From assembly GCF_002163835.1 (NCBI RefSeq), contig NZ_CP019331.1, positions 1,773,001 through 1,837,000 on the forward strand: a DNA stretch of 64,000 bases, written 5' to 3'. Under the pieces are notes generated by a model. That model did no database searches and was not told where the DNA came from. It worked only from the letters and a program-made list of their open reading frames with translations. Shown here piece by piece: positions 1 to 64,000 of the stretch. Within the stretch, counting starts at the first letter, position 1. Each line of letters starts with the position of its first letter. This DNA is from Polaribacter sp. SA4-10. Lineage in GTDB: Bacteria > Bacteroidota > Bacteroidia > Flavobacteriales > Flavobacteriaceae. The position numbers and the translations under genes were made by a program.

Positions 1-614
1 TAGGTGGAGGTATTATTCTTGGAGGTATTATTGGTTGGGTAACTTACAGATTACTAAAAAGCATTGATGATTATGACACAGAAGTTATTATAACATTAGC
101 TGCCGTTATGGGAGGAACGTTATGTGCCCAAAAGCTCCACTTATCGGCACCATTAGCAATCGTTACAGCAGGTTTAATTATTGGTACAGATACAGTTAGA
201 AAATCTTCTATGAGTGACGTTACAGAAGTGTATGTAGATAAATTTTGGGAATTAATAGACGTTCTTTTAAATACGGTTCTTTTTGTTATGATTGGAATGG
301 AAATTCTAGTTTTAACCTTAGATGCAAGTTACATTTTGGCTGGTTTTATAACAATTCCGTTATTATTAATTGCAAGATATATTTCGTTATTATTACCAAT
401 AAAACTCTATGCGAAAAAATTAGATTTTGTTCCGAAAACAAATTTAATTATGACTTGGGGTGGCTTAAGAGGAGGTATTTCTATTGCTTTAGCTTTGAGC
501 CTAACCCAAACAATGGAGCGTGATTTATTTTTAGTAATGACCTATATAATTGTTGTGTTTTCAATACTTATTCAAGGATTAACAGTTGGGAAATTAATAA
601 AAAAATTCACTTAA
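1..614 (+). CDS. Na+/H+ antiporter, CPA1 family (5' end outside window)
   Basis: This is the C-terminal part of a cation:proton antiporter of the inner membrane, which exchanges Na+ (or K+) for H+. The reading frame is open from base 3 with no start, so the gene begins upstream of the window; about 203 residues are visible. They contain several hydrophobic helices and the motif TWGGLRGGISIALAL near the end, which is typical of the last part of NhaP/CPA1 transporters. There is no cytoplasmic tail after the last helix (it ends KLIKKFT), so this looks like a plain transporter without RCK or cyclic-nucleotide domains. Family is fairly sure; ion preference cannot be read from this fragment. Confidence 0.8.
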   Translation, partial: GGGIILGGIIGWVTYRLLKSIDDYDTEVIITLAAVMGGTLCAQKLHLSAPLAIVTAGLIIGTDTVRKSSMSDVTEVYVDKFWELIDVLLNTVLFVMIGMEILVLTLDASYILAGFITIPLLLIARYISLLLPIKLYAKKLDFVPKTNLIMTWGGLRGGISIALALSLTQTMERDLFLVMTYIIVVFSILIQGLTVGKLIKKFT

Positions 615-655
615 TAAAATGTAATCTATTTTAAGATTGACTAACAATTTATAAA

Positions 656-1804
656 ATGAAATTCAACACAAAAACAATTCACGGAGGTCAAAAACCAGAA
701 GAAGCTACAGGCGCAGTAATGCCTCCAATATTTCAAACATCTACATTTGCACAATCTAGTCCTGGTGTACATAAAGGATATGGATATGCTAGAGGAGCAA
801 ACCCAACAAGAACTGCATTAGAGAATAGTTTTGCAGCAATTGAAAACGGAACTCATGGTTTTGCATTTTCATCAGGCATGTCTGCAATAGACTGTGTTTT
901 ACGGTTATTAAACCCAGGAGATGAGGTTATTGCTGGAGATGACTTATATGGAGGAACCTACAGAATGTTTACTCAATTATTCAAAAAATACGGATTAGAA
1001 TTTACTTTTGTTGATATGGATTCTGTTACAAATGTTACAGATGCAATTAATGAAAGAACGAAATTAGTTTGGTTAGAAACACCAACAAATCCATTAATGA
1101 AAATTGCAGATATTGAGGCAATTTCAACTGCTGTGAAAGACGTAAACTCTGACATATTAATTTCTGTAGACAACACTTTTGCAACTCCTTATTTACAACA
1201 ACCTTTAACTTTAGGAGCAGATATTGTAATGCATTCTGCAACAAAATACTTAGGAGGACACTCAGATTTAATAATGGGAGCTTTAATAGTTAAAGATGCA
1301 AAATTAGCTGATGACATTCATTTTATTCAGTTTGCTGCAGGAGCAATTGCTGGCCCAATGGATTCTTTTTTGGCATTGCGTGGGATAAAAACATTACACC
1401 TTAGAATGCAACGTCATTGTGAAAATGGAAAAGCAGTTGCTAATTTCTTAAAGAATCACCCAAAAGTTGGATTGGTTTATTATCCAGGTTTTGAAAGTCA
1501 TCCAAACCATGAAATTGCAAAAAAACAAATGAAAGATTTTGGAGGAATGGTTTCTTTTCATTTAAAAGATAAAAGCAAAGAAGCTACTTTTAAATTTTTA
1601 GAAAACACTCATCTTTTTACGTTAGCAGAATCTTTAGGAGGTGTAGAAAGTTTAGCAAATCATCCAACAACAATGTCACACGCTTCAATTCCTGAACCAG
1701 AACGTTTAAAAATAGGAATTACAGATTCTTTAATTAGACTAAGTGTAGGTATAGAAGATGAAGAAGATTTATTGAAAGACTTAGAGCAAGCCTTGAATAG
1801 ATAA
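656..1804 (+). CDS. Cystathionine gamma-synthase/lyase family PLP enzyme
   Basis: A cytosolic pyridoxal-phosphate enzyme of the Cys/Met metabolism family (382 residues, normal length). It is full length, with the substrate/PLP motif YGYARGANPTR at 42-52, the VDNTFATPYLQ segment at 171-181 and the PLP lysine K197 in SATKYLGGHSD. Family members act in trans-sulfuration, joining an activated homoserine to cysteine or cleaving cystathionine. Sequence alone does not separate gamma-synthase (MetB) from gamma-lyase, so no symbol is given. The ATG at 656 lies 41 bp after the antiporter stop and the proteins are unrelated in role, so co-transcription is possible but not implied. Confidence 0.85.
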   Translation: MKFNTKTIHGGQKPEEATGAVMPPIFQTSTFAQSSPGVHKGYGYARGANPTRTALENSFAAIENGTHGFAFSSGMSAIDCVLRLLNPGDEVIAGDDLYGGTYRMFTQLFKKYGLEFTFVDMDSVTNVTDAINERTKLVWLETPTNPLMKIADIEAISTAVKDVNSDILISVDNTFATPYLQQPLTLGADIVMHSATKYLGGHSDLIMGALIVKDAKLADDIHFIQFAAGAIAGPMDSFLALRGIKTLHLRMQRHCENGKAVANFLKNHPKVGLVYYPGFESHPNHEIAKKQMKDFGGMVSFHLKDKSKEATFKFLENTHLFTLAESLGGVESLANHPTTMSHASIPEPERLKIGITDSLIRLSVGIEDEEDLLKDLEQALNR

Positions 1805-1818
1805 AATTAACCACAAAC

Positions 1819-1841
1819 AAAGAGTGTAAATGGCTCTCTTT
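1819..1841 (+). terminator. Weak intrinsic terminator after the PLP enzyme
   Basis: AAAGAG (1819-1824) can pair with CTCTTT (1836-1841) and is followed by a short T run. It lies 15 bases after the stop of the PLP enzyme, in a convergent intergenic region. The stem is only six pairs, so confidence is low. Confidence 0.35.
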
Positions 1842-1888
1842 TTAAATCTACTAAATAATTAGATTTATTCAGCGAATCTAAGGGTGTC

Positions 1889-2680
1889 TTAATAGAATAG
1901 TGGAGTATTAAAATTGAGGTGATAAACCAATCCTAACTGCATATTAATTAACCATTCATTGCTTTTATTTTCAACAACACTTGCCTGTAAACCATCAATT
2001 TTATCAGAAAAGAAATATTCATAACTATACGAGGCAGAAATGTCTAACTTTTTAGTTATTTTAATTCTTGTTCCTATTCCTAGGTTTAAAGAAAAAGCTT
2101 GACCAGAACCTATTGCCAATGAATTTTCTAAAGTATATTTTTGTGGTAAAACACTTCTATCTTCCTTCCAATCACCTAGATCAGATTTTAAACTGTTTGT
2201 ATAGAAAGAGTATTTAATTCCAAATGTAAAAAATGGATTCAAAACCATCTCTGAATAAGGATAAAAAAACTCCTCTAAAGGTCTTAAATAGTATTCCATG
2301 TTTACACCAAAATTAATCATTCTAGCAGTTCCTTTCATCGCTCTTAGTTGTTCTCCTGAATAACTTTGACTAGCGGCATAAATTCCATGATGCTCAAGTT
2401 TATTCTTACCTAAAAATTGAAGTTCTGTTTTTACCATAATATGATTATACATACCATTATTTGGGTCCCAACGAAGAGTTTTATTAAAAAAATGCAAATA
2501 ATGAGCTACAGAAATAGCCATGCCATTGTTTCTAAAGTTGCTTCCAAAGTTTTCTCTTTGTCCGTAATCTGTTTGTAAACTAGTAGAACCTACAAACACC
2601 CCTATGTCATGAGTAAAATGTTGAGCTTTAACTTCTAGAAAAAAAACAATTACAAAAATTATTGTAATATGTGTTCTCAA
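1889..2680 (-). CDS. Predicted outer-membrane protein, THC0290_0291-like family
   Basis: A 263-residue secreted protein of unknown function. It has an N-terminal hydrophobic signal ending in KAQ, then alternating beta-strand-like, aromatic-rich sequence and a C-terminal GLVYHLNF-type strand, all consistent with a small outer-membrane beta-barrel. The pattern HDIGVFVGSTSLQTDYG near the start and ENKSNEWLINMQLGL near the end match, from memory, a family found in Flavobacteriaceae that databases call THC0290_0291. It is the last of three minus-strand genes (comF, Ig-like lipoprotein, this gene), 63 bp after the preceding one. Family assignment is from recall; no function is known. Confidence 0.6.
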   Translation of the reverse strand: MRTHITIIFVIVFFLEVKAQHFTHDIGVFVGSTSLQTDYGQRENFGSNFRNNGMAISVAHYLHFFNKTLRWDPNNGMYNHIMVKTELQFLGKNKLEHHGIYAASQSYSGEQLRAMKGTARMINFGVNMEYYLRPLEEFFYPYSEMVLNPFFTFGIKYSFYTNSLKSDLGDWKEDRSVLPQKYTLENSLAIGSGQAFSLNLGIGTRIKITKKLDISASYSYEYFFSDKIDGLQASVVENKSNEWLINMQLGLVYHLNFNTPLFY

Positions 2681-2743
2681 GATTTAGGGGTCTTAAAGTA
2701 AGTTACAAATATATTAAAATTACTCTAATAATAAAACTACTTG

Positions 2744-4384
2744 TTAATTTATAACAATAAAAGTCTCATTTAAGTAGTAATTTGCTCTTAATTTTAAAGT
2801 AGTATTAAAATAAATAATCTTTTCAGGAAGTAATTTTTTAAGGTAATTACCTGTATCCCATTTATTGTTTTTATTACTATCTACTATAGCTCTAAGACTA
2901 TATTCTTTAGGTTCTAGGAGGTCAAACTGTAATGTCTCTGACGCTTTAACAAACCTTCGTTCTATAAGATTACTCTTATCTTTTCCAGAAAGAAGTTCGA
3001 TAATTAAATTTTCAGCATCTGTATTTACAATATTTAACGTAATTCTACCATAATCTTCAATATCTTTGGTTCTTAAATTAAAGTTTAAGGTATCATTTTG
3101 TTGCTCAAAAACATCAGCGAGTGCGCCTGGAAAAATTTTAATATTATAACTGTCTTTCTGTTTTTTATCAAAAAAAAGCCCTATTTTATTTTCCTTTAAA
3201 GAAATAAAACTAGAAAAAGGGACTGAAATTGTATCTTTATCTGTTAATTTAATTTTACTTGTATCTATTTTTACAATTGGGTTATTGGTTTTTAAAAAGA
3301 ACGTGTCTCTAAAGTGAAATGAGCCACTTATAGAAGAGTTAACAATTAGAGAATCTATTTTCTTTTTTCTTAGTTTTACTGTTACAGTATCTAAAAAACT
3401 GGCATTTGAAACAATAAAATTCAATGAATCTAGTTCAAAAGGTGTAAACCAGTAATTTAAAGTGTCTTTATCTATTTCAAACTTTGAAATGCTTTTAAAA
3501 TTTTCTGGAACTTCAGATTGAATTTTAACTTTAAAATCTTTTACTTCTCCTTCATAACCAAAAGCAATTTTACCTTTACTAAGTTCTTTTCCTCGTTTAA
3601 ACTTGTAGGGCTGTATTTCATTAAATAACATAATTGGTTTTTCTATAATACTATCTTGTGGTAATGAAATAGTATCAGAATAAAAACCTATTTTTTCTGT
3701 TTTTGGGTTAAATAAGTAATCATTTGAAGTTTCTTTCAATGCAATCATTAAATACTTCCCTTTTTTAAGGTTAGAAAAGTTAAAATTTGTGGTATCTAAA
3801 GTATTTGTAACATAATTTGGTTTCTTTTTGAATATAATTGAATCTGTAAAAGAACTATCAATTTTATATAATAAAACATTAATATTATCAGGCGTTTTAT
3901 CTAATAAAGCATCTTTAATTGTTCCTTTAGATTTTAACGAATCTATATAGTTTCCTGTTGAAAAAACATATTTAAACCCCTCTAATGGAATACCCTCATT
4001 ATTGTCTTCAACGGCATTTCCAAAATTAAAAATATAGGTAGTATTTTTAACTAAAGTATCTAATATTTTAATATTTATAAATTTACTTGCAGATCCTTGA
4101 GGCGTTATTAATGCAGGACTTTTTAATGGTGGAGAAACCACCAGTTGCTTATTTATATCTTTAAGTTTGACATACTCATTAAAATAAATTTTAATTTCTT
4201 TTTTATCAAAATTTAAAGTTTCATAAGGCGGATTAGAAGTAACAAATAAGGGTGCTTCTTCATCTTTTGGGCCACCATCTGGCCTACCTGTTCTTGCGCA
4301 ATTAAAAATAATTGCTAAAATAATTGTGTAAAAAAAGAATCTAAATATGTGTTTCACAAAAGCAAATTTGTTACAAATTAACAA
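2744..4384 (-). CDS. Ig-like domain lipoprotein (Big_5 type)
   Basis: A 546-residue envelope lipoprotein. The N-terminal hydrophobic stretch ends at FNC, giving a lipidation cysteine at about C29. The following RTGRPDGGPKDEEAP and the repeated beta-rich segments match the conserved Bacteroidota lipoprotein family that opens with a SbsA/Big_5 Ig-like domain (the INKQLVVSPPLKSP region at about 85-100). The C-terminal part has a carboxypeptidase-regulatory-like segment (LRAIVDSNKNNKWDTG, with an Asp/Asn-rich turn). Family members are widespread but uncharacterised; an envelope-structural role is only a guess. It lies 28 bp downstream of comF, so the two are probably co-transcribed. Confidence 0.65.
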   Translation of the reverse strand: MLICNKFAFVKHIFRFFFYTIILAIIFNCARTGRPDGGPKDEEAPLFVTSNPPYETLNFDKKEIKIYFNEYVKLKDINKQLVVSPPLKSPALITPQGSASKFINIKILDTLVKNTTYIFNFGNAVEDNNEGIPLEGFKYVFSTGNYIDSLKSKGTIKDALLDKTPDNINVLLYKIDSSFTDSIIFKKKPNYVTNTLDTTNFNFSNLKKGKYLMIALKETSNDYLFNPKTEKIGFYSDTISLPQDSIIEKPIMLFNEIQPYKFKRGKELSKGKIAFGYEGEVKDFKVKIQSEVPENFKSISKFEIDKDTLNYWFTPFELDSLNFIVSNASFLDTVTVKLRKKKIDSLIVNSSISGSFHFRDTFFLKTNNPIVKIDTSKIKLTDKDTISVPFSSFISLKENKIGLFFDKKQKDSYNIKIFPGALADVFEQQNDTLNFNLRTKDIEDYGRITLNIVNTDAENLIIELLSGKDKSNLIERRFVKASETLQFDLLEPKEYSLRAIVDSNKNNKWDTGNYLKKLLPEKIIYFNTTLKLRANYYLNETFIVIN

Positions 4385-4412
4385 TTAATTTTCCATTTAA
4401 AAATCATAAAAC

Positions 4413-5099
4413 TCATTCAGTATACGCCATTGTTAAAATACTGATTTTAATACCCGCTGTTTTTTGTAGTTCTTTTGCACAAGCCTCTAAAGTTGCACCC
4501 GTAGTTATAACGTCATCAATTAATAAAACATGTTTGTCTTTAAAGATTAAATGATCATTGAGTAAAAATTTTGTTTCTAAATTATTAAAACGTTCAAAGC
4601 GGGCTTTAAAAGTTTGTGTTTTTGATGCAGAAGTTCTAATTAATATATCTTCAATAAATAAAACTTCTAGAAAATTACTTAAAGCTTCTCCAAATTTTGT
4701 TACTTGATTAAACCCTCTTTGTTTTAATTTTTTTTGATGAAGAGGAACAGGAATAATATAATTAACATCAGAAAATTGCTTATTTTCTTTCAAAATTTCT
4801 CCCAACCAATTCCCAAAGAAAGTTCCAATTTCTTGATTTCCTTTGTATTTTAAATCATGTATTAACCTTTTTGTAATTCCTTCTTTCCTGTAAAAGAGCA
4901 AAGAATTAGCCTTTTCAATTGCTATTTTCCCGTAAAAACTTTGCGCAATTTTGTTATCACGATAATTTACAAAATTGGTTAACGGCAAATCATGTCTGCA
5001 AAAAGTACATAAAACCTTTTCATTAATTATTAATTGATTTTGGCAATTTGCACATAATTTGGGATAGAATAGTTGGAAAAAGTCTTTTAAAATTTGCAT
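4413..5099 (-). CDS. ComF-family phosphoribosyltransferase-like protein
   Basis: A 228-residue cytosolic protein of the ComF/GntX family, linked in other bacteria to DNA uptake during transformation. The N-terminal zinc ribbon has C16, C19, C31 and C34 (LCANC...LCTFC). The C-terminal type I phosphoribosyltransferase motif is VLLIDDVITTGAT. I place the start at the ATG 5097-5099 (MQILKDFFQ). The longer open frame to 5333 would add about 78 residues, would overlap the divergent methyltransferase gene and does not resemble the family. This start leaves a 52-bp divergent gap. Some family members have roles other than competence, so the function here is not certain. Confidence 0.85.
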   Translation of the reverse strand: MQILKDFFQLFYPKLCANCQNQLIINEKVLCTFCRHDLPLTNFVNYRDNKIAQSFYGKIAIEKANSLLFYRKEGITKRLIHDLKYKGNQEIGTFFGNWLGEILKENKQFSDVNYIIPVPLHQKKLKQRGFNQVTKFGEALSNFLEVLFIEDILIRTSASKTQTFKARFERFNNLETKFLLNDHLIFKDKHVLLIDDVITTGATLEACAKELQKTAGIKISILTMAYTE

Positions 5100-5151
5100 C
5101 TTTACCTCACGTTTTTTTGAGAAAGGTAAATAATAAAAAATAGAATTACAA

Positions 5152-5715
5152 TTGACAAGCAGGATAAAGTTCTTTAAAGAAGCTGTAAAAAACCTTAAAA
5201 CACTAGGCACTGTAACTCCTAGTTCGCGTTTTTTAGCGAATAGGATGTTAAAAGAAATTGATTTCTCTAAAGTTGAAGTTTTAGTTGAATTAGGTCCTGG
5301 AAGTGGTGCTATTACAAAGCATATTTTAAACAACTTACCACCAAATGCAACTTTAATTTGTTTTGAAATTAACGAGACTTTCTACAGTCAATTACTAGAA
5401 ATTAAACACACACAACTAATTGTTATTAAGTCTTCTGCAGAAAAAATAGAAGAAGAACTTAATAAGTTAGGTTTTTCAAAAACTTGTCATATTATTTCAA
5501 GTTTGCCTCTTACTATTATTCCAGAAGTAGTTTCATCAGAAATTTTAGACAAGTCGTTTCAAGTATTAGAAAATGGTGGAACTTATATTCAATTTCAATA
5601 TAGTTTAACCTATTTTAAAAAATTAAAAACAGTTTTTAACAAATCTATTTCCTTAGATTTTGAGCCATTAAACCTTCCTCCAGCTTTTGTTTACCGCTGT
5701 AAAAAAGTCGTTTAA
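5152..5715 (+). CDS. Class I SAM-dependent methyltransferase (PmtA-like)
   Basis: A 187-residue methyltransferase with the SAM-binding motif VELGPGSGAIT at 45-55. The N-terminal FFKEAVKNLKTLGTVTPSSRFLA and the central CHIISSLPLTIIP resemble phospholipid N-methyltransferase/rRNA-dimethylase-like proteins, so membrane-lipid methylation is possible but unproven. There is no in-frame ATG before codon 32, and an in-frame TAA at 5134-5136 limits the upstream extent. The TTG at 5152 is therefore the best start; beginning at the ATG at codon 32 would remove the conserved N-terminal region. It is divergent from comF. Confidence 0.7.
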   Translation: MTSRIKFFKEAVKNLKTLGTVTPSSRFLANRMLKEIDFSKVEVLVELGPGSGAITKHILNNLPPNATLICFEINETFYSQLLEIKHTQLIVIKSSAEKIEEELNKLGFSKTCHIISSLPLTIIPEVVSSEILDKSFQVLENGGTYIQFQYSLTYFKKLKTVFNKSISLDFEPLNLPPAFVYRCKKVV

Positions 5716-5722
5716 CTTTTTC

Positions 5723-5752
5723 TTGAAAAACTTGTGTAAACGTTTATCTTTG
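5723..5752 (+). promoter_or_regulatory. Bacteroidota-type promoter of glyS
   Basis: TTG (5723-5725) and TATCTTTG (5745-5752) are separated by 19 bases, fitting the Flavobacteriia TTG-N17-23-TAnnTTTG consensus. The ATG follows only eight bases after the -7 element, so the transcript is predicted to be leaderless or nearly so. Confidence 0.65.
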
Positions 5753-5760
5753 TCGCCATT

Positions 5761-7302
5761 ATGGCAAAACAAGAAGATCAATTTAAAAAAGTACTATCGC
5801 ACGCAAAAGAATATGGTTATGTATTTCAATCTAGTGAAATTTATGACGGTTTAAGCGCGGTTTACGATTACGCTCAAAATGGTGTTGAGTTAAAGAAAAA
5901 TATTAGAGATTATTGGTGGAAAGCAATGGTTCAAATGAATGAGAACATTGTAGGTATTGATGCCTCTATCTTAATGCACCCTACAACTTGGAAAGCTTCT
6001 GGTCATGTAGATGCATTTAACGATCCTTTAATTGACAATAAAGATTCAAAGAAAAGATATAGAGCAGATGTTTTAATTGAAGATTATTGCGCTAAAATTG
6101 AAGGAAAAATTAATAAAGAAGTAGCCAAAGCAGAAAAGCGTTTTGGAGACACTTTTAATAAAGAGGAGTTTATTTCTACTAACGGAAGAGTTGTTGGTTA
6201 TCAAGAAAAAATAAATACTATTCTTGCAAGAATGGGCACCTCTTTAGAAAACGAAGATTTAGTAGATGTAAAAGCATTAATTGAAGAATTAGAAATAGCA
6301 GATCCTTTAACTGGCTCTAGAAACTGGACAGACGTTAAGCAGTTTAACTTAATGTTTGGAACAAAATTAGGTGCTTCTGCAGAAACTGCAATGGATTTAT
6401 ATTTACGTCCAGAAACAGCTCAAGGAATTTTTGTGAACTTTTTAAATGTTCAAAAAACTGGGCGAATGAAAATTCCTTTTGGAATTGCGCAAACAGGAAA
6501 AGCTTTTAGAAATGAAATTGTTGCAAGGCAATTTATTTTTAGAATGCGTGAATTTGAACAAATGGAAATGCAATTTTTTGTAAAACCAGGAACTCAAAAA
6601 GAATGGTATGATCAATGGAAAGAAACACGTTTAAAATGGCACTTATCTTTAGGATTGGGCGCTGAAAATTATCGTTTTCATGACCATGATAAATTAGCAC
6701 ATTACGCAGATGCAGCAGCAGATATTGAGTTTAATTTCCCTTTTGGATTTAAAGAATTAGAAGGAATTCATTCTCGTACAGATTTCGATTTAAAAGCACA
6801 TGAAAAATTTTCTGGTAAGAAATTACAGTATTTTGATCATGAAGAAAATAAAAGTTATGTGCCTTATGTTGTAGAAACTTCTATTGGTTTAGATAGAATG
6901 TTTTTAGCAGTTTTCTCTAACTCTTTAGTTGAAGAAGCATTAGAAAACGGAACAACACGTACGGTTTTAAAATTACCAGCAGTTTTAGCCCCTTTTAAAG
7001 CAGCAATTTTTCCATTGGTTAAAAAAGATGGATTACCAGAAGTTGCTCGCACAATTATGGATGATTTAAAATGGGATTTCAATGTTTTTTATGATGAAAA
7101 AGATGCTGTTGGAAAGCGTTATAGAAGACAAGATGCAGCAGGAACTCCTTTTTGTATTACAGTAGATCATGACACTTTAGAAGATAATTGTGTTACCATT
7201 AGACATAGAGATACAATGGAGCAAAAACGTGTAGCTATTTCTGATTTAAAAGATATTATTAAAGCAGAAGTTGATGTAAAAAATTGGTTACAAAAAATGT
7301 AA
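5761..7302 (+). CDS. glyS: Glycine--tRNA ligase, single-chain class II type
   Basis: Charges tRNA-Gly with glycine in the cytosol. The 513-residue length is right for the single-polypeptide (alpha2) bacterial/eukaryotic-type enzyme. Motif 2 is visible as FRNEIVARQFIFRMREFEQMEMQFF region (about 250-280), preceded by the LRPETAQGIFVNF substrate loop; motif 3 is ETSIGLDRMFLAVF (about 372-385). The C-terminal part is the anticodon-binding domain (AIFPLVKKDGLPEVA onward). The gene has its own promoter just upstream and a strong terminator just downstream, so it is a single-gene unit. Confidence 0.95.
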   Translation: MAKQEDQFKKVLSHAKEYGYVFQSSEIYDGLSAVYDYAQNGVELKKNIRDYWWKAMVQMNENIVGIDASILMHPTTWKASGHVDAFNDPLIDNKDSKKRYRADVLIEDYCAKIEGKINKEVAKAEKRFGDTFNKEEFISTNGRVVGYQEKINTILARMGTSLENEDLVDVKALIEELEIADPLTGSRNWTDVKQFNLMFGTKLGASAETAMDLYLRPETAQGIFVNFLNVQKTGRMKIPFGIAQTGKAFRNEIVARQFIFRMREFEQMEMQFFVKPGTQKEWYDQWKETRLKWHLSLGLGAENYRFHDHDKLAHYADAAADIEFNFPFGFKELEGIHSRTDFDLKAHEKFSGKKLQYFDHEENKSYVPYVVETSIGLDRMFLAVFSNSLVEEALENGTTRTVLKLPAVLAPFKAAIFPLVKKDGLPEVARTIMDDLKWDFNVFYDEKDAVGKRYRRQDAAGTPFCITVDHDTLEDNCVTIRHRDTMEQKRVAISDLKDIIKAEVDVKNWLQKM

Positions 7303-7320
7303 TATTTTTACAACACAAAA

Positions 7321-7354
7321 AAAAAGCAATCCTATTTGGATTGCTTTTTTTTTT
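7321..7354 (+). terminator. Intrinsic terminator of glyS
   Basis: AAAGCAATCC (7323-7332) pairs perfectly with GGATTGCTTT (7338-7347) around a five-base loop and runs into a long T tract. The A run on the left side means it can also act on the other strand, but glyS is the only gene it serves. Confidence 0.9.
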
Positions 7355-7379
7355 CTAAACTTTTGCGTATTTTTATAAT

Positions 7380-8594
7380 ATGAAACAAAAAATGTTCCAT
7401 ATCTTATTATTATTTTCCATTTTCTTTCATGCTCAAGAAAAAGATACAATTATATTAAAAAATGGTATCGATAAACAAAGTATTCTAACAACACATCATT
7501 TTGGAATTTTTAGCGCAAGAATAAATCAGAACTTTAAAGTTAGACCACCTAAGAGATCAACAATAGAACTTACAATAGAAAGTGGTAATAATTTTCATCC
7601 TTTTGTAGAAGCTTATTTACCTAAAGACAAATTAGTTAGACAACAGTTAAGCGAACTAGCCTGGTACAATAGAAATTTTAATTTTGTAGACCAGCAAACA
7701 ACGCCTGCAGAGTATATGAACATTGTTGTTGATGCTGTTTTTAAAGGTTTTAGAGTTGATTTTAATACAAGAATTGCTAAAAATCACGAGCTAGGAATTT
7801 CATTAAGAACTTATTTAGTAACACAAGGTCATTATCCTTTTTCTGTATTTTCAAATGATGAAACTTTAGAGTGGTTTCATAGCAATATTGCTGGAGGAGA
7901 AGATCCTTATGGTAGAAGGTATTGTGGTTTAAATAAAGTAAACGTAAAATATACTGACAGAAATGGCCGTAAAATGGAGTTGAAAAATGGCGATTTTATT
8001 TTTGCTGGAATTGAGCTTAACCATTTTTACTATCCAGAATTCATCAATAAAAAAAATGATGATTTTAAGATGAACTTCGGTTCTCATTTAGGAATAAATA
8101 CCTCAAAATTTAATCCATCAATTGATATTGGTTTGTCTGCAAATGCAATTAAAAAATGGAATATAAAAGACAAATACGATGTACGCTTAGGGCTTGGAAT
8201 TAGCGTTTTAAGAAAAAATTTTATCAACTTTAATGATGTTGTAGAATTAGGAGATAATACTTTTTTAGGAACCTTAGAACCACAAATTGAGTTCACAAAA
8301 TATACTCAAAAAAAGAATTATCATTCCTTTGGTGTTAATTACCAAAGACAAACAAGTTATAGTAATAGAAAACAAGCAGATTATACACAATATATTGGCT
8401 TGTATAAAAAAATACACGCTGGTTGGCAATACGGGTTTCAAAAATTATATGAACACCTTTCTGCTTGGACTATCCTATATACTTATGGTAGAAAAAACTA
8501 CAAATTTTCTCTATATATAAAAGAAGATTTATACGTAAATAATGCGCCAGATATACAAACTGGAATCAGTTTAAAAATTCCGCTTTCTAAATAA
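7380..8594 (+). CDS. Hypothetical exported protein, probable outer-membrane beta-barrel
   Basis: I do not recognise this 404-residue protein. It has a short N-terminal signal (hydrophobic to FFHAQ), then strand-like repeats of alternating polar and aromatic residues (for example HELGISLRTYLVTQGHYPFSVF, KMNFGSHLGINTSKF) and ends in GISLKIPLSK. These features suggest an outer-membrane barrel of 12-16 strands, with a Gly/Arg/Tyr-rich segment near 180-190 (GGEDPYGRRYCGL) as a likely loop. It sits between the glyS terminator and pabB with no shared function visible. A near-consensus -7 element (TATTTTTA, 7368-7375) lies four bases before the ATG. Confidence 0.5.
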   Translation: MKQKMFHILLLFSIFFHAQEKDTIILKNGIDKQSILTTHHFGIFSARINQNFKVRPPKRSTIELTIESGNNFHPFVEAYLPKDKLVRQQLSELAWYNRNFNFVDQQTTPAEYMNIVVDAVFKGFRVDFNTRIAKNHELGISLRTYLVTQGHYPFSVFSNDETLEWFHSNIAGGEDPYGRRYCGLNKVNVKYTDRNGRKMELKNGDFIFAGIELNHFYYPEFINKKNDDFKMNFGSHLGINTSKFNPSIDIGLSANAIKKWNIKDKYDVRLGLGISVLRKNFINFNDVVELGDNTFLGTLEPQIEFTKYTQKKNYHSFGVNYQRQTSYSNRKQADYTQYIGLYKKIHAGWQYGFQKLYEHLSAWTILYTYGRKNYKFSLYIKEDLYVNNAPDIQTGISLKIPLSK

Positions 8595-8603
8595 TAAGAT
8601 TTG

Positions 8604-8611
8604 TATTTTTG
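8604..8611 (+). promoter_or_regulatory. -7 promoter element of pabB
   Basis: TATTTTTG matches TAnnTTTG and ends eight bases before the pabB ATG. No clear TTG element is seen at the expected distance upstream, so only half the promoter is supported. Confidence 0.4.
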
Positions 8612-8619
8612 TAGAAATT

Positions 8620-9930
8620 ATGCAAAGAACAATCAAAACTTTTTCTATTGATAAAATTAATGAATTTAAATCTAATTTATTAACATGGTCACAACAGTAT
8701 GAAACAGTTATATGGCTAGATTCTAACCAATACAATAAAAGTTACTCTTCTTTTGACTGTGCTTTGGCAGCAGATGAATTTACCGCTATAAAAACAGATT
8801 ATTTTAATGCTTTTGAGAAGTTAAAAGAATATCAGACAATTACAAAAGATTATATTTTTGGATATATTTCTTATGATGTAAAAAATGATATTGAACAACT
8901 TACTTCCAAAAATTTTGATGGTTTAGGTTTTGCTGATTTGTATTTCTTTCAACCACAAAAACTTGTTTTTATTAAAGGAAATTCTGTTGAATTTCAATAC
9001 TTAAAAATGGTTGATGATGAAATTGAAAATGATTTTGAAGTTATTTCAAAGCTGTCTTTTCACTCAGAAAAAAAGGAATTAAAAAATAAAGCTGATCTTA
9101 AAATAAAACTCCGAATTCATAAAGAAGAATACCATAAAAAAGTAACTAAAGTATTAGAACATATTCATCGTGGAGATATTTATGAAGCTAATTTTTGTCA
9201 GGAATTTTATGCTGAAAATGCAACCATAAATCCGCTGGAAGTTTATCAACATTTAAATGAAATTTCAGAACCTCCTTTTGCTACATTTTTAAAAATGGAA
9301 CATCAATATTTATTATCGGCATCGCCAGAAAGGTATATCAAAAAAGAAGGAACAAAAATTATTTCTCAGCCAATAAAAGGAACAGCAAAAAGATTAATAA
9401 GCACAATTGATGATGATAAAATTGCATTTGATTTGTCTCGCGATGAAAAAGAACGCTCAGAAAATGTAATGATTGTAGATTTGGTAAGAAATGATTTATC
9501 TAAAATTGCAAAAAAAGGAAGCGTAAAAGTGGAAGAACTATGCAAAGTTTATTCGTTTAAACAAGTGCATCAATTAATTTCTACAGTGGTTTCAGAAGTT
9601 GAAGAAAATACACATCCAATAGACATTATTAGAGAAACGTTTCCTATGGGAAGTATGACTGGTGCCCCAAAATTTTCTGCAATGAAAATAATTGAAGAAC
9701 TAGAAGAAACCAAACGTGGTTTATATTCTGGAACTGTTGGGTACTTTACTCCTACTGGCGATTTTGACTTTAATGTTGTTATTAGAAGCATTTTATATAA
9801 CGAAGAAAAAAAATACATTTCTTATTCCGTTGGAGGAGCAATTACAGCAAAATCTACCGCAGAAAAAGAATACGAAGAATGTTTGCTTAAAGCCAAAGCA
9901 ATGAGACATGTTTTATTGAATTCAAAGTAA
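8620..9930 (+). CDS. pabB: Aminodeoxychorismate synthase component I
   Basis: Converts chorismate to 4-amino-4-deoxychorismate for folate synthesis, normally with a PabA glutaminase partner. The 436-residue protein has the chorismate-binding fold: the catalytic region ISQPIKGTAKR (the PIKGT lysine marks PabB rather than TrpE, which has PIAGT), DEKERSENVMIVDLVRNDL, and FPMGSMTGAPK followed by a C-terminal YSVGGAITAKS segment. The short N-terminal domain is typical for Bacteroidota. No glutaminase gene lies nearby in this window. It heads a run of plus-strand genes with short gaps: a small protein, a hydrolase, tilS and dsbD. Confidence 0.9.
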   Translation: MQRTIKTFSIDKINEFKSNLLTWSQQYETVIWLDSNQYNKSYSSFDCALAADEFTAIKTDYFNAFEKLKEYQTITKDYIFGYISYDVKNDIEQLTSKNFDGLGFADLYFFQPQKLVFIKGNSVEFQYLKMVDDEIENDFEVISKLSFHSEKKELKNKADLKIKLRIHKEEYHKKVTKVLEHIHRGDIYEANFCQEFYAENATINPLEVYQHLNEISEPPFATFLKMEHQYLLSASPERYIKKEGTKIISQPIKGTAKRLISTIDDDKIAFDLSRDEKERSENVMIVDLVRNDLSKIAKKGSVKVEELCKVYSFKQVHQLISTVVSEVEENTHPIDIIRETFPMGSMTGAPKFSAMKIIEELEETKRGLYSGTVGYFTPTGDFDFNVVIRSILYNEEKKYISYSVGGAITAKSTAEKEYEECLLKAKAMRHVLLNSK

Positions 9931-9950
9931 GATTTAACTATATTTACTCT

Positions 9951-10196
9951 ATGATTACAGATCAAGAAGAAAAATTTGAAAATGTACTTTCTCAACTCAC
10001 AGAGAGAATTACTGAACAAGCAATGTTTAATAAATTTTTAGAAGTGTATCCTGCAGAATGGAAAAAGCTAAAAATCACATTTTCTAAATTTAAAAGAAGC
10101 AAACAATTTGGTAAAACGATTCCGTTACCAAGACCTGAGCAATCCTTAAAAACAGCTATTAGAGTTTGGTTAAAAAAGAAAAACAGTATTATTTAA
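9951..10196 (+). CDS. Small conserved hypothetical protein (81 aa)
   Basis: An 81-residue basic protein with no signal or membrane segment. It has a predicted helical first half (EEKFENVLSQLTERITEQAMFNKFLEVYPAEW) and a Lys/Arg-rich second half (FSKFKRSKQFGKTIPLPRPEQ). It begins 20 bp after pabB and ends ten bp before the next gene, so it is likely part of the same transcript. I do not recognise the family; the charge pattern would suit a nucleic-acid-binding or protein-interaction role, but nothing shows this directly. Confidence 0.55.
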   Translation: MITDQEEKFENVLSQLTERITEQAMFNKFLEVYPAEWKKLKITFSKFKRSKQFGKTIPLPRPEQSLKTAIRVWLKKKNSII

Positions 10197-10206
10197 ACCT
10201 AAAATC

Positions 10207-11031
10207 ATGACACATAAAGAATTTACTTTTACTATTTATAAAACAGATTTTTATGGTCAATTTTGGGAAGCAGAAAACACAAAAGCTGTTGTAGTTTTAG
10301 TTCATGGAATGGGAGAACACTCTGCAAGATATGCAGATTTTGTTGTTCCAAATTTATTGAAAAATGATTTTAGCGTTGTTGCTTTTGATCATTTTGGACA
10401 CGGGAAAACTTCTGGAAAGCGTGGTCATAACCCTAGTTTTGATGCCGTTTTAGAGAGTGTTTCTAAAGTAATTGAAAAAGCAAAAACTATTTTTCCTAAT
10501 ACACCTATTTTCTTGTATGGCCATTCTATGGGAGGAAATGCCGTTCTAAATTACGTACTTAGAAAAGAAAATTCTTTACAAGGAGTGATTGCAACAAGTC
10601 CGTTTTTAAAACTGGCTTTTCAGCCACCAGCTTGGAAATTAGGGATGGGAAAATTATTGCAGAAAATTGCACCCTCAATTACGATGGGTAATGAATTAGA
10701 CCCTAATGATATTTCTAGGGATAAAAAAGAGGTTGAAAAATATATTAATGATCCATTAGTACATGATAAAATTAGTCCTAATTTTTCTTTAACATTTATT
10801 GATACTGGAGATTGGGCGATTAAAAATGCAAGTTCATTAAAAACACCAATGTTACTATTACATGGAACTGGTGATAAAATTATTGATTATAAAGGAACTG
10901 AAGAATTTGCCAAAAATACAAAAAAAGCGACTTTAAAATTATATGAGGGTGGTTATCATGAATTGCATAATGACTTGTGTAAAGAAGAGTTTATGGCAGC
11001 TATTATTAATTGGTTAAACACTAAAATATAA
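10207..11031 (+). CDS. Alpha/beta hydrolase (monoacylglycerol lipase-like)
   Basis: A 274-residue cytosolic serine hydrolase of the Hydrolase_4 (lysophospholipase/monoacylglycerol lipase) type. The oxyanion HGMGEHSARYADF segment is at 33-45, the nucleophile elbow is GHSMGG with S107, and D223 (in HGTGDKIID) and H251 (in GGYHELHND) complete the triad. A lid-like insertion lies between about 135 and 190. There is no signal peptide. The likely substrate is a monoglyceride or lysophospholipid, by family only. It lies in the run of genes between pabB and tilS. Confidence 0.8.
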   Translation: MTHKEFTFTIYKTDFYGQFWEAENTKAVVVLVHGMGEHSARYADFVVPNLLKNDFSVVAFDHFGHGKTSGKRGHNPSFDAVLESVSKVIEKAKTIFPNTPIFLYGHSMGGNAVLNYVLRKENSLQGVIATSPFLKLAFQPPAWKLGMGKLLQKIAPSITMGNELDPNDISRDKKEVEKYINDPLVHDKISPNFSLTFIDTGDWAIKNASSLKTPMLLLHGTGDKIIDYKGTEEFAKNTKKATLKLYEGGYHELHNDLCKEEFMAAIINWLNTKI

Positions 11032-11106
11032 TCCCCATTTAACGTTATAACAAAAGCTATTAATCCTCATTTTTAATTACATTAAAATAACCTATTTTTA
11101 AACAAA

Positions 11107-12423
11107 ATGTTACAAAAATTCAAAGAACATATTAATAGTGATTTTTCGTTTTTAAGCGACAAAAAATTACTTATTGCTATTTCTGGCGGAATTGATAGTA
11201 TTGTTTTAAGTCATTTATTACATCTTTCAAATTTTGATATTTCTTTTGCGCATTGCAATTTTAACTTGAGAGGAAATGAAAGTGATGAGGATGAGGTTTT
11301 TATAAAAGAACTTGGAAAAATACTTAACAAAAAAGTTTTTACCACTCATTTTGATACAGAAAATTACGCAAAAGAAAACAAAAAATCCATACAAATTGCG
11401 GCAAGAGATTTACGTTATAATTGGTTTAAAGAATTAATAAAAGAATACCAATACGATTACATTATTACTGGGCATAATACCAATGATAATTTAGAAACAT
11501 TTTTAATCAATTTATCTCGCGGCACCGGTTTAGAAGGTTTAACAGGAATCCCTCCTATTAATGGTAAAATTGTTAGGCCATTATTAGCATTTTCTCGAGA
11601 TGAAATTGTATTATTTGCTATAAAAAATAATATTACTTGGAGAGAAGATAAATCCAACGCATCTATAAAATACGTTAGAAATAAAGTAAGACACCAAGTA
11701 CTTCCAATTCTTAGAGAGATAAATCCAAATTTATTAAGTTCTTTTCAGAATACATTAACTTACTTAAATGAAAGTCAGCAAATTATTGATGAAAAAGTAG
11801 CTGAAATTTCATCAAAAATAATTAAAAAAGACCCAAATGGAATTCTTAAAATTGACATTTTAGAGTTCGATAAAACACCCCATAAAAAAGCATATTTATA
11901 TCAGATTTTAAAAGATTATGGTTTTACAGAATGGAATGATGTTGTAGATTTAATTACGGCACAATCTGGCAAACAATTATTTTCTAAAGAATATCGTTTA
12001 ATTAAAGATAGAGAGTTTATTATTCTAACAAAAATTAATACAGCTTTAGAAGCTATAAATCAATTTAAGATCCTAGCATCAACAAGGAAAATTAAAAAAC
12101 CAATTGCTTTAAGTTTAAATATTGTTAGTGAAGAAATAGATATAGATAACAAGACTATCTATGTTGATAAAGACTTGTTAAAATTTCCTTTAATTGTAAG
12201 AAAATGGGAATATGGCGACTATTTTTGCCCAACAGGAATGAATGGGACTAAAAAAATAAGTCGTTATTTTAAAGACAAAAAATTATCTCTCCTAGATAAA
12301 GAGAACATTTGGTTGCTTGCTAACGCTGATAACGAAATTATTTGGGTAATTAGTTACAGACAAGACAACCGATTTTTAGCAACAAATACAAGCAAAAATA
12401 TTTTAAAAATAACCGCTTTATAA
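11107..12423 (+). CDS. tilS: tRNA(Ile)-lysidine synthase
   Basis: Changes C34 of tRNA-Ile(CAU) to lysidine, so that the tRNA reads AUA codons; essential in most bacteria. The PP-loop motif SGGIDS is at 26-31, followed by the N-type ATPase core with AHCNFNLRGNESDEDE and GHNTNDNLETFLINLSRGTG. The C-terminal TilS domain ends near KISRYFKDKKLSLLDKENIWLL. The 438-residue length is normal. Its stop codon shares one base with the dsbD start (TAATG at 12421-12425), a sign of translational coupling. Confidence 0.93.
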   Translation: MLQKFKEHINSDFSFLSDKKLLIAISGGIDSIVLSHLLHLSNFDISFAHCNFNLRGNESDEDEVFIKELGKILNKKVFTTHFDTENYAKENKKSIQIAARDLRYNWFKELIKEYQYDYIITGHNTNDNLETFLINLSRGTGLEGLTGIPPINGKIVRPLLAFSRDEIVLFAIKNNITWREDKSNASIKYVRNKVRHQVLPILREINPNLLSSFQNTLTYLNESQQIIDEKVAEISSKIIKKDPNGILKIDILEFDKTPHKKAYLYQILKDYGFTEWNDVVDLITAQSGKQLFSKEYRLIKDREFIILTKINTALEAINQFKILASTRKIKKPIALSLNIVSEEIDIDNKTIYVDKDLLKFPLIVRKWEYGDYFCPTGMNGTKKISRYFKDKKLSLLDKENIWLLANADNEIIWVISYRQDNRFLATNTSKNILKITAL

Positions 12424-14393
12424 TGAAGAATATTATATCACTACTTATTTTACTATTTACGATTTCAATTAATGCACAAACTGAAGAAAACCCTGTTGTT
12501 TGGAAAACATCTGTAGAAAAAATTTCCGACACTCAATTCGATTTAATTTTTACTGCAAAAATACTAGATAAATGGCATTTATATTCTCAATATAATCCAG
12601 AAGATGCTTCACTTCCGTTAGTTATTTCAATTTCTGAAGAAGAAAATAACTTTAATTTAATTGGAAAAGCAAAAGAAAGTGAAACTCATAAAGAATATAC
12701 CGAAATTTGGGAAAAGGATGAAATTTTCTTTAAAGAAAAAGCAACAATAACTCAAAGAATTCAACTTACAAATAAAGAGATTACAACTGTAAAATTAAAT
12801 TTATTTGCTCAAGTTTGTAAAGAAGCTTGTATTCAAATAGAAGAAGATTTTACGTTTTCTTTAAATGGAAAAACAGTTGTACAAAAAGCAATTATTTTAG
12901 ATGATAAAAGCAAGACACTCACAAAAAAATTAAAATTAGATTTAAAAAATACCGCTCTTTTAAAAGCAAATTCTGATGACAAATCTGAATCTAAAAATAC
13001 ACTTTTTAATATTTTCTTTTTAGGTTTTATTGGTGGTTTACTCGCTTTATTAACGCCCTGCGTTTTCCCAATGATTCCTTTAACGGTTTCCTTTTTCACA
13101 AAACAATCTCAAAGCAAAAGCAAAGGAATTACAAATGCTGTCTTATACGGTTTATTTATTGTAATAATTTACATTTTATTAAGTCTACCTTTTCATTTTT
13201 TAGATAGTTTAGATCCAGAAATTTTAAACACAATTTCTACTAATATTTGGCTAAACATTTTCTTTTTTGTAGTATTAATTTTCTTTTCGTTTTCGTTTTT
13301 TGGTTTTTACGAAATTACGTTACCAAGTTCTTGGGGAGATAAAATGGATTCTGCTTCTAGTATTGGAGGAATAATAGGTATTTTCTTTATGGCTTTAACA
13401 TTGGCAATTGTTTCCTTTTCTTGTACAGGTCCAATTTTAGGTTCTCTTTTAGCCGGTTCTTTAACTTCGGATGGAGGTGCAATGCAATTAACTGCAGGTA
13501 TGACTGGTTTTGGAATGGCTTTAGCATTACCTTTTGCTTTATTCGCACTATTTCCTAGCCTTTTAAATTCTTTACCAAAATCGGGTGGATGGTTAAACAC
13601 AACAAAAGTAATTTTAGGTTTTTTAGAACTAGCTTTAGCCTTTAAATTCTTATCAAACTCAGATTTAGTTGGACATTGGGATCTTTTAAAACGAGAAATA
13701 TTTATAGGAATTTGGGTTGTCATATTTATAGGTTTGGCTTTATATTTATTAGGAAAAATAAAATTTCCACATGATTCACCAATAAAAAAATTATCATTTT
13801 CTAGAATTTCATTTGGCGTTTTAACAATCGCTTTTGTAATTTATTTAGTACCTGGTGTAATGAAAAACCCAACATGGAATCAGAATTTATTAAGTGGTTT
13901 TCCACCACCGCAATTTTACAGTATTTACGAGCAAGCATCAGATTGTCCTTTAGGTTTAAATTGTTATAAAGATTTTGATGAAGGTTTGGCTGCTGCAAAA
14001 GAAGCTAATAAACCAATTCTATTAGACTTTACGGGTTGGGCTTGTGTAAACTGTAGAAAAATGGAAGAGAATGTTTGGAGTGAACCAGCTATTTATAATC
14101 TATTAAAAAATGAATATATTTTAATTTCTCTATATGTAGATGATAACGAAAAAGAGCTTCCAAAAGAGCAACAATTCAACTATTTAAAAGCCAATGGAAA
14201 AATTAAAAAAATTAACACTGTAGGTGATAAATGGGCAACATTTCAAGCAATAAACTTCAAAACTGCATCACAACCTTATTATGTTTTAATGAATGCTGAT
14301 TTAGAAATTTTAAATGTGCCACAACAATATACAGACAGAGATACGTATTACAATTGGCTAAAAGAAAGTTTATTACTTTTTAAAAAGAAGTAA
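12423..14393 (+). CDS. dsbD: DsbD-like thiol:disulfide interchange protein
   Basis: An inner-membrane protein that carries reducing power from cytosolic thioredoxin to the periplasm. The 656 residues hold a signal peptide (to NAQ), an N-terminal DsbD periplasmic domain with a CKEAC pair near residue 134, about eight membrane helices from about 195 (starting FIGGLLALLTPCVFPMIPL, whose cysteine is one of the membrane pair; the partner is in FSCTGPILG), and a C-terminal thioredoxin-like domain with the active site C541-V-N-C544 in FTGWACVNCRKME. All expected cysteine pairs are present. It is translationally coupled to tilS, with no evident shared function. Confidence 0.88.
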   Translation: MKNIISLLILLFTISINAQTEENPVVWKTSVEKISDTQFDLIFTAKILDKWHLYSQYNPEDASLPLVISISEEENNFNLIGKAKESETHKEYTEIWEKDEIFFKEKATITQRIQLTNKEITTVKLNLFAQVCKEACIQIEEDFTFSLNGKTVVQKAIILDDKSKTLTKKLKLDLKNTALLKANSDDKSESKNTLFNIFFLGFIGGLLALLTPCVFPMIPLTVSFFTKQSQSKSKGITNAVLYGLFIVIIYILLSLPFHFLDSLDPEILNTISTNIWLNIFFFVVLIFFSFSFFGFYEITLPSSWGDKMDSASSIGGIIGIFFMALTLAIVSFSCTGPILGSLLAGSLTSDGGAMQLTAGMTGFGMALALPFALFALFPSLLNSLPKSGGWLNTTKVILGFLELALAFKFLSNSDLVGHWDLLKREIFIGIWVVIFIGLALYLLGKIKFPHDSPIKKLSFSRISFGVLTIAFVIYLVPGVMKNPTWNQNLLSGFPPPQFYSIYEQASDCPLGLNCYKDFDEGLAAAKEANKPILLDFTGWACVNCRKMEENVWSEPAIYNLLKNEYILISLYVDDNEKELPKEQQFNYLKANGKIKKINTVGDKWATFQAINFKTASQPYYVLMNADLEILNVPQQYTDRDTYYNWLKESLLLFKKK

Positions 14394-14609
14394 TACTACT
14401 AGGTGAAAATAGCATCATTTTTTAAACTAATCGCAACCATTTAAAAATTTATAACTTACAAAAAGTTCAAGTAGAGAGATAAATTAAACATTCTCTTTAA
14501 AACAGCTAATATTTCTATCGTTTTCGTAAATAATTACAAGATTATTCGTAAAAAGGTAGGTTTTATGATTTTGCTTTTTTGTAATTTTAATCCGCAAAAC
14601 CATAATAAA

Positions 14610-17189
14610 ATGAGTAATTTACCTAAGCTTGAAAGATTTAATGAGAATGTACTTTCTAAATATCAAATTTATAACAGTATTTTCACAACGCTTCCATTTG
14701 ACACCATAGATGATACTGGGGTTTTATTACCTCTTTTGCACAAAGTATGTGAGAAAGGTTTTCAATTAGAGAAAAATCCTACAGAAATTGTAGACCATTT
14801 TTTTGAAAAATATCAAGAAAATCCTACAGAAAAAGAGAAAACAGATTTACTTTTTCGTTTTATTCAGTTTATAGAACGTCAAGTCGTTTTATTTGATGCT
14901 GTAGAAGACGCTGCTTATCCTGTAGTAAATAATATGGATGGCTATGGAACTCTTAGAAATTCTAAGGAATTTGCCTACTTAAACAATAAAAAAGACGAAC
15001 TAAAAGCACATTTAGAAGACTTTAAAGTACGTATTGTTTTAACAGCCCACCCAACTCAATTTTATCCAGGTACCGTTTTAGGTATTATTACAGATTTAGA
15101 CAAAGCGATTCAGAATGATGACTTACTTTTAATAAAAAAATTATTAGCACAGTTAGGAAAAACCCCTTTTTACAAAAAAGAGAAACCATCTCCTTTTGAT
15201 GAAGCTGTTAGTTTAGTTTGGTATCTAGAGCATGTTTTTTATCATTCTATTCCTAAAATATATAACTATATACAAGATCATATTTATGATGGAAAACCAA
15301 TAGAAAATGAAATTATTGATCTTGGTTTTTGGCCTGGTGGAGATAGAGATGGTAACCCATTTGTAACTACTAAGATAACCTTAGATGTTGCAGAAAGGTT
15401 AAGACAAACTGCATTAAGAAGTTATTACAGAGATGTAAGACGATTAAAAAGAAGATTCACTTTTGACGGTGTTCATGAAATTTTAGCTAGAATAGAAAAA
15501 AGATTATATAAACACGTTGTAAGAAGTTATGCCAAAGTTAATTTCTCTCAAAAAATCTTATTAGAAGAATTATATGCTGCTAGAGAAATTATAGTAAACA
15601 ATCATCAATCTTTATTTGTAGAAGAGTTAAATGATTTTATTAACAAAGTAAGAATATTTGGCTTCCATTTTGCTACTTTAGATATAAGACAAGATAGTAG
15701 AGTACACCATCAAGCTTTTACACAAATTATAGCAGATTTACATAAAACAGGAGACACTACCTTCCCTAAAAATTATTTAAGCCTTTCAGAAAAAGAACAA
15801 ATAGAAATTTTAGCGGTTGTAAAAGGAACTATTGACCCTAGTATTTTAACTGATGAAGATGCTGTTAAAACAATTGAATCTATTTATGCCTTAAAAGAAA
15901 TTCAGAAAAGAAACGGAGAACGTGGAGCAAATCGTTACATTATTAGTAACAATCAAACGGCTCTAAATGTGATGGAAACATTTGCTATGTTAAATTTATG
16001 TGGATTTGAAAATGAATTACCAGTAGATGTAATTCCGCTTTTTGAAACTGTAGAAGATTTAGAAAATGCAGAAGATGTAATGAGAACTCTATACGCTAAC
16101 AAAACCTATAGATATCATGTATCTAAAAGAAAAGACAAACAAACAATAATGTTAGGTTTTTCTGATGGAACAAAAGATGGAGGTTATTTAATGGCAAACT
16201 GGGGTATTTTCAAAGCAAAAGAAGCACTTACTAAAGTTTCTAGAGAATTTGATATTGAAGTTATTTTCTTTGACGGACGTGGAGGACCACCTGCACGTGG
16301 AGGTGGAAAAACACATCAATTTTATGCTTCTTTAGGACCAACAATAGAAGATAAAGAAATTCAATTAACGATTCAAGGTCAAACAATTAGTTCTAATTTT
16401 GGAACAAAAAACTCTTCTCAATACAACTTAGAGCAATTAATTAGTTCTGGAATTAAAAACGAGGTTTTTACAAAAGACCAATTAAATGATACGCATAGAG
16501 AATTAATGGATGACATGGCTTCTATCAGTTACAAAACGTATGTAGATTTCAAAAATCATCCAAGGTTTTTACCGTATTTAGAAAAAATGAGTACGTTAAA
16601 ATACTATGCAAAAACGAACATTGGTAGTAGACCTAGTAAACGTTCAAATTCTGATACTTTAGATTTTTCTGCACTTAGAGCCATCCCTTTTGTTGGTAGT
16701 TGGAGTCAGTTAAAACAAAATGTCCCTGGTTTCTTTGGTGTTGGTACAGCTTTAAAAAAATATGAAGATGCTGGTAGATTTGATGAAATTATCGAATTTT
16801 ACAACGCTTCAGATTTCTTTAGAACATTACTAGAGAACAGTATGATGAGTTTAACAAAATCTTTCTTTGGGTTAACAGCATATATGGCTGATGATGAAGA
16901 ATTTGGAGCGTTTTGGAAGTTGATTTTTACGGAATATGAAACTACAAAAAGATTACTTTTAAAACTTACGGGTCATAAAGAGTTAATGGAAAATTTTCCG
17001 GTTGGAAAAGCTTCTATTGAAGTAAGAGAAAAAATTGTTTTACCCCTTTTAACAATTCAACAATATGCTCTTAAAAAAATTCAAGAGCTTCAAAAATCTA
17101 ATGGGTCAATTAAAGAAATAGAAGTGTACGAAAAAATTGTAATGCGTTCTTTATTTGGTAATATTAATGCAAGTAGAAATTCTGCTTAA
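14610..17189 (+). CDS. ppc: Phosphoenolpyruvate carboxylase
   Basis: Adds bicarbonate to phosphoenolpyruvate to give oxaloacetate, refilling the TCA cycle. The 859-residue protein has the first catalytic histidine motif VLTAHPTQFYPG, the FWPGGDRDGNPFVT motif, and the second glycine-rich loop FFDGRGGPPARGGGKTHQF. This loop differs from the enterobacterial FHGRGGTVGRGGG form and looks like a Bacteroidota variant, as does the C-terminus NASRNSA in place of the usual QNTG. I start at the ATG at 14610 (MSNLPKLERF); the in-frame ATG 45 bases upstream adds a stretch unlike the family. The 216-bp gap before it holds no gene; I see no clear consensus promoter there. Confidence 0.93.
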   Translation: MSNLPKLERFNENVLSKYQIYNSIFTTLPFDTIDDTGVLLPLLHKVCEKGFQLEKNPTEIVDHFFEKYQENPTEKEKTDLLFRFIQFIERQVVLFDAVEDAAYPVVNNMDGYGTLRNSKEFAYLNNKKDELKAHLEDFKVRIVLTAHPTQFYPGTVLGIITDLDKAIQNDDLLLIKKLLAQLGKTPFYKKEKPSPFDEAVSLVWYLEHVFYHSIPKIYNYIQDHIYDGKPIENEIIDLGFWPGGDRDGNPFVTTKITLDVAERLRQTALRSYYRDVRRLKRRFTFDGVHEILARIEKRLYKHVVRSYAKVNFSQKILLEELYAAREIIVNNHQSLFVEELNDFINKVRIFGFHFATLDIRQDSRVHHQAFTQIIADLHKTGDTTFPKNYLSLSEKEQIEILAVVKGTIDPSILTDEDAVKTIESIYALKEIQKRNGERGANRYIISNNQTALNVMETFAMLNLCGFENELPVDVIPLFETVEDLENAEDVMRTLYANKTYRYHVSKRKDKQTIMLGFSDGTKDGGYLMANWGIFKAKEALTKVSREFDIEVIFFDGRGGPPARGGGKTHQFYASLGPTIEDKEIQLTIQGQTISSNFGTKNSSQYNLEQLISSGIKNEVFTKDQLNDTHRELMDDMASISYKTYVDFKNHPRFLPYLEKMSTLKYYAKTNIGSRPSKRSNSDTLDFSALRAIPFVGSWSQLKQNVPGFFGVGTALKKYEDAGRFDEIIEFYNASDFFRTLLENSMMSLTKSFFGLTAYMADDEEFGAFWKLIFTEYETTKRLLLKLTGHKELMENFPVGKASIEVREKIVLPLLTIQQYALKKIQELQKSNGSIKEIEVYEKIVMRSLFGNINASRNSA

Positions 17190-17207
17190 AAGCTACAAAT
17201 AACATTT

Positions 17208-17243
17208 CATACTTTTTTCTTTATCTTTAAAGAAAAAAGTATG
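17208..17243 (+). promoter_or_regulatory. Perfect 16-bp hairpin burying the yifB start codon
   Basis: CATACTTTTTTCTTTA (17208-17223) is the exact reverse complement of TAAAGAAAAAAGTATG (17228-17243), with a TCTT loop. The last three bases of the right arm are the ATG of the next gene. A near-consensus -7 element (TATCTTTA, 17222-17229) lies in the loop region. No T tract follows, so it is not a standard terminator. In a transcript reading through from ppc the start codon would be paired; a transcript starting from the embedded promoter would lack the left arm. Confidence 0.6.
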
Positions 17244-18776
17244 CTTGTTAAAGTTTTTGGTTCTGCCGTTTTTGGTATTGAGGCCACCACAATTACCGTT
17301 GAAGTAAATATTGATAAAGGTATTGGTTATCATTTGGTAGGTTTACCAGATAATGCAGTTCGTGAAAGTTCTTACAGAATTTCTGCTGCTCTTAACAACA
17401 ATAATTACAAACTTCCTGGTAAAAAAATAATCATTAATATGGCACCTGCTGATATTAGAAAAGAAGGTGCTTCTTATGATTTAACACTGGCTGTAGGAAT
17501 TCTTGCTGCGTCAAATCAAATTAAATCTGACAATATAAATGAGTATGTTATTATGGGTGAACTTTCTTTAGATGGAAGTTTACAGCCTATAAAAGGTGCT
17601 TTACCAATAGCAATTAAGGCGAGAGAAGAAGGTTTTAAATATCTTATTTTACCAAAACAAAACGCAGAAGAAGCAGCAATTGTAGACAGTTTAGAAATTC
17701 TTGGAGTTGAAAACATTCTAGAAGTTATTAATCATTTTAATGAGAATAAAAAAATTGAACCAATTATAATTGACACTAGAGCTGAATTTTACAAAAACAT
17801 AGACTTTCCAGAATTTGATTTTTCTGATGTAAAAGGACAAGAATCTATAAAGCGTTGTATGGAAATTGCTGCATCAGGTGGCCATAATGTAATATTAATT
17901 GGTCCTCCAGGAGCAGGAAAAACAATGTTAGCAAAACGTTTGCCTTCAATTTTGCCTCCAATGACTTTACATGAAGCGTTGGAAACAACAAAAATTCATT
18001 CAGTTGTTGGTAAAACAAAAAATAACGGATTGTTATATCAACGTCCTTTTAGAAGTCCTCATCATACAATTTCTGATGTAGCTTTGGTTGGTGGAGGTCA
18101 GTATCCACAACCAGGAGAAATATCCCTTTCGCATAACGGTGTTTTATTTTTAGATGAATTACCAGAATTTAAGCGAGGTGTTTTAGAAGTTTTAAGACAA
18201 CCTTTAGAAGATAGAGATGTTACTATTTCTAGAGCAAAATTTACAGTTACTTATCCTTGTAGTTTTATGTTGGTGGCAAGTATGAACCCAAGTCCGTCTG
18301 GTTTTTTTAACGACCCAAATTCTCCTATGACTTCGTCTCCACAAGAAATGCAGCGTTATTTGAGTAAAATTTCAGGCCCTTTATTAGATAGAATCGACAT
18401 TCATATTGAGGTAACACCAGTCCCTTTTGAAAAACTTTCTGAAGAACGTAAAGGGGAAGGAAGTGTAGAAATTAGAAAGCGTGTTACTGCTGGACGAGAA
18501 ATACAATCTGAGCGTTTTAAAGACTTTGAAAACGTACATTATAATGCACAAATGAATGTAAAACAGATTCGGAAATTCTGTAAACTCTCTGAGGAAAGTA
18601 AAACATTGTTAAAAACTGCTATGGAAAAACTAAATCTTTCAGCTAGAGCTTATGATAGAATTCTAAAAGTTTCTAGAACCATTGCAGATTTAGCGAATAT
18701 TGAAGATATTTCTCCAGATCATATTGCAGAGGCAATACAATATAGAAGTTTAGATAGAGAAGGTTGGTTGGGGTAA
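17241..18776 (+). CDS. YifB/ComM-family Mg-chelatase-like AAA+ ATPase
   Basis: A 511-residue ATPase of the YifB family; the characterised member ComM is a helicase that helps branch migration during natural transformation. Domains in order: an N-terminal ribosomal-S5/Lon-protease-like fold (about 1-170, with [10 protein letters not shown] and [11 protein letters not shown]), the Mg-chelatase AAA+ core with Walker A GPPGAGKT at 221-228 and Walker [10 protein letters not shown], and a C-terminal domain with [19 protein letters not shown]. It begins 51 bp after ppc, directly at the hairpin described above. Together with comF this hints at competence genes on this chromosome, but both are also kept by non-competent bacteria. 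Confidence 0.9.
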
Positions 18777-18799
18777 AATAGACGGAGTAGAAAAATAGG

Positions 18800-18822
18800 A
18801 TACTTCTTAAATAAAGAAGTAT
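18800..18822. terminator. Hairpin between convergent genes
   Basis: ATACTTCTT (18800-18808) pairs with AAGAAGTAT (18814-18822) around a five-base loop, between the convergent yifB-like and HMA genes. Position favours a two-way terminator, but neither side has a good T tract. Confidence 0.35.
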
Positions 18823-18841
18823 TAAAGGACTTTAGAACAAT

Positions 18842-19105
18842 TTATTCCATTTTACCAACTGCACAACTTACAAAAGATTTTGCCTTGTGTAAAACGGTGT
18901 TTTTTTCACCAACTTCTGGATAACCTAGTTTCGATAATTTTTCTCTAACATTTTCTAAAACATCACTTTCAGAAGAAATAGAAACTATTGAGTTCTCAAC
19001 ATCAACTTCAACATCAGTAATCGTATCTAATGCTAATAAACCTTTTTTAATTGTAGCAGCACAACCACCACATTTTAAATTTTCTATTTGAATATCTGTT
19101 TTCAT
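18842..19105 (-). CDS. Heavy-metal-associated (HMA) domain protein
   Basis: An 87-residue cytosolic protein with one ferredoxin-like HMA domain. The metal motif is LKCGGCAATIK near the N-terminus, a CxxC pair that in relatives binds Cu(I) or Zn(II). A third cysteine lies in the C-terminal tail (SFVSCAVG). I use the ATG at 19105 (MKTDIQIEN), because the longer frame overlaps the upstream rhodanese gene and adds a basic stretch unlike HMA proteins. The five-base gap to the rhodanese gene suggests one transcript. Metal and partner are unknown; the neighbours point to thiol or sulfur chemistry. Confidence 0.75.
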   Translation of the reverse strand: MKTDIQIENLKCGGCAATIKKGLLALDTITDVEVDVENSIVSISSESDVLENVREKLSKLGYPEVGEKNTVLHKAKSFVSCAVGKME

Positions 19106-19110
19106 TTTTT

Positions 19111-19476
19111 TTAATTTTCTGTTTTCCATTTAGAATATCCGCCTAAAACATTATAGGCATCATACCCTTTTTTTTGTAATATTTTAAGTGCTTTACCACT
19201 CCTATTCCCACTTCTGCAGTAAATATAAACTGGCTTCTTCTTTTCTAACTGCTTTGTTGATTTCGTGTAGAAATTATCATCATAAAAATCTGCGAAAATC
19301 GCTGTTTTTATAAACCCTTCTTTTACTTCATTTTCTGTTCTTACATCTAACAACTGAATATTTTCTTTTTCTAATAAAGCTTTTAATTCAATTATAGAAA
19401 TTGATTTTAGTTCTTGTTGTTTATCACAATTCACAAAAAATAAAGTCACTAAAACTACACCTATTAAATATTTCAT
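19111..19476 (-). CDS. Rhodanese-like lipoprotein
   Basis: A 121-residue lipoprotein (signal with FVNC, lipid cysteine C17) followed by a single rhodanese domain. The active-site loop CRSGNRSG carries the catalytic C87, which in this fold takes a sulfane sulfur as persulfide; DVRTENE at 44-50 is the usual conserved motif. It should sit on the periplasmic side of the inner or outer membrane. It lies four bp after the MBL-rhodanese gene and five bp before the HMA gene, so the three are probably one unit handling sulfane sulfur. The exact donor and acceptor cannot be told. Confidence 0.8.
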   Translation of the reverse strand: MKYLIGVVLVTLFFVNCDKQQELKSISIIELKALLEKENIQLLDVRTENEVKEGFIKTAIFADFYDDNFYTKSTKQLEKKKPVYIYCRSGNRSGKALKILQKKGYDAYNVLGGYSKWKTEN

Positions 19477-19480
19477 TTTT

Positions 19481-20887
19481 TTATTTTAAAGTTGATGGAC
19501 AAACTGCAGCTGTTTTTTCTATTCCAGTATTTTTAATTGCTACAAAACCTCCTGTAACATCAATTACATTATGAAAACCTCTAGCTTTTAAAATAGAAGC
19601 TGCAATTATAGAACGATAACCACTTGCACAATGCACATAAAAAGTGTTCTCTTTTGGGAATTCTGCAATATGATCATTTAAGAAATCTAAAGGAGTACTT
19701 TCTGCATCTTTAATATGCTCGCTTTCATATTCGCCTGGTTTCCTAACATCAAAAACCGGTACATTTTCTTTTATTTCTTCTTCTAAAACAGCTGCTGATA
19801 TAGATTTTATAGTATCTATTTCTTTATTTGCTTTCTTCCAAGAATTAAAACTACCGTCTAAATACCCTAAAACATTATCGAAACCAACTCTAGAAAGACG
19901 TGTAATCGCTGTTTCTTCTTCTCCAACAGGCGTAACTAATAAAATTGGTTGTGTAATATCTTTAATTAATGCGCCAACCCAAGGAGCAAATGTTCCTCCT
20001 AAACCTATAAAAATTGATTGAGGAATAAATCCTTGTACAAATTCTGATTGATGTCTTACATCCAATATTAGTGCATCAGTTTCATTTGCAATTAGTTCAA
20101 AATCTTTAACAGACAAAGGTCTTGCACTATTTTTAATAACATCATCAATATCTTTATATCCTTCTTTATTTAATTTTACATTAAGAGGGAAATATGCTGG
20201 TGGAGGAAGTAAACCATCAGTAACTTCTTTAATAAATTCTTCTTTACTCATATCTGCTCTTAAGGCATAATTAGTTTCTTTTTGATTACCAATTGTACCC
20301 ACAGTTTCTTTACTTAAGTTTTTTCCACAAGCAGAACCTGCACCATGAGCAGGATATACAATTACATTATCAGCTAAAGTCATCACTTTATTTCGCAAAC
20401 TATCATATAAATAACCCGCTAAATCTTCTTCAGAAACAGCTCCTTTTTGAGCTAAATCGGGACGCCCAACATCTCCTAAAAAAAGGGTGTCGCCACTAAA
20501 TAAAGCATAATCATTACCATTTTTATCTTTTAATAAGTAACAAGAACTCTCCAACGTATGACCTGGAGTATGCAAAACTGTTATTGTAATATCGCCTACC
20601 TTAAAAACTTGATTATCCGCTGCAATAATAGCATCAAAATTTGTTTTTGCGGTTGGACCAAAAATAATTTTAGCTCCCGTTTTTTCTGCAAGTGTAACAT
20701 GTCCGCTCACAAAATCTGCATGAAAATGTGTCTCAAAAATGTATTTTATTTTTGCATTATTTTTTTCTGCTCTATCTATATAATCTTGTACCTCTCTTAA
20801 TGGATCTATAATTGCTACTTCTCCATTACTTTCTATATAATATGCACCTTGTGCTAAACATCCTGTATAAATTTGTTCTATAATCAT
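19481..20887 (-). CDS. Persulfide-dioxygenase-like MBL protein with two rhodanese domains
   Basis: A 468-residue cytosolic protein. The N-terminal metallo-beta-lactamase fold (1-250) has THFHADFVSGH (H54, H56, D58), as in ETHE1-type persulfide dioxygenases, which oxidise glutathione or other persulfides to sulfite. Two rhodanese modules follow. The first (about 265-355, DVRHQSEF) has no cysteine at the active-site position (LVTPVGEEETA), so it is likely inactive. The second (about 365-455) has C420 in HCASGYRS. It lies 12 bp after a SulP permease gene and before the rhodanese lipoprotein. A role in sulfide/persulfide disposal is inferred from family and neighbours. Confidence 0.82.
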   Translation of the reverse strand: MIIEQIYTGCLAQGAYYIESNGEVAIIDPLREVQDYIDRAEKNNAKIKYIFETHFHADFVSGHVTLAEKTGAKIIFGPTAKTNFDAIIAADNQVFKVGDITITVLHTPGHTLESSCYLLKDKNGNDYALFSGDTLFLGDVGRPDLAQKGAVSEEDLAGYLYDSLRNKVMTLADNVIVYPAHGAGSACGKNLSKETVGTIGNQKETNYALRADMSKEEFIKEVTDGLLPPPAYFPLNVKLNKEGYKDIDDVIKNSARPLSVKDFELIANETDALILDVRHQSEFVQGFIPQSIFIGLGGTFAPWVGALIKDITQPILLVTPVGEEETAITRLSRVGFDNVLGYLDGSFNSWKKANKEIDTIKSISAAVLEEEIKENVPVFDVRKPGEYESEHIKDAESTPLDFLNDHIAEFPKENTFYVHCASGYRSIIAASILKARGFHNVIDVTGGFVAIKNTGIEKTAAVCPSTLK

Positions 20888-20899
20888 GACTATTATTTG

Positions 20900-22627
20900 T
20901 TATTTGTATGATTGGTGTATATACTTAGAGTATTTCTCTTGATGGTCTCTATTACCCGTTTTATAGAAATTAACTGCATCATTATCACGCATAAAAAAAT
21001 GATTAATATCTATAATCTCTAAAAGTCCACCTTTAAACAATAAATCTCTTACAGGCCCTTTAACTCCCGCAAAATAAAATGAGATTCCTCTTTTATGATA
21101 ATATTTAATTCGTTCTTTTAGCATTTCTACACCTGTACTATCAATTCTATTAATACTTTCTGAATCTAGAACTATCAATTTTAATGCCTTTCCTTTTTCT
21201 GCTGCCATATCGTCTAATTTATCTCTAAAATAATTAGAATTTGCATAAAATAATTGTGCATCAAACCTAAAAACCAACACATCTTCTTCAATTAAAACCT
21301 CATTAAAACGATTTTTATTTCTGTAAAAATCAGACTCAGGAACTTTTCCCAATTCTGTAACATAGGGTCTAGATGTTCTAAAGATTAAAATTATTAATGA
21401 TAACCCTACTCCAACTATAATTCCATATTCTATTCCTAATAGTAAAGTTGAAAGAAAAGTTGCCATCATTAACCAAAAATCTAAATTATTAGCTTTCCAT
21501 AAAAATGCTGCTTCTTTAAAATTTATCAAACCAAATACTGCAACTATAATAATTGCTGCTAACACTGTTTTTGGTAAATGATAAAATAAAGGTGTTAAAA
21601 ATAAGAGTGTTAAAACCACCATTAAAACAGAAATTAATGCAGACATACCAGTTGTTCCTCCACTTTCTTGATTGATTGCAGAACGCGAAAAACTAGATGT
21701 TGTAGGATATGCTTTGAACAAAGAACCTACCATATTACTTAAACCTAAAGCTATTAATTCTTGATTTGGTCTTACTCTGTATTCATCTTGTTTTGCTTCT
21801 AAAGATTTACCAATAGAAATGGTTTCTAGATAACCAACCATTACTAAAGTTATAGCAATTGGTAATAATTCTCTAATTTGATCGAGGTCAAATTCTGGAA
21901 TGCCAAATTTTGGTAAACCTGAAGGAATATCTTTTACAATTGAAACATCAGAAAAACTTTTTCCAAAATATTTCATAGTTAAAATTCCAAATATTACTAC
22001 AATAAGTGCATTTGGAATCTTCTTATTAATTTTTCTAAAGATAATAATTACAACTACAGATATGAATCCTATAATAGTTGTATGCTCATTAAAATCTAAA
22101 ATTTGAAACCAAACATCTTCTAAAATAATTTGTATTTGATCACTTTGAACAAAATCTACGCCTAATAAATTTCTGAATTGATTTATACCAATAGTTAAAG
22201 CTACAGCAGATGTAAAACCTGTAATTACTGGTTTAGATAAAAAATTAACAATAAAACCTAGGCTAAAAACTCCCATTAAAAATTGAATTGCTCCAACCAT
22301 TAACGCTAATAAAATAGCCATAGAAATATAACTACCAGAACCTGCTAAAGCTAACGTAGAAACTCCGGTTGCTACAATTAAAGAATCCATTGCAACAGGA
22401 CCAATTGCTACTTGTCTTGAGGAACCAAAAATAGCATATATTAATTGAGGAACTAAAGCACAATACAAACCATAAATTGGCGGCAAACCTGCAATTAAAG
22501 CATAGGCAATTCCTTGTGGAATTAAAATGATACCAACCGTAACCCCAGCAACAAAATCTCCTTTAAAACGAGATGAATTGTAGTTTGGAAGCCACTCTAA
22601 AATTGGTATTATTTTTTTTATTTTCAT
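20900..22627 (-). CDS. SulP-family anion permease with STAS domain
   Basis: An inner-membrane transporter of 575 residues. The N-terminal part has the SulP signature region (VAGVTVGIILIPQGIAYALIAGLPPIYGLY) and about 12-14 hydrophobic segments. The C-terminal STAS domain (about 440-545) contains LKLIVLDSESINRIDSTGVEML. SulP members move sulfate, bicarbonate or other anions. The tight link with the MBL-rhodanese gene (12 bp) suggests a sulfur oxyanion, for example export or import of sulfite/sulfate, but bicarbonate remains possible. It begins four bp after ruvB ends, so the whole block may start at ruvB. Confidence 0.85.
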   Translation of the reverse strand: MKIKKIIPILEWLPNYNSSRFKGDFVAGVTVGIILIPQGIAYALIAGLPPIYGLYCALVPQLIYAIFGSSRQVAIGPVAMDSLIVATGVSTLALAGSGSYISMAILLALMVGAIQFLMGVFSLGFIVNFLSKPVITGFTSAVALTIGINQFRNLLGVDFVQSDQIQIILEDVWFQILDFNEHTTIIGFISVVVIIIFRKINKKIPNALIVVIFGILTMKYFGKSFSDVSIVKDIPSGLPKFGIPEFDLDQIRELLPIAITLVMVGYLETISIGKSLEAKQDEYRVRPNQELIALGLSNMVGSLFKAYPTTSSFSRSAINQESGGTTGMSALISVLMVVLTLLFLTPLFYHLPKTVLAAIIIVAVFGLINFKEAAFLWKANNLDFWLMMATFLSTLLLGIEYGIIVGVGLSLIILIFRTSRPYVTELGKVPESDFYRNKNRFNEVLIEEDVLVFRFDAQLFYANSNYFRDKLDDMAAEKGKALKLIVLDSESINRIDSTGVEMLKERIKYYHKRGISFYFAGVKGPVRDLLFKGGLLEIIDINHFFMRDNDAVNFYKTGNRDHQEKYSKYIHQSYK

Positions 22628-22631
22628 GTAC

Positions 22632-23654
22632 TTAAAAAAGTTCTCCTGGATTTTTACCTTTTGTTCTTCCTAAATGTTTGTATGCTAATTCTGTTACTTC
22701 TCTTCCTCTAGGTGTTCTCATAATAAAACCTTGTTGAATTAAGAAAGGTTCATACACTTCTTCTATCGTTTCTGTATTTTCACTAACCGCAGTTGCAATT
22801 GTGCTTAATCCTACAGGTCCGCCTTTGAATTTATCTATAATAGTTAACAAGATTTTATTATCCATTTCATCTAAACCATGGGCATCTACATTTAACGCTT
22901 TTAAAGCATATTCTGCAATTCCTATGCTAATGTTTCCGTCTCCCTTTATTTGTGCAAAGTCTCTAACTCTGCGTAATAAAGCGTTTGCTATTCTTGGTGT
23001 TCCTCTACTTCTACCTGCAATTTCAATTGCAGCTTCCATAGAAATTGCTACTTTTAAAATAAAAGCACTTCTTTGTATAATTGTAGTTAGTAATTCTGTT
23101 TTATAATAATGTAATCTACTACTAATTCCAAAACGAGCTCTCATTGGTGCTGTTAACAATCCTGAACGAGTTGTTGCACCAATTAGAGTAAATGGTTCTA
23201 AATTAATTTGAACTGTTCTAGCATTTGGGCCAGACTCAATCATAATATCAATCTTGTAATCTTCCATTGCAGAATATAAATATTCTTCTACAATAGGGCT
23301 TAATCTATGGATTTCATCAATAAATAAAACATCACGCTCATCTAGATTTGTAAGCAAACCAGCTAAATCTCCTGGTTTGTCTAAAACAGGACCAGAAGTA
23401 ACCTTAATTCCTACTTGTAATTCATTTGCCAAGATGTGAGCTAAAGTTGTTTTACCTAATCCTGGAGGTCCATGAAAAAGTGTATGATCTAATGCTTCAT
23501 CCCGTTGATTTGCAGCTTCAACAAATATTTTTAAATTATCAATAGCTTGATCTTGTCCAGTAAAATCATCAAAGGAAAGAGGACGTAATTTTTTTTCTAC
23601 ATCTAATTCTTCATTTGTAAAGTTACTATTTTCAGGATTCAAGTTTTCGTTCAT
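22632..23654 (-). CDS. ruvB: Holliday junction DNA helicase RuvB
   Basis: The motor of RuvAB branch migration in recombinational repair. The 340-residue AAA+ protein has Walker A GPPGLGKT at 62-69, Walker B FIDEIHRL (D113, E114), sensor 1 IGATTRSG and the C-terminal winged helix ending [14 protein letters not shown]. Length and all motifs are normal. It is the first gene of a minus-strand run leading to the SulP/MBL-rhodanese block with gaps of only a few bases; no partner ruvA or ruvC lies nearby. Confidence 0.96.
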
Positions 23655-23710
23655 AACTACAAAGATAAATGATTTTAAATTACATTTTTTGTAAGTTTTG
23701 TTACAAAGTA

Positions 23711-23740
23711 AAAAACCTTTCCGAAAATGGAAAGGTTTTT
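23711..23740 (-). terminator. Intrinsic terminator of the act-cox operon
   Basis: AAAAACCTTTCC (23711-23722) pairs perfectly with GGAAAGGTTTTT (23729-23740) around GAAAAT. It lies 24 bases after the coxA stop and ends in a T run when read on the minus strand. Confidence 0.9.
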
Positions 23741-23763
23741 ATATTAATTATATTTTTTTTATA

Positions 23764-25545
23764 TTAAGAAGGCTCCTCACCCTCTAATAAAGGAGTTGTT
23801 TGTAAAACAAAATCTTGTCCGTGTAAATAATCACTATCATCATCTTTAGCGTCTACACGTTTACTGTAGTCATAAGCCCACCTATGAACTTCTGGTAACT
23901 TACCTGGCCAGTTTCCATGAATATGCTCAACAGGAGTTGTCCATTCTAATGTATTAGAGTTCCATGGGTTTTTCGTTGCTTTTTGTCCTCTATAAATAGA
24001 GATAAAAAAGTTAGCAATAAATATAATTTGAGCAATTCCTCCTACTAATGCAAATAGTGTGATTACAACATTAATATCTGCTAAATCATCAAACATTGGA
24101 AAGTTTGTATTTGTATAATATCTTCTTGGCAAACCAGCTAAACCGATAAAATGCATTGGCCAGAATACTCCATAAGCACAAATAATAGTAATCCAGAAAT
24201 GCCAATATCCTAATGTTTTATTCATCATTCTACCATACATTTTTGGGAACCAGTGATAAATACCTGCATACATTCCAAAAATTGCAGAAACACCCATTAC
24301 TAAGTGGAAATGTGCAACAACGAAATACGTATCGTGAACATTAATATCTAAGGCTGAATCTCCTAAAACTAATCCTGTTAAACCTCCTGTTATAAATGTT
24401 GAAACTAATCCAATAGAAAATAACATTGCCGGGTTTAATTGTAAATTCCCTTTCCACAAAGTAGTAATATAATTAAATCCTTTTACTGCTGATGGAATTG
24501 CAATTAATAGTGTTGTAAATGTAAATACAGATCCTAAGAAAGGATTCATTCCTGAGATAAACATATGGTGACCCCAAACAATTGTAGATAAAAATGCAAT
24601 TGCTATAATAGAACCAATCATTGCTCTATATCCAAAAATTGGTTTTCTAGAATTTGTAGATATAATTTCTGATGTAATACCTAAAGCTGGTAATAATACA
24701 ATATATACTTCTGGATGTCCTAAGAACCAGAATAAGTGTTCATATAATACCGGTGATCCTCCTTGGTAATGCAATACTTCACCAGAAATAAAAATGTCTG
24801 ACAAGTAAAATGAAGTTCCAAAACTTCTATCAAAAATTAATAATAGAGAAGCTGATAATAGTACAGGGAACGAAACAACACCAATTATTGCTGTAACAAA
24901 GAATGCCCATATTGTTAATGGCAATCTTGTCATTTTCATTCCTTTTGTTCTTAAATTGAAAACAGTAACAATATAGTTTAAAGATCCAATTAAAGAAGAA
25001 GCAATAAATATGGCCATAGAAACCAACCATAAAGTCATACCTGCTCCAGAACCTGGAATTGCTTGTGGTAATGCACTTAATGGAGGATAAACTGTCCATC
25101 CTGCAGATGCAGGTCCTGCTTCAACGAATAATGAAATAACCATGATTATACTTGATAAGAAGAATAACCAATAAGAAACCATATTTAAAAAACCAGAAGC
25201 CATATCTCTAGCTCCAATTTGCAATGGAATTAATAAGTTAGAGAATGTACCACTTAATCCTGCAGTTAAAACAAAGAATACCATTATTGTACCATGAATT
25301 GTTACAATTGCTAGGTAAATGTCTGGGTTCATTATTCCATCTGTTTGATGGTGCCCTAAAAAAGCTTCTATAATAGAAAACGATGTTTCTGGCCATGCAA
25401 TTTGCATACGGAATAACATAGACATAAATACACCAATAATTCCCATAAACATACCAGTTACTAAGAACTGTTTGGAAATCATTTTATGATCTTGGGTAAA
25501 AATATATTTTGTTACAAATGTTTCTTTATGATGATGTTCTGACAT
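23764..25545 (-). CDS. coxA: Cytochrome c oxidase subunit I
   Basis: The heme-copper catalytic subunit of the terminal oxidase in the inner membrane (593 residues, about 12 helices plus extensions). The GHPEVYIVLLP motif (CuB histidine and the His-Tyr pair), WGHHMFISGM and HDTYFVVAHFHLVM (heme a and a3 ligands) are present. I start at the ATG at 25545 (MSEHHHKE); the longer frame to 25611 would run into coxB and has no family likeness. The C-terminus is hydrophilic and acidic. It is the last gene of the act-cox operon; subunit III and a heme-synthesis gene are not in this window. Confidence 0.94.
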   Translation of the reverse strand: MSEHHHKETFVTKYIFTQDHKMISKQFLVTGMFMGIIGVFMSMLFRMQIAWPETSFSIIEAFLGHHQTDGIMNPDIYLAIVTIHGTIMVFFVLTAGLSGTFSNLLIPLQIGARDMASGFLNMVSYWLFFLSSIIMVISLFVEAGPASAGWTVYPPLSALPQAIPGSGAGMTLWLVSMAIFIASSLIGSLNYIVTVFNLRTKGMKMTRLPLTIWAFFVTAIIGVVSFPVLLSASLLLIFDRSFGTSFYLSDIFISGEVLHYQGGSPVLYEHLFWFLGHPEVYIVLLPALGITSEIISTNSRKPIFGYRAMIGSIIAIAFLSTIVWGHHMFISGMNPFLGSVFTFTTLLIAIPSAVKGFNYITTLWKGNLQLNPAMLFSIGLVSTFITGGLTGLVLGDSALDINVHDTYFVVAHFHLVMGVSAIFGMYAGIYHWFPKMYGRMMNKTLGYWHFWITIICAYGVFWPMHFIGLAGLPRRYYTNTNFPMFDDLADINVVITLFALVGGIAQIIFIANFFISIYRGQKATKNPWNSNTLEWTTPVEHIHGNWPGKLPEVHRWAYDYSKRVDAKDDDSDYLHGQDFVLQTTPLLEGEEPS

Positions 25546-25564
25546 AATATTTATTTGTAGTATC

Positions 25565-26587
25565 TTAATTAATTTTTTTAATAACTGAAGCCAATGTTGG
25601 TTGCTCTGCAATCCATTTGTTGTATTCGTCTTCTTCTACAACAGTAATTTTCATTTGCATGTTGTAATGTGACGCTCCACAAATTTTATTACATAATAAC
25701 AAATAATTAAACTCATAAAGGTCTTCTCCTTTAGCGCTTCTTATTTTGTTAATACCCTTTGTTTTTGCAATCACTTCGGGTTGTAGTCTCATTTCTTCAG
25801 TAGTAAATTTAGGTGTAAAACCAAATTCTGTAACCATCCCTGGAACACAATTCATTTGTGCTCTAAAGTGAGGCATATATGCGGAATGCAATACGTCTTG
25901 AGAACGGAATTTAAAATGAACTTTTCTACCCTTAGGTAAATACAACTCAGTTACTTGTATGTCGTCTAATGAGTTTTTATCAGTCATGTCAACACCCATT
26001 GTGTTTAAGCTGTTGATGTCGATATAGTTTACATTTCCTAAACCTAAGGTATTATCTTCACCTGCATAACGCGCATCCCATCTAAATTGTTGAGAATATA
26101 CTTCTATTACAACAGCTTCTTTATCATCAGATAAATCCATTATATTATTCCATTGCCATAGGCCATATCCCATTAAAACAACTAAAACAATTGCTGGAGT
26201 AATCGTCCAGATAAGCTCTAATTTATGGCTATCTGCATAAAATTTTGCTTTTTTATCTTTAGAACCTCTATACTTAAAGGTAAAGTAAAAGATAAAAAAT
26301 TGCATTAAAAATTGTACAATACCAATTAACCAAAATGTAATATTAAATAATTTATCTTCATGTTCTCCCTCAATAGAAGCAGATTCTGGTAACATAATAA
26401 CATTCATGGCTATTAAACAATAAACCATTATTGCGTAGAAAAAAGCCAAAAAAGCAAGGGCAAATTTTCCTTGTGTTGCATTATCCTGATCAGTAGCAAT
26501 TACGCCTCTTAAGTTCATTATTCTGGTTAATTGCCAGAAACTTACACCGATTGCGACACCTATAAAAATATAAAATAGAGCTAGCAT
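25565..26587 (-). CDS. coxB: Cytochrome c oxidase subunit II
   Basis: Carries the CuA centre that takes electrons from cytochrome c. The 340-residue protein has three hydrophobic segments in the first half (one more than the usual two, counting the N-terminal one). The C-terminal cupredoxin domain has HSAYMPHFRAQMNCVPG and the CuA loop CNKICGASHYNM, with both cysteines, His and Met present. An insertion between strands (VNYIDINSLNTMGVDMTDKNS) is longer than in the alpha-proteobacterial protein and looks like a Bacteroidota feature. It follows actF by 37 bp and precedes coxA by 19 bp. Confidence 0.93.
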   Translation of the reverse strand: MLALFYIFIGVAIGVSFWQLTRIMNLRGVIATDQDNATQGKFALAFLAFFYAIMVYCLIAMNVIMLPESASIEGEHEDKLFNITFWLIGIVQFLMQFFIFYFTFKYRGSKDKKAKFYADSHKLELIWTITPAIVLVVLMGYGLWQWNNIMDLSDDKEAVVIEVYSQQFRWDARYAGEDNTLGLGNVNYIDINSLNTMGVDMTDKNSLDDIQVTELYLPKGRKVHFKFRSQDVLHSAYMPHFRAQMNCVPGMVTEFGFTPKFTTEEMRLQPEVIAKTKGINKIRSAKGEDLYEFNYLLLCNKICGASHYNMQMKITVVEEDEYNKWIAEQPTLASVIKKIN

Positions 26588-26624
26588 ATTTATCTCGTCT
26601 TAATTATTTTAATTTAATTATTTA

Positions 26625-28103
26625 TTAATGATCTACTGATCCTTCTCCTCTGTGTTCAATATTATAATAGTGAAATTGCGCACTCTCTTTCAAAAATGGA
26701 TTTCCTTGTGGTGCAGGATTCGCCTTTGCAAATGCACTAAATACGGTATAAATAAAGATACCTAAGAAAAACAATAAGCCGCTAATTTCTGGTATACCAA
26801 ATGACCATTGAGCACCAACAGTTGCAGGCATAACCATTACAAAAACATCTACATAATGCCCTCCTAATATTACCAAACCACCAATTACAATAAACCAAGG
26901 AATACTTTTAAAATCACTATTAAGTAGTAATAATATTGGAAAAACAAAGTTCATAACAACCATTGCTAAAAAAGGTAATTTATATTCATTAAATCTAGCT
27001 ACAAAATAAGTAGTTTCTTCTGGAATATCTGCATACCATATTAACATAAATTGAGAGAACCATAAGTAGGTCCAAAATATAGAGAAGCCAAACATAAATT
27101 TTGCTAAATCATGAATATGACTATCATTTACTAAAGGTAAAGCCCCTTTTGATCTTAAATAGATTGTTACAAATGCAATTACGGTTAATGCACTAACTAA
27201 TAAACTCGCTAGAACATACCATCCAAATAATGTAGAGAACCAGTGTGGGTCTAACCCCATAATCCAATCCCAAGACATTAATGATTCTGTAATCATAAAA
27301 AGGAATAAGAAAATAACTGATGCATTAAAGTTTCTTTTGTACGTCTTATTTTCATCATTTGCAGTATCCTCTGCAATAGAACCTTTACGAATAATAAATC
27401 TGTAAGCATTCCATATTGCTAAATATACAACACTTCTAATAGCCCAACCTGGTACATTCATCCACCAAGATTTACCGTCTATTATTGCGTCATAATTAGG
27501 ACTTGTAGTATCAAAAATTCCATCTGCCATCCAAGGAAACATATGATTGTAATGCATAACTGCTGCACCAATTACAAACAACATTGCAATAGATGTTGGT
27601 ACTAAATTAGCCGTTATTGCTTCCATTACTCTAAATAAAACAACAGACCAAGCTGATTGTGCTACTCTTTGTGATGCATAAAAAGCAAGTACTAATAAAG
27701 AGATTCCTAAGAAGAAAAACAATGCTACATACAAAGCAGACCAAGGTTTATTTTGTAATTGATGTAATACATGTTCTGCATGTTCATCTTCATGATTTAC
27801 ATCATGAGAACCAGCTTCTGTATGAGCTTCTTTTATTTCACCGTGATTTTCATCAGCTACTTCTTGATGACTATCCTTGTCATTAGCATGTGCTTCTTCA
27901 ACCATTTCGATTTTATGTTCTTCTATAGTTACATCAGCATGAGATGCTCCATGACTATCTCCATGGGAACTTTGATTCGCTATAATTTCTTTAGCGTCTT
28001 CAATTGTTTTTGGTGCTGATAAAAAGCTATAGGCTATACCTAAAGCACCTAATAAAATTAGTGCTAATGATACTGTTTTTAATTTACCTGAGAATTGATA
28101 CAT
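26625..28103 (-). CDS. actF: Alternative complex III subunit ActF with His-rich insertion
   Basis: A membrane subunit of the quinol:cytochrome c oxidoreductase (492 residues), related to ActC/NrfD-type proteins, with about ten helices. Between the first helix (about 9-29) and the second (from about 121) lies an unusually long stretch, residues 45-115, which is rich in histidine (13 by my count) and in Asp/Glu. This segment is predicted to lie outside the membrane. The family fold (GWYVLASLLVSALTVIAF, SFGIPEISGLLFFLGIFIY) is clear. It is followed directly by coxB, in keeping with a complex III-oxidase supercomplex. Confidence 0.9.
   Translation of the reverse strand: MYQFSGKLKTVSLALILLGALGIAYSFLSAPKTIEDAKEIIANQSSHGDSHGASHADVTIEEHKIEMVEEAHANDKDSHQEVADENHGEIKEAHTEAGSHDVNHEDEHAEHVLHQLQNKPWSALYVALFFFLGISLLVLAFYASQRVAQSAWSVVLFRVMEAITANLVPTSIAMLFVIGAAVMHYNHMFPWMADGIFDTTSPNYDAIIDGKSWWMNVPGWAIRSVVYLAIWNAYRFIIRKGSIAEDTANDENKTYKRNFNASVIFLFLFMITESLMSWDWIMGLDPHWFSTLFGWYVLASLLVSALTVIAFVTIYLRSKGALPLVNDSHIHDLAKFMFGFSIFWTYLWFSQFMLIWYADIPEETTYFVARFNEYKLPFLAMVVMNFVFPILLLLNSDFKSIPWFIVIGGLVILGGHYVDVFVMVMPATVGAQWSFGIPEISGLLFFLGIFIYTVFSAFAKANPAPQGNPFLKESAQFHYYNIEHRGEGSVDH
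27759..27971 (-). other. His/acidic-rich insertion within ActF
   Basis: This stretch codes for residues 45-115 of ActF, low in complexity and packed with His, Asp and Glu (repeats of SHG, EAH, DEH type). It separates helix 1 from helix 2 and breaks the otherwise normal domain. The pattern is that of metal-binding His-rich linkers. Confidence 0.7.
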
Positions 28104-28133
28104 ATCTTTCGTATTCTATCTTTTTGTAATTAA

Positions 28134-28682
28134 TTAATTTAATAAATCTATACGTAATTGTTCTACGTATTGTACTACTTGCCAACGTTCTTTGTACGTT
28201 AATTGAGATGAGTGCGAGCCCATTAAATTTTTACCATGAATTAATACATGATAAATACTTCCCTCTGTGATATCTCTGTCTTTATAATTCGGAATTCCTA
28301 AAAATTTATCTGAGGTAGATAAATAACCATTTCCATCTCCTTTTTTACCATGACAAGAAACACAATAAATTGCATACATCTTCTTACCATTTTCTAAATT
28401 CTTTTCAGTAGCATCTAAAGGTGATTTTAAAGTTGTTTTAGCTTCCTCATAACCTTCCGTAGTATCTGGAATATCATAAGCTGGAGTTCCTCCTCTTGCA
28501 ATTGTACCAGTAACAGGTTTACTATTTACAGGTTCGCCACCTAAACCTTCTGCGCCATCTGCATTATAAGGTACAGATTCATACATGTCTGGCATGTATT
28601 GTAACTGTCTTATTTTTTTGTCATTACAAGATATACTACTTGCAAAAACTACTAAAGCGATAATTAATTTAAAATTCTTCAT
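28134..28682 (-). CDS. actE: Alternative complex III subunit ActE, mono-heme cytochrome c lipoprotein
   Basis: A 182-residue lipoprotein (lipid cysteine C19 in SISC) with one heme-binding motif, C107-V-S-C110-H111, in YCVSCHGKKGDGNGY. Its methionine ligand is probably in the NLMGSHSSQ segment. It passes electrons within alternative complex III toward the oxidase. The N-terminal half is a linker without heme. It lies between actD (ten bp) and actF (30 bp). Confidence 0.92.
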   Translation of the reverse strand: MKNFKLIIALVVFASSISCNDKKIRQLQYMPDMYESVPYNADGAEGLGGEPVNSKPVTGTIARGGTPAYDIPDTTEGYEEAKTTLKSPLDATEKNLENGKKMYAIYCVSCHGKKGDGNGYLSTSDKFLGIPNYKDRDITEGSIYHVLIHGKNLMGSHSSQLTYKERWQVVQYVEQLRIDLLN

Positions 28683-28692
28683 TATCTATATA

Positions 28693-29220
28693 TTAGTGCT
28701 TGTCTACGATATTAATTTCTACTGCTCCTGTTTGAGACAATAATAATGTTAATTCCTCTTCATTATTATGTACAGGGATTTCCATTAAAAAATGATCATC
28801 TGTAGTTCTTGGATCTGGATTTTCAGCTTCTTTAAATGGCCAAATTCTACTTCTCATGTAAAAAGTAAGTACCATTAAATGCGCTGCAAAAAACACTGTT
28901 AATTCAAACATAATTGGTACAAAGGCAGGCATATTTGTCCACCATGAAAAGTTTGGTTTACCACCAATATCTTGTGGCCAATCTTCAATCATCATGTAGT
29001 TTGTCATCCAGATAGCAAAAGCTAAACCGGTAATTCCGTAGAAAAATGCTGTAATAGCAAGTCTAGTTGGTGCTAATCCCATGGCTTTATCTAAACCATG
29101 AACTGGAAAAGGACAAAATACTTCTTCAATATGATGATGTTTTGCTTTCACAGCTTTTACTGCATCTAACAAAATTTCGTCATCATTATAAAACGCGTGA
29201 ATAACTTTTGATGATTCCAT
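28693..29220 (-). CDS. actD: Alternative complex III subunit ActD (DUF3341)
   Basis: A 175-residue inner-membrane subunit with two hydrophobic helices (about 56-76 and 103-123), the usual ActD layout. The N-terminal cytoplasmic portion (IHAFYNDDEILLDAVKAVK, FCPFPVHGLDKAMG) matches the DUF3341 family. It carries no cofactor motifs and is thought to be structural. It is two bp from actC. Confidence 0.9.
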   Translation of the reverse strand: MESSKVIHAFYNDDEILLDAVKAVKAKHHHIEEVFCPFPVHGLDKAMGLAPTRLAITAFFYGITGLAFAIWMTNYMMIEDWPQDIGGKPNFSWWTNMPAFVPIMFELTVFFAAHLMVLTFYMRSRIWPFKEAENPDPRTTDDHFLMEIPVHNNEEELTLLLSQTGAVEINIVDKH

Positions 29221-29222
29221 AA

Positions 29223-30686
29223 TTATCCGTTTAAATTGTTATCAGAATCTTCCTTCTTACTTTCTGCATTTAAAACAACAATTGCAGGTTTAGTTGGGAT
29301 TCCTTGTTCACTTCTCTTCTTGTAATATTCACCTGAAGATTTTAATATTGTTTTTACTTCCGCTTGCGCGATAACAGGGAACGTTCTTGCATATAATAAG
29401 AATAATACAAAGAAAAATCCTATCGTACCAATAAAAATACCTACATCTACAAATGTTGGTTCAAAACGCCACCAAGTTGATGGTAAGTGACCTTTACTTA
29501 ATACAATTGCTATAATATCAAAACGCTCAAACCACATACCAATATTAATAAATATTGAAATGATAAAAGACCATATAAAACTTCTTCTAATCTTTTTAAA
29601 CCATAATATCTGTGGTGTTAAGATATTAAAGAATAATAACGAGTAAAATGCCCATGCATAAGGTCCTGTTGCAGCACCTACAGATAAATACGTATAGTTC
29701 TCATAAGGAGATCCTGTATACCAAGCAATGAAAAATTCTGTTGCATAAGCCACAGCTACAATTCCACCAGTTAGGATAATTACAATATTCATATATTCTA
29801 CGTGCATACGTGTAATATAATCTTCCATATTAGTAACTTTTCTCATAATTCCTAATAAGGTTTGTACCATTGCAAATCCAGAAAAGATTGCTCCAGCTAC
29901 AAAATAAGGTGGAAATATTGTTGAGTGCCAACCTGGGTTAATTGAAGTAGCAAAATCCATAGATACAATTGTATGTACAGAAAGTACTAATGGTGTTGCT
30001 AAACCTGCAAGTACCAATGATACTTCTTCAAAACGTTGCCAATCTTTTGCTCTACCAGACCAACCGAATGATAATAAAGCATATATTTTCTTCTGAAAAG
30101 GTTTTACAGCTCTATCTCTAATCATTGCAAAATCTGGTAATAAACCTGTCCACCAGAAAACTAATGATACAGATAAATACGTTGAAATTGCAAAAACATC
30201 CCATAATAAAGGTGAGTTAAAATTCACCCATAATGATCCGAATTGATTTGGAAGCGGTAATACCCAAAATGCATTCCATGGACGTCCCATGTGAATAATT
30301 GGAAACAATCCAGCTTGAAAAACAGCAAAGATTGTCATTGCTTCTGCAGAACGGTTAATTGCCATTCTCCATTTTTGACGGAATAATAAAAGTACTGCAG
30401 AGATTAATGTTCCTGCATGACCAATACCTACCCACCATACAAAATTGGTAATATCCCAAGCCCATCCAATGTTCTTGTTTAATCCCCAAACTCCAATACC
30501 TGTTCCTACCGTGTAGAAAATACATCCAAATCCCCAAAGCATTGCTGCCAAAGAAATATAAAATGCGATATACCAGTTTTTATTTGCTTGACCTTCTATA
30601 GGTTTCGCAATGTCTTCGGTAATATCGTGGTAACTTTTATCACCTAATACTAAAGGTTCCCTTATGGGTGCTTCGTAATGAGACAT
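29223..30686 (-). CDS. actC: Alternative complex III subunit ActC (NrfD/PsrC-type)
   Basis: The main quinol-site membrane subunit (487 residues, about ten helices), related to polysulfide-reductase subunit PsrC/NrfD. Conserved blocks include NITNFVWWVGIGHAGTLISA-type sequence in helices 2-3 and HTIVSMDFATSINPGWH. It forms the membrane core of alternative complex III with ActF. It is coupled closely to actB (22 bp) and actD (two bp). The cytoplasmic C-terminal tail is hydrophilic. Confidence 0.94.
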   Translation of the reverse strand: MSHYEAPIREPLVLGDKSYHDITEDIAKPIEGQANKNWYIAFYISLAAMLWGFGCIFYTVGTGIGVWGLNKNIGWAWDITNFVWWVGIGHAGTLISAVLLLFRQKWRMAINRSAEAMTIFAVFQAGLFPIIHMGRPWNAFWVLPLPNQFGSLWVNFNSPLLWDVFAISTYLSVSLVFWWTGLLPDFAMIRDRAVKPFQKKIYALLSFGWSGRAKDWQRFEEVSLVLAGLATPLVLSVHTIVSMDFATSINPGWHSTIFPPYFVAGAIFSGFAMVQTLLGIMRKVTNMEDYITRMHVEYMNIVIILTGGIVAVAYATEFFIAWYTGSPYENYTYLSVGAATGPYAWAFYSLLFFNILTPQILWFKKIRRSFIWSFIISIFINIGMWFERFDIIAIVLSKGHLPSTWWRFEPTFVDVGIFIGTIGFFFVLFLLYARTFPVIAQAEVKTILKSSGEYYKKRSEQGIPTKPAIVVLNAESKKEDSDNNLNG

Positions 30687-30708
30687 ATTTTTATAGCTTA
30701 AATTTTAA

Positions 30709-33700
30709 TTACGCTTGGTTTGTATTTCTAACTTTCACTTGATACACTACATTTGGTTTTGTCTGTAGATAATCTAATACGTGATAAGCCCTTTTATCTT
30801 CTGATAATGCTGCTACTTCGTCTTTATCGTTATTTATATCTCCAAAAACCATAGCTCCTGTTGTACATGCTGATGAACAAGCTGTTTCAAATTCGTCTGT
30901 GTTTACAGCTCTTCCTTCTTTTTTAGCTTTTAAAATAGTTGCTTGTGTCATTTGAATACACATAGAACATTTTTCCATAACTCCTCTAGAACGAACTACA
31001 ACATCTGGATTTAACACCATTTTACCGTAATCATTATTCATATTAAAGTCAAACTCTTTATTATCTGAATATTGAAACCAGTTAAAACGACGAACTCTAT
31101 ATGGACAGTTGTTTGCACAATATCTTGTACCTACACACCTGTTATATGCCATTTGGTTTTGACCTTGACGACCATGAGATGTAGCTGCTACTGGACAAAC
31201 CGTCTCACAAGGAGCATGATTACAGTGCTGACACATCATTGGTTGAAAAGTAACTTCAGGATTCTCTGCTTCCGTTTCTAAAGCTTTATATAAGTCTCCT
31301 CCACTTAGCCCCATTTCCTTAGCTTCCTCACGAGTTTCAACTTCTGAAGAATAGTATCTATCAATACGCAACCAGTGCATATCTCTACCAACTCTAACTT
31401 CATTTTTACCTACAACAGGTACATTGTTTTCTGCATGACATGCAACAACACAAGCACCACAACCTGTACAAGATGTTAAATCTATAGATAAATTAAAGTG
31501 ATGGCCAATTTCTCTGTTGTGCTCCTCCCATAAATCAATTGTTTTAGCTTCAACTTCTTTATGGTCGTAAGACACATACGCCGGCTTGTTCCAACCATTG
31601 TCATGATCTTTAGGCGCTACTGTATTGTATTCTTTTAAAGTTGCTACTTTTAGAATATCGTGACGTCCTGCAATTGTTTTTTGTACTTGTGTACAAGCAA
31701 ACTTATGCGTTCCGGCTACTTTCTCTATAGCAACATTATATTGAATGTTATTCCCCCCTTTATATAAAGGATATGCATTAACACCTACTTGCATTTCTTC
31801 TTTTAAACCAAAAGTCTTTCCAAAACCTAAAGCCAATCCTACAGAACCTTTTGCCTGACCTGGTTGCACCATTACTGGAACAACAACTTCTTCGCCGTTT
31901 AAAGATACTTTGGCATAATCACCATTAATAGCACCATTATCTTTCACAGGATTAGAAAAACCTAACTCTCTAGCATCTGCCATAGACATGGTTAAGTAAT
32001 TATCCCAAGAAGCTCTAGTAATTGGATCTGGGAATTCTTGTAACCAAGGATTGTTTGCTTGCTTACCGTCTCCTAAACCAGTTTTAATATATAAATTCAA
32101 CTCCATTCCTGAAGTTGCTGTACTTTTCTTTAATGCGGATGCTACTTCTGAAATTGAAATTTCACTTATAGCATTTCTAGTCTCAGAAATAGTTTTATTG
32201 TAAAAACCATTATGTAAAGCTTTGTTCCAAGAAGATCCATCTAAAACTTCTGTAGACCAGAAAGATTTTAAATAATCATAATATGAAGTTGAACTTCCTG
32301 ACCATTTTAATAACGTATCCTGAATTTGACGCGTTTTAAATAATGGTTGAATGGTAGGTTGAATTAAACCATAATCCCCTTCAGAAAACTGAGTATCACC
32401 CCAAGACTCTAAGAAGTGTGGCGCTGGCAATGCATAATCCATTGCAGCTACTGTATCACTATTTTCTACTGATAAAGCTACTTTTAAATCTACCTTTGCT
32501 AATGCCTCTGTAAATTCAGCCGCATTTGGTAATGAATATGATGGATCTACATTCACAGTAAAAATACCACCAACATTTCCAGATTTCATATCTGAAATTA
32601 CATTTTGAACTTCTTCAAAATTACCTTGACGAATATTTAATGAATTCTTAGTATCTAAAATCTCACTACTTAAAGCATTGTTAATTGCTAAAGAGATTAA
32701 CTGTGCGTTCTTATCATTAACACCTGTCATTACAACTCCTTTCGAACCTGCTTTTTTAAGTGATTTTGCTAACTTCTTAATTTCTGCATCAATAGGTGTA
32801 GCATTAGAAGCTATAGACTCTCCAGTAATTTCTTTATATAAATTCAATAAAGCAAAAACTACATCAGATGGTTTTGCAACAATACGCTTATCTGCATTTG
32901 CTCCAGTAAGAGACATGTTACTTTCTACCTGAACATGGTAAGACATTTTACCTGATTCTGGTTTTCTACCAGCAACATACGCTTTTTCAAAACCTCCGTG
33001 AAAATCACCTAAGAAATCAGCCCCAAAAGAAACGATTGTCTCTGCATTTTCTAATTTATAATTTGGTAAAGCTCTTCTACCGTACATTGTTTCCATTGCA
33101 TCTACTGAAGCATCTTCAGAAATTGCATCATAAACAACATGTTTTGCATTTGGATACGTCGCTAAAAATTCACCAACAATTTTATCTGTTGATGGACTCG
33201 CCATTGTACCTGTTAATAAAACAACTTTAGTATCAGCTTCTTTTAAGCTATTTAATTTTTGTCCTATTTCTGTATCAGCTTCCGCCCAAGAAATAGCAGT
33301 ACCATTTTTAGTTGGTTCTTTTAAACGTAATTGCTCATCATACAAAGAAAGAACCGCGGCTTGCACTCTAGCGCTTGTTGTTCCGTTTGCTTCTTTATTT
33401 GGCATTATTTGAATCGGACGACCTTCACGTGTTTTAACCAAAACACTTGCAAAGTCATAACCATCTGCCATAGAAGTAGCATACCAATCTGCAACACCAG
33501 CAATAATATCGTTTGGTTTTACAACGTAAGGAATCGATTTAATAACCGGTCCTTCACAAGCAGCTAATGAAGCTGCTGCTGTTGTAAAGCCAACATACTT
33601 TAAAAAATCTCTACGTGAAGTAGAGGAGTTCTCAAGTGTTTCTTTATCACCTAAAAAATCATCTGTAGGAATATTTTCTACAAATTCGTTTTTATTCAGC

Positions 33701-33765
33701 GTTTCAACAACAGAACTACCTTTTAGTTCTTCAACACTTTTCCAGTATTTTTTGTTTGAAGCCAT
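30709..33765 (-). CDS. actB: Alternative complex III subunit ActB, molybdopterin-oxidoreductase-like Fe-S protein
   Basis: The large peripheral subunit (1,018 residues). A Tat-type motif SRRDFLK (50-56) is followed by a hydrophobic segment with a lipobox-like SLAAC (C70). The central 600 residues have the molybdopterin-oxidoreductase fold, which in this family carries no molybdenum. The C-terminal part is a ferredoxin-like domain with clustered cysteines: SCTGCGACVVACHAEN, CQHCNHAPCETVCPVAA, CANNCPYRVRRFNW and KCSMCIQMTQ, enough for three or four iron-sulfur clusters. It relays electrons from the quinol site to the heme subunits. Confidence 0.95.
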   Translation of the reverse strand: MASNKKYWKSVEELKGSSVVETLNKNEFVENIPTDDFLGDKETLENSSTSRRDFLKYVGFTTAAASLAACEGPVIKSIPYVVKPNDIIAGVADWYATSMADGYDFASVLVKTREGRPIQIMPNKEANGTTSARVQAAVLSLYDEQLRLKEPTKNGTAISWAEADTEIGQKLNSLKEADTKVVLLTGTMASPSTDKIVGEFLATYPNAKHVVYDAISEDASVDAMETMYGRRALPNYKLENAETIVSFGADFLGDFHGGFEKAYVAGRKPESGKMSYHVQVESNMSLTGANADKRIVAKPSDVVFALLNLYKEITGESIASNATPIDAEIKKLAKSLKKAGSKGVVMTGVNDKNAQLISLAINNALSSEILDTKNSLNIRQGNFEEVQNVISDMKSGNVGGIFTVNVDPSYSLPNAAEFTEALAKVDLKVALSVENSDTVAAMDYALPAPHFLESWGDTQFSEGDYGLIQPTIQPLFKTRQIQDTLLKWSGSSTSYYDYLKSFWSTEVLDGSSWNKALHNGFYNKTISETRNAISEISISEVASALKKSTATSGMELNLYIKTGLGDGKQANNPWLQEFPDPITRASWDNYLTMSMADARELGFSNPVKDNGAINGDYAKVSLNGEEVVVPVMVQPGQAKGSVGLALGFGKTFGLKEEMQVGVNAYPLYKGGNNIQYNVAIEKVAGTHKFACTQVQKTIAGRHDILKVATLKEYNTVAPKDHDNGWNKPAYVSYDHKEVEAKTIDLWEEHNREIGHHFNLSIDLTSCTGCGACVVACHAENNVPVVGKNEVRVGRDMHWLRIDRYYSSEVETREEAKEMGLSGGDLYKALETEAENPEVTFQPMMCQHCNHAPCETVCPVAATSHGRQGQNQMAYNRCVGTRYCANNCPYRVRRFNWFQYSDNKEFDFNMNNDYGKMVLNPDVVVRSRGVMEKCSMCIQMTQATILKAKKEGRAVNTDEFETACSSACTTGAMVFGDINNDKDEVAALSEDKRAYHVLDYLQTKPNVVYQVKVRNTNQA

Positions 33766-33857
33766 TTATACTTTTTTATTTAATGATTGAAAGATTTTAA
33801 AAATTGAATATCTCAATTTTATAGACCTTTTAATTTTTGAATCTTTTATTTCTTCAA
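33766..33857 (-). other. Gap between actA and actB with a small hairpin
   Basis: This 92-bp gap, long for this otherwise tight operon, holds a perfect 8-bp stem, AAAATTGA (33800-33807) with TCAATTTT (33813-33820). It lacks a T tract. It may influence the actA:actB ratio or be a processing site; nothing more can be said. Confidence 0.3.
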
Positions 33858-35165
33858 TTAGTAATGACACTTACCGCACTCTAATCCACCTAGCTGAGAA
33901 ATAGTAACTTTTTCTACTCCGTATTTCTTCGCTAATTGATCGTGAATTTTAGCATAATATTCATTTCCTTTTAAATCTACCTTTGTTTCTCTGTGACAGT
34001 TAATACACCAACCCATTGTTAGTGGAGAATATTGATACATTTCATCCATCTCTTCAACAGGACCATGACATTTCTGACATTTTAAACCTGCAACTGTTAC
34101 GTGTTGCGCGTGATTGTAGTATACAAAATCTGGAAGATTGTGAATACGAATCCATTTTACTGGCTTTTCTTTACCTGTATATTCTAACTCTTCTGGATCC
34201 CATCCTGCAGCATCATAAACCTTTGCAATTTCTTGATCTAATTGCTCTTTACCATACGTTTGTCCATCCCATTGAATCTCAGTTCCCTCAGCAACTTCAG
34301 CAATCGCTTTGTGACAATTCATACAAACATTTACAGAAGGTATTCCTGAATGCTTACTATGTTTTGCTGATGAATGACAATATTGACAATCGATTTTATT
34401 TTCTCCTGAGTGAATTTTATGTGAAAATGCAATAGGCTGGATTGGCTGATACCCTTGATCTACACCAACAGTAAACATCATTCCAAAAACAATATAAATA
34501 CCCATTAAGACTAAAAATATTGTTGCCAACACTTTCAAAAAAGTATTCTTCTTAATACCCACCCAAAGTTCTTGAAGATCTCTTCTTAAATCCGAATTAT
34601 TATCTGGTCTTTTATTCCCTTTTAATTCGTTTACTTGTTTTAATAAACTAGCAATCATTAAAAACGCCACAATAATTGCTCCTGCTAAGAAATAAATCAA
34701 CCAATCTGGAGGGCCCGTTTTTTCTAAAACTTGACCACCAGCTAAAACTTGACCAGGAGCTGGAACCTTTTTGATTTCACCAACGGTAGAGTAATATAAA
34801 ATATCATCTATATTCTGGTCTGTTAACTGCGGAAAAGCAGTCATATTAGAACCGTTATACTCGTCAAAGATCGCATTTGCATCTGAATCTCCAGAAGCTC
34901 TTAATTCTGCATTGTTTTTAATCCATGCCTTTAACCAAGTATTCTCTCTACGCTCTTCAATCCCACCTAATGCAGGACCTACTAATTTCTTGTCTAATTT
35001 ATGACAAGAAGCACATAAAGATTTAAATAATTTTTTTCCTTCTTTTTGACGCGCTTCATCTATATCTTGTGAATAAGAAGATAAGCTAAATGCAAAAATT
35101 AAGAAAAAAATAAAACTTCTTAAAAGTCTCGTGGTTAGTCTGTTGTGCAGTTCTACACTTTTCAT
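33858..35165 (-). CDS. actA: Alternative complex III subunit ActA, multiheme cytochrome c
   Basis: A 435-residue membrane-anchored cytochrome. The N-terminal signal is followed by a mono-heme cytochrome c domain (CASCHK), one hydrophobic helix near 160-180, another near 210-230, then a class III-type multiheme part with CQYCH, CMNCH, CQKCH, CINCH and CGKCH, the last one residue from the C-terminus. That makes six CxxCH motifs in total. The fusion of a mono-heme domain to the pentaheme ActA is common in Bacteroidota. It is the first gene of the act-cox operon and has a promoter element about 60 bases upstream. Confidence 0.94.
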   Translation of the reverse strand: MKSVELHNRLTTRLLRSFIFFLIFAFSLSSYSQDIDEARQKEGKKLFKSLCASCHKLDKKLVGPALGGIEERRENTWLKAWIKNNAELRASGDSDANAIFDEYNGSNMTAFPQLTDQNIDDILYYSTVGEIKKVPAPGQVLAGGQVLEKTGPPDWLIYFLAGAIIVAFLMIASLLKQVNELKGNKRPDNNSDLRRDLQELWVGIKKNTFLKVLATIFLVLMGIYIVFGMMFTVGVDQGYQPIQPIAFSHKIHSGENKIDCQYCHSSAKHSKHSGIPSVNVCMNCHKAIAEVAEGTEIQWDGQTYGKEQLDQEIAKVYDAAGWDPEELEYTGKEKPVKWIRIHNLPDFVYYNHAQHVTVAGLKCQKCHGPVEEMDEMYQYSPLTMGWCINCHRETKVDLKGNEYYAKIHDQLAKKYGVEKVTISQLGGLECGKCHY

Positions 35166-35226
35166 ATTTAAACTTTGTTTAAAAATATCTAATATAAAAT
35201 GATAAAAGTCATTTTTTTTCGTCTGA

Positions 35227-35234
35227 CAAAAGTA
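35227..35234 (-). promoter_or_regulatory. -7 promoter element of the act-cox operon
   Basis: Read on the minus strand this is TACTTTTG, an exact TAnnTTTG match 61 bases before the actA start. A TTG lies upstream but at a shorter distance (11 bases) than usual, so the -33 part is uncertain. The plus-strand SPOR gene is divergent. Confidence 0.45.
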
Positions 35235-35333
35235 CCACTTCTTCTCAAAATTTAAAAAGCTAATAGAGCGTTAAATTCAATTTATAATAATTCTAAATAA
35301 GGTTTTTGTCCAATTTATTCTGATACAAGTCGT

Positions 35334-35341
35334 TATTTTTG
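35334..35341 (+). promoter_or_regulatory. -7 promoter element of the SPOR gene
   Basis: TATTTTTG matches TAnnTTTG and ends 17 bases before the ATG. A TTG at 35306-35308 lies 25 bases upstream, slightly further than usual. Confidence 0.45.
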
Positions 35342-35358
35342 CAGAAAGATTATATACT

Positions 35359-35727
35359 ATGAATATTAGACTATTTTTAATTGCTTTTATACTAACATCT
35401 TATGTAGGTATTACAAATTGTTCTGCACAGAACAACACAAACAGCAGCGCACAAATTAAAAATTTAATAGCAAAAAAAAGGTCTTATAATCAGACTCATG
35501 GTTTTGGATATAGAATTCAATTATATAATGGTACTGAAAAAAAAGCAAGAAGTTACCAAGAACGCTTTAAAATTGAATTTCCAGGTATTTACTCAAAATT
35601 AACCTACAATACTCCAGAATGGAAAGTTCAAGTTGGTAATTACAAAACAAGACTTGAAGCAGACAAAGCTTTAATAAAGTTTAAGAAAGAGTTTATTGGT
35701 ATTATTGTAATTTCTATGGGGAAATAA
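35359..35727 (+). CDS. SPOR-domain secreted protein
   Basis: A 122-residue protein with a signal peptide (cleavage near CSAQ) and a C-terminal SPOR domain (about 50-120: GFGYRIQLYNGTEKKARSY and EWKVQVGNYKTRLEADKALIKFK). SPOR domains bind glycan strands of peptidoglycan stripped of stem peptides. A periplasmic, cell-wall-associated role is expected. It stands alone between the actA promoter and the convergent DUF255 gene, 28 bp from the latter's end. Confidence 0.8.
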   Translation: MNIRLFLIAFILTSYVGITNCSAQNNTNSSAQIKNLIAKKRSYNQTHGFGYRIQLYNGTEKKARSYQERFKIEFPGIYSKLTYNTPEWKVQVGNYKTRLEADKALIKFKKEFIGIIVISMGK

Positions 35728-35755
35728 AACCCTAATAATATGAAGTAATATTCTT

Positions 35756-37873
35756 TTATTTCTTAATATTTTCTAACGCTTTTTTCATATTTGTTTCTGG
35801 CATTTTACAAGTACCGTTTACACATACATAAATTAAAGTTTTGTCTTCATTAAATTTATATGATAACAATGGCAATGTACTATTTTCTAACGCAGTTCCA
35901 GCTATTAGAATGTTAGGAAAATAATTATTAATGAGCTCTTTATTTACTTCTGAAGAATTATTTCCTGCAACTACAACTTCGTAATAAGGTTTTACGAAAT
36001 TTGTCATTAAGTTTAACCAATTACTGTAATTAGCAGGGTTCAATTGAACATCATCTTTTAAATTATTAAGCATTTGTTCTGAAGTTTCTAAATAATTTTT
36101 ATCAGAATAATAATGTCCCAATTTAAATAAACTATTTGCTATTATTGAGTTAGATGAAGGTATTACTCCATCTACAACTTCATATTTTCTAGCTATTAAA
36201 TTTTCATCTTCTTTAGAAGTAAAGTGAAACATTTTATTTTTTTTATCGAAGAAATTAACAAATAAATGATCTAATAAGTTTTTAGCTGATGTTAACCATT
36301 TTTCATCTAGAGTAACTTCATATAAAGATATAAAAGCATTTATTACTGTAGCATAATCTTCTGAATATGCATTAATAGTACTTTTGCCATTTTTAAAATT
36401 TCTATATAAACTGTACTCTTTTTTTAATTGATGTTTTAGTAGAAAGTTTGCATTTGTTAATGCTGCTGTTAAAAATTCTTCATCACCAAAAGCTCTGTAA
36501 GCATCAATATACCCTTGCGCCATTAACGCATTCCATGAAGTAAGCACTTTATCATCTAAATTGGGTTTACTTCTTTTATTTCTTGCATTTTTTAGAATTT
36601 TTCTCCATTTTGATACTTTACTATTTAATTCTGATATGGTTATTTTTTGTTCTTTTGCAAATGTTACTTTTGATTTATTTCTAATCAAAACATATTTGTC
36701 ATTTTCCCAAAATCCGTAATCATTTATATTATAAAAATCTTTGAAAAGGTTAAAATCACTGCCGAGTAGCTTTTTTAATTCTTCAACTTTCCATTCATAA
36801 AAAACACCTTCTTCTTTTACGCCCAGTTCATTTTTACTATCTGCATCTAAAGACGAATAAAACGCTCCGTTTTTTGCCGTTAATTCCTCTTTTATAAAAT
36901 TTAAAGTTTCAAAAACTATATTTTTATATAACTCATTCTTATTTTTTAAATAAGCCTTTGAGTATAAACTAACAAGTTGTGCATTGTCATATAGCATTTT
37001 CTCAAAATGAGGAATGTGCCATTTTTCATCTACAGAGTATCTAGAAAACCCACCAGAAACGTGATCATAAATTCCTCCATAAGCAATTTTGGTAAGTGTA
37101 GTATTTAAATAATCTTCTATTTTTTTATCATTAAATTGATGACTGTATCTTAATAAAAATTCTAAAGAATTTGGCATTGGGAATTTTGGAGCACCTTTAA
37201 ATCCACCAAAAACAGTATCTATTTGTTCTTTCCATACTTCTATTGATAAACTTACTTCTTTATCACTAAAACTAGGAACCTCTTTATTCAAGGTAATAAG
37301 TTCAGATTCTTGAATTCCTTTGGTTAAATTTTCTGCAAATTTTATTGCTTTCTCTGGTTCTTCATTATATAATTTAGAAATACTGGTTAAAACTTTAGAC
37401 CATTGCTCTTTCGTAAAATAAGTCCCTCCAAAAATGGGTCTTCCATCAGGAAGCGCTATGCAATTTAAAGGCCAACCTCCACTACCTGTCATCAATTGAA
37501 CAGCATTCATATACACTTTATCAACATCTGGCCTTTCTTCTCTATCTACTTTTATATTAATAAAATTATCATTCATAATTTTAGCAATAGAATCATTTTC
37601 AAAACTTTCTTCTTCCATTACATGACACCAATGACAAGCAGAATAACCAACAGAAATAACAAGTAACTTATTTTCTTTTTTCGCAAGTTCTAATGTTTTA
37701 GTATTCCAAGCTTTCCAATTAACAGGATTATAAGCATGTTGCAATAAGTACGGACTTGTCTCATGAATTAAAGCATTACTTTTTTTATCATTAAGGCTTT
37801 TCTTTTTGCTACAACTATTAATTATAAATAACATTAATAATAAAACAGGAAGAATTTTAGTAGCAGCTTTCAA
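35756..37873 (-). CDS. DUF255 (SSP411/YyaL-type) thioredoxin-domain lipoprotein
   Basis: A 705-residue protein of the spermatogenesis-associated-20-like family. An N-terminal thioredoxin-like domain (about 30-190) has SACHWCHVMEEESF, the usual CxxC of this family. A long alpha/alpha-barrel (six-hairpin-glycosidase-like) part follows (NALMAQGYIDAYRAFGDEEF and other repeats). Unlike the cytosolic relatives it has a lipoprotein signal (IINSC, C21), so it is likely anchored in the envelope. No ATG exists before the signal; an in-frame TAA at 37892-37894 (minus strand) bounds the region, so TTG at 37873 is the most likely start. The function of the family is unclear. Confidence 0.78.
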   Translation of the reverse strand: MKAATKILPVLLLMLFIINSCSKKKSLNDKKSNALIHETSPYLLQHAYNPVNWKAWNTKTLELAKKENKLLVISVGYSACHWCHVMEEESFENDSIAKIMNDNFINIKVDREERPDVDKVYMNAVQLMTGSGGWPLNCIALPDGRPIFGGTYFTKEQWSKVLTSISKLYNEEPEKAIKFAENLTKGIQESELITLNKEVPSFSDKEVSLSIEVWKEQIDTVFGGFKGAPKFPMPNSLEFLLRYSHQFNDKKIEDYLNTTLTKIAYGGIYDHVSGGFSRYSVDEKWHIPHFEKMLYDNAQLVSLYSKAYLKNKNELYKNIVFETLNFIKEELTAKNGAFYSSLDADSKNELGVKEEGVFYEWKVEELKKLLGSDFNLFKDFYNINDYGFWENDKYVLIRNKSKVTFAKEQKITISELNSKVSKWRKILKNARNKRSKPNLDDKVLTSWNALMAQGYIDAYRAFGDEEFLTAALTNANFLLKHQLKKEYSLYRNFKNGKSTINAYSEDYATVINAFISLYEVTLDEKWLTSAKNLLDHLFVNFFDKKNKMFHFTSKEDENLIARKYEVVDGVIPSSNSIIANSLFKLGHYYSDKNYLETSEQMLNNLKDDVQLNPANYSNWLNLMTNFVKPYYEVVVAGNNSSEVNKELINNYFPNILIAGTALENSTLPLLSYKFNEDKTLIYVCVNGTCKMPETNMKKALENIKK

Positions 37874-37884
37874 TATGAATATGA

Positions 37885-37909
37885 TTTTATTTTATTTTAT
37901 TTTATTTTA
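37885..37909. repeat. Pentanucleotide repeat (TTTTA)x5 upstream of the DUF255 gene
   Basis: Five exact copies of TTTTA, which read (TAAAA)5 on the coding minus strand, end 11 bases before the TTG start of the DUF255 lipoprotein gene. A change in copy number would shift the spacing of promoter or ribosome-contact sequence by five bases. Confidence 0.8.
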
Positions 37910-37951
37910 TAAAGATATTAATTTCATTTGATTCCACTTATATCTGTAAAT

Positions 37952-37986
37952 AAAAAAAGCCCTCGAAATTAAATTTTGAGTGCTTT
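37952..37986 (-). terminator. Terminator downstream of the T9SS-domain remnant
   Basis: Read on the minus strand, AAAGC.CTC and GAG.GCTTT form a stem with one mismatch and some wobble, followed by a run of seven T. It lies about 20 bases after the end of the recognisable remnant and does not belong to any intact gene. Confidence 0.6.
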
Positions 37987-38006
37987 AAAAATTCTAAGTT
38001 TCTGTA

Positions 38007-38171
38007 ATTATTCTTTATGAATTTCATTGTACCTACTATATTATTTACGTTATATTTTAATTTATAAATACCCGAGTTTAAAGTTGAAATATGAATATAA
38101 GCACTTACTTTATTAATTGTAACACTTTTTACTATATTACCTAAAAGATGATATATACTAGCAAGTTTGAA
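38007..38171 (-). pseudogene. Remnant of a T9SS type A C-terminal sorting domain
   Basis: A 55-codon open stretch on the minus strand has no start codon. It translates to a sequence with the typical features of the last two thirds of a T9SS sorting domain: SIYHLLGNIVKSV, then ISTLNSGIYKLKY, and ending MKFIKN. The frame then runs past the normal end point into the terminator at 37952-37986 and stops at 37938-37940. The upstream part of the gene is missing: the sequence before codon 1 is the terminator of the neighbouring gene. It is not a copy of the sorting domain of that neighbour, whose sequence is clearly different. Confidence 0.65.
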
Positions 38172-38182
38172 AAAAATTCCAT

Positions 38183-38215
38183 AAAAAAAAAGCGGGATTA
38201 TAAAACCCCACTTTT
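38183..38215 (-). terminator. Terminator of the T9SS modular protein
   Basis: AAAGCGGG (38189-38196) faces CCCACTTT (38207-38214). As minus-strand RNA this is an eight-pair stem with one G-U, followed by eight U. It begins 24 bases after the stop of the T9SS gene. Confidence 0.75.
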
Positions 38216-38238
38216 CTAAACATTTTAAATAAACTAAA

Positions 38239-40938
38239 CTAGTTTTTTACAAGTTTTATTCTTTGAACACCTTTTTCTGTTTTTATTTGTGCAAAATATA
38301 ATCCAGTTTTTAAATTAGATCCATCAATTACAGTTTCAGATGAATTAGGAGATAATGATAAAACATTTTTACCAAGTACATCATAAACTTTTATAGATGA
38401 CATATTAACGTTTTGTGTTTTAACCGTCCAACTATTTTGAGTTGGGTTAGGGTATGCACTAAATGACGCTAAATCAAAATCATTTGTTCCTAAAGTACCA
38501 CAATCTTCACCAACGGTGTAAGTAAAAATTTTAGATCTTACTAGACCTCCAGCATAAGCAGCTCTAAAAGAAAAACTGATATCTGCTCCAGGAGTTTGAT
38601 CAGCTAAGGTTGCTGTATAGGTTGGCGCATTAGATTGATCCATAGCTATAAATGTAGAAGGCTCTATATATACTTCAGGATTAAGACCCGGTTTATCGGT
38701 ATCTAACATTTCAAATGTAATGGTCACATCTGTACCACTTGTTACAAATGAATAATTAATCCCAACAGAAAATGATCCCTCAAGAGCCTCAGAAGTAAAC
38801 CCTTCACATTCATTACTTGTATCTGCTATTGTTGTAGCATCTAAGCCAGTAATAGGGTTATTAGCTGCCACGTTTCCTGTACCATCACTTGCAGATACTT
38901 CAAAACTATAAGCTGTTTCTGGGGTAAGCCCAGAAACTGTAAAAGATTTTTCAACCCCAGAAGTACCAGTTGTTTGAACAGTATTTGCTCCACCATTATA
39001 ACTGATATCATAGGTTACTGATCCAGAATTATCTGTTGCATTTAATAACAGTTCTACTCCATACGCTCCAATAGTTCCTACTGTAGCTGTAAAAGCTGTA
39101 GGCGCTTCAGCATCTGCAAAAAGAGAAATATCATCTACTAAATAGGTTCCACCATCAGCACTACCTTTATCTACAAAAATTCTTAATTCTGTTAAATCGC
39201 CTAAAGCGGGAGGATTAATAAAAACTGTTTTCACTTCTTGTCCTGTAGTAGTAAAGTCCGTTTCATAAACACCTGCACCCGTCAATTTCATTAAATGAGT
39301 ATGCACTTCACCTGCTGAAGCTGTTGTTGATTGTATTGTAAAAGTAATTGTATTTGCAGCATCATTAGAAAGATCTACTACATCTGTACCTGAAAAAGTT
39401 ATAAAAGCATTATCCCATGCATTACCATTACCAAAAATTTCTAACTTTTCTGAGGTTGTATTTATAATAGCATCTCCACCTGTTCCCCCTGAAGCATCCC
39501 ATTGAAATGCCTGACTAGCGTCACTAAAATCTAATGGTAAGGTTACTGAAGGACCTGCAACGGTAAAGTTTAAAGTGTAGGTCTTTGTGGTAGTTCCATC
39601 TTTAGCAGTTACAAGTACTGTACTTGTTCCTGGTAATGCTGCAGCATCTGTAGTAACAGCATTAGCAGGAGCTGACTGAGTAGGAGTACCTACAACCGTT
39701 GGAACTGCAACAGTACCATAAGCCAATTCTATGTCATAAGTTAATGTACCTGCAGAAAAACCACTTACTGTTGTGTCACTTACTGTTAAATTACTTAAAG
39801 TAGCGTCTTCTAAAGTAGTGTCTACTGAAGAACCACCACAATCTTCACCAACGGTGTAAGTAAAAATTTTAGATCTTACTAGACCTCCAGCATACGCAGC
39901 TCTAAAAGAAAAACTGATATCTGCTTCAGGAGTTTGATCAGTTAAAGTCGCTGTATAAGTTGGCGCATTAGATTGATCCATAGCTATAAATGTAGAAGGC
40001 TCTATATATACTTCAGGATTAAGACCCGGTTTATCGGTATCTAACATTTCAAATGTAATGGTCACATCTGTACCACTTGTTACAAATGAATAATTAATCC
40101 CAACAGAAAATGATCCCTCAAGAGCTTCAGAAGTAAACCCTTCACATTCATTACTTGTATCTGCTATTGTTGTAGCATCTAAGCCAGTAATAGGGTTATT
40201 AGCTGCCACGTTTCCTGTACCATCACTTGCAGATACTTCAAAACTATAAGCTGTTTCTGGGGTAAGCCCAGAAACTGTAAAAGATTTTTCAACCCCAGAA
40301 GTACCAGTTGTTTGAACAGTATTTGCTCCACCATTATAACTGATATCATAGGTTACTGATCCAGAATTATCTGTTGCATTTAATAACAGTTCTACTCCAT
40401 ACGCTCCAATAGTTCCTACTGTAGCTGTAAAAGCTGTAGGCGCTTCAGCATCTGCAAAAAGAGAAATATCATCTACTAAATAGGTTCCACCATCAGCACT
40501 ACCTTTATCTACAAAAATTCTTAATTCTGTTAAATCGCCTAAAGCAGGAGGATTAATAAAAACTGTTTTCACTTCTTGTCCTGTAGTAGTAAAGTCCGTT
40601 TCATAAACACCTGCACCCGTCAATTTCATTAAATGAGTATGCACTTCACCTGCTGAAGCTGTTGTTGATTGTATTGTAAAAGTAATTGTATTTGCAGCAT
40701 CATTAGAAAGATCTACTACATCTGTACCTGAAAAAGTTATAAAAGCATTATCCCATGCATTACCATTACCAAAAATTTCTAACTTTTCTGAGGTTGTATT
40801 TATAATAGCATCTCCACCTGTTCCCCCTGAAGCATCCCATTGAAATGCCTGACTAGCGTCACTAAAATCTAAGGGTAAGGTTTGAGAGAACCCAATTGTT
40901 GCTAAAAATAGCGTAAATAATAAAGTAATTTTTTTCAT
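38239..40938 (-). CDS. T9SS-exported modular protein with duplicated CBM-like/FN3-like block
   Basis: An 899-residue secreted protein without a recognisable catalytic domain. Order: signal (1-18); a 145-residue jelly-roll-like module (20-165, ending FVDKGSADGGTYLVDDISLF); an FN3-like domain (166-260); a beta-rich Cys-flanked module (262-368); a cadherin-like beta domain (about 371-462, TLSNLTVSDTTVSGF); then a second, nearly identical copy of 20-368 at 466-814; and a T9SS type A sorting domain (about 827-899, SIKVYDVLGKNVL, ending IKLVKN). The first module resembles those in the PUL lipoprotein at 56211-58511. A laminarin-binding role at or beyond the cell surface is an inference. Confidence 0.75.
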   Translation of the reverse strand: MKKITLLFTLFLATIGFSQTLPLDFSDASQAFQWDASGGTGGDAIINTTSEKLEIFGNGNAWDNAFITFSGTDVVDLSNDAANTITFTIQSTTASAGEVHTHLMKLTGAGVYETDFTTTGQEVKTVFINPPALGDLTELRIFVDKGSADGGTYLVDDISLFADAEAPTAFTATVGTIGAYGVELLLNATDNSGSVTYDISYNGGANTVQTTGTSGVEKSFTVSGLTPETAYSFEVSASDGTGNVAANNPITGLDATTIADTSNECEGFTSEALEGSFSVGINYSFVTSGTDVTITFEMLDTDKPGLNPEVYIEPSTFIAMDQSNAPTYTATLTDQTPEADISFSFRAAYAGGLVRSKIFTYTVGEDCGGSSVDTTLEDATLSNLTVSDTTVSGFSAGTLTYDIELAYGTVAVPTVVGTPTQSAPANAVTTDAAALPGTSTVLVTAKDGTTTKTYTLNFTVAGPSVTLPLDFSDASQAFQWDASGGTGGDAIINTTSEKLEIFGNGNAWDNAFITFSGTDVVDLSNDAANTITFTIQSTTASAGEVHTHLMKLTGAGVYETDFTTTGQEVKTVFINPPALGDLTELRIFVDKGSADGGTYLVDDISLFADAEAPTAFTATVGTIGAYGVELLLNATDNSGSVTYDISYNGGANTVQTTGTSGVEKSFTVSGLTPETAYSFEVSASDGTGNVAANNPITGLDATTIADTSNECEGFTSEALEGSFSVGINYSFVTSGTDVTITFEMLDTDKPGLNPEVYIEPSTFIAMDQSNAPTYTATLADQTPGADISFSFRAAYAGGLVRSKIFTYTVGEDCGTLGTNDFDLASFSAYPNPTQNSWTVKTQNVNMSSIKVYDVLGKNVLSLSPNSSETVIDGSNLKTGLYFAQIKTEKGVQRIKLVKN
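38498..39544 (-). repeat. Internal direct repeat, downstream copy (1,047 bp)
   Basis: Codes for residues 466-814 of the T9SS protein. It aligns base for base, without gaps, with 39836-40882 (offset 1,338). By eye I count nine mismatches, about 99% identity, of which only two change the protein (near TLADQTPGAD). The offset keeps the reading frame. Confidence 0.9.
39836..40882 (-). repeat. Internal direct repeat, upstream copy (1,047 bp)
   Basis: Codes for residues 19-368 of the T9SS protein; the partner of 38498-39544. The 291 bases between the copies code for the cadherin-like domain, which is not repeated. No inverted repeats or transposase remains flank the copies. Confidence 0.9.
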
Positions 40939-41309
40939 GTGACCGTGTATTTAAAGTTATGCAACAATATTAACTTTATTATATATAAAATTAACCAGGT
41001 GATACCACTACAAAAAACATACATTTTAAAATTAACGATAAGTTATTAAAAGAAACCGATGAATAATAGGATGTAAGACTCTTTTTATTTTTAAAAAAAA
41101 GGTTAACTATTAATTATGTATAGGTAATGTATTGTTATTAATCGAAGACATTATACTGTAAGATTAATAAGTAAAGTTTTAAATAAAAAAACTATGCAAA
41201 ATTTTCATTATACATAGTTTAAAAGAAATAATTCACAAAACAATTAATTAACTTAGTTTCAAATATTATTTTTAACACCAGGGGCTGATTAAAAAATGGT
41301 ACAACTGTT
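40939..41309. other. 371-bp intergenic region
   Basis: This gap between two minus-strand genes holds the terminator of the VCBS-repeat gene (41182-41220) and presumably the promoter of the T9SS gene. A weak -7-like TAACTTTA lies on the minus strand close to the start at 40938. I see no open frame, RNA gene or repeat in it. Confidence 0.5.
41182..41220 (-). terminator. Terminator of the VCBS-repeat lipoprotein gene
   Basis: ACTATG and CATAGT arms, extended by flanking A/T pairs to eight pairs, enclose a 16-base loop. On the minus strand they are followed by seven T. It lies about 90 bases after the stop at 41310. Confidence 0.55.
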
Positions 41310-44300
41310 TTAAAATGACATTACTTTTAAGGAATCATTGTTACTAGTAACAATGATTAAGTTATCCTTTTCAACTTTTCTTTTTATAATCTTTAGCGAT
41401 CTAAAATCTAAAGAAAGATGTAACCCACTATTTTCTAAAGAAGTAACTTTAAAATTATTTTCACCATCTCCAAGAAGTAATAATCCGGAACCCGCATCAT
41501 ACCGAGTGGTTTCTACTTCTACCCCATAATGATTACCTACTAACATAATATCTTTAAAGCCATCTCTATTAAAATCTTCAATTAACGCATCTTTTATTGG
41601 GCTAGCCTGTGCTTGTATAGGTAAAATTACTCTTTTTAAGATATTATTCTCATTAATTAAAACTATACTTTCAAAGTTACTAACCTCATATACAACTGCA
41701 TCATTTAGTTTATCTTTAGGTAAAATATCTATTAAGGTTGAAGAAGCAAAACTATGATAATCTTTATATTTCTTTGATAGATAAGGCATTTGTTGTGTAG
41801 AACATTCTTTTCCCCTCATAGGAACATAATCATTTTTGTAGTATTTTGCTAGTACAACATCGTTTGTTCCATTATTATCAAAATCATTGGCGTAAACCTT
41901 AAAAGGATGTTCTATTGAGGCTTTAAACTTATTGTTTCTTCCTAAATTACCTATGATATAATCATCATCTCCATCATTATCTATATCATTAGCAGTTATA
42001 GACCACCACAAACCTCTACTATCATCTTTAATTCCGAATTTCGCTGAACTATCCTTAAAATTCCCATTGTTATTTTCTAGAATTATAATTTTCATCCATT
42101 CACCTACCACTAATAAATCATCATCGCCATCTTTGTCTATATCAGAAAAGACAGCGTCTGTTACCATACCTATTTTTTCGAGATCTGGTGCCGTTTTTTT
42201 AACTGCTTGTTTAAAGTTTCCCTTTTCATTAATTAATAAATAACTTGTAGCTGGAAAAATATATTTTCCCGAAATTAATCGTGTACCCACAAATAAATCT
42301 AAATCTCCATCACCATCAATATCAGACGTTTTCACTGTCTGTGAACTTTGGTAAATATTTGGTAACGCTGTTGATTTTTTAGTAAAATTACCTAATCCAT
42401 CATTTATATATAATCTATCTTTTAGTAAAACATTACCTTGGTTGTATTCACTACCGCCACTTGTAACATAAAGATCTAAATCTTTATCACCATCAGCATC
42501 AAAAAACAACCCTTCTAAATCTTCTGATGCTTTATCATTAATCCAGGGTTGAGAGTTACTTTTATAAAACTGACCTTCTTTAGTTTGAAGATATAAAACA
42601 CCTTCTTGCCCTAAAGCTCCGCCAATAAAAACATCTTCTAAATCATCTCCATTTACATCTGCTACTGCTGTAAATGGACCGTTTTGAGAAAGATTGTGTG
42701 GTAATAATATCTCTTTTTTAAATTCGTCAAAAACATTTTCCTTGTGTTTATAAGTTATCCCTAATTCTTCAGCATTCAATAAACTTAAAAACGGTTTTGG
42801 CTGTAATTGAATTTTTTGAATTTTACTTGCTGATGAATATTTAGCAACTAATTCTTGATTTACTCTTACTTTTTCTATAGTATTTTGTTTACCACCAGGC
42901 CATGTAATTTCTACCTTATCAATTGTTTTTATTTTACCTAAACCAAAAAACACTTTAGGCTCTATAGATGAAAAATAACCGCGAGTAACGGTGTTTTCTG
43001 CAATTTGAGATTTATTATCATCATAATAAATTTTTACTTTTGCACCATATCCAAATTTATTTTTATCAGAACCTTGAAATTTAATTTTTAAAAAATTACC
43101 ATTGGCTTTGTTTTTATAGATAGCTGCAGAAGTTTCCATATTATTTATCACAATATCTAAATCTCCATCATTATCTAAATCTGCATAAGAAATACCGTGA
43201 GAAAAAGTAGGCGTATCAAAACTCCATTTTTTTGTAACGTTTTCGTATTCATAACCATTTTTATTTTTAAAAACATAATTAGGCAAAGGGTTTGAAGGCG
43301 CCAATTTTGCCATCTTGTAAAAATCTTGTGAAGTAGTTTTTAGTTTTTTATTTAAACCTGTTAAAAAATCATTATTTCTAATGTCTTTTTTGATACCATT
43401 ACTAATAACTATATCTTTAAAACCATCATTATCTAAATCTACTAATAACCCTCCCCAACTCCAATCTGTTTTTCCTAAACCTGCAATATTTGCAATATCA
43501 GAAAACGCACCAAGTCCATTATTAATCTGTAAAGTGTTAAACATATATTGATAATGATCTCCTTTATCAATCATTTGTTGAAACTCTATGGGGTTCATAG
43601 ATTTCATATTGGTTTTAGAACGATAATGATCTTCTGCAGCCATATCCAAGGTAATTAAATCGATGTTTCCATCATTATTAATATCTCCAGTATCTGACCC
43701 CATACTAAATCTAGAAATGTGCTTTAATTTTGAATTAATTACATTGGTAAAAGTTCCATCTCCATTGTTATAATACATAAAATCAGGATCGTCATAATCA
43801 TTTGCAACATATAAATCTGTGAAACCATCGTTATTTAAATCGCTGGCACTTACACTTAATCCATAGGTATGTCTATCTATTAATCCGGAATTTTTTGATA
43901 CTTCTATGTATTTTCCAACTTCATTTTTGTACAATTTATCCTTATACAATTGAAACCTCTTTTTAGGTATGTTTTTATATCGTTGAAATAATCTAGAATC
44001 TGGAAGTTGATTAACTTGATACATATCTAAATCGCCATCATTATCCATATCAAAAAATACAGCTTGCGAAGAAAATCCTGCATCATCTAAACCATACTCT
44101 TTCGCTGATTCTGTAAAAGTTAAATCTTTATTATTAATAAAAAGTTTATTGGTTCTGTCTGAAGTATTCATAGACGCACCATTTCTACTCACATAAATAT
44201 CTAAGTAACCATCATTATTAACGTCTGCCATCGTTACACCCCAAGACCAACCTGGACTTCTGGTAATTTTAGATTCTTTAGAAATATCTTTAAACTTAAA

Positions 44301-44606
44301 ATCTCCTTGATTTAAATAAAGTTTATCGGTCACTTGGTTTCCACAGAAAAAAATATCCGCTAAACCATCATTATTAATATCTCCAACTGCAACTCCTGCT
44401 CCATTATAAATTTGACTGTAATAAATATGATTTACCTTTTCAGATTCTTTAATAGAGTTATTAAAATCTACCCCTGTTTGATCTGAAGAAAGTAATTCTA
44501 ATCCACCAATTAACTCTTGGGGATTATTATCTCTTTGTTCTTTTTTACAAGAGTTAAAGAGTATAATACTTAAAAAAAACGTAAAAATATATTTATTAAA
44601 TTTCAT
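41310..44606 (-). CDS. VCBS/FG-GAP-repeat lipoprotein with ASPIC/UnbV domain
   Basis: A 1,098-residue envelope lipoprotein (LFNSC, C20). Two sets of FG-GAP/VCBS beta-propeller blades are marked by repeated calcium-type motifs such as DINNDGLADIFF, DVNNDGYLDIYV and DMDNDGDLDMYQV, one set before and one after an ASPIC/UnbV domain (about 525-590, TRGYFSSIEPKVFFGLG and ITWPGGKQNTIE). This is the CRTAC1-like layout common in marine Bacteroidota, often near SusC/SusD and PUL genes. A role in surface protein or glycan binding is likely, and there is no catalytic motif. It has its own terminator and is separated from the PUL by a strong terminator. Confidence 0.8.
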   Translation of the reverse strand: MKFNKYIFTFFLSIILFNSCKKEQRDNNPQELIGGLELLSSDQTGVDFNNSIKESEKVNHIYYSQIYNGAGVAVGDINNDGLADIFFCGNQVTDKLYLNQGDFKFKDISKESKITRSPGWSWGVTMADVNNDGYLDIYVSRNGASMNTSDRTNKLFINNKDLTFTESAKEYGLDDAGFSSQAVFFDMDNDGDLDMYQVNQLPDSRLFQRYKNIPKKRFQLYKDKLYKNEVGKYIEVSKNSGLIDRHTYGLSVSASDLNNDGFTDLYVANDYDDPDFMYYNNGDGTFTNVINSKLKHISRFSMGSDTGDINNDGNIDLITLDMAAEDHYRSKTNMKSMNPIEFQQMIDKGDHYQYMFNTLQINNGLGAFSDIANIAGLGKTDWSWGGLLVDLDNDGFKDIVISNGIKKDIRNNDFLTGLNKKLKTTSQDFYKMAKLAPSNPLPNYVFKNKNGYEYENVTKKWSFDTPTFSHGISYADLDNDGDLDIVINNMETSAAIYKNKANGNFLKIKFQGSDKNKFGYGAKVKIYYDDNKSQIAENTVTRGYFSSIEPKVFFGLGKIKTIDKVEITWPGGKQNTIEKVRVNQELVAKYSSASKIQKIQLQPKPFLSLLNAEELGITYKHKENVFDEFKKEILLPHNLSQNGPFTAVADVNGDDLEDVFIGGALGQEGVLYLQTKEGQFYKSNSQPWINDKASEDLEGLFFDADGDKDLDLYVTSGGSEYNQGNVLLKDRLYINDGLGNFTKKSTALPNIYQSSQTVKTSDIDGDGDLDLFVGTRLISGKYIFPATSYLLINEKGNFKQAVKKTAPDLEKIGMVTDAVFSDIDKDGDDDLLVVGEWMKIIILENNNGNFKDSSAKFGIKDDSRGLWWSITANDIDNDGDDDYIIGNLGRNNKFKASIEHPFKVYANDFDNNGTNDVVLAKYYKNDYVPMRGKECSTQQMPYLSKKYKDYHSFASSTLIDILPKDKLNDAVVYEVSNFESIVLINENNILKRVILPIQAQASPIKDALIEDFNRDGFKDIMLVGNHYGVEVETTRYDAGSGLLLLGDGENNFKVTSLENSGLHLSLDFRSLKIIKRKVEKDNLIIVTSNNDSLKVMSF

Positions 44607-44668
44607 GTTTTTGTTACTATTTTATTTGTTAGAGTCAATTAAAAAAAAAATGAAAAATAAAGGTAATA

Positions 44669-44696
44669 AAAAAGGTTTCATATATGAAACCTTTTT
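44669..44696 (-). terminator. Strong terminator at the end of the laminarin PUL
   Basis: AAAAAGGTTTCATA (44669-44682) is an exact inverted repeat of TATGAAACCTTTTT (44683-44696), giving a tight stem with a T run on the minus strand just after the cytosolic GH17 gene. It marks the downstream end of the PUL transcript. Confidence 0.9.
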
Positions 44697-44700
44697 AAAA

Positions 44701-45612
44701 TTATGAATACTTTAAGTTTTCATTCTTATCCCAAAGCCCCCAATAAGCACCAACACTTCCTTCATCTCCAACTTTCCAAGACTCATCAAAAGAAGAAAAA
44801 TAAAAGGTTTCAATATTTTCATTTGAAGCCCAAACTTGAGTATTAATAAAATACTTAATTGCACTTTCATCTGATGAACCTGCCCCTCCTTCACTATCCC
44901 CTTGATTTGGCCAACCAGTTTCTGTAATAATTACTTTTTTACCTTGACTAACATCACTTGCTTGCTTAAACATTTTTTGCATGTGATTTAATGAGTAATC
45001 AATAGGACATCCTTCCCAAAAAGGATAACAATTTGCTAAAATAACATCACAAACTTCTACTAGTTCTGGATATGTTGAAAATTTATAATAGGCATCTACA
45101 TACCCAACTTCAACATTAGGTAATGCGTCTTTTACTCTATTTATATATGCTATTAGTTGTTCTATTGATAATTCATTTCTATACAAAACTTCATTCCCAA
45201 CAGCGGCAATATCTACACATCCTTCTTTCCCAAGTTTAATTAGTGCATCTATTTCTTCTTCATTCTTTTCTAAATCATTTCCTAACCAAGCACCAACCAT
45301 TGTTTTTAACCCATGTTTATAAGCAATTCTTGGTATGTGTTCATTTCCTTCTATGCAAGAAAAAGAACGAATCCATTTTGTGTATGGTTTTAGAATGTTC
45401 ATTCTTCTTTCTACCTGTTCTTCTGTAATAGTATCTCCTGGTTCTTGACCATCTTCATACATACTAAAACAGATTCCATGCATTCCTTTTTGAAGCCTTT
45501 CTTTCCAAAGAAGCCTTAATTCTATTGTAGAATATTTTTCAAAATTAATTCCTGATTGTTCTTCATCATTTACACCAGTGTAAATATGATATTCTTGGTT
45601 TCTATATGACAT
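44701..45612 (-). CDS. Cytosolic GH17 beta-1,3-glucanase/transglycosylase
   Basis: A 303-residue GH17-type TIM-barrel enzyme. Acid/base E141 lies in AAVGNEVLY and nucleophile E231 in ITETGWPNQG; FYFSSFDESWK near the end is also a family block. There is no signal peptide or membrane helix, so it should act in the cytosol on imported oligosaccharides, by hydrolysis or transfer of beta-1,3-glucosyl units. It is a close relative of the C-terminal domain of the neighbouring transporter fusion (same blocks RSFSC.EGNE, CDVILANCYPFWEG, FDESWKV), only three bp away, so the two probably arose by duplication. It is the last gene of the PUL. Confidence 0.85.
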   Translation of the reverse strand: MSYRNQEYHIYTGVNDEEQSGINFEKYSTIELRLLWKERLQKGMHGICFSMYEDGQEPGDTITEEQVERRMNILKPYTKWIRSFSCIEGNEHIPRIAYKHGLKTMVGAWLGNDLEKNEEEIDALIKLGKEGCVDIAAVGNEVLYRNELSIEQLIAYINRVKDALPNVEVGYVDAYYKFSTYPELVEVCDVILANCYPFWEGCPIDYSLNHMQKMFKQASDVSQGKKVIITETGWPNQGDSEGGAGSSDESAIKYFINTQVWASNENIETFYFSSFDESWKVGDEGSVGAYWGLWDKNENLKYS

Positions 45613-45615
45613 TTA

Positions 45616-47964
45616 CTAATATTTTAATTTTTCGTTTTTATCCCAAATTCCCCAACGAGCTCCTAACTCTCCTTCAATACGCACTTTCCATGATTCATCG
45701 AAAGAAGAGAAATGAAATATTTCTATATTCTTAGCAGTTGCCCATTCTTGAGTTTGAATAAAGTATCTCATAGCATTTAATTGAGATGGATGTGCATCAT
45801 CAACAGTTTGCCCTTGACTTGGCCAACCTGTTTCAGCAATTATAATTTTCTTCCCTTTTGATATTTGTTTCGTAATTTCATACATTTCTCTTAAATGTGT
45901 TAATGAATCTTCAATACCAAATCCTTCCCAAAAAGGATAACAGTTCGCTAAAATAACATCACAAGCATTTACTAATTCTGGACGCTTATAATATTCATAA
46001 TAAGTATCTACATAACCAACTGGTATCTCTAAACCTGCCAACGCTTCTTTTACCCTATTAATATATTCTATAAGCTCTTTCTCTGTTATTTCTCCACGAA
46101 GTAATACCTCATTACCAACAGCAGCAATATCAACTTTACCAGACTTAGCAAGTGCAATCAACTTGTTAATTTCTCTTTCATTTCGTTCTTTATCATCACT
46201 AATCCAAGCACCAACTATTGATTTTAGTCCTTTATCATGAGCAACTTTTGGTATTAATTCATTTCCTTCTACACATGAAAACGATCTCACCCATTTTGTA
46301 TAAGGTGAAATAATATCCATACGTATACGTATTTGTGATTCAGAAAGAATATCATTTATGTCCTGACCTTCAACATAAGGGCTAAAGCAAAGTCCATGTG
46401 TTTTATTCTTCAATTTTTCTTTGAATAATCCTTTTACTTCGGATAAAGTTTTGTCTGTAAAATTAATTTCAGTGAAATTTTCAAGTTTTAAATTACTATT
46501 CGAGATTGAAGTTAAATGACCCGCTCCATAAGCGGAAGACGCCTTTTTATTTTTCTTTTTTCGTTTTGCCAATTCTGCACTTATTTCTAAAGCTTTTTCC
46601 TCTGTATGATCATAATTACGCATAATCCACATTGCTGTAAGTGTACCAACTATTGGTAAACCAGAGTAGAATATTCTTATTCCTGTAATTGAAGCTTCTG
46701 TATTTTCTGTATCCGGTACAAACCCAACTAACGCCATAATAGCTCCTGTTGCTAAGCCTGCAAATGCAAAACCAAATTTCACCATCAACCAATAGATAGC
46801 ACCAAAGACACCTTCTCTTCTTTTACCTGTATTTAGCTCATCGATATCTATAACATCTGAAGTCATAGACATCATTAGTGTAAATAAACTTCCAATCCCA
46901 AAAGAGAAAAAGGGCAATGCAAATAAAAACATATAGGGTTTACCAGGGATAAATAAGAACCAAAGCATAATATATCCTAAAATAGAAATACCTTGTGAAA
47001 CTAAAAAAGCATTCTTTTTACCCATTGTTTTAGATATCTTAGCTACTATAGGTATTACCATAAAAGTTGTTGCTAAAGCCCCTATACTTCCTAATAATGT
47101 AGGCCAAAGACCTGCAGCTCCTGCATCACCATTAAATAAATAATAGACCACAATAAAAAATGAAAAACCAGCAACAACATTAAAAGCATTAAAAATTAAA
47201 AAGGTTGAGTAACATAATTTTCTAAAAACTGGAATCTTGAAAGCTTCTTTAAAATTTTCTAAAATCTGTTTTAAACTTCCTCCCAATGTCTTTAAGGTTA
47301 AAGGCGTTAAACTTTCATCATCCTTTGTTGACTTACTTTTTATAAAAAAAGCAGGTACCATTGCTAAAAGAGCACAAATAATAGCTACCCAAACACCTAA
47401 AGTTCTTGTCGTATCGGTTGTTGTACCAAACCAACTATCATCATACATTACCACCCAAAACCAAGGTGCAATAACCCAAGCCCATTGCCCTATTGACTGC
47501 GCAACTGCCATAATATTTGTACGTTCGTGAAAGTCGTCACTCATTTCATACCCCATAGCTACGTAAGGCACAGAAAAAATAGTAAGTCCTAAATAAAAAA
47601 GTAAGGACCATATTAAAAAGTATGTGAAATTATAACTTACACCATCTTCTATATATAATTGCCATAAAAAGGAAAATGCGATACCCATAATGAGGGCTCC
47701 TAAGAGCACATATTGTCTACGTCTGCCCCAAATAGATCTTGTATTGTCAGAAATAAATCCCATTATTGGATCTGTAAAGGAATCAAAAAGACGGGGAAGA
47801 AAAAATAAAATCCCCCACATCAAAGTTGATAAACCATAGTCTTGAATTAAAACTACCATAAAAATACCCATGGCAGCTGGAAACATTTGATTTGCTAACA
47901 TTCCTAATCCGAAAGCAATTTTTTGTCCCATAGGAACTTTAGAAGACGTATTTACTTTAGACAT
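45616..47964 (-). CDS. GPH-family sugar symporter fused to a C-terminal GH17 domain
   Basis: A 782-residue fusion in one uninterrupted frame. Residues 1-450 form a 12-helix transporter of the glycoside-pentoside-hexuronide:cation symporter family (DSFTDPIMGFISDNTRSIWG at 61-80, and the cytoplasmic loop DIDELNTGKRREGVFGAIYW). A basic, low-complexity linker (KRKKKNKK, 467-474) leads to a GH17 domain (about 500-782) with acid/base E619 (AAVGNEVLL) and nucleophile E711 (IAETGWPSQG). Because GPH proteins have a cytoplasmic C-terminus, the enzyme should sit on the cytosolic face of the pore. Import and processing of beta-1,3-glucan oligomers would thus be joined. It lies five bp after GH30. Confidence 0.88.
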   Translation of the reverse strand: MSKVNTSSKVPMGQKIAFGLGMLANQMFPAAMGIFMVVLIQDYGLSTLMWGILFFLPRLFDSFTDPIMGFISDNTRSIWGRRRQYVLLGALIMGIAFSFLWQLYIEDGVSYNFTYFLIWSLLFYLGLTIFSVPYVAMGYEMSDDFHERTNIMAVAQSIGQWAWVIAPWFWVVMYDDSWFGTTTDTTRTLGVWVAIICALLAMVPAFFIKSKSTKDDESLTPLTLKTLGGSLKQILENFKEAFKIPVFRKLCYSTFLIFNAFNVVAGFSFFIVVYYLFNGDAGAAGLWPTLLGSIGALATTFMVIPIVAKISKTMGKKNAFLVSQGISILGYIMLWFLFIPGKPYMFLFALPFFSFGIGSLFTLMMSMTSDVIDIDELNTGKRREGVFGAIYWLMVKFGFAFAGLATGAIMALVGFVPDTENTEASITGIRIFYSGLPIVGTLTAMWIMRNYDHTEEKALEISAELAKRKKKNKKASSAYGAGHLTSISNSNLKLENFTEINFTDKTLSEVKGLFKEKLKNKTHGLCFSPYVEGQDINDILSESQIRIRMDIISPYTKWVRSFSCVEGNELIPKVAHDKGLKSIVGAWISDDKERNEREINKLIALAKSGKVDIAAVGNEVLLRGEITEKELIEYINRVKEALAGLEIPVGYVDTYYEYYKRPELVNACDVILANCYPFWEGFGIEDSLTHLREMYEITKQISKGKKIIIAETGWPSQGQTVDDAHPSQLNAMRYFIQTQEWATAKNIEIFHFSSFDESWKVRIEGELGARWGIWDKNEKLKY

Positions 47965-47969
47965 AGTTT

Positions 47970-49463
47970 TTAGTTTTTAGTGGTTGATACCATAATTGTT
48001 TGTATTGCTTGTGCATTTATATTTACAAGTGTTTCTTTTTCTCCTAAGAGTAATTTGAAACTCTTTTTTGTTTTCCCTTCATTAAAAACAATCACAGCAA
48101 TAGATCCATCTATATTTTGTGCAGCAGTAACTTGTAATTCTTTGTCAGAATTTTCTAAACCAATTACTTTTGCTTCTGGTCTTATGTATTTACTAAAATG
48201 AGACATTGTGTAATAAAGTGGCGTAAAATACACTTCATCTGTTTCTGGATTGACAATTACAGGAGCTATACACCAATTTTTAAACCAGTTAGGACCTCCT
48301 TTTGTATCTAAAACCATGTTCCAATCTACCCAACCATCTACCCAATTATTTAGACAACCAATTATATCTCTTGCATATCTATTTACTGGAGCATATTTTG
48401 GATGTAAATGCTTGTCTTTTTCAGGAGCCCAATCCCAACCCCAATCTGTAGCTTCTTTTTTCCAATACCAAGCATCATCTTGCCAAACAGGAACTTGAGA
48501 ATCTACGCAAGCTTCTGCTTGAATTAAGTATTTGTTTGGAGCTTTATGATGCGCATATTGTAATTCTTCAGAAAAAACCTCGTACGTACTAGCATACCAA
48601 TGTATTGCTGTACCATCAAAATATTTTGAAGATTCTTCATTTAGAAATTGTGAATCTACCCATTCCTTTAAATGTTCTCTATTTTGGTCATACCCTAAAA
48701 TTTTAACATCATGTTTGTCTTTTTCTAATTGTGGTCCTAAATAATTCTGAACAAAATTTGTCATTTCATCTGGAGAAAAATGCATGCTTTCCCAATTATT
48801 ACCATTACCCATAGGTTCGTTTTCTACGGTAAAACCCCAAATATCAATTCCTTCTTGTTTGTAAGCATCTACATATTTTGAAAAGAATAATGCCCAAGTA
48901 TCATAATATTTGGGTAATAATTTTCCACCAACCCATTTATTATTATCCTTCATCCAAGGAGCAGCGGTCCAAGGTGAACCAAATATTTTAAATCCATCTT
49001 TAGATGCTTTCATGGCATCTTTTATCATCGGAATTAAATCATCTTTATCATCTTTAATTGTAAAATGTTCTAAATTGACATCATCTGCCACAGGAGAATA
49101 TGAATACTGGCCTAAAGAAAAATCACAAGAGTTCATGTGTGTTCTTGTAAGCGAATAATTTGCGCCTTCTTCTGAGAAGTAAGCTTGTATAATAGTATCT
49201 CTATTTTTTTTACTTATTTTATTTAGTAAATAAGCGGATGCTTCTGTAAAAGCTCCTCCAAAACCAGTAATATTTTGAAATTGTTCATTAGGATTCAGCT
49301 TAATTGTTGAGGTATTTTCATCAGAAAAAAATGCAGTTATTTTTGTTAGTTTATTCCCACTTTCTGAAGTTTCATAAACAGCTACTACCAATTTATTATC
49401 AACTTGATTACAACTCATTATCACTAATAAAAAAAGGATTGAAAAAAAATAGTTCGTTCTCAT
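47970..49463 (-). CDS. GH30 lipoprotein (probable beta-1,6-glucanase/glucosidase)
   Basis: A 497-residue enzyme of GH30 with a lipoprotein signal (VIMSC, C18). The (beta/alpha)8 core has acid/base E216 in FTVENEPMGN and nucleophile E318 in LIQAEACVDS; the side beta-domain ends the protein. In laminarin PULs this family removes beta-1,6-linked glucose branches, which would open the main chain to GH16 and GH17 enzymes. That substrate is inferred from neighbours; GH30 also includes glucosylceramidases and xylanases. It is in the same operon, 11 bp after the GH17 lipoprotein. Confidence 0.85.
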   Translation of the reverse strand: MRTNYFFSILFLLVIMSCNQVDNKLVVAVYETSESGNKLTKITAFFSDENTSTIKLNPNEQFQNITGFGGAFTEASAYLLNKISKKNRDTIIQAYFSEEGANYSLTRTHMNSCDFSLGQYSYSPVADDVNLEHFTIKDDKDDLIPMIKDAMKASKDGFKIFGSPWTAAPWMKDNNKWVGGKLLPKYYDTWALFFSKYVDAYKQEGIDIWGFTVENEPMGNGNNWESMHFSPDEMTNFVQNYLGPQLEKDKHDVKILGYDQNREHLKEWVDSQFLNEESSKYFDGTAIHWYASTYEVFSEELQYAHHKAPNKYLIQAEACVDSQVPVWQDDAWYWKKEATDWGWDWAPEKDKHLHPKYAPVNRYARDIIGCLNNWVDGWVDWNMVLDTKGGPNWFKNWCIAPVIVNPETDEVYFTPLYYTMSHFSKYIRPEAKVIGLENSDKELQVTAAQNIDGSIAVIVFNEGKTKKSFKLLLGEKETLVNINAQAIQTIMVSTTKN

Positions 49464-49474
49464 TGTGTTAATTT

Positions 49475-50761
49475 TTATCTATTATAGTCTGTATTAGGTA
49501 CTAAAACAAGCTTCATAAGTGTTTCTTTATCACCATTAAATGTCTTTATGATTGGCGCTCCATTTCTCGTTAAACCTTTAAAATTTCCATTATCAACTAA
49601 ATTCCAAATAGGATACTTAGCTGCTCCTTTTAAAGTGAATAATCCAAAGTGATTTTCAGAACCATTTGCATTTTTAGCATCTTTCCATTGTTCATCAAAA
49701 GCTTCAAAATAAAAACAAGAAATCCCTTCTTTATTCGTCCATTCTCTTAAATGGTTATAATAAAGTCCTTGCTTATATTCATCTGTTGCTCTAGAACCAT
49801 TCTTGCCATAATGACCGCTAGAAATAGTTGCCCAACCCGTTTCACCAATATGAATTGTTTTAGTAGCATCGATACTTTTTACATAATCAGAAACATCTTT
49901 AAATTGCCTTTTAGCAAACTCTAAAGCACGTAACATTGCATTATCTATTTTTTCTTTGTCTGATAAATGCTGTTCACTATCTGGCACTTTCCAAAAACCA
50001 GGATTGTAATGAGAGTTATGATACGCATACGTATGCATAGAAACATAATCTACAGCCTTAATTAAGTCTTCTAAATCTTTTACTCTATAACTTGGATCTC
50101 CTCCACCCCAAGAAGTATAATCATCTGAACATGTAATCCATAAATCTTTAGAAAGCTTTCCATCTTTCTTTAAATTTTGAAGATGATTTACCCATTTTAA
50201 AATAACATTTGGTCTCACAAAGTAACTAGTTGCCCATCTAATCATTGCTTCATTACCAACAGCAATAACTTTTACAATGTCTGGATATTTGTTTGCTAAA
50301 GCTACTGCTCTATCAATTTCACCTTCATTTTGTTCGCTTTCAGTTTCATGATTAGGTTCTTTGTCTGTCCAAGCATTTACACAATCTATCCAAGCACCTA
50401 ACATAACGTACATTTCAAAGCTTGAGTCTTCTTTTTTAAGCTGACTTATTGCTTCTAGAATATTTGCTGCATGAGGTAACTTTGGTTGTACATTATAGGT
50501 TCTAATAATGCGAATACCCATAGCGTGCATCAACTTTAAATCTTCTTTTAACTGTGGAATTGTAGGTTGATTATCTTCTCTTGATTTTTCTCTATATCCA
50601 CCATAAGAAATGGCTAAATATTCTGGGTTTCCTAAAATTTTGGCTGCTGTCATTTCTTCTTTAATTTCTTTCTTTACTGATTTATTTTCCTTTTTAGAGC
50701 TACATCCAAAACCAATAAACAATACTAAAATCGTTACTAAAATTTTAAATTTGAAATTCAT
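49475..50761 (-). CDS. GH17 lipoprotein, endo-beta-1,3-glucanase type
   Basis: A 428-residue GH17-like enzyme with lipoprotein signal (IGFGC, C20). Acid/base E171 lies in AVGNEAM and nucleophile E307 in IGETGWA; other blocks are IRIIRTYNVQPK and FYFEAFDEQWK. I start at the ATG at 50761 (MNFKFKILV); the longer frame runs into the GH3 gene and lacks a signal. It is more distant from the two cytosolic GH17 domains of this locus than they are from each other. A role on the outer side of the cell, cutting debranched laminarin, fits its lipid anchor. It follows GH3 by 23 bp. Confidence 0.82.
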   Translation of the reverse strand: MNFKFKILVTILVLFIGFGCSSKKENKSVKKEIKEEMTAAKILGNPEYLAISYGGYREKSREDNQPTIPQLKEDLKLMHAMGIRIIRTYNVQPKLPHAANILEAISQLKKEDSSFEMYVMLGAWIDCVNAWTDKEPNHETESEQNEGEIDRAVALANKYPDIVKVIAVGNEAMIRWATSYFVRPNVILKWVNHLQNLKKDGKLSKDLWITCSDDYTSWGGGDPSYRVKDLEDLIKAVDYVSMHTYAYHNSHYNPGFWKVPDSEQHLSDKEKIDNAMLRALEFAKRQFKDVSDYVKSIDATKTIHIGETGWATISSGHYGKNGSRATDEYKQGLYYNHLREWTNKEGISCFYFEAFDEQWKDAKNANGSENHFGLFTLKGAAKYPIWNLVDNGNFKGLTRNGAPIIKTFNGDKETLMKLVLVPNTDYNR

Positions 50762-50784
50762 ATTCTTACTCTTTTTACTATTAT

Positions 50785-52596
50785 TTAATACTTTAAACCA
50801 TATCCAAAAGGATACAATGGTTTTATGCTTTTGTCCCAAAAATTAGGTCCATATTTTCCTTTTAAATCTTTTACTGTTTTTGGCCAAGAATGAGGCAATT
50901 TTCCAGAGAAATTAAAATCACCAAATAAAACTTCCGCAATTCCATCTCCTTCAGAACCTGGTAACCAAGCTGCAACAAATGCATCTGATTTTTTTATTAG
51001 TTTAGTTACCACTAAAGGTCTTCCAGAAATTAAAACAACAATCGTTTTAATTCCTTTTTCTGAATACGTTTTTATATATTTTTTATGTTCTTTGGTAAGT
51101 GTTAGTTTTCTAATATTTGATTCATGACCAATATCGCCAAAGAATTCAGCATAAGGAGTTTCGCCAACAATTATAATTGCAACATCTGCATCAAAATGGT
51201 TTCCTGTTGCCTCTTTATCATAAACAACATCACCTTTTGATTGCTTTTTAATTCCCTCTAAAATAGTGGTAGCTCCTTTATAATTTTCTAAAGTTCCTTG
51301 CCAATTAATTGTCCAACCTCCAGATTGTAAACCAGCATTATTTGCATGTTCACCCACCACCACAATTTTCTTTGTTTCTTTTGATAAAGGCAAAATAGTA
51401 TGCTCGTTTTTTAATAAAACTAAAGATTCTCTTACCGCTTGTTTTGCTTTATTCCTGTGCGTCTTACTTCCTATTTCAGAAACTAATGTTGCATCTGGAA
51501 ATGGATTTTTAAATAAGCCCAACCTAAACTTCTGTCTTAAAATTCTTTTTACTGCGTCGTTAATTCTTACCTCAGAAACATAACTAGAATCAACAGCCTT
51601 CTTTAAATTATTTTGAAAATAATCTAAATCACCATCAACAGCCATTATCATATCTACACCAGCATTAATAATATTATTTCTACCAAATCTTGAATACCCT
51701 TTCCAATCAGAAACCACAATACCATCAAACTTCATCTTCTGCTTTAGAGTATCTATGAGATATACTTTATTAGCATGCATTGGTTTCCTTTTTAAAGTAT
51801 TGAATGATGCCATTACAGCTCCAACTTTTTCATTTACAGCAACTTTATAAGGAGGCATTAATCTTTTGTTTATTTCGTCATTAGATAGCGATGTTTCTCC
51901 TCCTTCCACACCAAATTCTGTAGCGCCATCTCCAATAAAATGTTTGGCTGTTGCCATCACCGTTTTAGCATCGGATAAGTCTCCTTGATGCCCTTTTATA
52001 GAAGCTTTGGTTAAAATAGAGGTTAACTCAGTACTTTCTGAAAATGCTTCATAAACTCTCCCCCATTTTTCATTATAAGGAATTGCAACACATGGTGAAA
52101 AAACCCAATTAAAACCTGTTGCTTGTGCTTCTATAGCAGTAATTGCTGCAGCTTCTTCAACTAATTTTGGGTTTGCAGTTGCTCCTAAACCAATATTATG
52201 TGGAAAAATGGTTGCTCCATTAAACGTATTTTGTCCATGAATTGCATCAACACCAAACAACAACGGAATACCCAATCGTGTAGAAAGTGCTTGCTTTTGT
52301 AATTTGATAAATTTCTGCTGCCATTCTTTAGCAGTTTCTCCAGGATTTACTCCTTGTGTATGAATAACAGCACCTATAAACTTAGTAGCAACATCATTTT
52401 TAGAAATATCCCAAAAATGTCTTACTTGAGACATTTGACCAATTTTCTCTTCTAAAGTCATTAACTTTAAAAGAGAATCTACTTTTTTCTCAATAATAAT
52501 TTCTTTATCTACTTTAGTTTCTACAGCTTTTTTGCAACTAAAAAGAGTAAATAATAAAGGAATAAAAAATTTATACTTATGAAAGCTATTGGTCAT
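50785..52596 (-). CDS. GH3 beta-glucosidase lipoprotein
   Basis: A 603-residue GH3 enzyme with lipoprotein signal (LFSC, C21). The N-terminal barrel has the KHFIGDG motif (219-224) and the nucleophile D297 in GIVVSDWKG; the C-terminal alpha/beta sandwich includes VVVGEHANNAGLQSGGWTINWQG. There is no FN3 C-terminal domain, and the protein is shorter than the 750-residue three-domain type. It most likely releases glucose from the ends of beta-1,3-glucan oligomers in the periplasm or at the surface. It follows the GH149-type gene by nine bp. Confidence 0.9.
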   Translation of the reverse strand: MTNSFHKYKFFIPLLFTLFSCKKAVETKVDKEIIIEKKVDSLLKLMTLEEKIGQMSQVRHFWDISKNDVATKFIGAVIHTQGVNPGETAKEWQQKFIKLQKQALSTRLGIPLLFGVDAIHGQNTFNGATIFPHNIGLGATANPKLVEEAAAITAIEAQATGFNWVFSPCVAIPYNEKWGRVYEAFSESTELTSILTKASIKGHQGDLSDAKTVMATAKHFIGDGATEFGVEGGETSLSNDEINKRLMPPYKVAVNEKVGAVMASFNTLKRKPMHANKVYLIDTLKQKMKFDGIVVSDWKGYSRFGRNNIINAGVDMIMAVDGDLDYFQNNLKKAVDSSYVSEVRINDAVKRILRQKFRLGLFKNPFPDATLVSEIGSKTHRNKAKQAVRESLVLLKNEHTILPLSKETKKIVVVGEHANNAGLQSGGWTINWQGTLENYKGATTILEGIKKQSKGDVVYDKEATGNHFDADVAIIIVGETPYAEFFGDIGHESNIRKLTLTKEHKKYIKTYSEKGIKTIVVLISGRPLVVTKLIKKSDAFVAAWLPGSEGDGIAEVLFGDFNFSGKLPHSWPKTVKDLKGKYGPNFWDKSIKPLYPFGYGLKY

Positions 52597-52605
52597 TAAT
52601 CATTG

Positions 52606-55600
52606 TTATTTTTTTACTGAAACTTCAATTTTATTTATTTCTCCTGTTCTTTCAAAAATCATTTTTGAAATATTTGTATCAAGTATTAAATCTTTTACTT
52701 CTTCAATACGTGTGTCAGTAAAAAATATTTTTATACCTTCTTCTTTATAATTTTTATAGACAATTGGTACTTGACAATAAGTAAAACAAAGTGAACCTTC
52801 TTTTAAATCAATTGATTTTTCTTCTTTGCTAATCGCAGTATATTTAAAAGTTTTTGGAGCTTTAATAAACTCACTTTCTCTTAATAATCTCGGATTAAAA
52901 TTAATTTTTCCTTCTTTTACAAAAACACCTAATTCTCCTATTCTACTCAACACATCTTCTTTAACCTGACCTGTCATTCCTGGTTGTTGTGCTCCTTTTC
53001 CTCCTGGTGTGTGAGAATAAGGATCTGTTGGAAATGCGCCATATAATTCTGGCGATTTATGAACACCAATACCTGCTTGAATTTCATAATAATGATCTAA
53101 TAGTTGACCAATTACAGCTTCATCTTCATTATTTTTTACCGCTAACAAGCAATTTTCTTGAGCCGCTAATAATAATTTTGAAACCATGTGCCAATAAATA
53201 GAACCCAAACCTTCATAACCAAAGAAAGTTCCTGAACGACCTGTAAATGCTTTGTGATTAAAAACTTCTTCAAAAGTTTCCAGTAACAAACTAGATTCGT
53301 TTTCTACTAAATCTGAATAGGTTGCTGGTAATTCTTCAAAAGCTTCTTTTAAGCTATTTGCATTATTAAAGTTTGCATTAAAATGATAATTATCTAAGAC
53401 ATCTTTGTTAATGATTTGAGTATTTCCATCATTAACCAATTGTGTTAATAATTTAGAGTTTTTTACAGCCGCTTTAGAAATTACATTTTTCTTATCAAAA
53501 CGTGGTAAATCTTTATTTGGATATAAAATATAACTGTATTGATCTTCTCTAAACAACGCACTAGCTTTCATTGCGTCTAAAACTTTTAAAGCTTCTTTTG
53601 GTGATAAATATTCGGCACTTAAAACAGCAACTTGCCCTTCTAACATTTCTGGTAAATAAGAAATAGATACCTCTTTATCATTCTCTATCGTCATTAAATT
53701 ATACGAATGGTATAAATTATCTGAACGTTTATTTGCTTTAATCGTATGCTCTAAATACTGCTTTGTAATTGTAAAGAATGCTAATAATTCTGTTTTAGAA
53801 ATTGTACTTCTATCACTAGAAAATCCGTTTTCATAAATTGCAGTTCTAAATACACTTCCTGCTTCACCTAAACCATCTAAAACTGTTTTTCTTTCTGTAT
53901 CTGAAACACTTCCTGAAAGGATCTCTTTATTTTGGTTAAAAGTTGCCACAACTTCATTAAAAAACGTTGCCAATTCTGATGAAATCTCAACCTCTTCGGT
54001 TGCAGATTTAGTCACTACTTTTTCGAAGAAATTTATAAATCGATTTAAGTAATTTAACGTTACCATAGAAACACCATTACCAACTAAAGCGTTGTTAGCG
54101 TCATTCCATTCCGGACGTTGTGTATTCATCCAAATACCTCCTTCTGGTATAAAATTAGATACTTTTGCTAAAACAGTTGCTAATAATTTTTCGATTAAAT
54201 TTACTTTATAAATAAAGAAATTTTCATCTCTTAGTAAAGCGCCATCTGCTCCTAATTCCTCTCTCTTTTGATGAATTTTAGCATCTAATTCATGGTCAAA
54301 ATCAATAGTATCTTTAGGGTTTAAAAGTATACTTTTGTAGTCTTTTATTTTATAAGGCACATTTGCATACACAAAAATGTCTTCAGAAAAACGTTTTTCT
54401 AATTGATTAGGATAATGGTTTTCTATAAATTCTAAGAATTTTAATAAGTAAATTATTTGATGATCTCCCCAATAACCAATGTAAGACCAAGGGTCATTTT
54501 CTTCAATAATTTCCCAATCGAAACCATCTTTTGTTACTCTGTAAGGATTGTAACCATCAAAAGTTGTTGCATTTAAAAACTTATGAATCATACTTTCTAT
54601 AAACTCAGGATATGAATGTGCTAATGTTTCCCAATTCTGGAAAATATCACGCCAATTACCTTCGTAATCTAAAATTTTAGAACCATCAATTTCATTTTTT
54701 GTATTGATAGAAAACTTGTTCCAAGGTCTACTTGGATCTCCATGTCTTCTACTAAATTTTAATGGTAAATATTCAAAACAAAGTCTTTTAAAGTTTTTAT
54801 CTTCATCTTTCTCTGCAATTTCAAGAATTGTATTTAATGTAAATAACTTTGGTAACTCATTTAACAATTCCTCTTTTTTCTTAATGACTTTTTTATTTGC
54901 CTTTGCAATGTATTTTATAAAATCTTCTTTTTCAATTTTATAATCATCATCAAAAGTACCGCCTCTCATTAAGTTGAAAAGTGTATTTGCAAAGTGTCTT
55001 GTATTCACTAAAGGATCGTTTGTTACTTGCAAACCATCTGCAGCACCCGTTAAAGCAATTAATTTTTTAGTTCCTAATTCAATATCTTCTTGAATACTTT
55101 TAGCTAAATTTTTATCATTTAGAATTGCTTTAGAAATTCTTTGAATATCTCCAATAGTTTGATTTACATTCGCAATAAAACTCCATTCTTTGGCTTCGTT
55201 TGCTGCTAAGTTTAAATCAGTACTAATAAAATAAGCGCCTTTTTCTGCTTTTACATCTACTTCTTGATGCAGTTCTTTTCCTCGTCTAAAATTATCTAAT
55301 TGTAATGATGATAATAAATACGTTGGATTTTCAACACCTAAAGACCAAACTATATTTGCTTTTAAAGCTTCACTTGGTTCTGCTTTATCAACAATAATTG
55401 CACTTAAGGCATAAATACCTAAACCAGCTTCTGCTTGTAATTCACTTTTCTTGTATGCGTCTACTAAATTACTTCGAGAGTTTTGTAAATCTGTTTCTAC
55501 ATCCGAAGGAAGAATATTTTGTAAACCGTCTAAAAATGTAATTTGTATTTTATCTGAAGAATTATTAATTAATGTTGATTTTTTTACAAAACCAAATTTA

Positions 55601-56064
55601 TCCGTAGAACTCCATTGATATCTGAAGGTTACTTCTAAATCTTCATTAACTTCTTCGAAAATAACTTTGTTTCCAAAACTATTTTTATATAAATTTTGTC
55701 TTGTTTTATATAATCCAATTTGTCTTTGAGAGAAAGGTTCCCATAAATAAATATTTCCATTTTTAGAAACTTGAAAAATAGACTTACTACCAGTTACATC
55801 TGCAGCTTCTGTAATTTTATCATCTGTATAATAAGGAAAAAGTGAATACTCACTATTCTTTCTACCAGCTGTAAGCCCTCCATTACTAGAAATAAACATC
55901 CAATGATTTGAGTCTGAAACAATACTCATAAAAAATGGTCTCATTTCATTACTGTTCGCAATTTTATAATAAACTTCATTATCAAAATTTATCATTTCTC
56001 CTTTCACTTCTTGCGTTTGAAAGTCTGCTTTATTTTTTCCTAAAAAAATGGTCTTATTTGTCAT
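52606..56064 (-). CDS. GH149-type beta-1,3-oligoglucan phosphorylase
   Basis: A 1,152-residue protein without signal peptide or membrane helix. Length and overall pattern (N-terminal beta-sandwich; central alpha/alpha-barrel with GNWRDIFQNWE, GFDWEIIEENDPWSYIGYWGDHQIIYLLKF and MNTQRPEWNDANNALVGNGVSMV; C-terminal ALLDHY...PGMTGQVKED-like end) fit the GH149 phosphorylase family. Its characterised members cleave beta-1,3-gluco-oligosaccharides with phosphate to give glucose-1-phosphate, saving ATP. Related GH94 and GH161 enzymes differ in length. The assignment is from memory of the family and from the PUL context; the catalytic aspartate was not identified. Confidence 0.78.
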   Translation of the reverse strand: MTNKTIFLGKNKADFQTQEVKGEMINFDNEVYYKIANSNEMRPFFMSIVSDSNHWMFISSNGGLTAGRKNSEYSLFPYYTDDKITEAADVTGSKSIFQVSKNGNIYLWEPFSQRQIGLYKTRQNLYKNSFGNKVIFEEVNEDLEVTFRYQWSSTDKFGFVKKSTLINNSSDKIQITFLDGLQNILPSDVETDLQNSRSNLVDAYKKSELQAEAGLGIYALSAIIVDKAEPSEALKANIVWSLGVENPTYLLSSLQLDNFRRGKELHQEVDVKAEKGAYFISTDLNLAANEAKEWSFIANVNQTIGDIQRISKAILNDKNLAKSIQEDIELGTKKLIALTGAADGLQVTNDPLVNTRHFANTLFNLMRGGTFDDDYKIEKEDFIKYIAKANKKVIKKKEELLNELPKLFTLNTILEIAEKDEDKNFKRLCFEYLPLKFSRRHGDPSRPWNKFSINTKNEIDGSKILDYEGNWRDIFQNWETLAHSYPEFIESMIHKFLNATTFDGYNPYRVTKDGFDWEIIEENDPWSYIGYWGDHQIIYLLKFLEFIENHYPNQLEKRFSEDIFVYANVPYKIKDYKSILLNPKDTIDFDHELDAKIHQKREELGADGALLRDENFFIYKVNLIEKLLATVLAKVSNFIPEGGIWMNTQRPEWNDANNALVGNGVSMVTLNYLNRFINFFEKVVTKSATEEVEISSELATFFNEVVATFNQNKEILSGSVSDTERKTVLDGLGEAGSVFRTAIYENGFSSDRSTISKTELLAFFTITKQYLEHTIKANKRSDNLYHSYNLMTIENDKEVSISYLPEMLEGQVAVLSAEYLSPKEALKVLDAMKASALFREDQYSYILYPNKDLPRFDKKNVISKAAVKNSKLLTQLVNDGNTQIINKDVLDNYHFNANFNNANSLKEAFEELPATYSDLVENESSLLLETFEEVFNHKAFTGRSGTFFGYEGLGSIYWHMVSKLLLAAQENCLLAVKNNEDEAVIGQLLDHYYEIQAGIGVHKSPELYGAFPTDPYSHTPGGKGAQQPGMTGQVKEDVLSRIGELGVFVKEGKINFNPRLLRESEFIKAPKTFKYTAISKEEKSIDLKEGSLCFTYCQVPIVYKNYKEEGIKIFFTDTRIEEVKDLILDTNISKMIFERTGEINKIEVSVKK

Positions 56065-56163
56065 TAAATTGGTAACCTTTTTTAACCTCTATATTTATTC
56101 TAAAGAGGCTTATTATTATACTTTGAGCTTTATTGATAACTAAAAATAGTTACTATATAAATA

Positions 56164-56201
56164 AACACAAACTACAATGTTACAATATTGTAGTTTGTGT
56201 T
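56164..56201 (-). promoter_or_regulatory. Perfect 15-bp hairpin inside the PUL operon
   Basis: AACACAAACTACAAT (56164-56178) is the exact inverted repeat of ATTGTAGTTTGTGTT (56187-56201), around an eight-base loop. It lies in the only long gap (146 bp) of the PUL transcript, ten bases after the stop of the upstream glycan-binding gene. No good T tract follows on the minus strand (TATTTATA), so it may be a partial terminator or RNA-stabilising 3' end. A second small inverted repeat, TAACTA/TAGTTA, lies about 20 bases further on. Confidence 0.6.
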
Positions 56202-56210
56202 GTGTTTTTA

Positions 56211-58511
56211 TTATGGATTTATTATTAACGAAATATCATCTAAATACAATGTTGAAGTACAACCTGCAACGCCTCCACAAATAGCAACAAATTCCATAGT
56301 TATACCACCACTAACATCACCACCTTGCATAGCTCCTGTTACCGTATAAGTAGTTGTAAAAGTTTGCCATGTACCTGTTGGGGTCACATCAAAAGTTTCA
56401 ACTTGACTCGCACCGTTTGTAGCTTCCACAAATGATTGTATTGAGACCGCACCAGACTCTCCTGTTAGTGATCCTTTATAGCTAAATGTAACTTGTACTT
56501 TATCTCCTACTACTATTGAGCCAGCAGCTTTTCTTTCCTGCTTCAACGTTGGATTTAATCCATTAGGAGCACTTGCAAATAACTTCACACACCAATCTCC
56601 TGTTTGTGCTTCCGTATTGTCTAAAGTAGCTGTTCCACCGTTATCATATAAAGTCCAACCTTCAAGATCTCCAGATTCAAAACCACCATTACTTGCAATA
56701 TCTCCATCAGCAGGAATATCGCCACCGCCATTTCCACCGCCACTTGTTCTTTCAAAAAGCTTAAGATCATCAAAGTAATATGTATTGGTACTTGCTGACT
56801 TGTTTAAATCAAAAATTAATACAATTCTGTCATATTTATTATCATGATTCGTGCTAAAATTAAAAGTTAACTCTTCCCATTCATTAGTTTTGGTAGTTGT
56901 TAAATCAATTTCAGTATTAAGACCTGGGTCAGCAATTGATTCAAGTTTTAATAACACGCTATAACCTGGAATAGCCGAATACACCTTGATTTTAAAACCA
57001 CCATTAGCAGTTAAATCAAATTTAGTATTAAAATCAATTTGATTGTTATCCCAAGGGTTAACTCCGCCTTTTGTCACTTTACCAACAAAACAAGAATTGT
57101 TTACTGTATTATCAGAATCTGGATTTGCTACATACTCAAAAGTAGCATTATCATTTCTTATATTTGCGGTTTGGTCTGACATAAAAGTTACATTTAGATC
57201 TGTTGCACTCATAGATTCTGTAGTTTCTGAATCACAAGCACCTGGTTCATATACTTCTACATTTCTGGTTGCAACAGCTGTATTACCATCTGAATCTATA
57301 ACCGTGTAAGTTACTGCATAAGTTCCTGGAGTATTCGTATCTACAGTATCACCACCAATTACAATAGTATTTGTAACATCACCATCTTCGGTATCTGAAG
57401 CAGTTGCTCCTTGTTCTGTATACGTATCTCCTTGTGCTAAACGAATACTTGCGTCTCCAATTAATGTAATTACAGGTACATCACCTAATGAAACTTCTAT
57501 ACTTCTAGTAGCTACTGTTATGTTTCCGTCTGAATCTACAACGGTATAAGTAACTTCATAAGTTGCTAAAGTATCAACATCTACAGTATCACCTCCAATT
57601 ACAATGGCACCAGAAATATCGCCATCTTCAGTATCTGAAGCAGTTGCTCCTTGTTCTGTATATGCATCTCCCTTTGTTAAAGAAATTGTTTCATCTCCAA
57701 TTAATGTGATCACTGGAGCATCTCCTAAAGATATTTGAATAATATCATCCATATAAAAAGTTCCTGCTGTGGTACCAGCGCCGTCTACAAAAACAACTAG
57801 TTTAGAGTAGCTAGCAATATCGGAAAACGTAAACTGTAACTCTTCCCATCCAGAACCTGTATGACTTGCCAAAACTTCTGTAAAAGCAGTTCCTTCTTCT
57901 AATTTTACTAAAATAGTTACTGCCGCATCCGACCAGAAATTCATTTTAATCGTATTGTTTGTTGTTAAATCAATTGCTTTTTCTAATTCAAAAAACAGGC
58001 CTTCATAAGTAGCCCCGCTATTTGTAATAGAAGCTACCATAGAAGATACATCGTTTGACCCTCCTGGTGCAGGGTTCTCTAGTAATTCATAGGCTGCACC
58101 ATCAAAAGCTGTTGCACTATAATTTACATTATCGTTATCAAAAGTCATTGGTAAACCCAAAGGCAACGGCATGTTTATAACAATGATATCTTCAAAGTAA
58201 GAGATTGCTCCTGCCTCGTTCATTGCTTTTAATATAACGGTATAGGTACCGTTAGTATAACTTTTAATAGGATCAATTTCTGAAGAAGTTGATGCGGGTA
58301 CTACTGGTATTTCATCTCCAAAATCCCAAGAATAGGTAGTTGCATTCTCAGAAATATTAATAAATTCTACCGTACCTGTATTTTCATTTAAAGTATACGT
58401 AAAACCTGAAGTAATCATAGGTAGTTTAACAACGTCTTCTGAACAACCTACGTATGTTATTGCTATAAGAAAGAAAGCAATAAGTTTACTGTTTTTTAAT
58501 ACTAATTTCAT
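56211..58511 (-). CDS. PKD/DUF5011/CBM-like surface glycan-binding lipoprotein
   Basis: A 766-residue lipoprotein (TYVGC, C23) built only of binding-type domains: PKD (about 35-112, TTYSWDFGD), a jelly-roll module (116-270, ending FVDGAGTTAGTFYMDDI), two DUF5011/HYR-like Ig repeats (275-345 and 350-420, both with AYTEQGATASDTEDGD or a near copy), a second jelly-roll module (425-590, ending NTYYFDDLKLFE), a Gly-rich linker and a CBM4/9-like domain (605-766, NGGFESGDLEGWTLY). There are no catalytic motifs. It most likely binds laminarin on the cell surface. It lies between GH16 (35 bp) and the GH149-type gene. Confidence 0.8.
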   Translation of the reverse strand: MKLVLKNSKLIAFFLIAITYVGCSEDVVKLPMITSGFTYTLNENTGTVEFINISENATTYSWDFGDEIPVVPASTSSEIDPIKSYTNGTYTVILKAMNEAGAISYFEDIIVINMPLPLGLPMTFDNDNVNYSATAFDGAAYELLENPAPGGSNDVSSMVASITNSGATYEGLFFELEKAIDLTTNNTIKMNFWSDAAVTILVKLEEGTAFTEVLASHTGSGWEELQFTFSDIASYSKLVVFVDGAGTTAGTFYMDDIIQISLGDAPVITLIGDETISLTKGDAYTEQGATASDTEDGDISGAIVIGGDTVDVDTLATYEVTYTVVDSDGNITVATRSIEVSLGDVPVITLIGDASIRLAQGDTYTEQGATASDTEDGDVTNTIVIGGDTVDTNTPGTYAVTYTVIDSDGNTAVATRNVEVYEPGACDSETTESMSATDLNVTFMSDQTANIRNDNATFEYVANPDSDNTVNNSCFVGKVTKGGVNPWDNNQIDFNTKFDLTANGGFKIKVYSAIPGYSVLLKLESIADPGLNTEIDLTTTKTNEWEELTFNFSTNHDNKYDRIVLIFDLNKSASTNTYYFDDLKLFERTSGGGNGGGDIPADGDIASNGGFESGDLEGWTLYDNGGTATLDNTEAQTGDWCVKLFASAPNGLNPTLKQERKAAGSIVVGDKVQVTFSYKGSLTGESGAVSIQSFVEATNGASQVETFDVTPTGTWQTFTTTYTVTGAMQGGDVSGGITMEFVAICGGVAGCTSTLYLDDISLIINP

Positions 58512-58546
58512 ATTTATAATTTTATGTGTGTGTTTGTAAATGTTTA

Positions 58547-59404
58547 TTATTTGTTATATACTCTTACGTAATCTATGAGCATTTTTTGTGGAAAAACAGT
58601 TTCTTCATTTGGTGCGCCTATAAAATCTCCACCTACTGCTAGATTGATAATAATATAGAAAGGTTGGTCAAATACCCAAGTTCCTTTTTCTTCCACCTGT
58701 TGGCGTGTAATTTGATTGTATAAAACATCATCAACATAATAATTAATATATTCTGGAGCCCACTCTATTCCAAAAACATGGAAACCAGTATCGAAACGAT
58801 CGTTTTCTAGTGCATAACTTTTAGTAATCGCATTGCCTGCAGCATAACCAGGACCATGAACACTGCCATGAACAACTGTTGGATCTTGTCCTCGGTATTC
58901 CATGATATCTATTTCACCACAATTTGGCCAAACTTCAGTACCGTTATTTCCATCACCACAATTAGCTCCTAAAAGCCAAAATGCTGGCCACATTCCTTGA
59001 CCTGTTGGTAATTGTATGCGCGCTTCAAAACGACCATAAGCTTGTTCTTTTAAACCTTTGGTTAAAATTCTACTAGAGGTATAATCAGAACCATTATAGT
59101 CTTCTTTAAGAGCTTTAATAATTAATATACCATTCTGTACAGAAACATTTTCTGTGCGACTTGTATAAAATTGTTCTTCATTATTACCCCATCCATTGGT
59201 ACCATTCCCAATATCAAAAGTCCAAATATCACCATCTATAAAATCATCTGTATCAAATTCATCAGACAACACAATATTTTTAAATTCTGCAACGGTTTGT
59301 GTTTCATCTGGATTACAACCAATCAATATAAAAAGGATTCCTAAAAAGAGCGTTTTTAATAAAACTACATTTTTACCCAATAAGATTTTATTTGTTTTGT
59401 TCAT
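58547..59404 (-). CDS. GH16 laminarinase lipoprotein
   Basis: A 285-residue GH16 endo-beta-1,3-glucanase with lipoprotein signal (LIGC, C30). The catalytic motif EIDIMEYRG has nucleophile E164 and acid/base E169 with the beta-bulge methionine form seen in laminarinases; GMWPAFWLLG and INLAVGGDFIG are further family blocks. There are no extra binding domains. It should make the first cuts in laminarin at the cell surface, giving oligosaccharides for import. It lies 20 bp after the second glycan-binding gene. Confidence 0.93.
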   Translation of the reverse strand: MNKTNKILLGKNVVLLKTLFLGILFILIGCNPDETQTVAEFKNIVLSDEFDTDDFIDGDIWTFDIGNGTNGWGNNEEQFYTSRTENVSVQNGILIIKALKEDYNGSDYTSSRILTKGLKEQAYGRFEARIQLPTGQGMWPAFWLLGANCGDGNNGTEVWPNCGEIDIMEYRGQDPTVVHGSVHGPGYAAGNAITKSYALENDRFDTGFHVFGIEWAPEYINYYVDDVLYNQITRQQVEEKGTWVFDQPFYIIINLAVGGDFIGAPNEETVFPQKMLIDYVRVYNK

Positions 59405-59424
59405 TTTTTCTTGTTTTTATATTA

Positions 59425-60888
59425 TTACTTATAGAAATATGTATTATCCATATAAAAAGTTTCTATCTGAGAAGACTTTATGTTTTCTATAATAATAATA
59501 TTAATTGCTGATTTATTTAATCCAGTTTCTGAAGTTGGTCTGATTGGAATCTTTATTGATTGCCATTCACTTGCAACTAATGAAGATGCAGGATAAACAA
59601 TTGGAGCTCTTGGATCTAATTGATAATTTGATCCAATACGGTTTTGTTGAAAAGTACCATCTACAGACTTCAGTGTAATTAAAATATCTATATTAACAAG
59701 GTCTGCTGGTAATTCTAACATTAAAAGATCTACACTATAATGCGTCATCTCTGTAATATCTATCGCTTCTGTAAGCTGAGTTCCAACAAAATTAAAGTTC
59801 GTGTAATTTAAAATATTCTGACCATCTATGATCGTTTCTCCTCCCAATGTTGTTTGGTAAGGTTGCCAATAGCCATTATGAAAATCTACAGGAACATTCG
59901 TGTAGGTATCACTAAATATTGAAATCACATTACTATCACTTTCTTGAGGAGTAGGTGCAAGCGGAAAAGCTCCAGAAGCAGAAATTGTTAAAGACCCTTT
60001 CGCTTTAACTCCAGCAATAGAAGCTGTTATTTTTGCTATACCAGGACCAACGATAGATACAATACCCGTTTCGCTAACTCTAACTACCTCTATATCACTT
60101 GACTCAAAGTCAAAATACATAGGAGCCGTAATCGTTGTTTGATTGAACCCAGAAGGCAAATTAAATGTTTGTGTTAAACCATAATCAGACAAGTTAAAAG
60201 AGTTTCCTACAAAATTTCCTTCCTCTGTATCTTCTCCATTTGCCATTTCCGGTTGTGGTTGGCCAAGGTTACCTAATTTTTCAAACTTTAAATCATCTAT
60301 CCAAAAAGTAAAACCTAGACCATTAATTCCTGCTACTGCATATCTTAACATCCCTCTTTCATTAATCAATTTAGAGGGGTCTGGAATTGGAATTATATAC
60401 TTTACCCAATTGGTAGATAAATCTACATTCGTAATAGTGGCTAAATATTTATTTTCACCAAAATCTTCTCCAAAACCTATTTCTCCAATAGTTCCTGTTT
60501 GTGATCCCTTGGCCCAAAAAGTTAGGGCATCATATCCTGATAAATTACGACCTTCACCATCAATTCTTAAAATTGCCCCTGCATAATTCCCTAAGGGATC
60601 TGTATCCTTTGGCACATCAATACGCATAGAAGATTCACTTTCATACCCCTCATTAGTATCTACAGACCATGCTGTTGGTTTTGATCCAACTGGATTGTTT
60701 GCGTCTGAACCGTAAGGGAAATAAAAATCACTTCCCATTCCTATAAAATTATCTGTGTATATCTCTCCAGTTGTTCCGAAGTTTGTGAATTCAACATTTT
60801 CTGAAAGTTCTCTCTCACAACTAGCAATCGATAACATTAAAATTAGTAAAAATGTTAATTTTAGATATTTGTTTTTTATTGTATTCAT
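59425..60888 (-). CDS. Glycan-binding lipoprotein with Big_2 domain
   Basis: A 487-residue lipoprotein (SIASC, C24) with no catalytic motif. Residues about 35-205 form a galactose-binding-like module (DALTFWAKGSQ, ending GFTFWIDDLKFE). Residues about 225-305 are a Big_2 Ig-like domain (SETGIVSIVGPGIAKITAS). Residues about 320-487 form a second jelly-roll module ending SSQIETFYMDNTYFYK. This layout fits a SusE-like or other surface glycan-binding protein of the PUL. It lies between the glycosidase-barrel gene (17 bp) and GH16. Binding of laminarin is inferred from place. Confidence 0.72.
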   Translation of the reverse strand: MNTIKNKYLKLTFLLILMLSIASCERELSENVEFTNFGTTGEIYTDNFIGMGSDFYFPYGSDANNPVGSKPTAWSVDTNEGYESESSMRIDVPKDTDPLGNYAGAILRIDGEGRNLSGYDALTFWAKGSQTGTIGEIGFGEDFGENKYLATITNVDLSTNWVKYIIPIPDPSKLINERGMLRYAVAGINGLGFTFWIDDLKFEKLGNLGQPQPEMANGEDTEEGNFVGNSFNLSDYGLTQTFNLPSGFNQTTITAPMYFDFESSDIEVVRVSETGIVSIVGPGIAKITASIAGVKAKGSLTISASGAFPLAPTPQESDSNVISIFSDTYTNVPVDFHNGYWQPYQTTLGGETIIDGQNILNYTNFNFVGTQLTEAIDITEMTHYSVDLLMLELPADLVNIDILITLKSVDGTFQQNRIGSNYQLDPRAPIVYPASSLVASEWQSIKIPIRPTSETGLNKSAINIIIIENIKSSQIETFYMDNTYFYK

Positions 60889-60905
60889 GATATCTCTTTT
60901 ATAAA

Positions 60906-63900
60906 TTATTTACCAATATTAATGTGAATGTAAGTTCTTATTTCCCACTCTGAACCATTAGGAAACCCAACAGGACTAATTGTTGGTGAGGTAGCAAATT
61001 CCTCAACTATACTAGGACTATATCTTGGAGAATATTGATCTAATGACCTCCATGTACCACGGAGTCCTACCTTCGTATTTGGTAAAATAAACCAACCTGG
61101 TTTTCCTAAAGTAGTAGATACATCTAACATTAATTGTGTTGGAAATGTTAAGTTAAAATCCTTGTGGTAGTCAAAAGGCCCCCAATCATTAAACTTTGCT
61201 TGTGCAGTAACCTTTAATTTATTTAAGATCATTCTAACATCTCCTCCAAAACGTTTAATCAATCTTTCATCATTCCCGTTTGCTTGTCCGTTTCCATAAA
61301 AGAAATTACCAATAAACCCAAAACTAGGACTTACTTTAGACACCACTCTTGAACTTATTTCCCATAAATCTTCTGCCGGAGCAGCCGTTGGAAAAGCAAA
61401 GAATGAACGATCTGCTAAAAACCCAATATGTGCATCTTGTGTTGTTGGCAAGTGTCTATATACAAACCCTAAATTCATAGCGAATACTGCATCTTCTGTC
61501 CTGTCATTGTCCCATTCATACATCCAAGTTCCTGGAGTAGGATCATAAGTAAACAACCATTCCATTCCCAAAGTTTCTCTGTTGTTTCTTACAGCAAAAG
61601 GATCATCAATTACATTTCTTAATCTACCTGTACCACCCACGTCATTAGGCATTGCTCCAATTAATGGTTTTTGATATATAAAATTAGGTGCTATCTGAAG
61701 GTTTGAGATCGTATAGGTAGCACCTGTTAAAATATTCACCTGATTTCCGCTTCCATTATCTTTTAATTTCCAACCTGTAAATGTTTTTGTTAGATCTGCT
61801 CCTCCATTAGCTACTAACCCCATATAAGCACTTTGCAAATACCAGTTAAAAAGTCCTTTCTGATAAGTAATTTTAGCTTTACTACCCCAATTGTCTTCTG
61901 AATTTATTTTATCTTTATATATAATATAATTACCAGAAGTACCTCTAGCATCCTGAAATGTGCTGCCGTTTAAAGGGCTACCTGACCAAAGAGCACCTAC
62001 ATTAAATTTAAAATTACCAAAACTTCTTTCAATTGCAAGGGCAAACCTCTCTGTAGGAAATGCTGGAATAATACCTGATCTTAATTGATTTGCATCTAAG
62101 ACTCTACGGCCAGTTTCTGGATCAATTTTAATATCTGTATCTAAATCTCTATGATAAATACCTGTAACACCCCATTTTCCAAAATTTCTACTGTATTTTA
62201 ACAAGGCTGTAGGGTTTGCTCCCCACCATAATTGAGGTCCAAAAGCAGCTTTCAAACCATTTAAAGCACCTTTACCATCAATTTCAATACCTAAAATTTC
62301 TCCATTATACGTATCTAAATTAGGTCCATAATTAGCTTCTGGGTATAAGCCAAAGAAATCGCCTTCATCACCCCAATGATAATGACCAGTTCTATAAAAA
62401 CCTCTCATATCAAAATTATCTGCATTCCATTCAAATTCTGAATTATATACTTGAACTCTATTAGGGTCTGTTATTTGAACATTACCTTGATCTGTATTCA
62501 CAGTATAAGAACGGCCTCTATTTTCATAGAAAATTTCATCTATTGGATTTTCTGCTACATTTCCAAGAACGTTAAAGTTTACATTTGCACGCATATTAGG
62601 AGCAGGGTTTCCTTCTATACCTATAAAATAGGATTGCATATGATCAAAACCTAATTGATTTGGGTAGCTTGATTGTTGTTCATTTGCAGTACTAGGTGTT
62701 GTAATTAAACTACCACCAGTATTAAATGTTGTAAACTCTGCTCTTAAATTACTTAAACGAATTTTATCACCACCGCCGTTTAGCGCGGCTTTATCTCCTC
62801 GAGCTCTAAGAACTGCATCCATTAATTGAATGTTCTCAAAATGATTGGTAACTTTATTTAAATTTATTCCTGATAGATAAGGATTAATTTCATGTGCTTC
62901 TTTTAATGCATAATATGCTGCTCTTGGATATAAAGTATATAAACCATTAGAATTTGTTGGTCCCTTAGCACAGATACCAAACCATTCCTCGTTCATGTTA
63001 TTACTTCCATTCTTTGTATCTAAATAGTACCCTCCATTAGACCAAGAAGCTCCATTGTCATGAACATCTAAATTTTTAGTTTGTCCTAATTTCCACCATC
63101 CATCACTAAATTGAAATGTAAAACCACCTATAGCGTTATTTGATTTTCCTAATCCTGCTGCATTTTGATAAATTTCTTTCCAATTTTCTACCATAAAAAA
63201 GGCCTGCATTTTTTGGTCTTCTTGGTTGGTTAGAGCATTAAAAGAATCTGCACCAAATTCTGTAAACAAAATTGGTTTATTTAATTTGTCTTTTACTACT
63301 TTAAATGCATCTCCAAATGATTTACCGCGATACATGTTTGTACCATAAATATCTATATCTGGGCACTCTTCTGCTATAATATCAATAAATAAAACATCTC
63401 CATTACAGATTGCTACTGGATGCGAAGCATCTAGAGATTTCATCTTAATTGCTGCATCATTCATTAACTTAAACATGGGTCTTCCTCTCTTTTCTCCTAC
63501 CGCCTTCTGTTTTTCCTTTTCATCTGGAAAATCTTCCGTTTCTGCACCTGCCCAAAAAAGTCCATAATTATTTTCATTTCCTAGTAAGAATAAAAGTAAC
63601 CCTTTAGTATTCTTAAAGGTATTTGCCAATTCAGTTGCTTCTGATAGTAAGAATTTTTTTGTTTCTGGGTCTCTATAATCCGTAACTGGTGTCCAAACCC
63701 CATTTAACGTAAGACCATACCTACCAAAAGAATGATTTAACATGGTATAAATACCATAGGTTTCATATATATAGGTTATCCATTTGGGTTGAATTCCAGT
63801 ATAAACTCTAATGGTATTAACACCCATATTTTTTAATAACCCCATTTCTTCATCTAAAGCTCCTTTAATCACTTCTTCAGGTTGGTTCCAAAGGCTATAT

Positions 63901-64000
63901 GCATAATTGGTACCAATTGGAACATAATCCCAATTCATACCATTAATCATAAAATCTTTACCATTTACAACAAGTTTCATTCCTTGTTCATTATCAATTA
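60906..64000 (-). CDS. TIM-barrel glycosidase joined to an outer-membrane-like beta-barrel (5' end outside window)
   Basis: The frame stays open to the window edge: before the in-frame ATG at 63980 it continues with IDNEQG, so the true start, probably with a signal peptide, lies beyond 64000. The visible 1,024 residues (numbered from that ATG) begin with a clan GH-A-like TIM barrel (about 1-370; acid/base E136 in LLGNENNYGLFW, nucleophile E241 in LFTEFGADSF), like GH2/GH5-type enzymes. Residues about 385-1024 are strand-rich and aromatic, ending WEIRTYIHINIGK, as in outer-membrane barrels. A beta-glucanase tethered in the outer membrane is the best guess; the substrate is inferred from the PUL. 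Confidence 0.72.
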   Translation of the reverse strand, partial: IDNEQGMKLVVNGKDFMINGMNWDYVPIGTNYAYSLWNQPEEVIKGALDEEMGLLKNMGVNTIRVYTGIQPKWITYIYETYGIYTMLNHSFGRYGLTLNGVWTPVTDYRDPETKKFLLSEATELANTFKNTKGLLLFLLGNENNYGLFWAGAETEDFPDEKEKQKAVGEKRGRPMFKLMNDAAIKMKSLDASHPVAICNGDVLFIDIIAEECPDIDIYGTNMYRGKSFGDAFKVVKDKLNKPILFTEFGADSFNALTNQEDQKMQAFFMVENWKEIYQNAAGLGKSNNAIGGFTFQFSDGWWKLGQTKNLDVHDNGASWSNGGYYLDTKNGSNNMNEEWFGICAKGPTNSNGLYTLYPRAAYYALKEAHEINPYLSGINLNKVTNHFENIQLMDAVLRARGDKAALNGGGDKIRLSNLRAEFTTFNTGGSLITTPSTANEQQSSYPNQLGFDHMQSYFIGIEGNPAPNMRANVNFNVLGNVAENPIDEIFYENRGRSYTVNTDQGNVQITDPNRVQVYNSEFEWNADNFDMRGFYRTGHYHWGDEGDFFGLYPEANYGPNLDTYNGEILGIEIDGKGALNGLKAAFGPQLWWGANPTALLKYSRNFGKWGVTGIYHRDLDTDIKIDPETGRRVLDANQLRSGIIPAFPTERFALAIERSFGNFKFNVGALWSGSPLNGSTFQDARGTSGNYIIYKDKINSEDNWGSKAKITYQKGLFNWYLQSAYMGLVANGGADLTKTFTGWKLKDNGSGNQVNILTGATYTISNLQIAPNFIYQKPLIGAMPNDVGGTGRLRNVIDDPFAVRNNRETLGMEWLFTYDPTPGTWMYEWDNDRTEDAVFAMNLGFVYRHLPTTQDAHIGFLADRSFFAFPTAAPAEDLWEISSRVVSKVSPSFGFIGNFFYGNGQANGNDERLIKRFGGDVRMILNKLKVTAQAKFNDWGPFDYHKDFNLTFPTQLMLDVSTTLGKPGWFILPNTKVGLRGTWRSLDQYSPRYSPSIVEEFATSPTISPVGFPNGSEWEIRTYIHINIGK

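Follow-up and report, generated by a model that had tools for sequence, protein, structure and literature searches.

The 64,000-nucleotide window, by which we mean the whole stretch of Polaribacter sp. SA4-10 DNA that was analysed, carries on its minus strand a laminarin utilisation locus (PUL) in which a sugar transporter and a GH17 enzyme are encoded as one protein. This fusion of a GPH symporter with a GH17 domain occupies a single ATG-to-stop frame of 782 amino acids (positions 45616 to 47964), and 3 bp after its stop codon starts a free GH17 gene (44701 to 45612, minus strand), whose 303-amino-acid product has no visible signal peptide. Upstream of the fusion, on the same strand, lie genes for a GH30 protein that by family is a debranching beta-1,6-glucosidase (47970 to 49463; PF02055, 260 bits), a GH17 endo-laminarinase of the FbGH17A/MlGH17A type (49475 to 50839; PF00332, 32.7 bits; its true start is probably an internal Met), a GH3 beta-glucosidase assigned by profile search and sequence (50785 to 52596) and a GH149 beta-1,3-oligosaccharide phosphorylase of 1152 amino acids (52606 to 56064), which had no Pfam match and was identified by PDB entry 6hq6 (1628 bits over residues 19-1150). 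These are preceded, again on the minus strand, by genes for a surface protein of the PUL with PKD, Ig-like and CBM4_9 domains (56211 to 58511; Pfam), a GH16 protein (58547 to 59404; PF00722, 93.7 bits), a CBM30-like lipoprotein (59425 to 60888; PF21582 at 24.2 bits, under the cut-off of 27) and a GH2/GH158-like TIM barrel with a C-terminal part rich in beta-strands (60906 to 63980). The start of this last gene is probably further upstream, the protein having 1056 amino acids in P0241, and the model of the 1056-residue protein was poor (pLDDT 58), its Foldseek matches being weak evidence.

The PUL extends past the window with GH16, PKD, SusD, SusC and regulator genes and is transcribed in the order Y_Y_Y/LuxR-type regulator, SusC, SusD, PKD, GH16, TIM barrel, CBM30-like, GH16, PKD/CBM, GH149, GH3, GH17A, GH30, fusion, free GH17. 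By eye, the GH30, GH17A and GH3 proteins have lipoprotein-like N-terminal signals (MSC, GFGC and FSC, respectively) and neither GH149 nor the free GH17 has one, so the fusion connects one group of enzymes outside with another inside.

Architecture and topology of the fused protein

Pfam profiles recognised both halves of the protein, MFS_2 (PF13347) on residues 18-452 at 210 bits (cut-off 27) and GH17 (PF00332) on the C-terminal residues 705-782 at 47.5 bits (cut-off 28.2), and a sequence search of the PDB aligned MelB with residues 10-464 and RmBgt17A, a GH17 beta-1,3-glucanosyltransferase, with residues 545-769 (2.7e-29). An AlphaFold2 model, for which 53 aligned sequences served as input (mean pLDDT 80), had transmembrane helices up to residue 448 and a beta/alpha barrel from about residue 507; with this model Foldseek retrieved MelB (TMt 0.86) and RmBgt17A (TMt 0.83). 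We accordingly describe the protein in three parts: the transporter (46621 to 47964, residues 1-448), a basic linker with the run AKRKKKNKK (46480 to 46620, residues ~449-495) and the GH17 domain (45619 to 46479, residues ~496-782), the weak stretches of the model including linker residues 471-480 and the beta8-alpha8 loop at 759-771. Across 90 fusions, the spacing between TM12 and beta-1 was approximately 48-82 residues, with a median of 75. The C-terminal part belongs to GH17 by its profile score above the cut-off, its two catalytic glutamates (E619 and E711) and its barrel fold. A preliminary description of this DNA had proposed a 12-helix GPH symporter followed by a complete GH17 domain with these two glutamates, and its coordinates, strand, length and domain order, as well as the nature of both halves, were borne out by the frame, the two Pfam profiles, the hydropathy scan and the MelB-like and RmBgt17A-like folds.

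The hydropathy scan gave 12 transmembrane segments and no hydrophobic segment between TM12 and the GH17 domain. Lysines and arginines of the transporter loops are concentrated in the even loops (25, versus two in the odd ones), which lie inside if the N-terminus is inside. The predicted topology is N-in/C-in, and these positive-inside counts together with homology to MelB place the GH17 domain on the predicted cytosolic side, in support of the earlier proposal that both ends of the transporter face the cytosol. MelB (PDB 9old, 7l16, 4m64) resembles the fusion in its fold, its 12 helices and its cation-site acids, and differs from it in having no enzyme domain and other residues at the sugar-binding positions. 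In the alignment, D61, D65 and K396 of the fusion correspond to D55, D59 and K377 of MelB and are invariant across the 53 aligned sequences, the window's protein among them, while the positions aligned to the MelB sugar residues hold Q26, S131, Q156 and T362, all different from MelB. D55 and D59 are the cation-site acids of MelB; the kept acids and the changed sugar positions fit a cation symporter for another sugar, with a cytosolic C-terminus. The MFS_2 match over the whole N-terminal part and the equivalents of D55 and D59 speak for GPH membership. The NCBI GPH subfamily model TIGR00792 was matched over its full profile length at 189.8 bits, below its cut-off of 231.35, so the transporter counts as GPH-like and not as a confirmed member under that model.

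Two lineages of GH17 domains

GH17 domains were taken from the best 80 of 444 relatives in a genome scan and from family and phylum genome samples. In the tree of the 247 distinct ones, a single branch (SH-aLRT 99) separates a side with all 147 free genes and one fused domain, hereafter the S type, from a side with the other 99 of the 100 fused domains, hereafter the F type (one of these 99, in G124, is truncated at the start of its contig and was labelled as fused). The same branch received 99/99 support in a smaller tree of 64 rows, partly chosen and partly random, and loci of the genus sample, classed by best match, agreed with it, four fused domains being F-type and six free ones S-type. 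By this phylogeny, fused and free GH17 domains are two old lineages. The idea that one GH17 gene is a recent tandem copy of the other was rejected, since fused and free copies fail to group by genome.

Among the loci read, a free F-type gene was not found, as none of the 147 free genes fell on the F side and no F-type gene stood beside an unfused transporter. When the 5.8-billion-protein set was searched with the domain alone, under a length filter that excludes whole fusions, the best 120 of 8000 candidates scored comprised 104 proteins nearest to F and 16 nearest to S. Many of the F matches show the tail of TM12 or the linker, or lie on short contigs; four F-nearest proteins (P0139, P0143, P0182 and P0195) lie on contigs of at least 38 kb with no TM12 tail or linker visible, though P0143 begins linker-like. 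The statement that F is never free thus holds only for the loci read, with these four proteins outside it, and the enzyme half of the fusion looks like a separate lineage that is almost always attached to a pump.

The window's fused domain and the free gene next to it are 57% identical. All 99 F domains have the two catalytic glutamates (E619 and E711) together with Trp679 and Glu680, and so do all 147 S domains, apart from one gap at E711. Position 622, which is equivalent to Tyr136 of MlGH17B, is Leu in 65, Met in 13, Tyr in eight, His in seven and another residue in six of the 99 F domains, versus Tyr in 125 and Leu in 22 of the 147 S domains. Because Tyr occurs in eight F domains and is missing from 22 S domains, residue 622 alone is an unclean marker. 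Two further positions separate the types more sharply: Gly at 762 (136/147 S versus 5/99 F) and Tyr or Phe at 770 (143/147 S versus 0/99 F). Positions 762 and 763 align with Gly274 and Ser275 of MlGH17B, and Ser275 is reported to sit at the +1 subsite (PMC11005184, partial text). These patterns suggest that the tyrosine linked to transglycosylation was mostly lost, and the +1 loop changed, in the F type, and that both were mostly kept in the S type. In the window, the fused domain (Leu622, Trp679, Glu680) does not have the Tyr136/Trp191/Glu192 trio of MlGH17B. The free gene, a member of the S clade, has it, with Tyr144 and a Trp-Glu pair at the aligned sites, and also has Gly282 and Tyr290; it probably encodes a beta-1,3-glucanosyltransferase. 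With Leu622 in place of Tyr136, cleavage is the better bet for the fused domain. The preliminary description had left cleavage and transglycosylation side by side; the former fits the fused domain better, and the signature of the latter is carried by the downstream free gene instead.

The architecture itself has been in print since 2018, so its kind is known and the window's protein is another member. According to the accessible part of Unfried et al. (2018, PMC6246565), FbGH17B of Formosa sp. Hel1_33_131 (FORMB_24740, AOR29491.1) consists of an N-terminal 12-helix MFS part and a C-terminal GH17 domain, releases glucose and acts on debranched laminarin only, being inactive on branched laminarin; the authors proposed coupled hydrolysis and uptake and called the fusion common among marine Flavobacteriia. 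Like FbGH17B, which adjoins a GH30 and a GH17A (PMC6246565), the window's fusion has an N-terminal 12-TM MFS part and a C-terminal GH17 domain and sits in a laminarin PUL with GH30, GH17A and GH149. The suggestion in the preliminary description that the fusion is undescribed is therefore not supported, FbGH17B having been named, its GH17 part measured and coupling proposed in that study. At position 622, FbGH17B is reported to have Met (PMC11005184), versus Leu in the window's fusion, and locus G123/L124, with Met622, has the gene order found at FbGH17B. A 2023 study, seen in part (PMC10108472), reported that most of the variant-1 laminarin PULs that were expressed contain a GH17-MFS fusion, gammaproteobacterial cases among them; the fusions in SAR92, Luminiphilus and SAR86 MAGs have the architecture described here in another phylum.

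MlGH17B of Muricauda lutaonensis is, as far as the available portions of PMC11005184 and PMC13188888 tell, an unfused and proven beta-1,6-forming transferase that adjoins an MFS gene and a GH30 gene and is poor below DP 5, and the periplasmic-type MlGH17A yields products of DP 2-4 (PMC13188888). In the latter paper, MlGH17B and FbGH17B are taken to correspond by position while differing in activity, a difference that, at 53% identity, is presented as puzzling in the literature. Two S-type proteins of 295 amino acids match the MlGH17B numbering (E133, Y136, W191, E192, E223 and the 270-280 motif), and we therefore take MlGH17B as S type. It would then correspond to the free gene at 44701 to 45612 and not to the fused domain, and by the GH17 tree MlGH17B and FbGH17B would be paralogues, not counterparts. 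RmBgt17A of Rhizomucor miehei (PDB 4wtp/4wtr/4wts), the best GH17 match of the fusion model among the 50 listed, differs from the fusion in being fungal and single-domain, and its Tyr102 is Leu in the fused domain.

Distribution and history of the fusion

In the 5.8-billion-protein search (8000 candidates scored), the best 120 matches to the full-length protein covered 89-100% of it at 70-100% identity, which goes against a joining of two genes by error, an event that the preliminary description had named as one of its possible refutations. It had also asked how widespread the domain order is; members of Bacteroidota and, in records such as L058, L065 and L082, of Burkholderiales share it. By this conservation, the fusion of a symporter with a complete GH17 domain is real and no artefact. 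Of the best 80 of 444 relatives, a set skewed towards full-length matches, 77 loci had one fused frame and three had separate genes. Samples with less bias show the fusion as the minority form: among matching genomes, a fused frame was present in 18 of the 100 from the family (299 searched), plus one contig-cut gene, in 15 or more of the 36 from the phylum (395 searched) and in five or more of the 47 from the genus (78 searched). Every counted fusion was checked as a frame, save G124, cut by a contig start. In the family sample, 72 of the 100 loci were read, and the remaining 28 match at 3e-114 at best, versus 1.2e-154 for the worst of the checked fusions; in the phylum and genus samples, 21 of 36 and 13 of 47 loci were read, and the other 15 and 34 were judged by match ends and stops. 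Altogether, 95 loci had a fused frame, the window's included and a few of them repeating one assembly. Partial matches in long open frames of 813-1142 aa had suggested extra fusion types, which were dropped as the fetched ones turned out to be separate genes, save L093; open-frame length was therefore not taken as proof of fusion. In six genus-mates, the transporter is 73-82% identical to the window's and neither GH17 is adjacent in the fetched DNA. A GH149 gene lay inside the fetched DNA at 71 of the 95 fusion loci; 15 of the 63 with at least 6.5 kb upstream had none (13 of these are Pseudomonadota), so GH149 is not a universal partner.

A tree of the transporters (92 fused, 68 unfused) resolved two clades, a main one with 90 fused and 36 unfused rows and a second one with two fused (L093 and L098) and 32 unfused rows, to which a third fused member, L162, was added later. 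The fused/unfused label required 17 changes on this tree, at least 12 of them forced by well-supported branches. The second clade's GH17 domains are F-type and branch at two separate points of the F tree; an AU test rejected their union in a single clade (p = 0.0004), with the placement of L098 less sure owing to its long branch. This suggests that the second transporter lineage captured the fused domain probably twice. Both GH17 types were present at the same locus in 86 of 93 main-clade fusions and in two of two second-clade fusions, and five of the seven main-clade exceptions have at least 3 kb of downstream DNA. Locus L160 joins a main-clade transporter to an S-type domain, and the start region of the free gene (MSFREER) can still be read inside the frame; the notion that the free type is never fused was dropped on this account. 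The simplest reading of the two trees would be that one old fusion lost its domain many times, that another GPH transporter captured F twice, and that the single S-type fusion is recent. Tethering, on this record of F on the main clade, F twice on the second and one S-type fusion, looks selected.

A proposed uptake step and its alternatives

We think it fairly likely (a probability of about 0.6) that the fusion serves as the inner-membrane uptake step of this laminarin utilisation locus, with import, cutting by GH17 at the cytosolic exit, and then the action of the transferase and GH149. Outside the cytosol, the lipoproteins GH30, GH17A and GH3 would debranch and cut laminarin; the cation-coupled GPH symporter would bring in short beta-1,3-gluco-oligosaccharides; and the GH17 domain on its cytosolic C-terminus would cut them on arrival, keeping the local substrate low and lessening back-flux. 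The products would pass to the soluble neighbours, namely the free GH17, probably a beta-1,3-glucanosyltransferase, and the GH149 phosphorylase, which would make glucose-1-phosphate. The computation itself gives the fusion, its catalytic residues, the gene order, the predicted topology and the division of GH17 into two lineages; we infer the substrate of the transporter, the coupling of cutting to transport and the benefit of the tether. The coupling of import to cleavage, put forward in the preliminary description, thus stands as a natural hypothesis, set in a laminarin locus. Since MlGH17A makes products of DP 2-4 and MlGH17B works poorly on chains below DP 5, the S type offers no cytosolic enzyme for short imports, and the F type, with its altered +1 region and the glucose release reported for FbGH17B, could fill this gap.

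Several observations count against the proposed coupling. With at least 12 label changes on the transporter tree, uptake is possible without the tether; many relatives lack the fusion, and transporters without either GH17 occur in the six genus-mates. Moreover, hydrolysis that yields glucose beside a phosphorylase spends energy and looks wasteful. A bolder and clearly less probable version sees the fused GH17 as a distinct lineage with an obligate tether, working only at the cytosolic mouth of the symporter, where it would take the product directly and pull transport forward. If true, this would be a hydrolytic counterpart of group translocation, with GH17 selected onto such transporters about four times (on the main clade, in two captures by the second lineage and in one S-type fusion).

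The fused domain might instead be a beta-1,3-glucanosyltransferase like MlGH17B, making at the pump exit longer or branched products that would be trapped by their size and feed the phosphorylase, a role like that of MalQ towards MalP in the maltose system. Its 57% identity to the free paralogue and the presence in 99/99 F domains of Trp679 and Glu680, which belong to the three residues associated with transfer, agree with such an activity, and FbGH17B may, according to the authors of PMC11005184 (partial text), have an undetected transferase activity. We nevertheless consider a transferase unlikely, because the equivalent of Tyr136 is Leu here and Tyr in just 8/99 F domains, the +1 loop (762/763) and position 770 are unlike the transferase type, glucose release is reported for FbGH17B (PMC6246565), and the transferase signature is already present in the adjoining free gene. 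That the fusion brings no coupling at all, merely setting the expression ratio and membrane location of two neighbours and being kept as harmless, would accord with the frequent label changes and with the abundance of relatives that keep the two genes apart in similar PULs (68 unfused versus 92 fused transporters). A neutral join should also come apart, however, yet none of the 147 free genes in the loci read is on the F side, and the F domain has conserved residues of its own and fusion arose more than once, so that we regard this reading as improbable.

Much less credit is due to a periplasmic GH17 domain that would supply glucose for import by the transporter. Unfried et al., in the part of the paper at hand, call cleavage "simultaneous" with transport and do not fix its side (PMC6246565), but the 12 TM segments with no extra one after TM12, the strong positive-inside bias and the MelB-like fold all oppose it, and GH17A, GH30 and GH3, with their lipoprotein-like signals, can handle the outside work; we therefore hold it to be very improbable. 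A joining of two genes by sequencing or assembly error, which separate genes in many relatives might bring to mind, has a practically negligible chance given the fused frames at 95 loci and the conserved F lineage, and is refuted for this locus by conservation; the host genome is, besides, a single contig.

As the fusion is already published, what the present analysis adds is the predicted cytosolic placement of the enzyme by the positive-inside counts, the two GH17 lineages with their different residues near the active site, the probably double capture by a second transporter lineage and the separate S-type fusion; neither the F/S split nor repeated fusions were described in the open-licence literature searched. 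The split into two types that usually stand side by side would explain why FbGH17B and MlGH17B differ in activity, and it tells which genes are to be compared. Since the loci read hold no free F-type gene despite the frequent change between fused and unfused transporters, a direct test of the effect of the tether on flux is possible. Laminarin is a major marine carbon store, and the fusion sits where its fragments enter the cell.

GH17 genes and transporters in related loci

In the relative's locus L160, the GH17 joined to the transporter in the fusion gene at 4384-6843 (minus strand) belongs to the free-gene lineage (S type, represented in the window by the gene at 44701-45612, minus strand) rather than to the lineage of the fused domains (F type), and this fusion arose independently; it retains the start region of the free gene, which is preceded by an acidic linker of ~40-50 residues. 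In the loci of six genus-mates (L179, L180, L181, L182, L187 and L189), the transporters are unfused and share 73-82% identity with that of the window, and in the fetched DNA neither an F-type nor an S-type GH17 adjoins them, both cytosolic types being absent together.

A distant third GH17 type of ~310 aa (e.g., L005:13287-14240), with 24-33% identity to the F and S types, immediately follows the S gene in many relatives' loci, unlike in the window, where none was seen adjoining it. There, the free GH17 is directly followed by an FG-GAP/ASPIC (CRTAC-like) protein gene (41310-44606, minus strand), which holds the same position in several relatives.

A respiratory gene run

The run at 25565-35165 (minus strand) encodes cytochromes c, a molybdopterin/Fe-S protein, NrfD and a COX2-like protein, and this gene order suggests an alternative complex III.

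A TIM-barrel and beta-strand protein of the PUL

The protein encoded at 60906-63980 (minus strand) was analyzed by Pfam domain, Foldseek and structure model. Its gene probably starts upstream of the ORF start; the protein P0241, from a large protein set, has 1056 aa. The N-terminal TIM barrel corresponds to PF02836, and in a low-confidence model (pLDDT 58) the nearest Foldseek matches are GH157/GH158 laminarinases; ~500 residues of long antiparallel strands follow the barrel up to the C-terminus. This modeled strand-rich part looks like an outer-membrane beta-barrel. The protein is conserved over its full length among its 120 best matches (72-100% identity), and it may represent an enzyme-porin fusion, sharing a PUL with the symporter-GH17 fusion.
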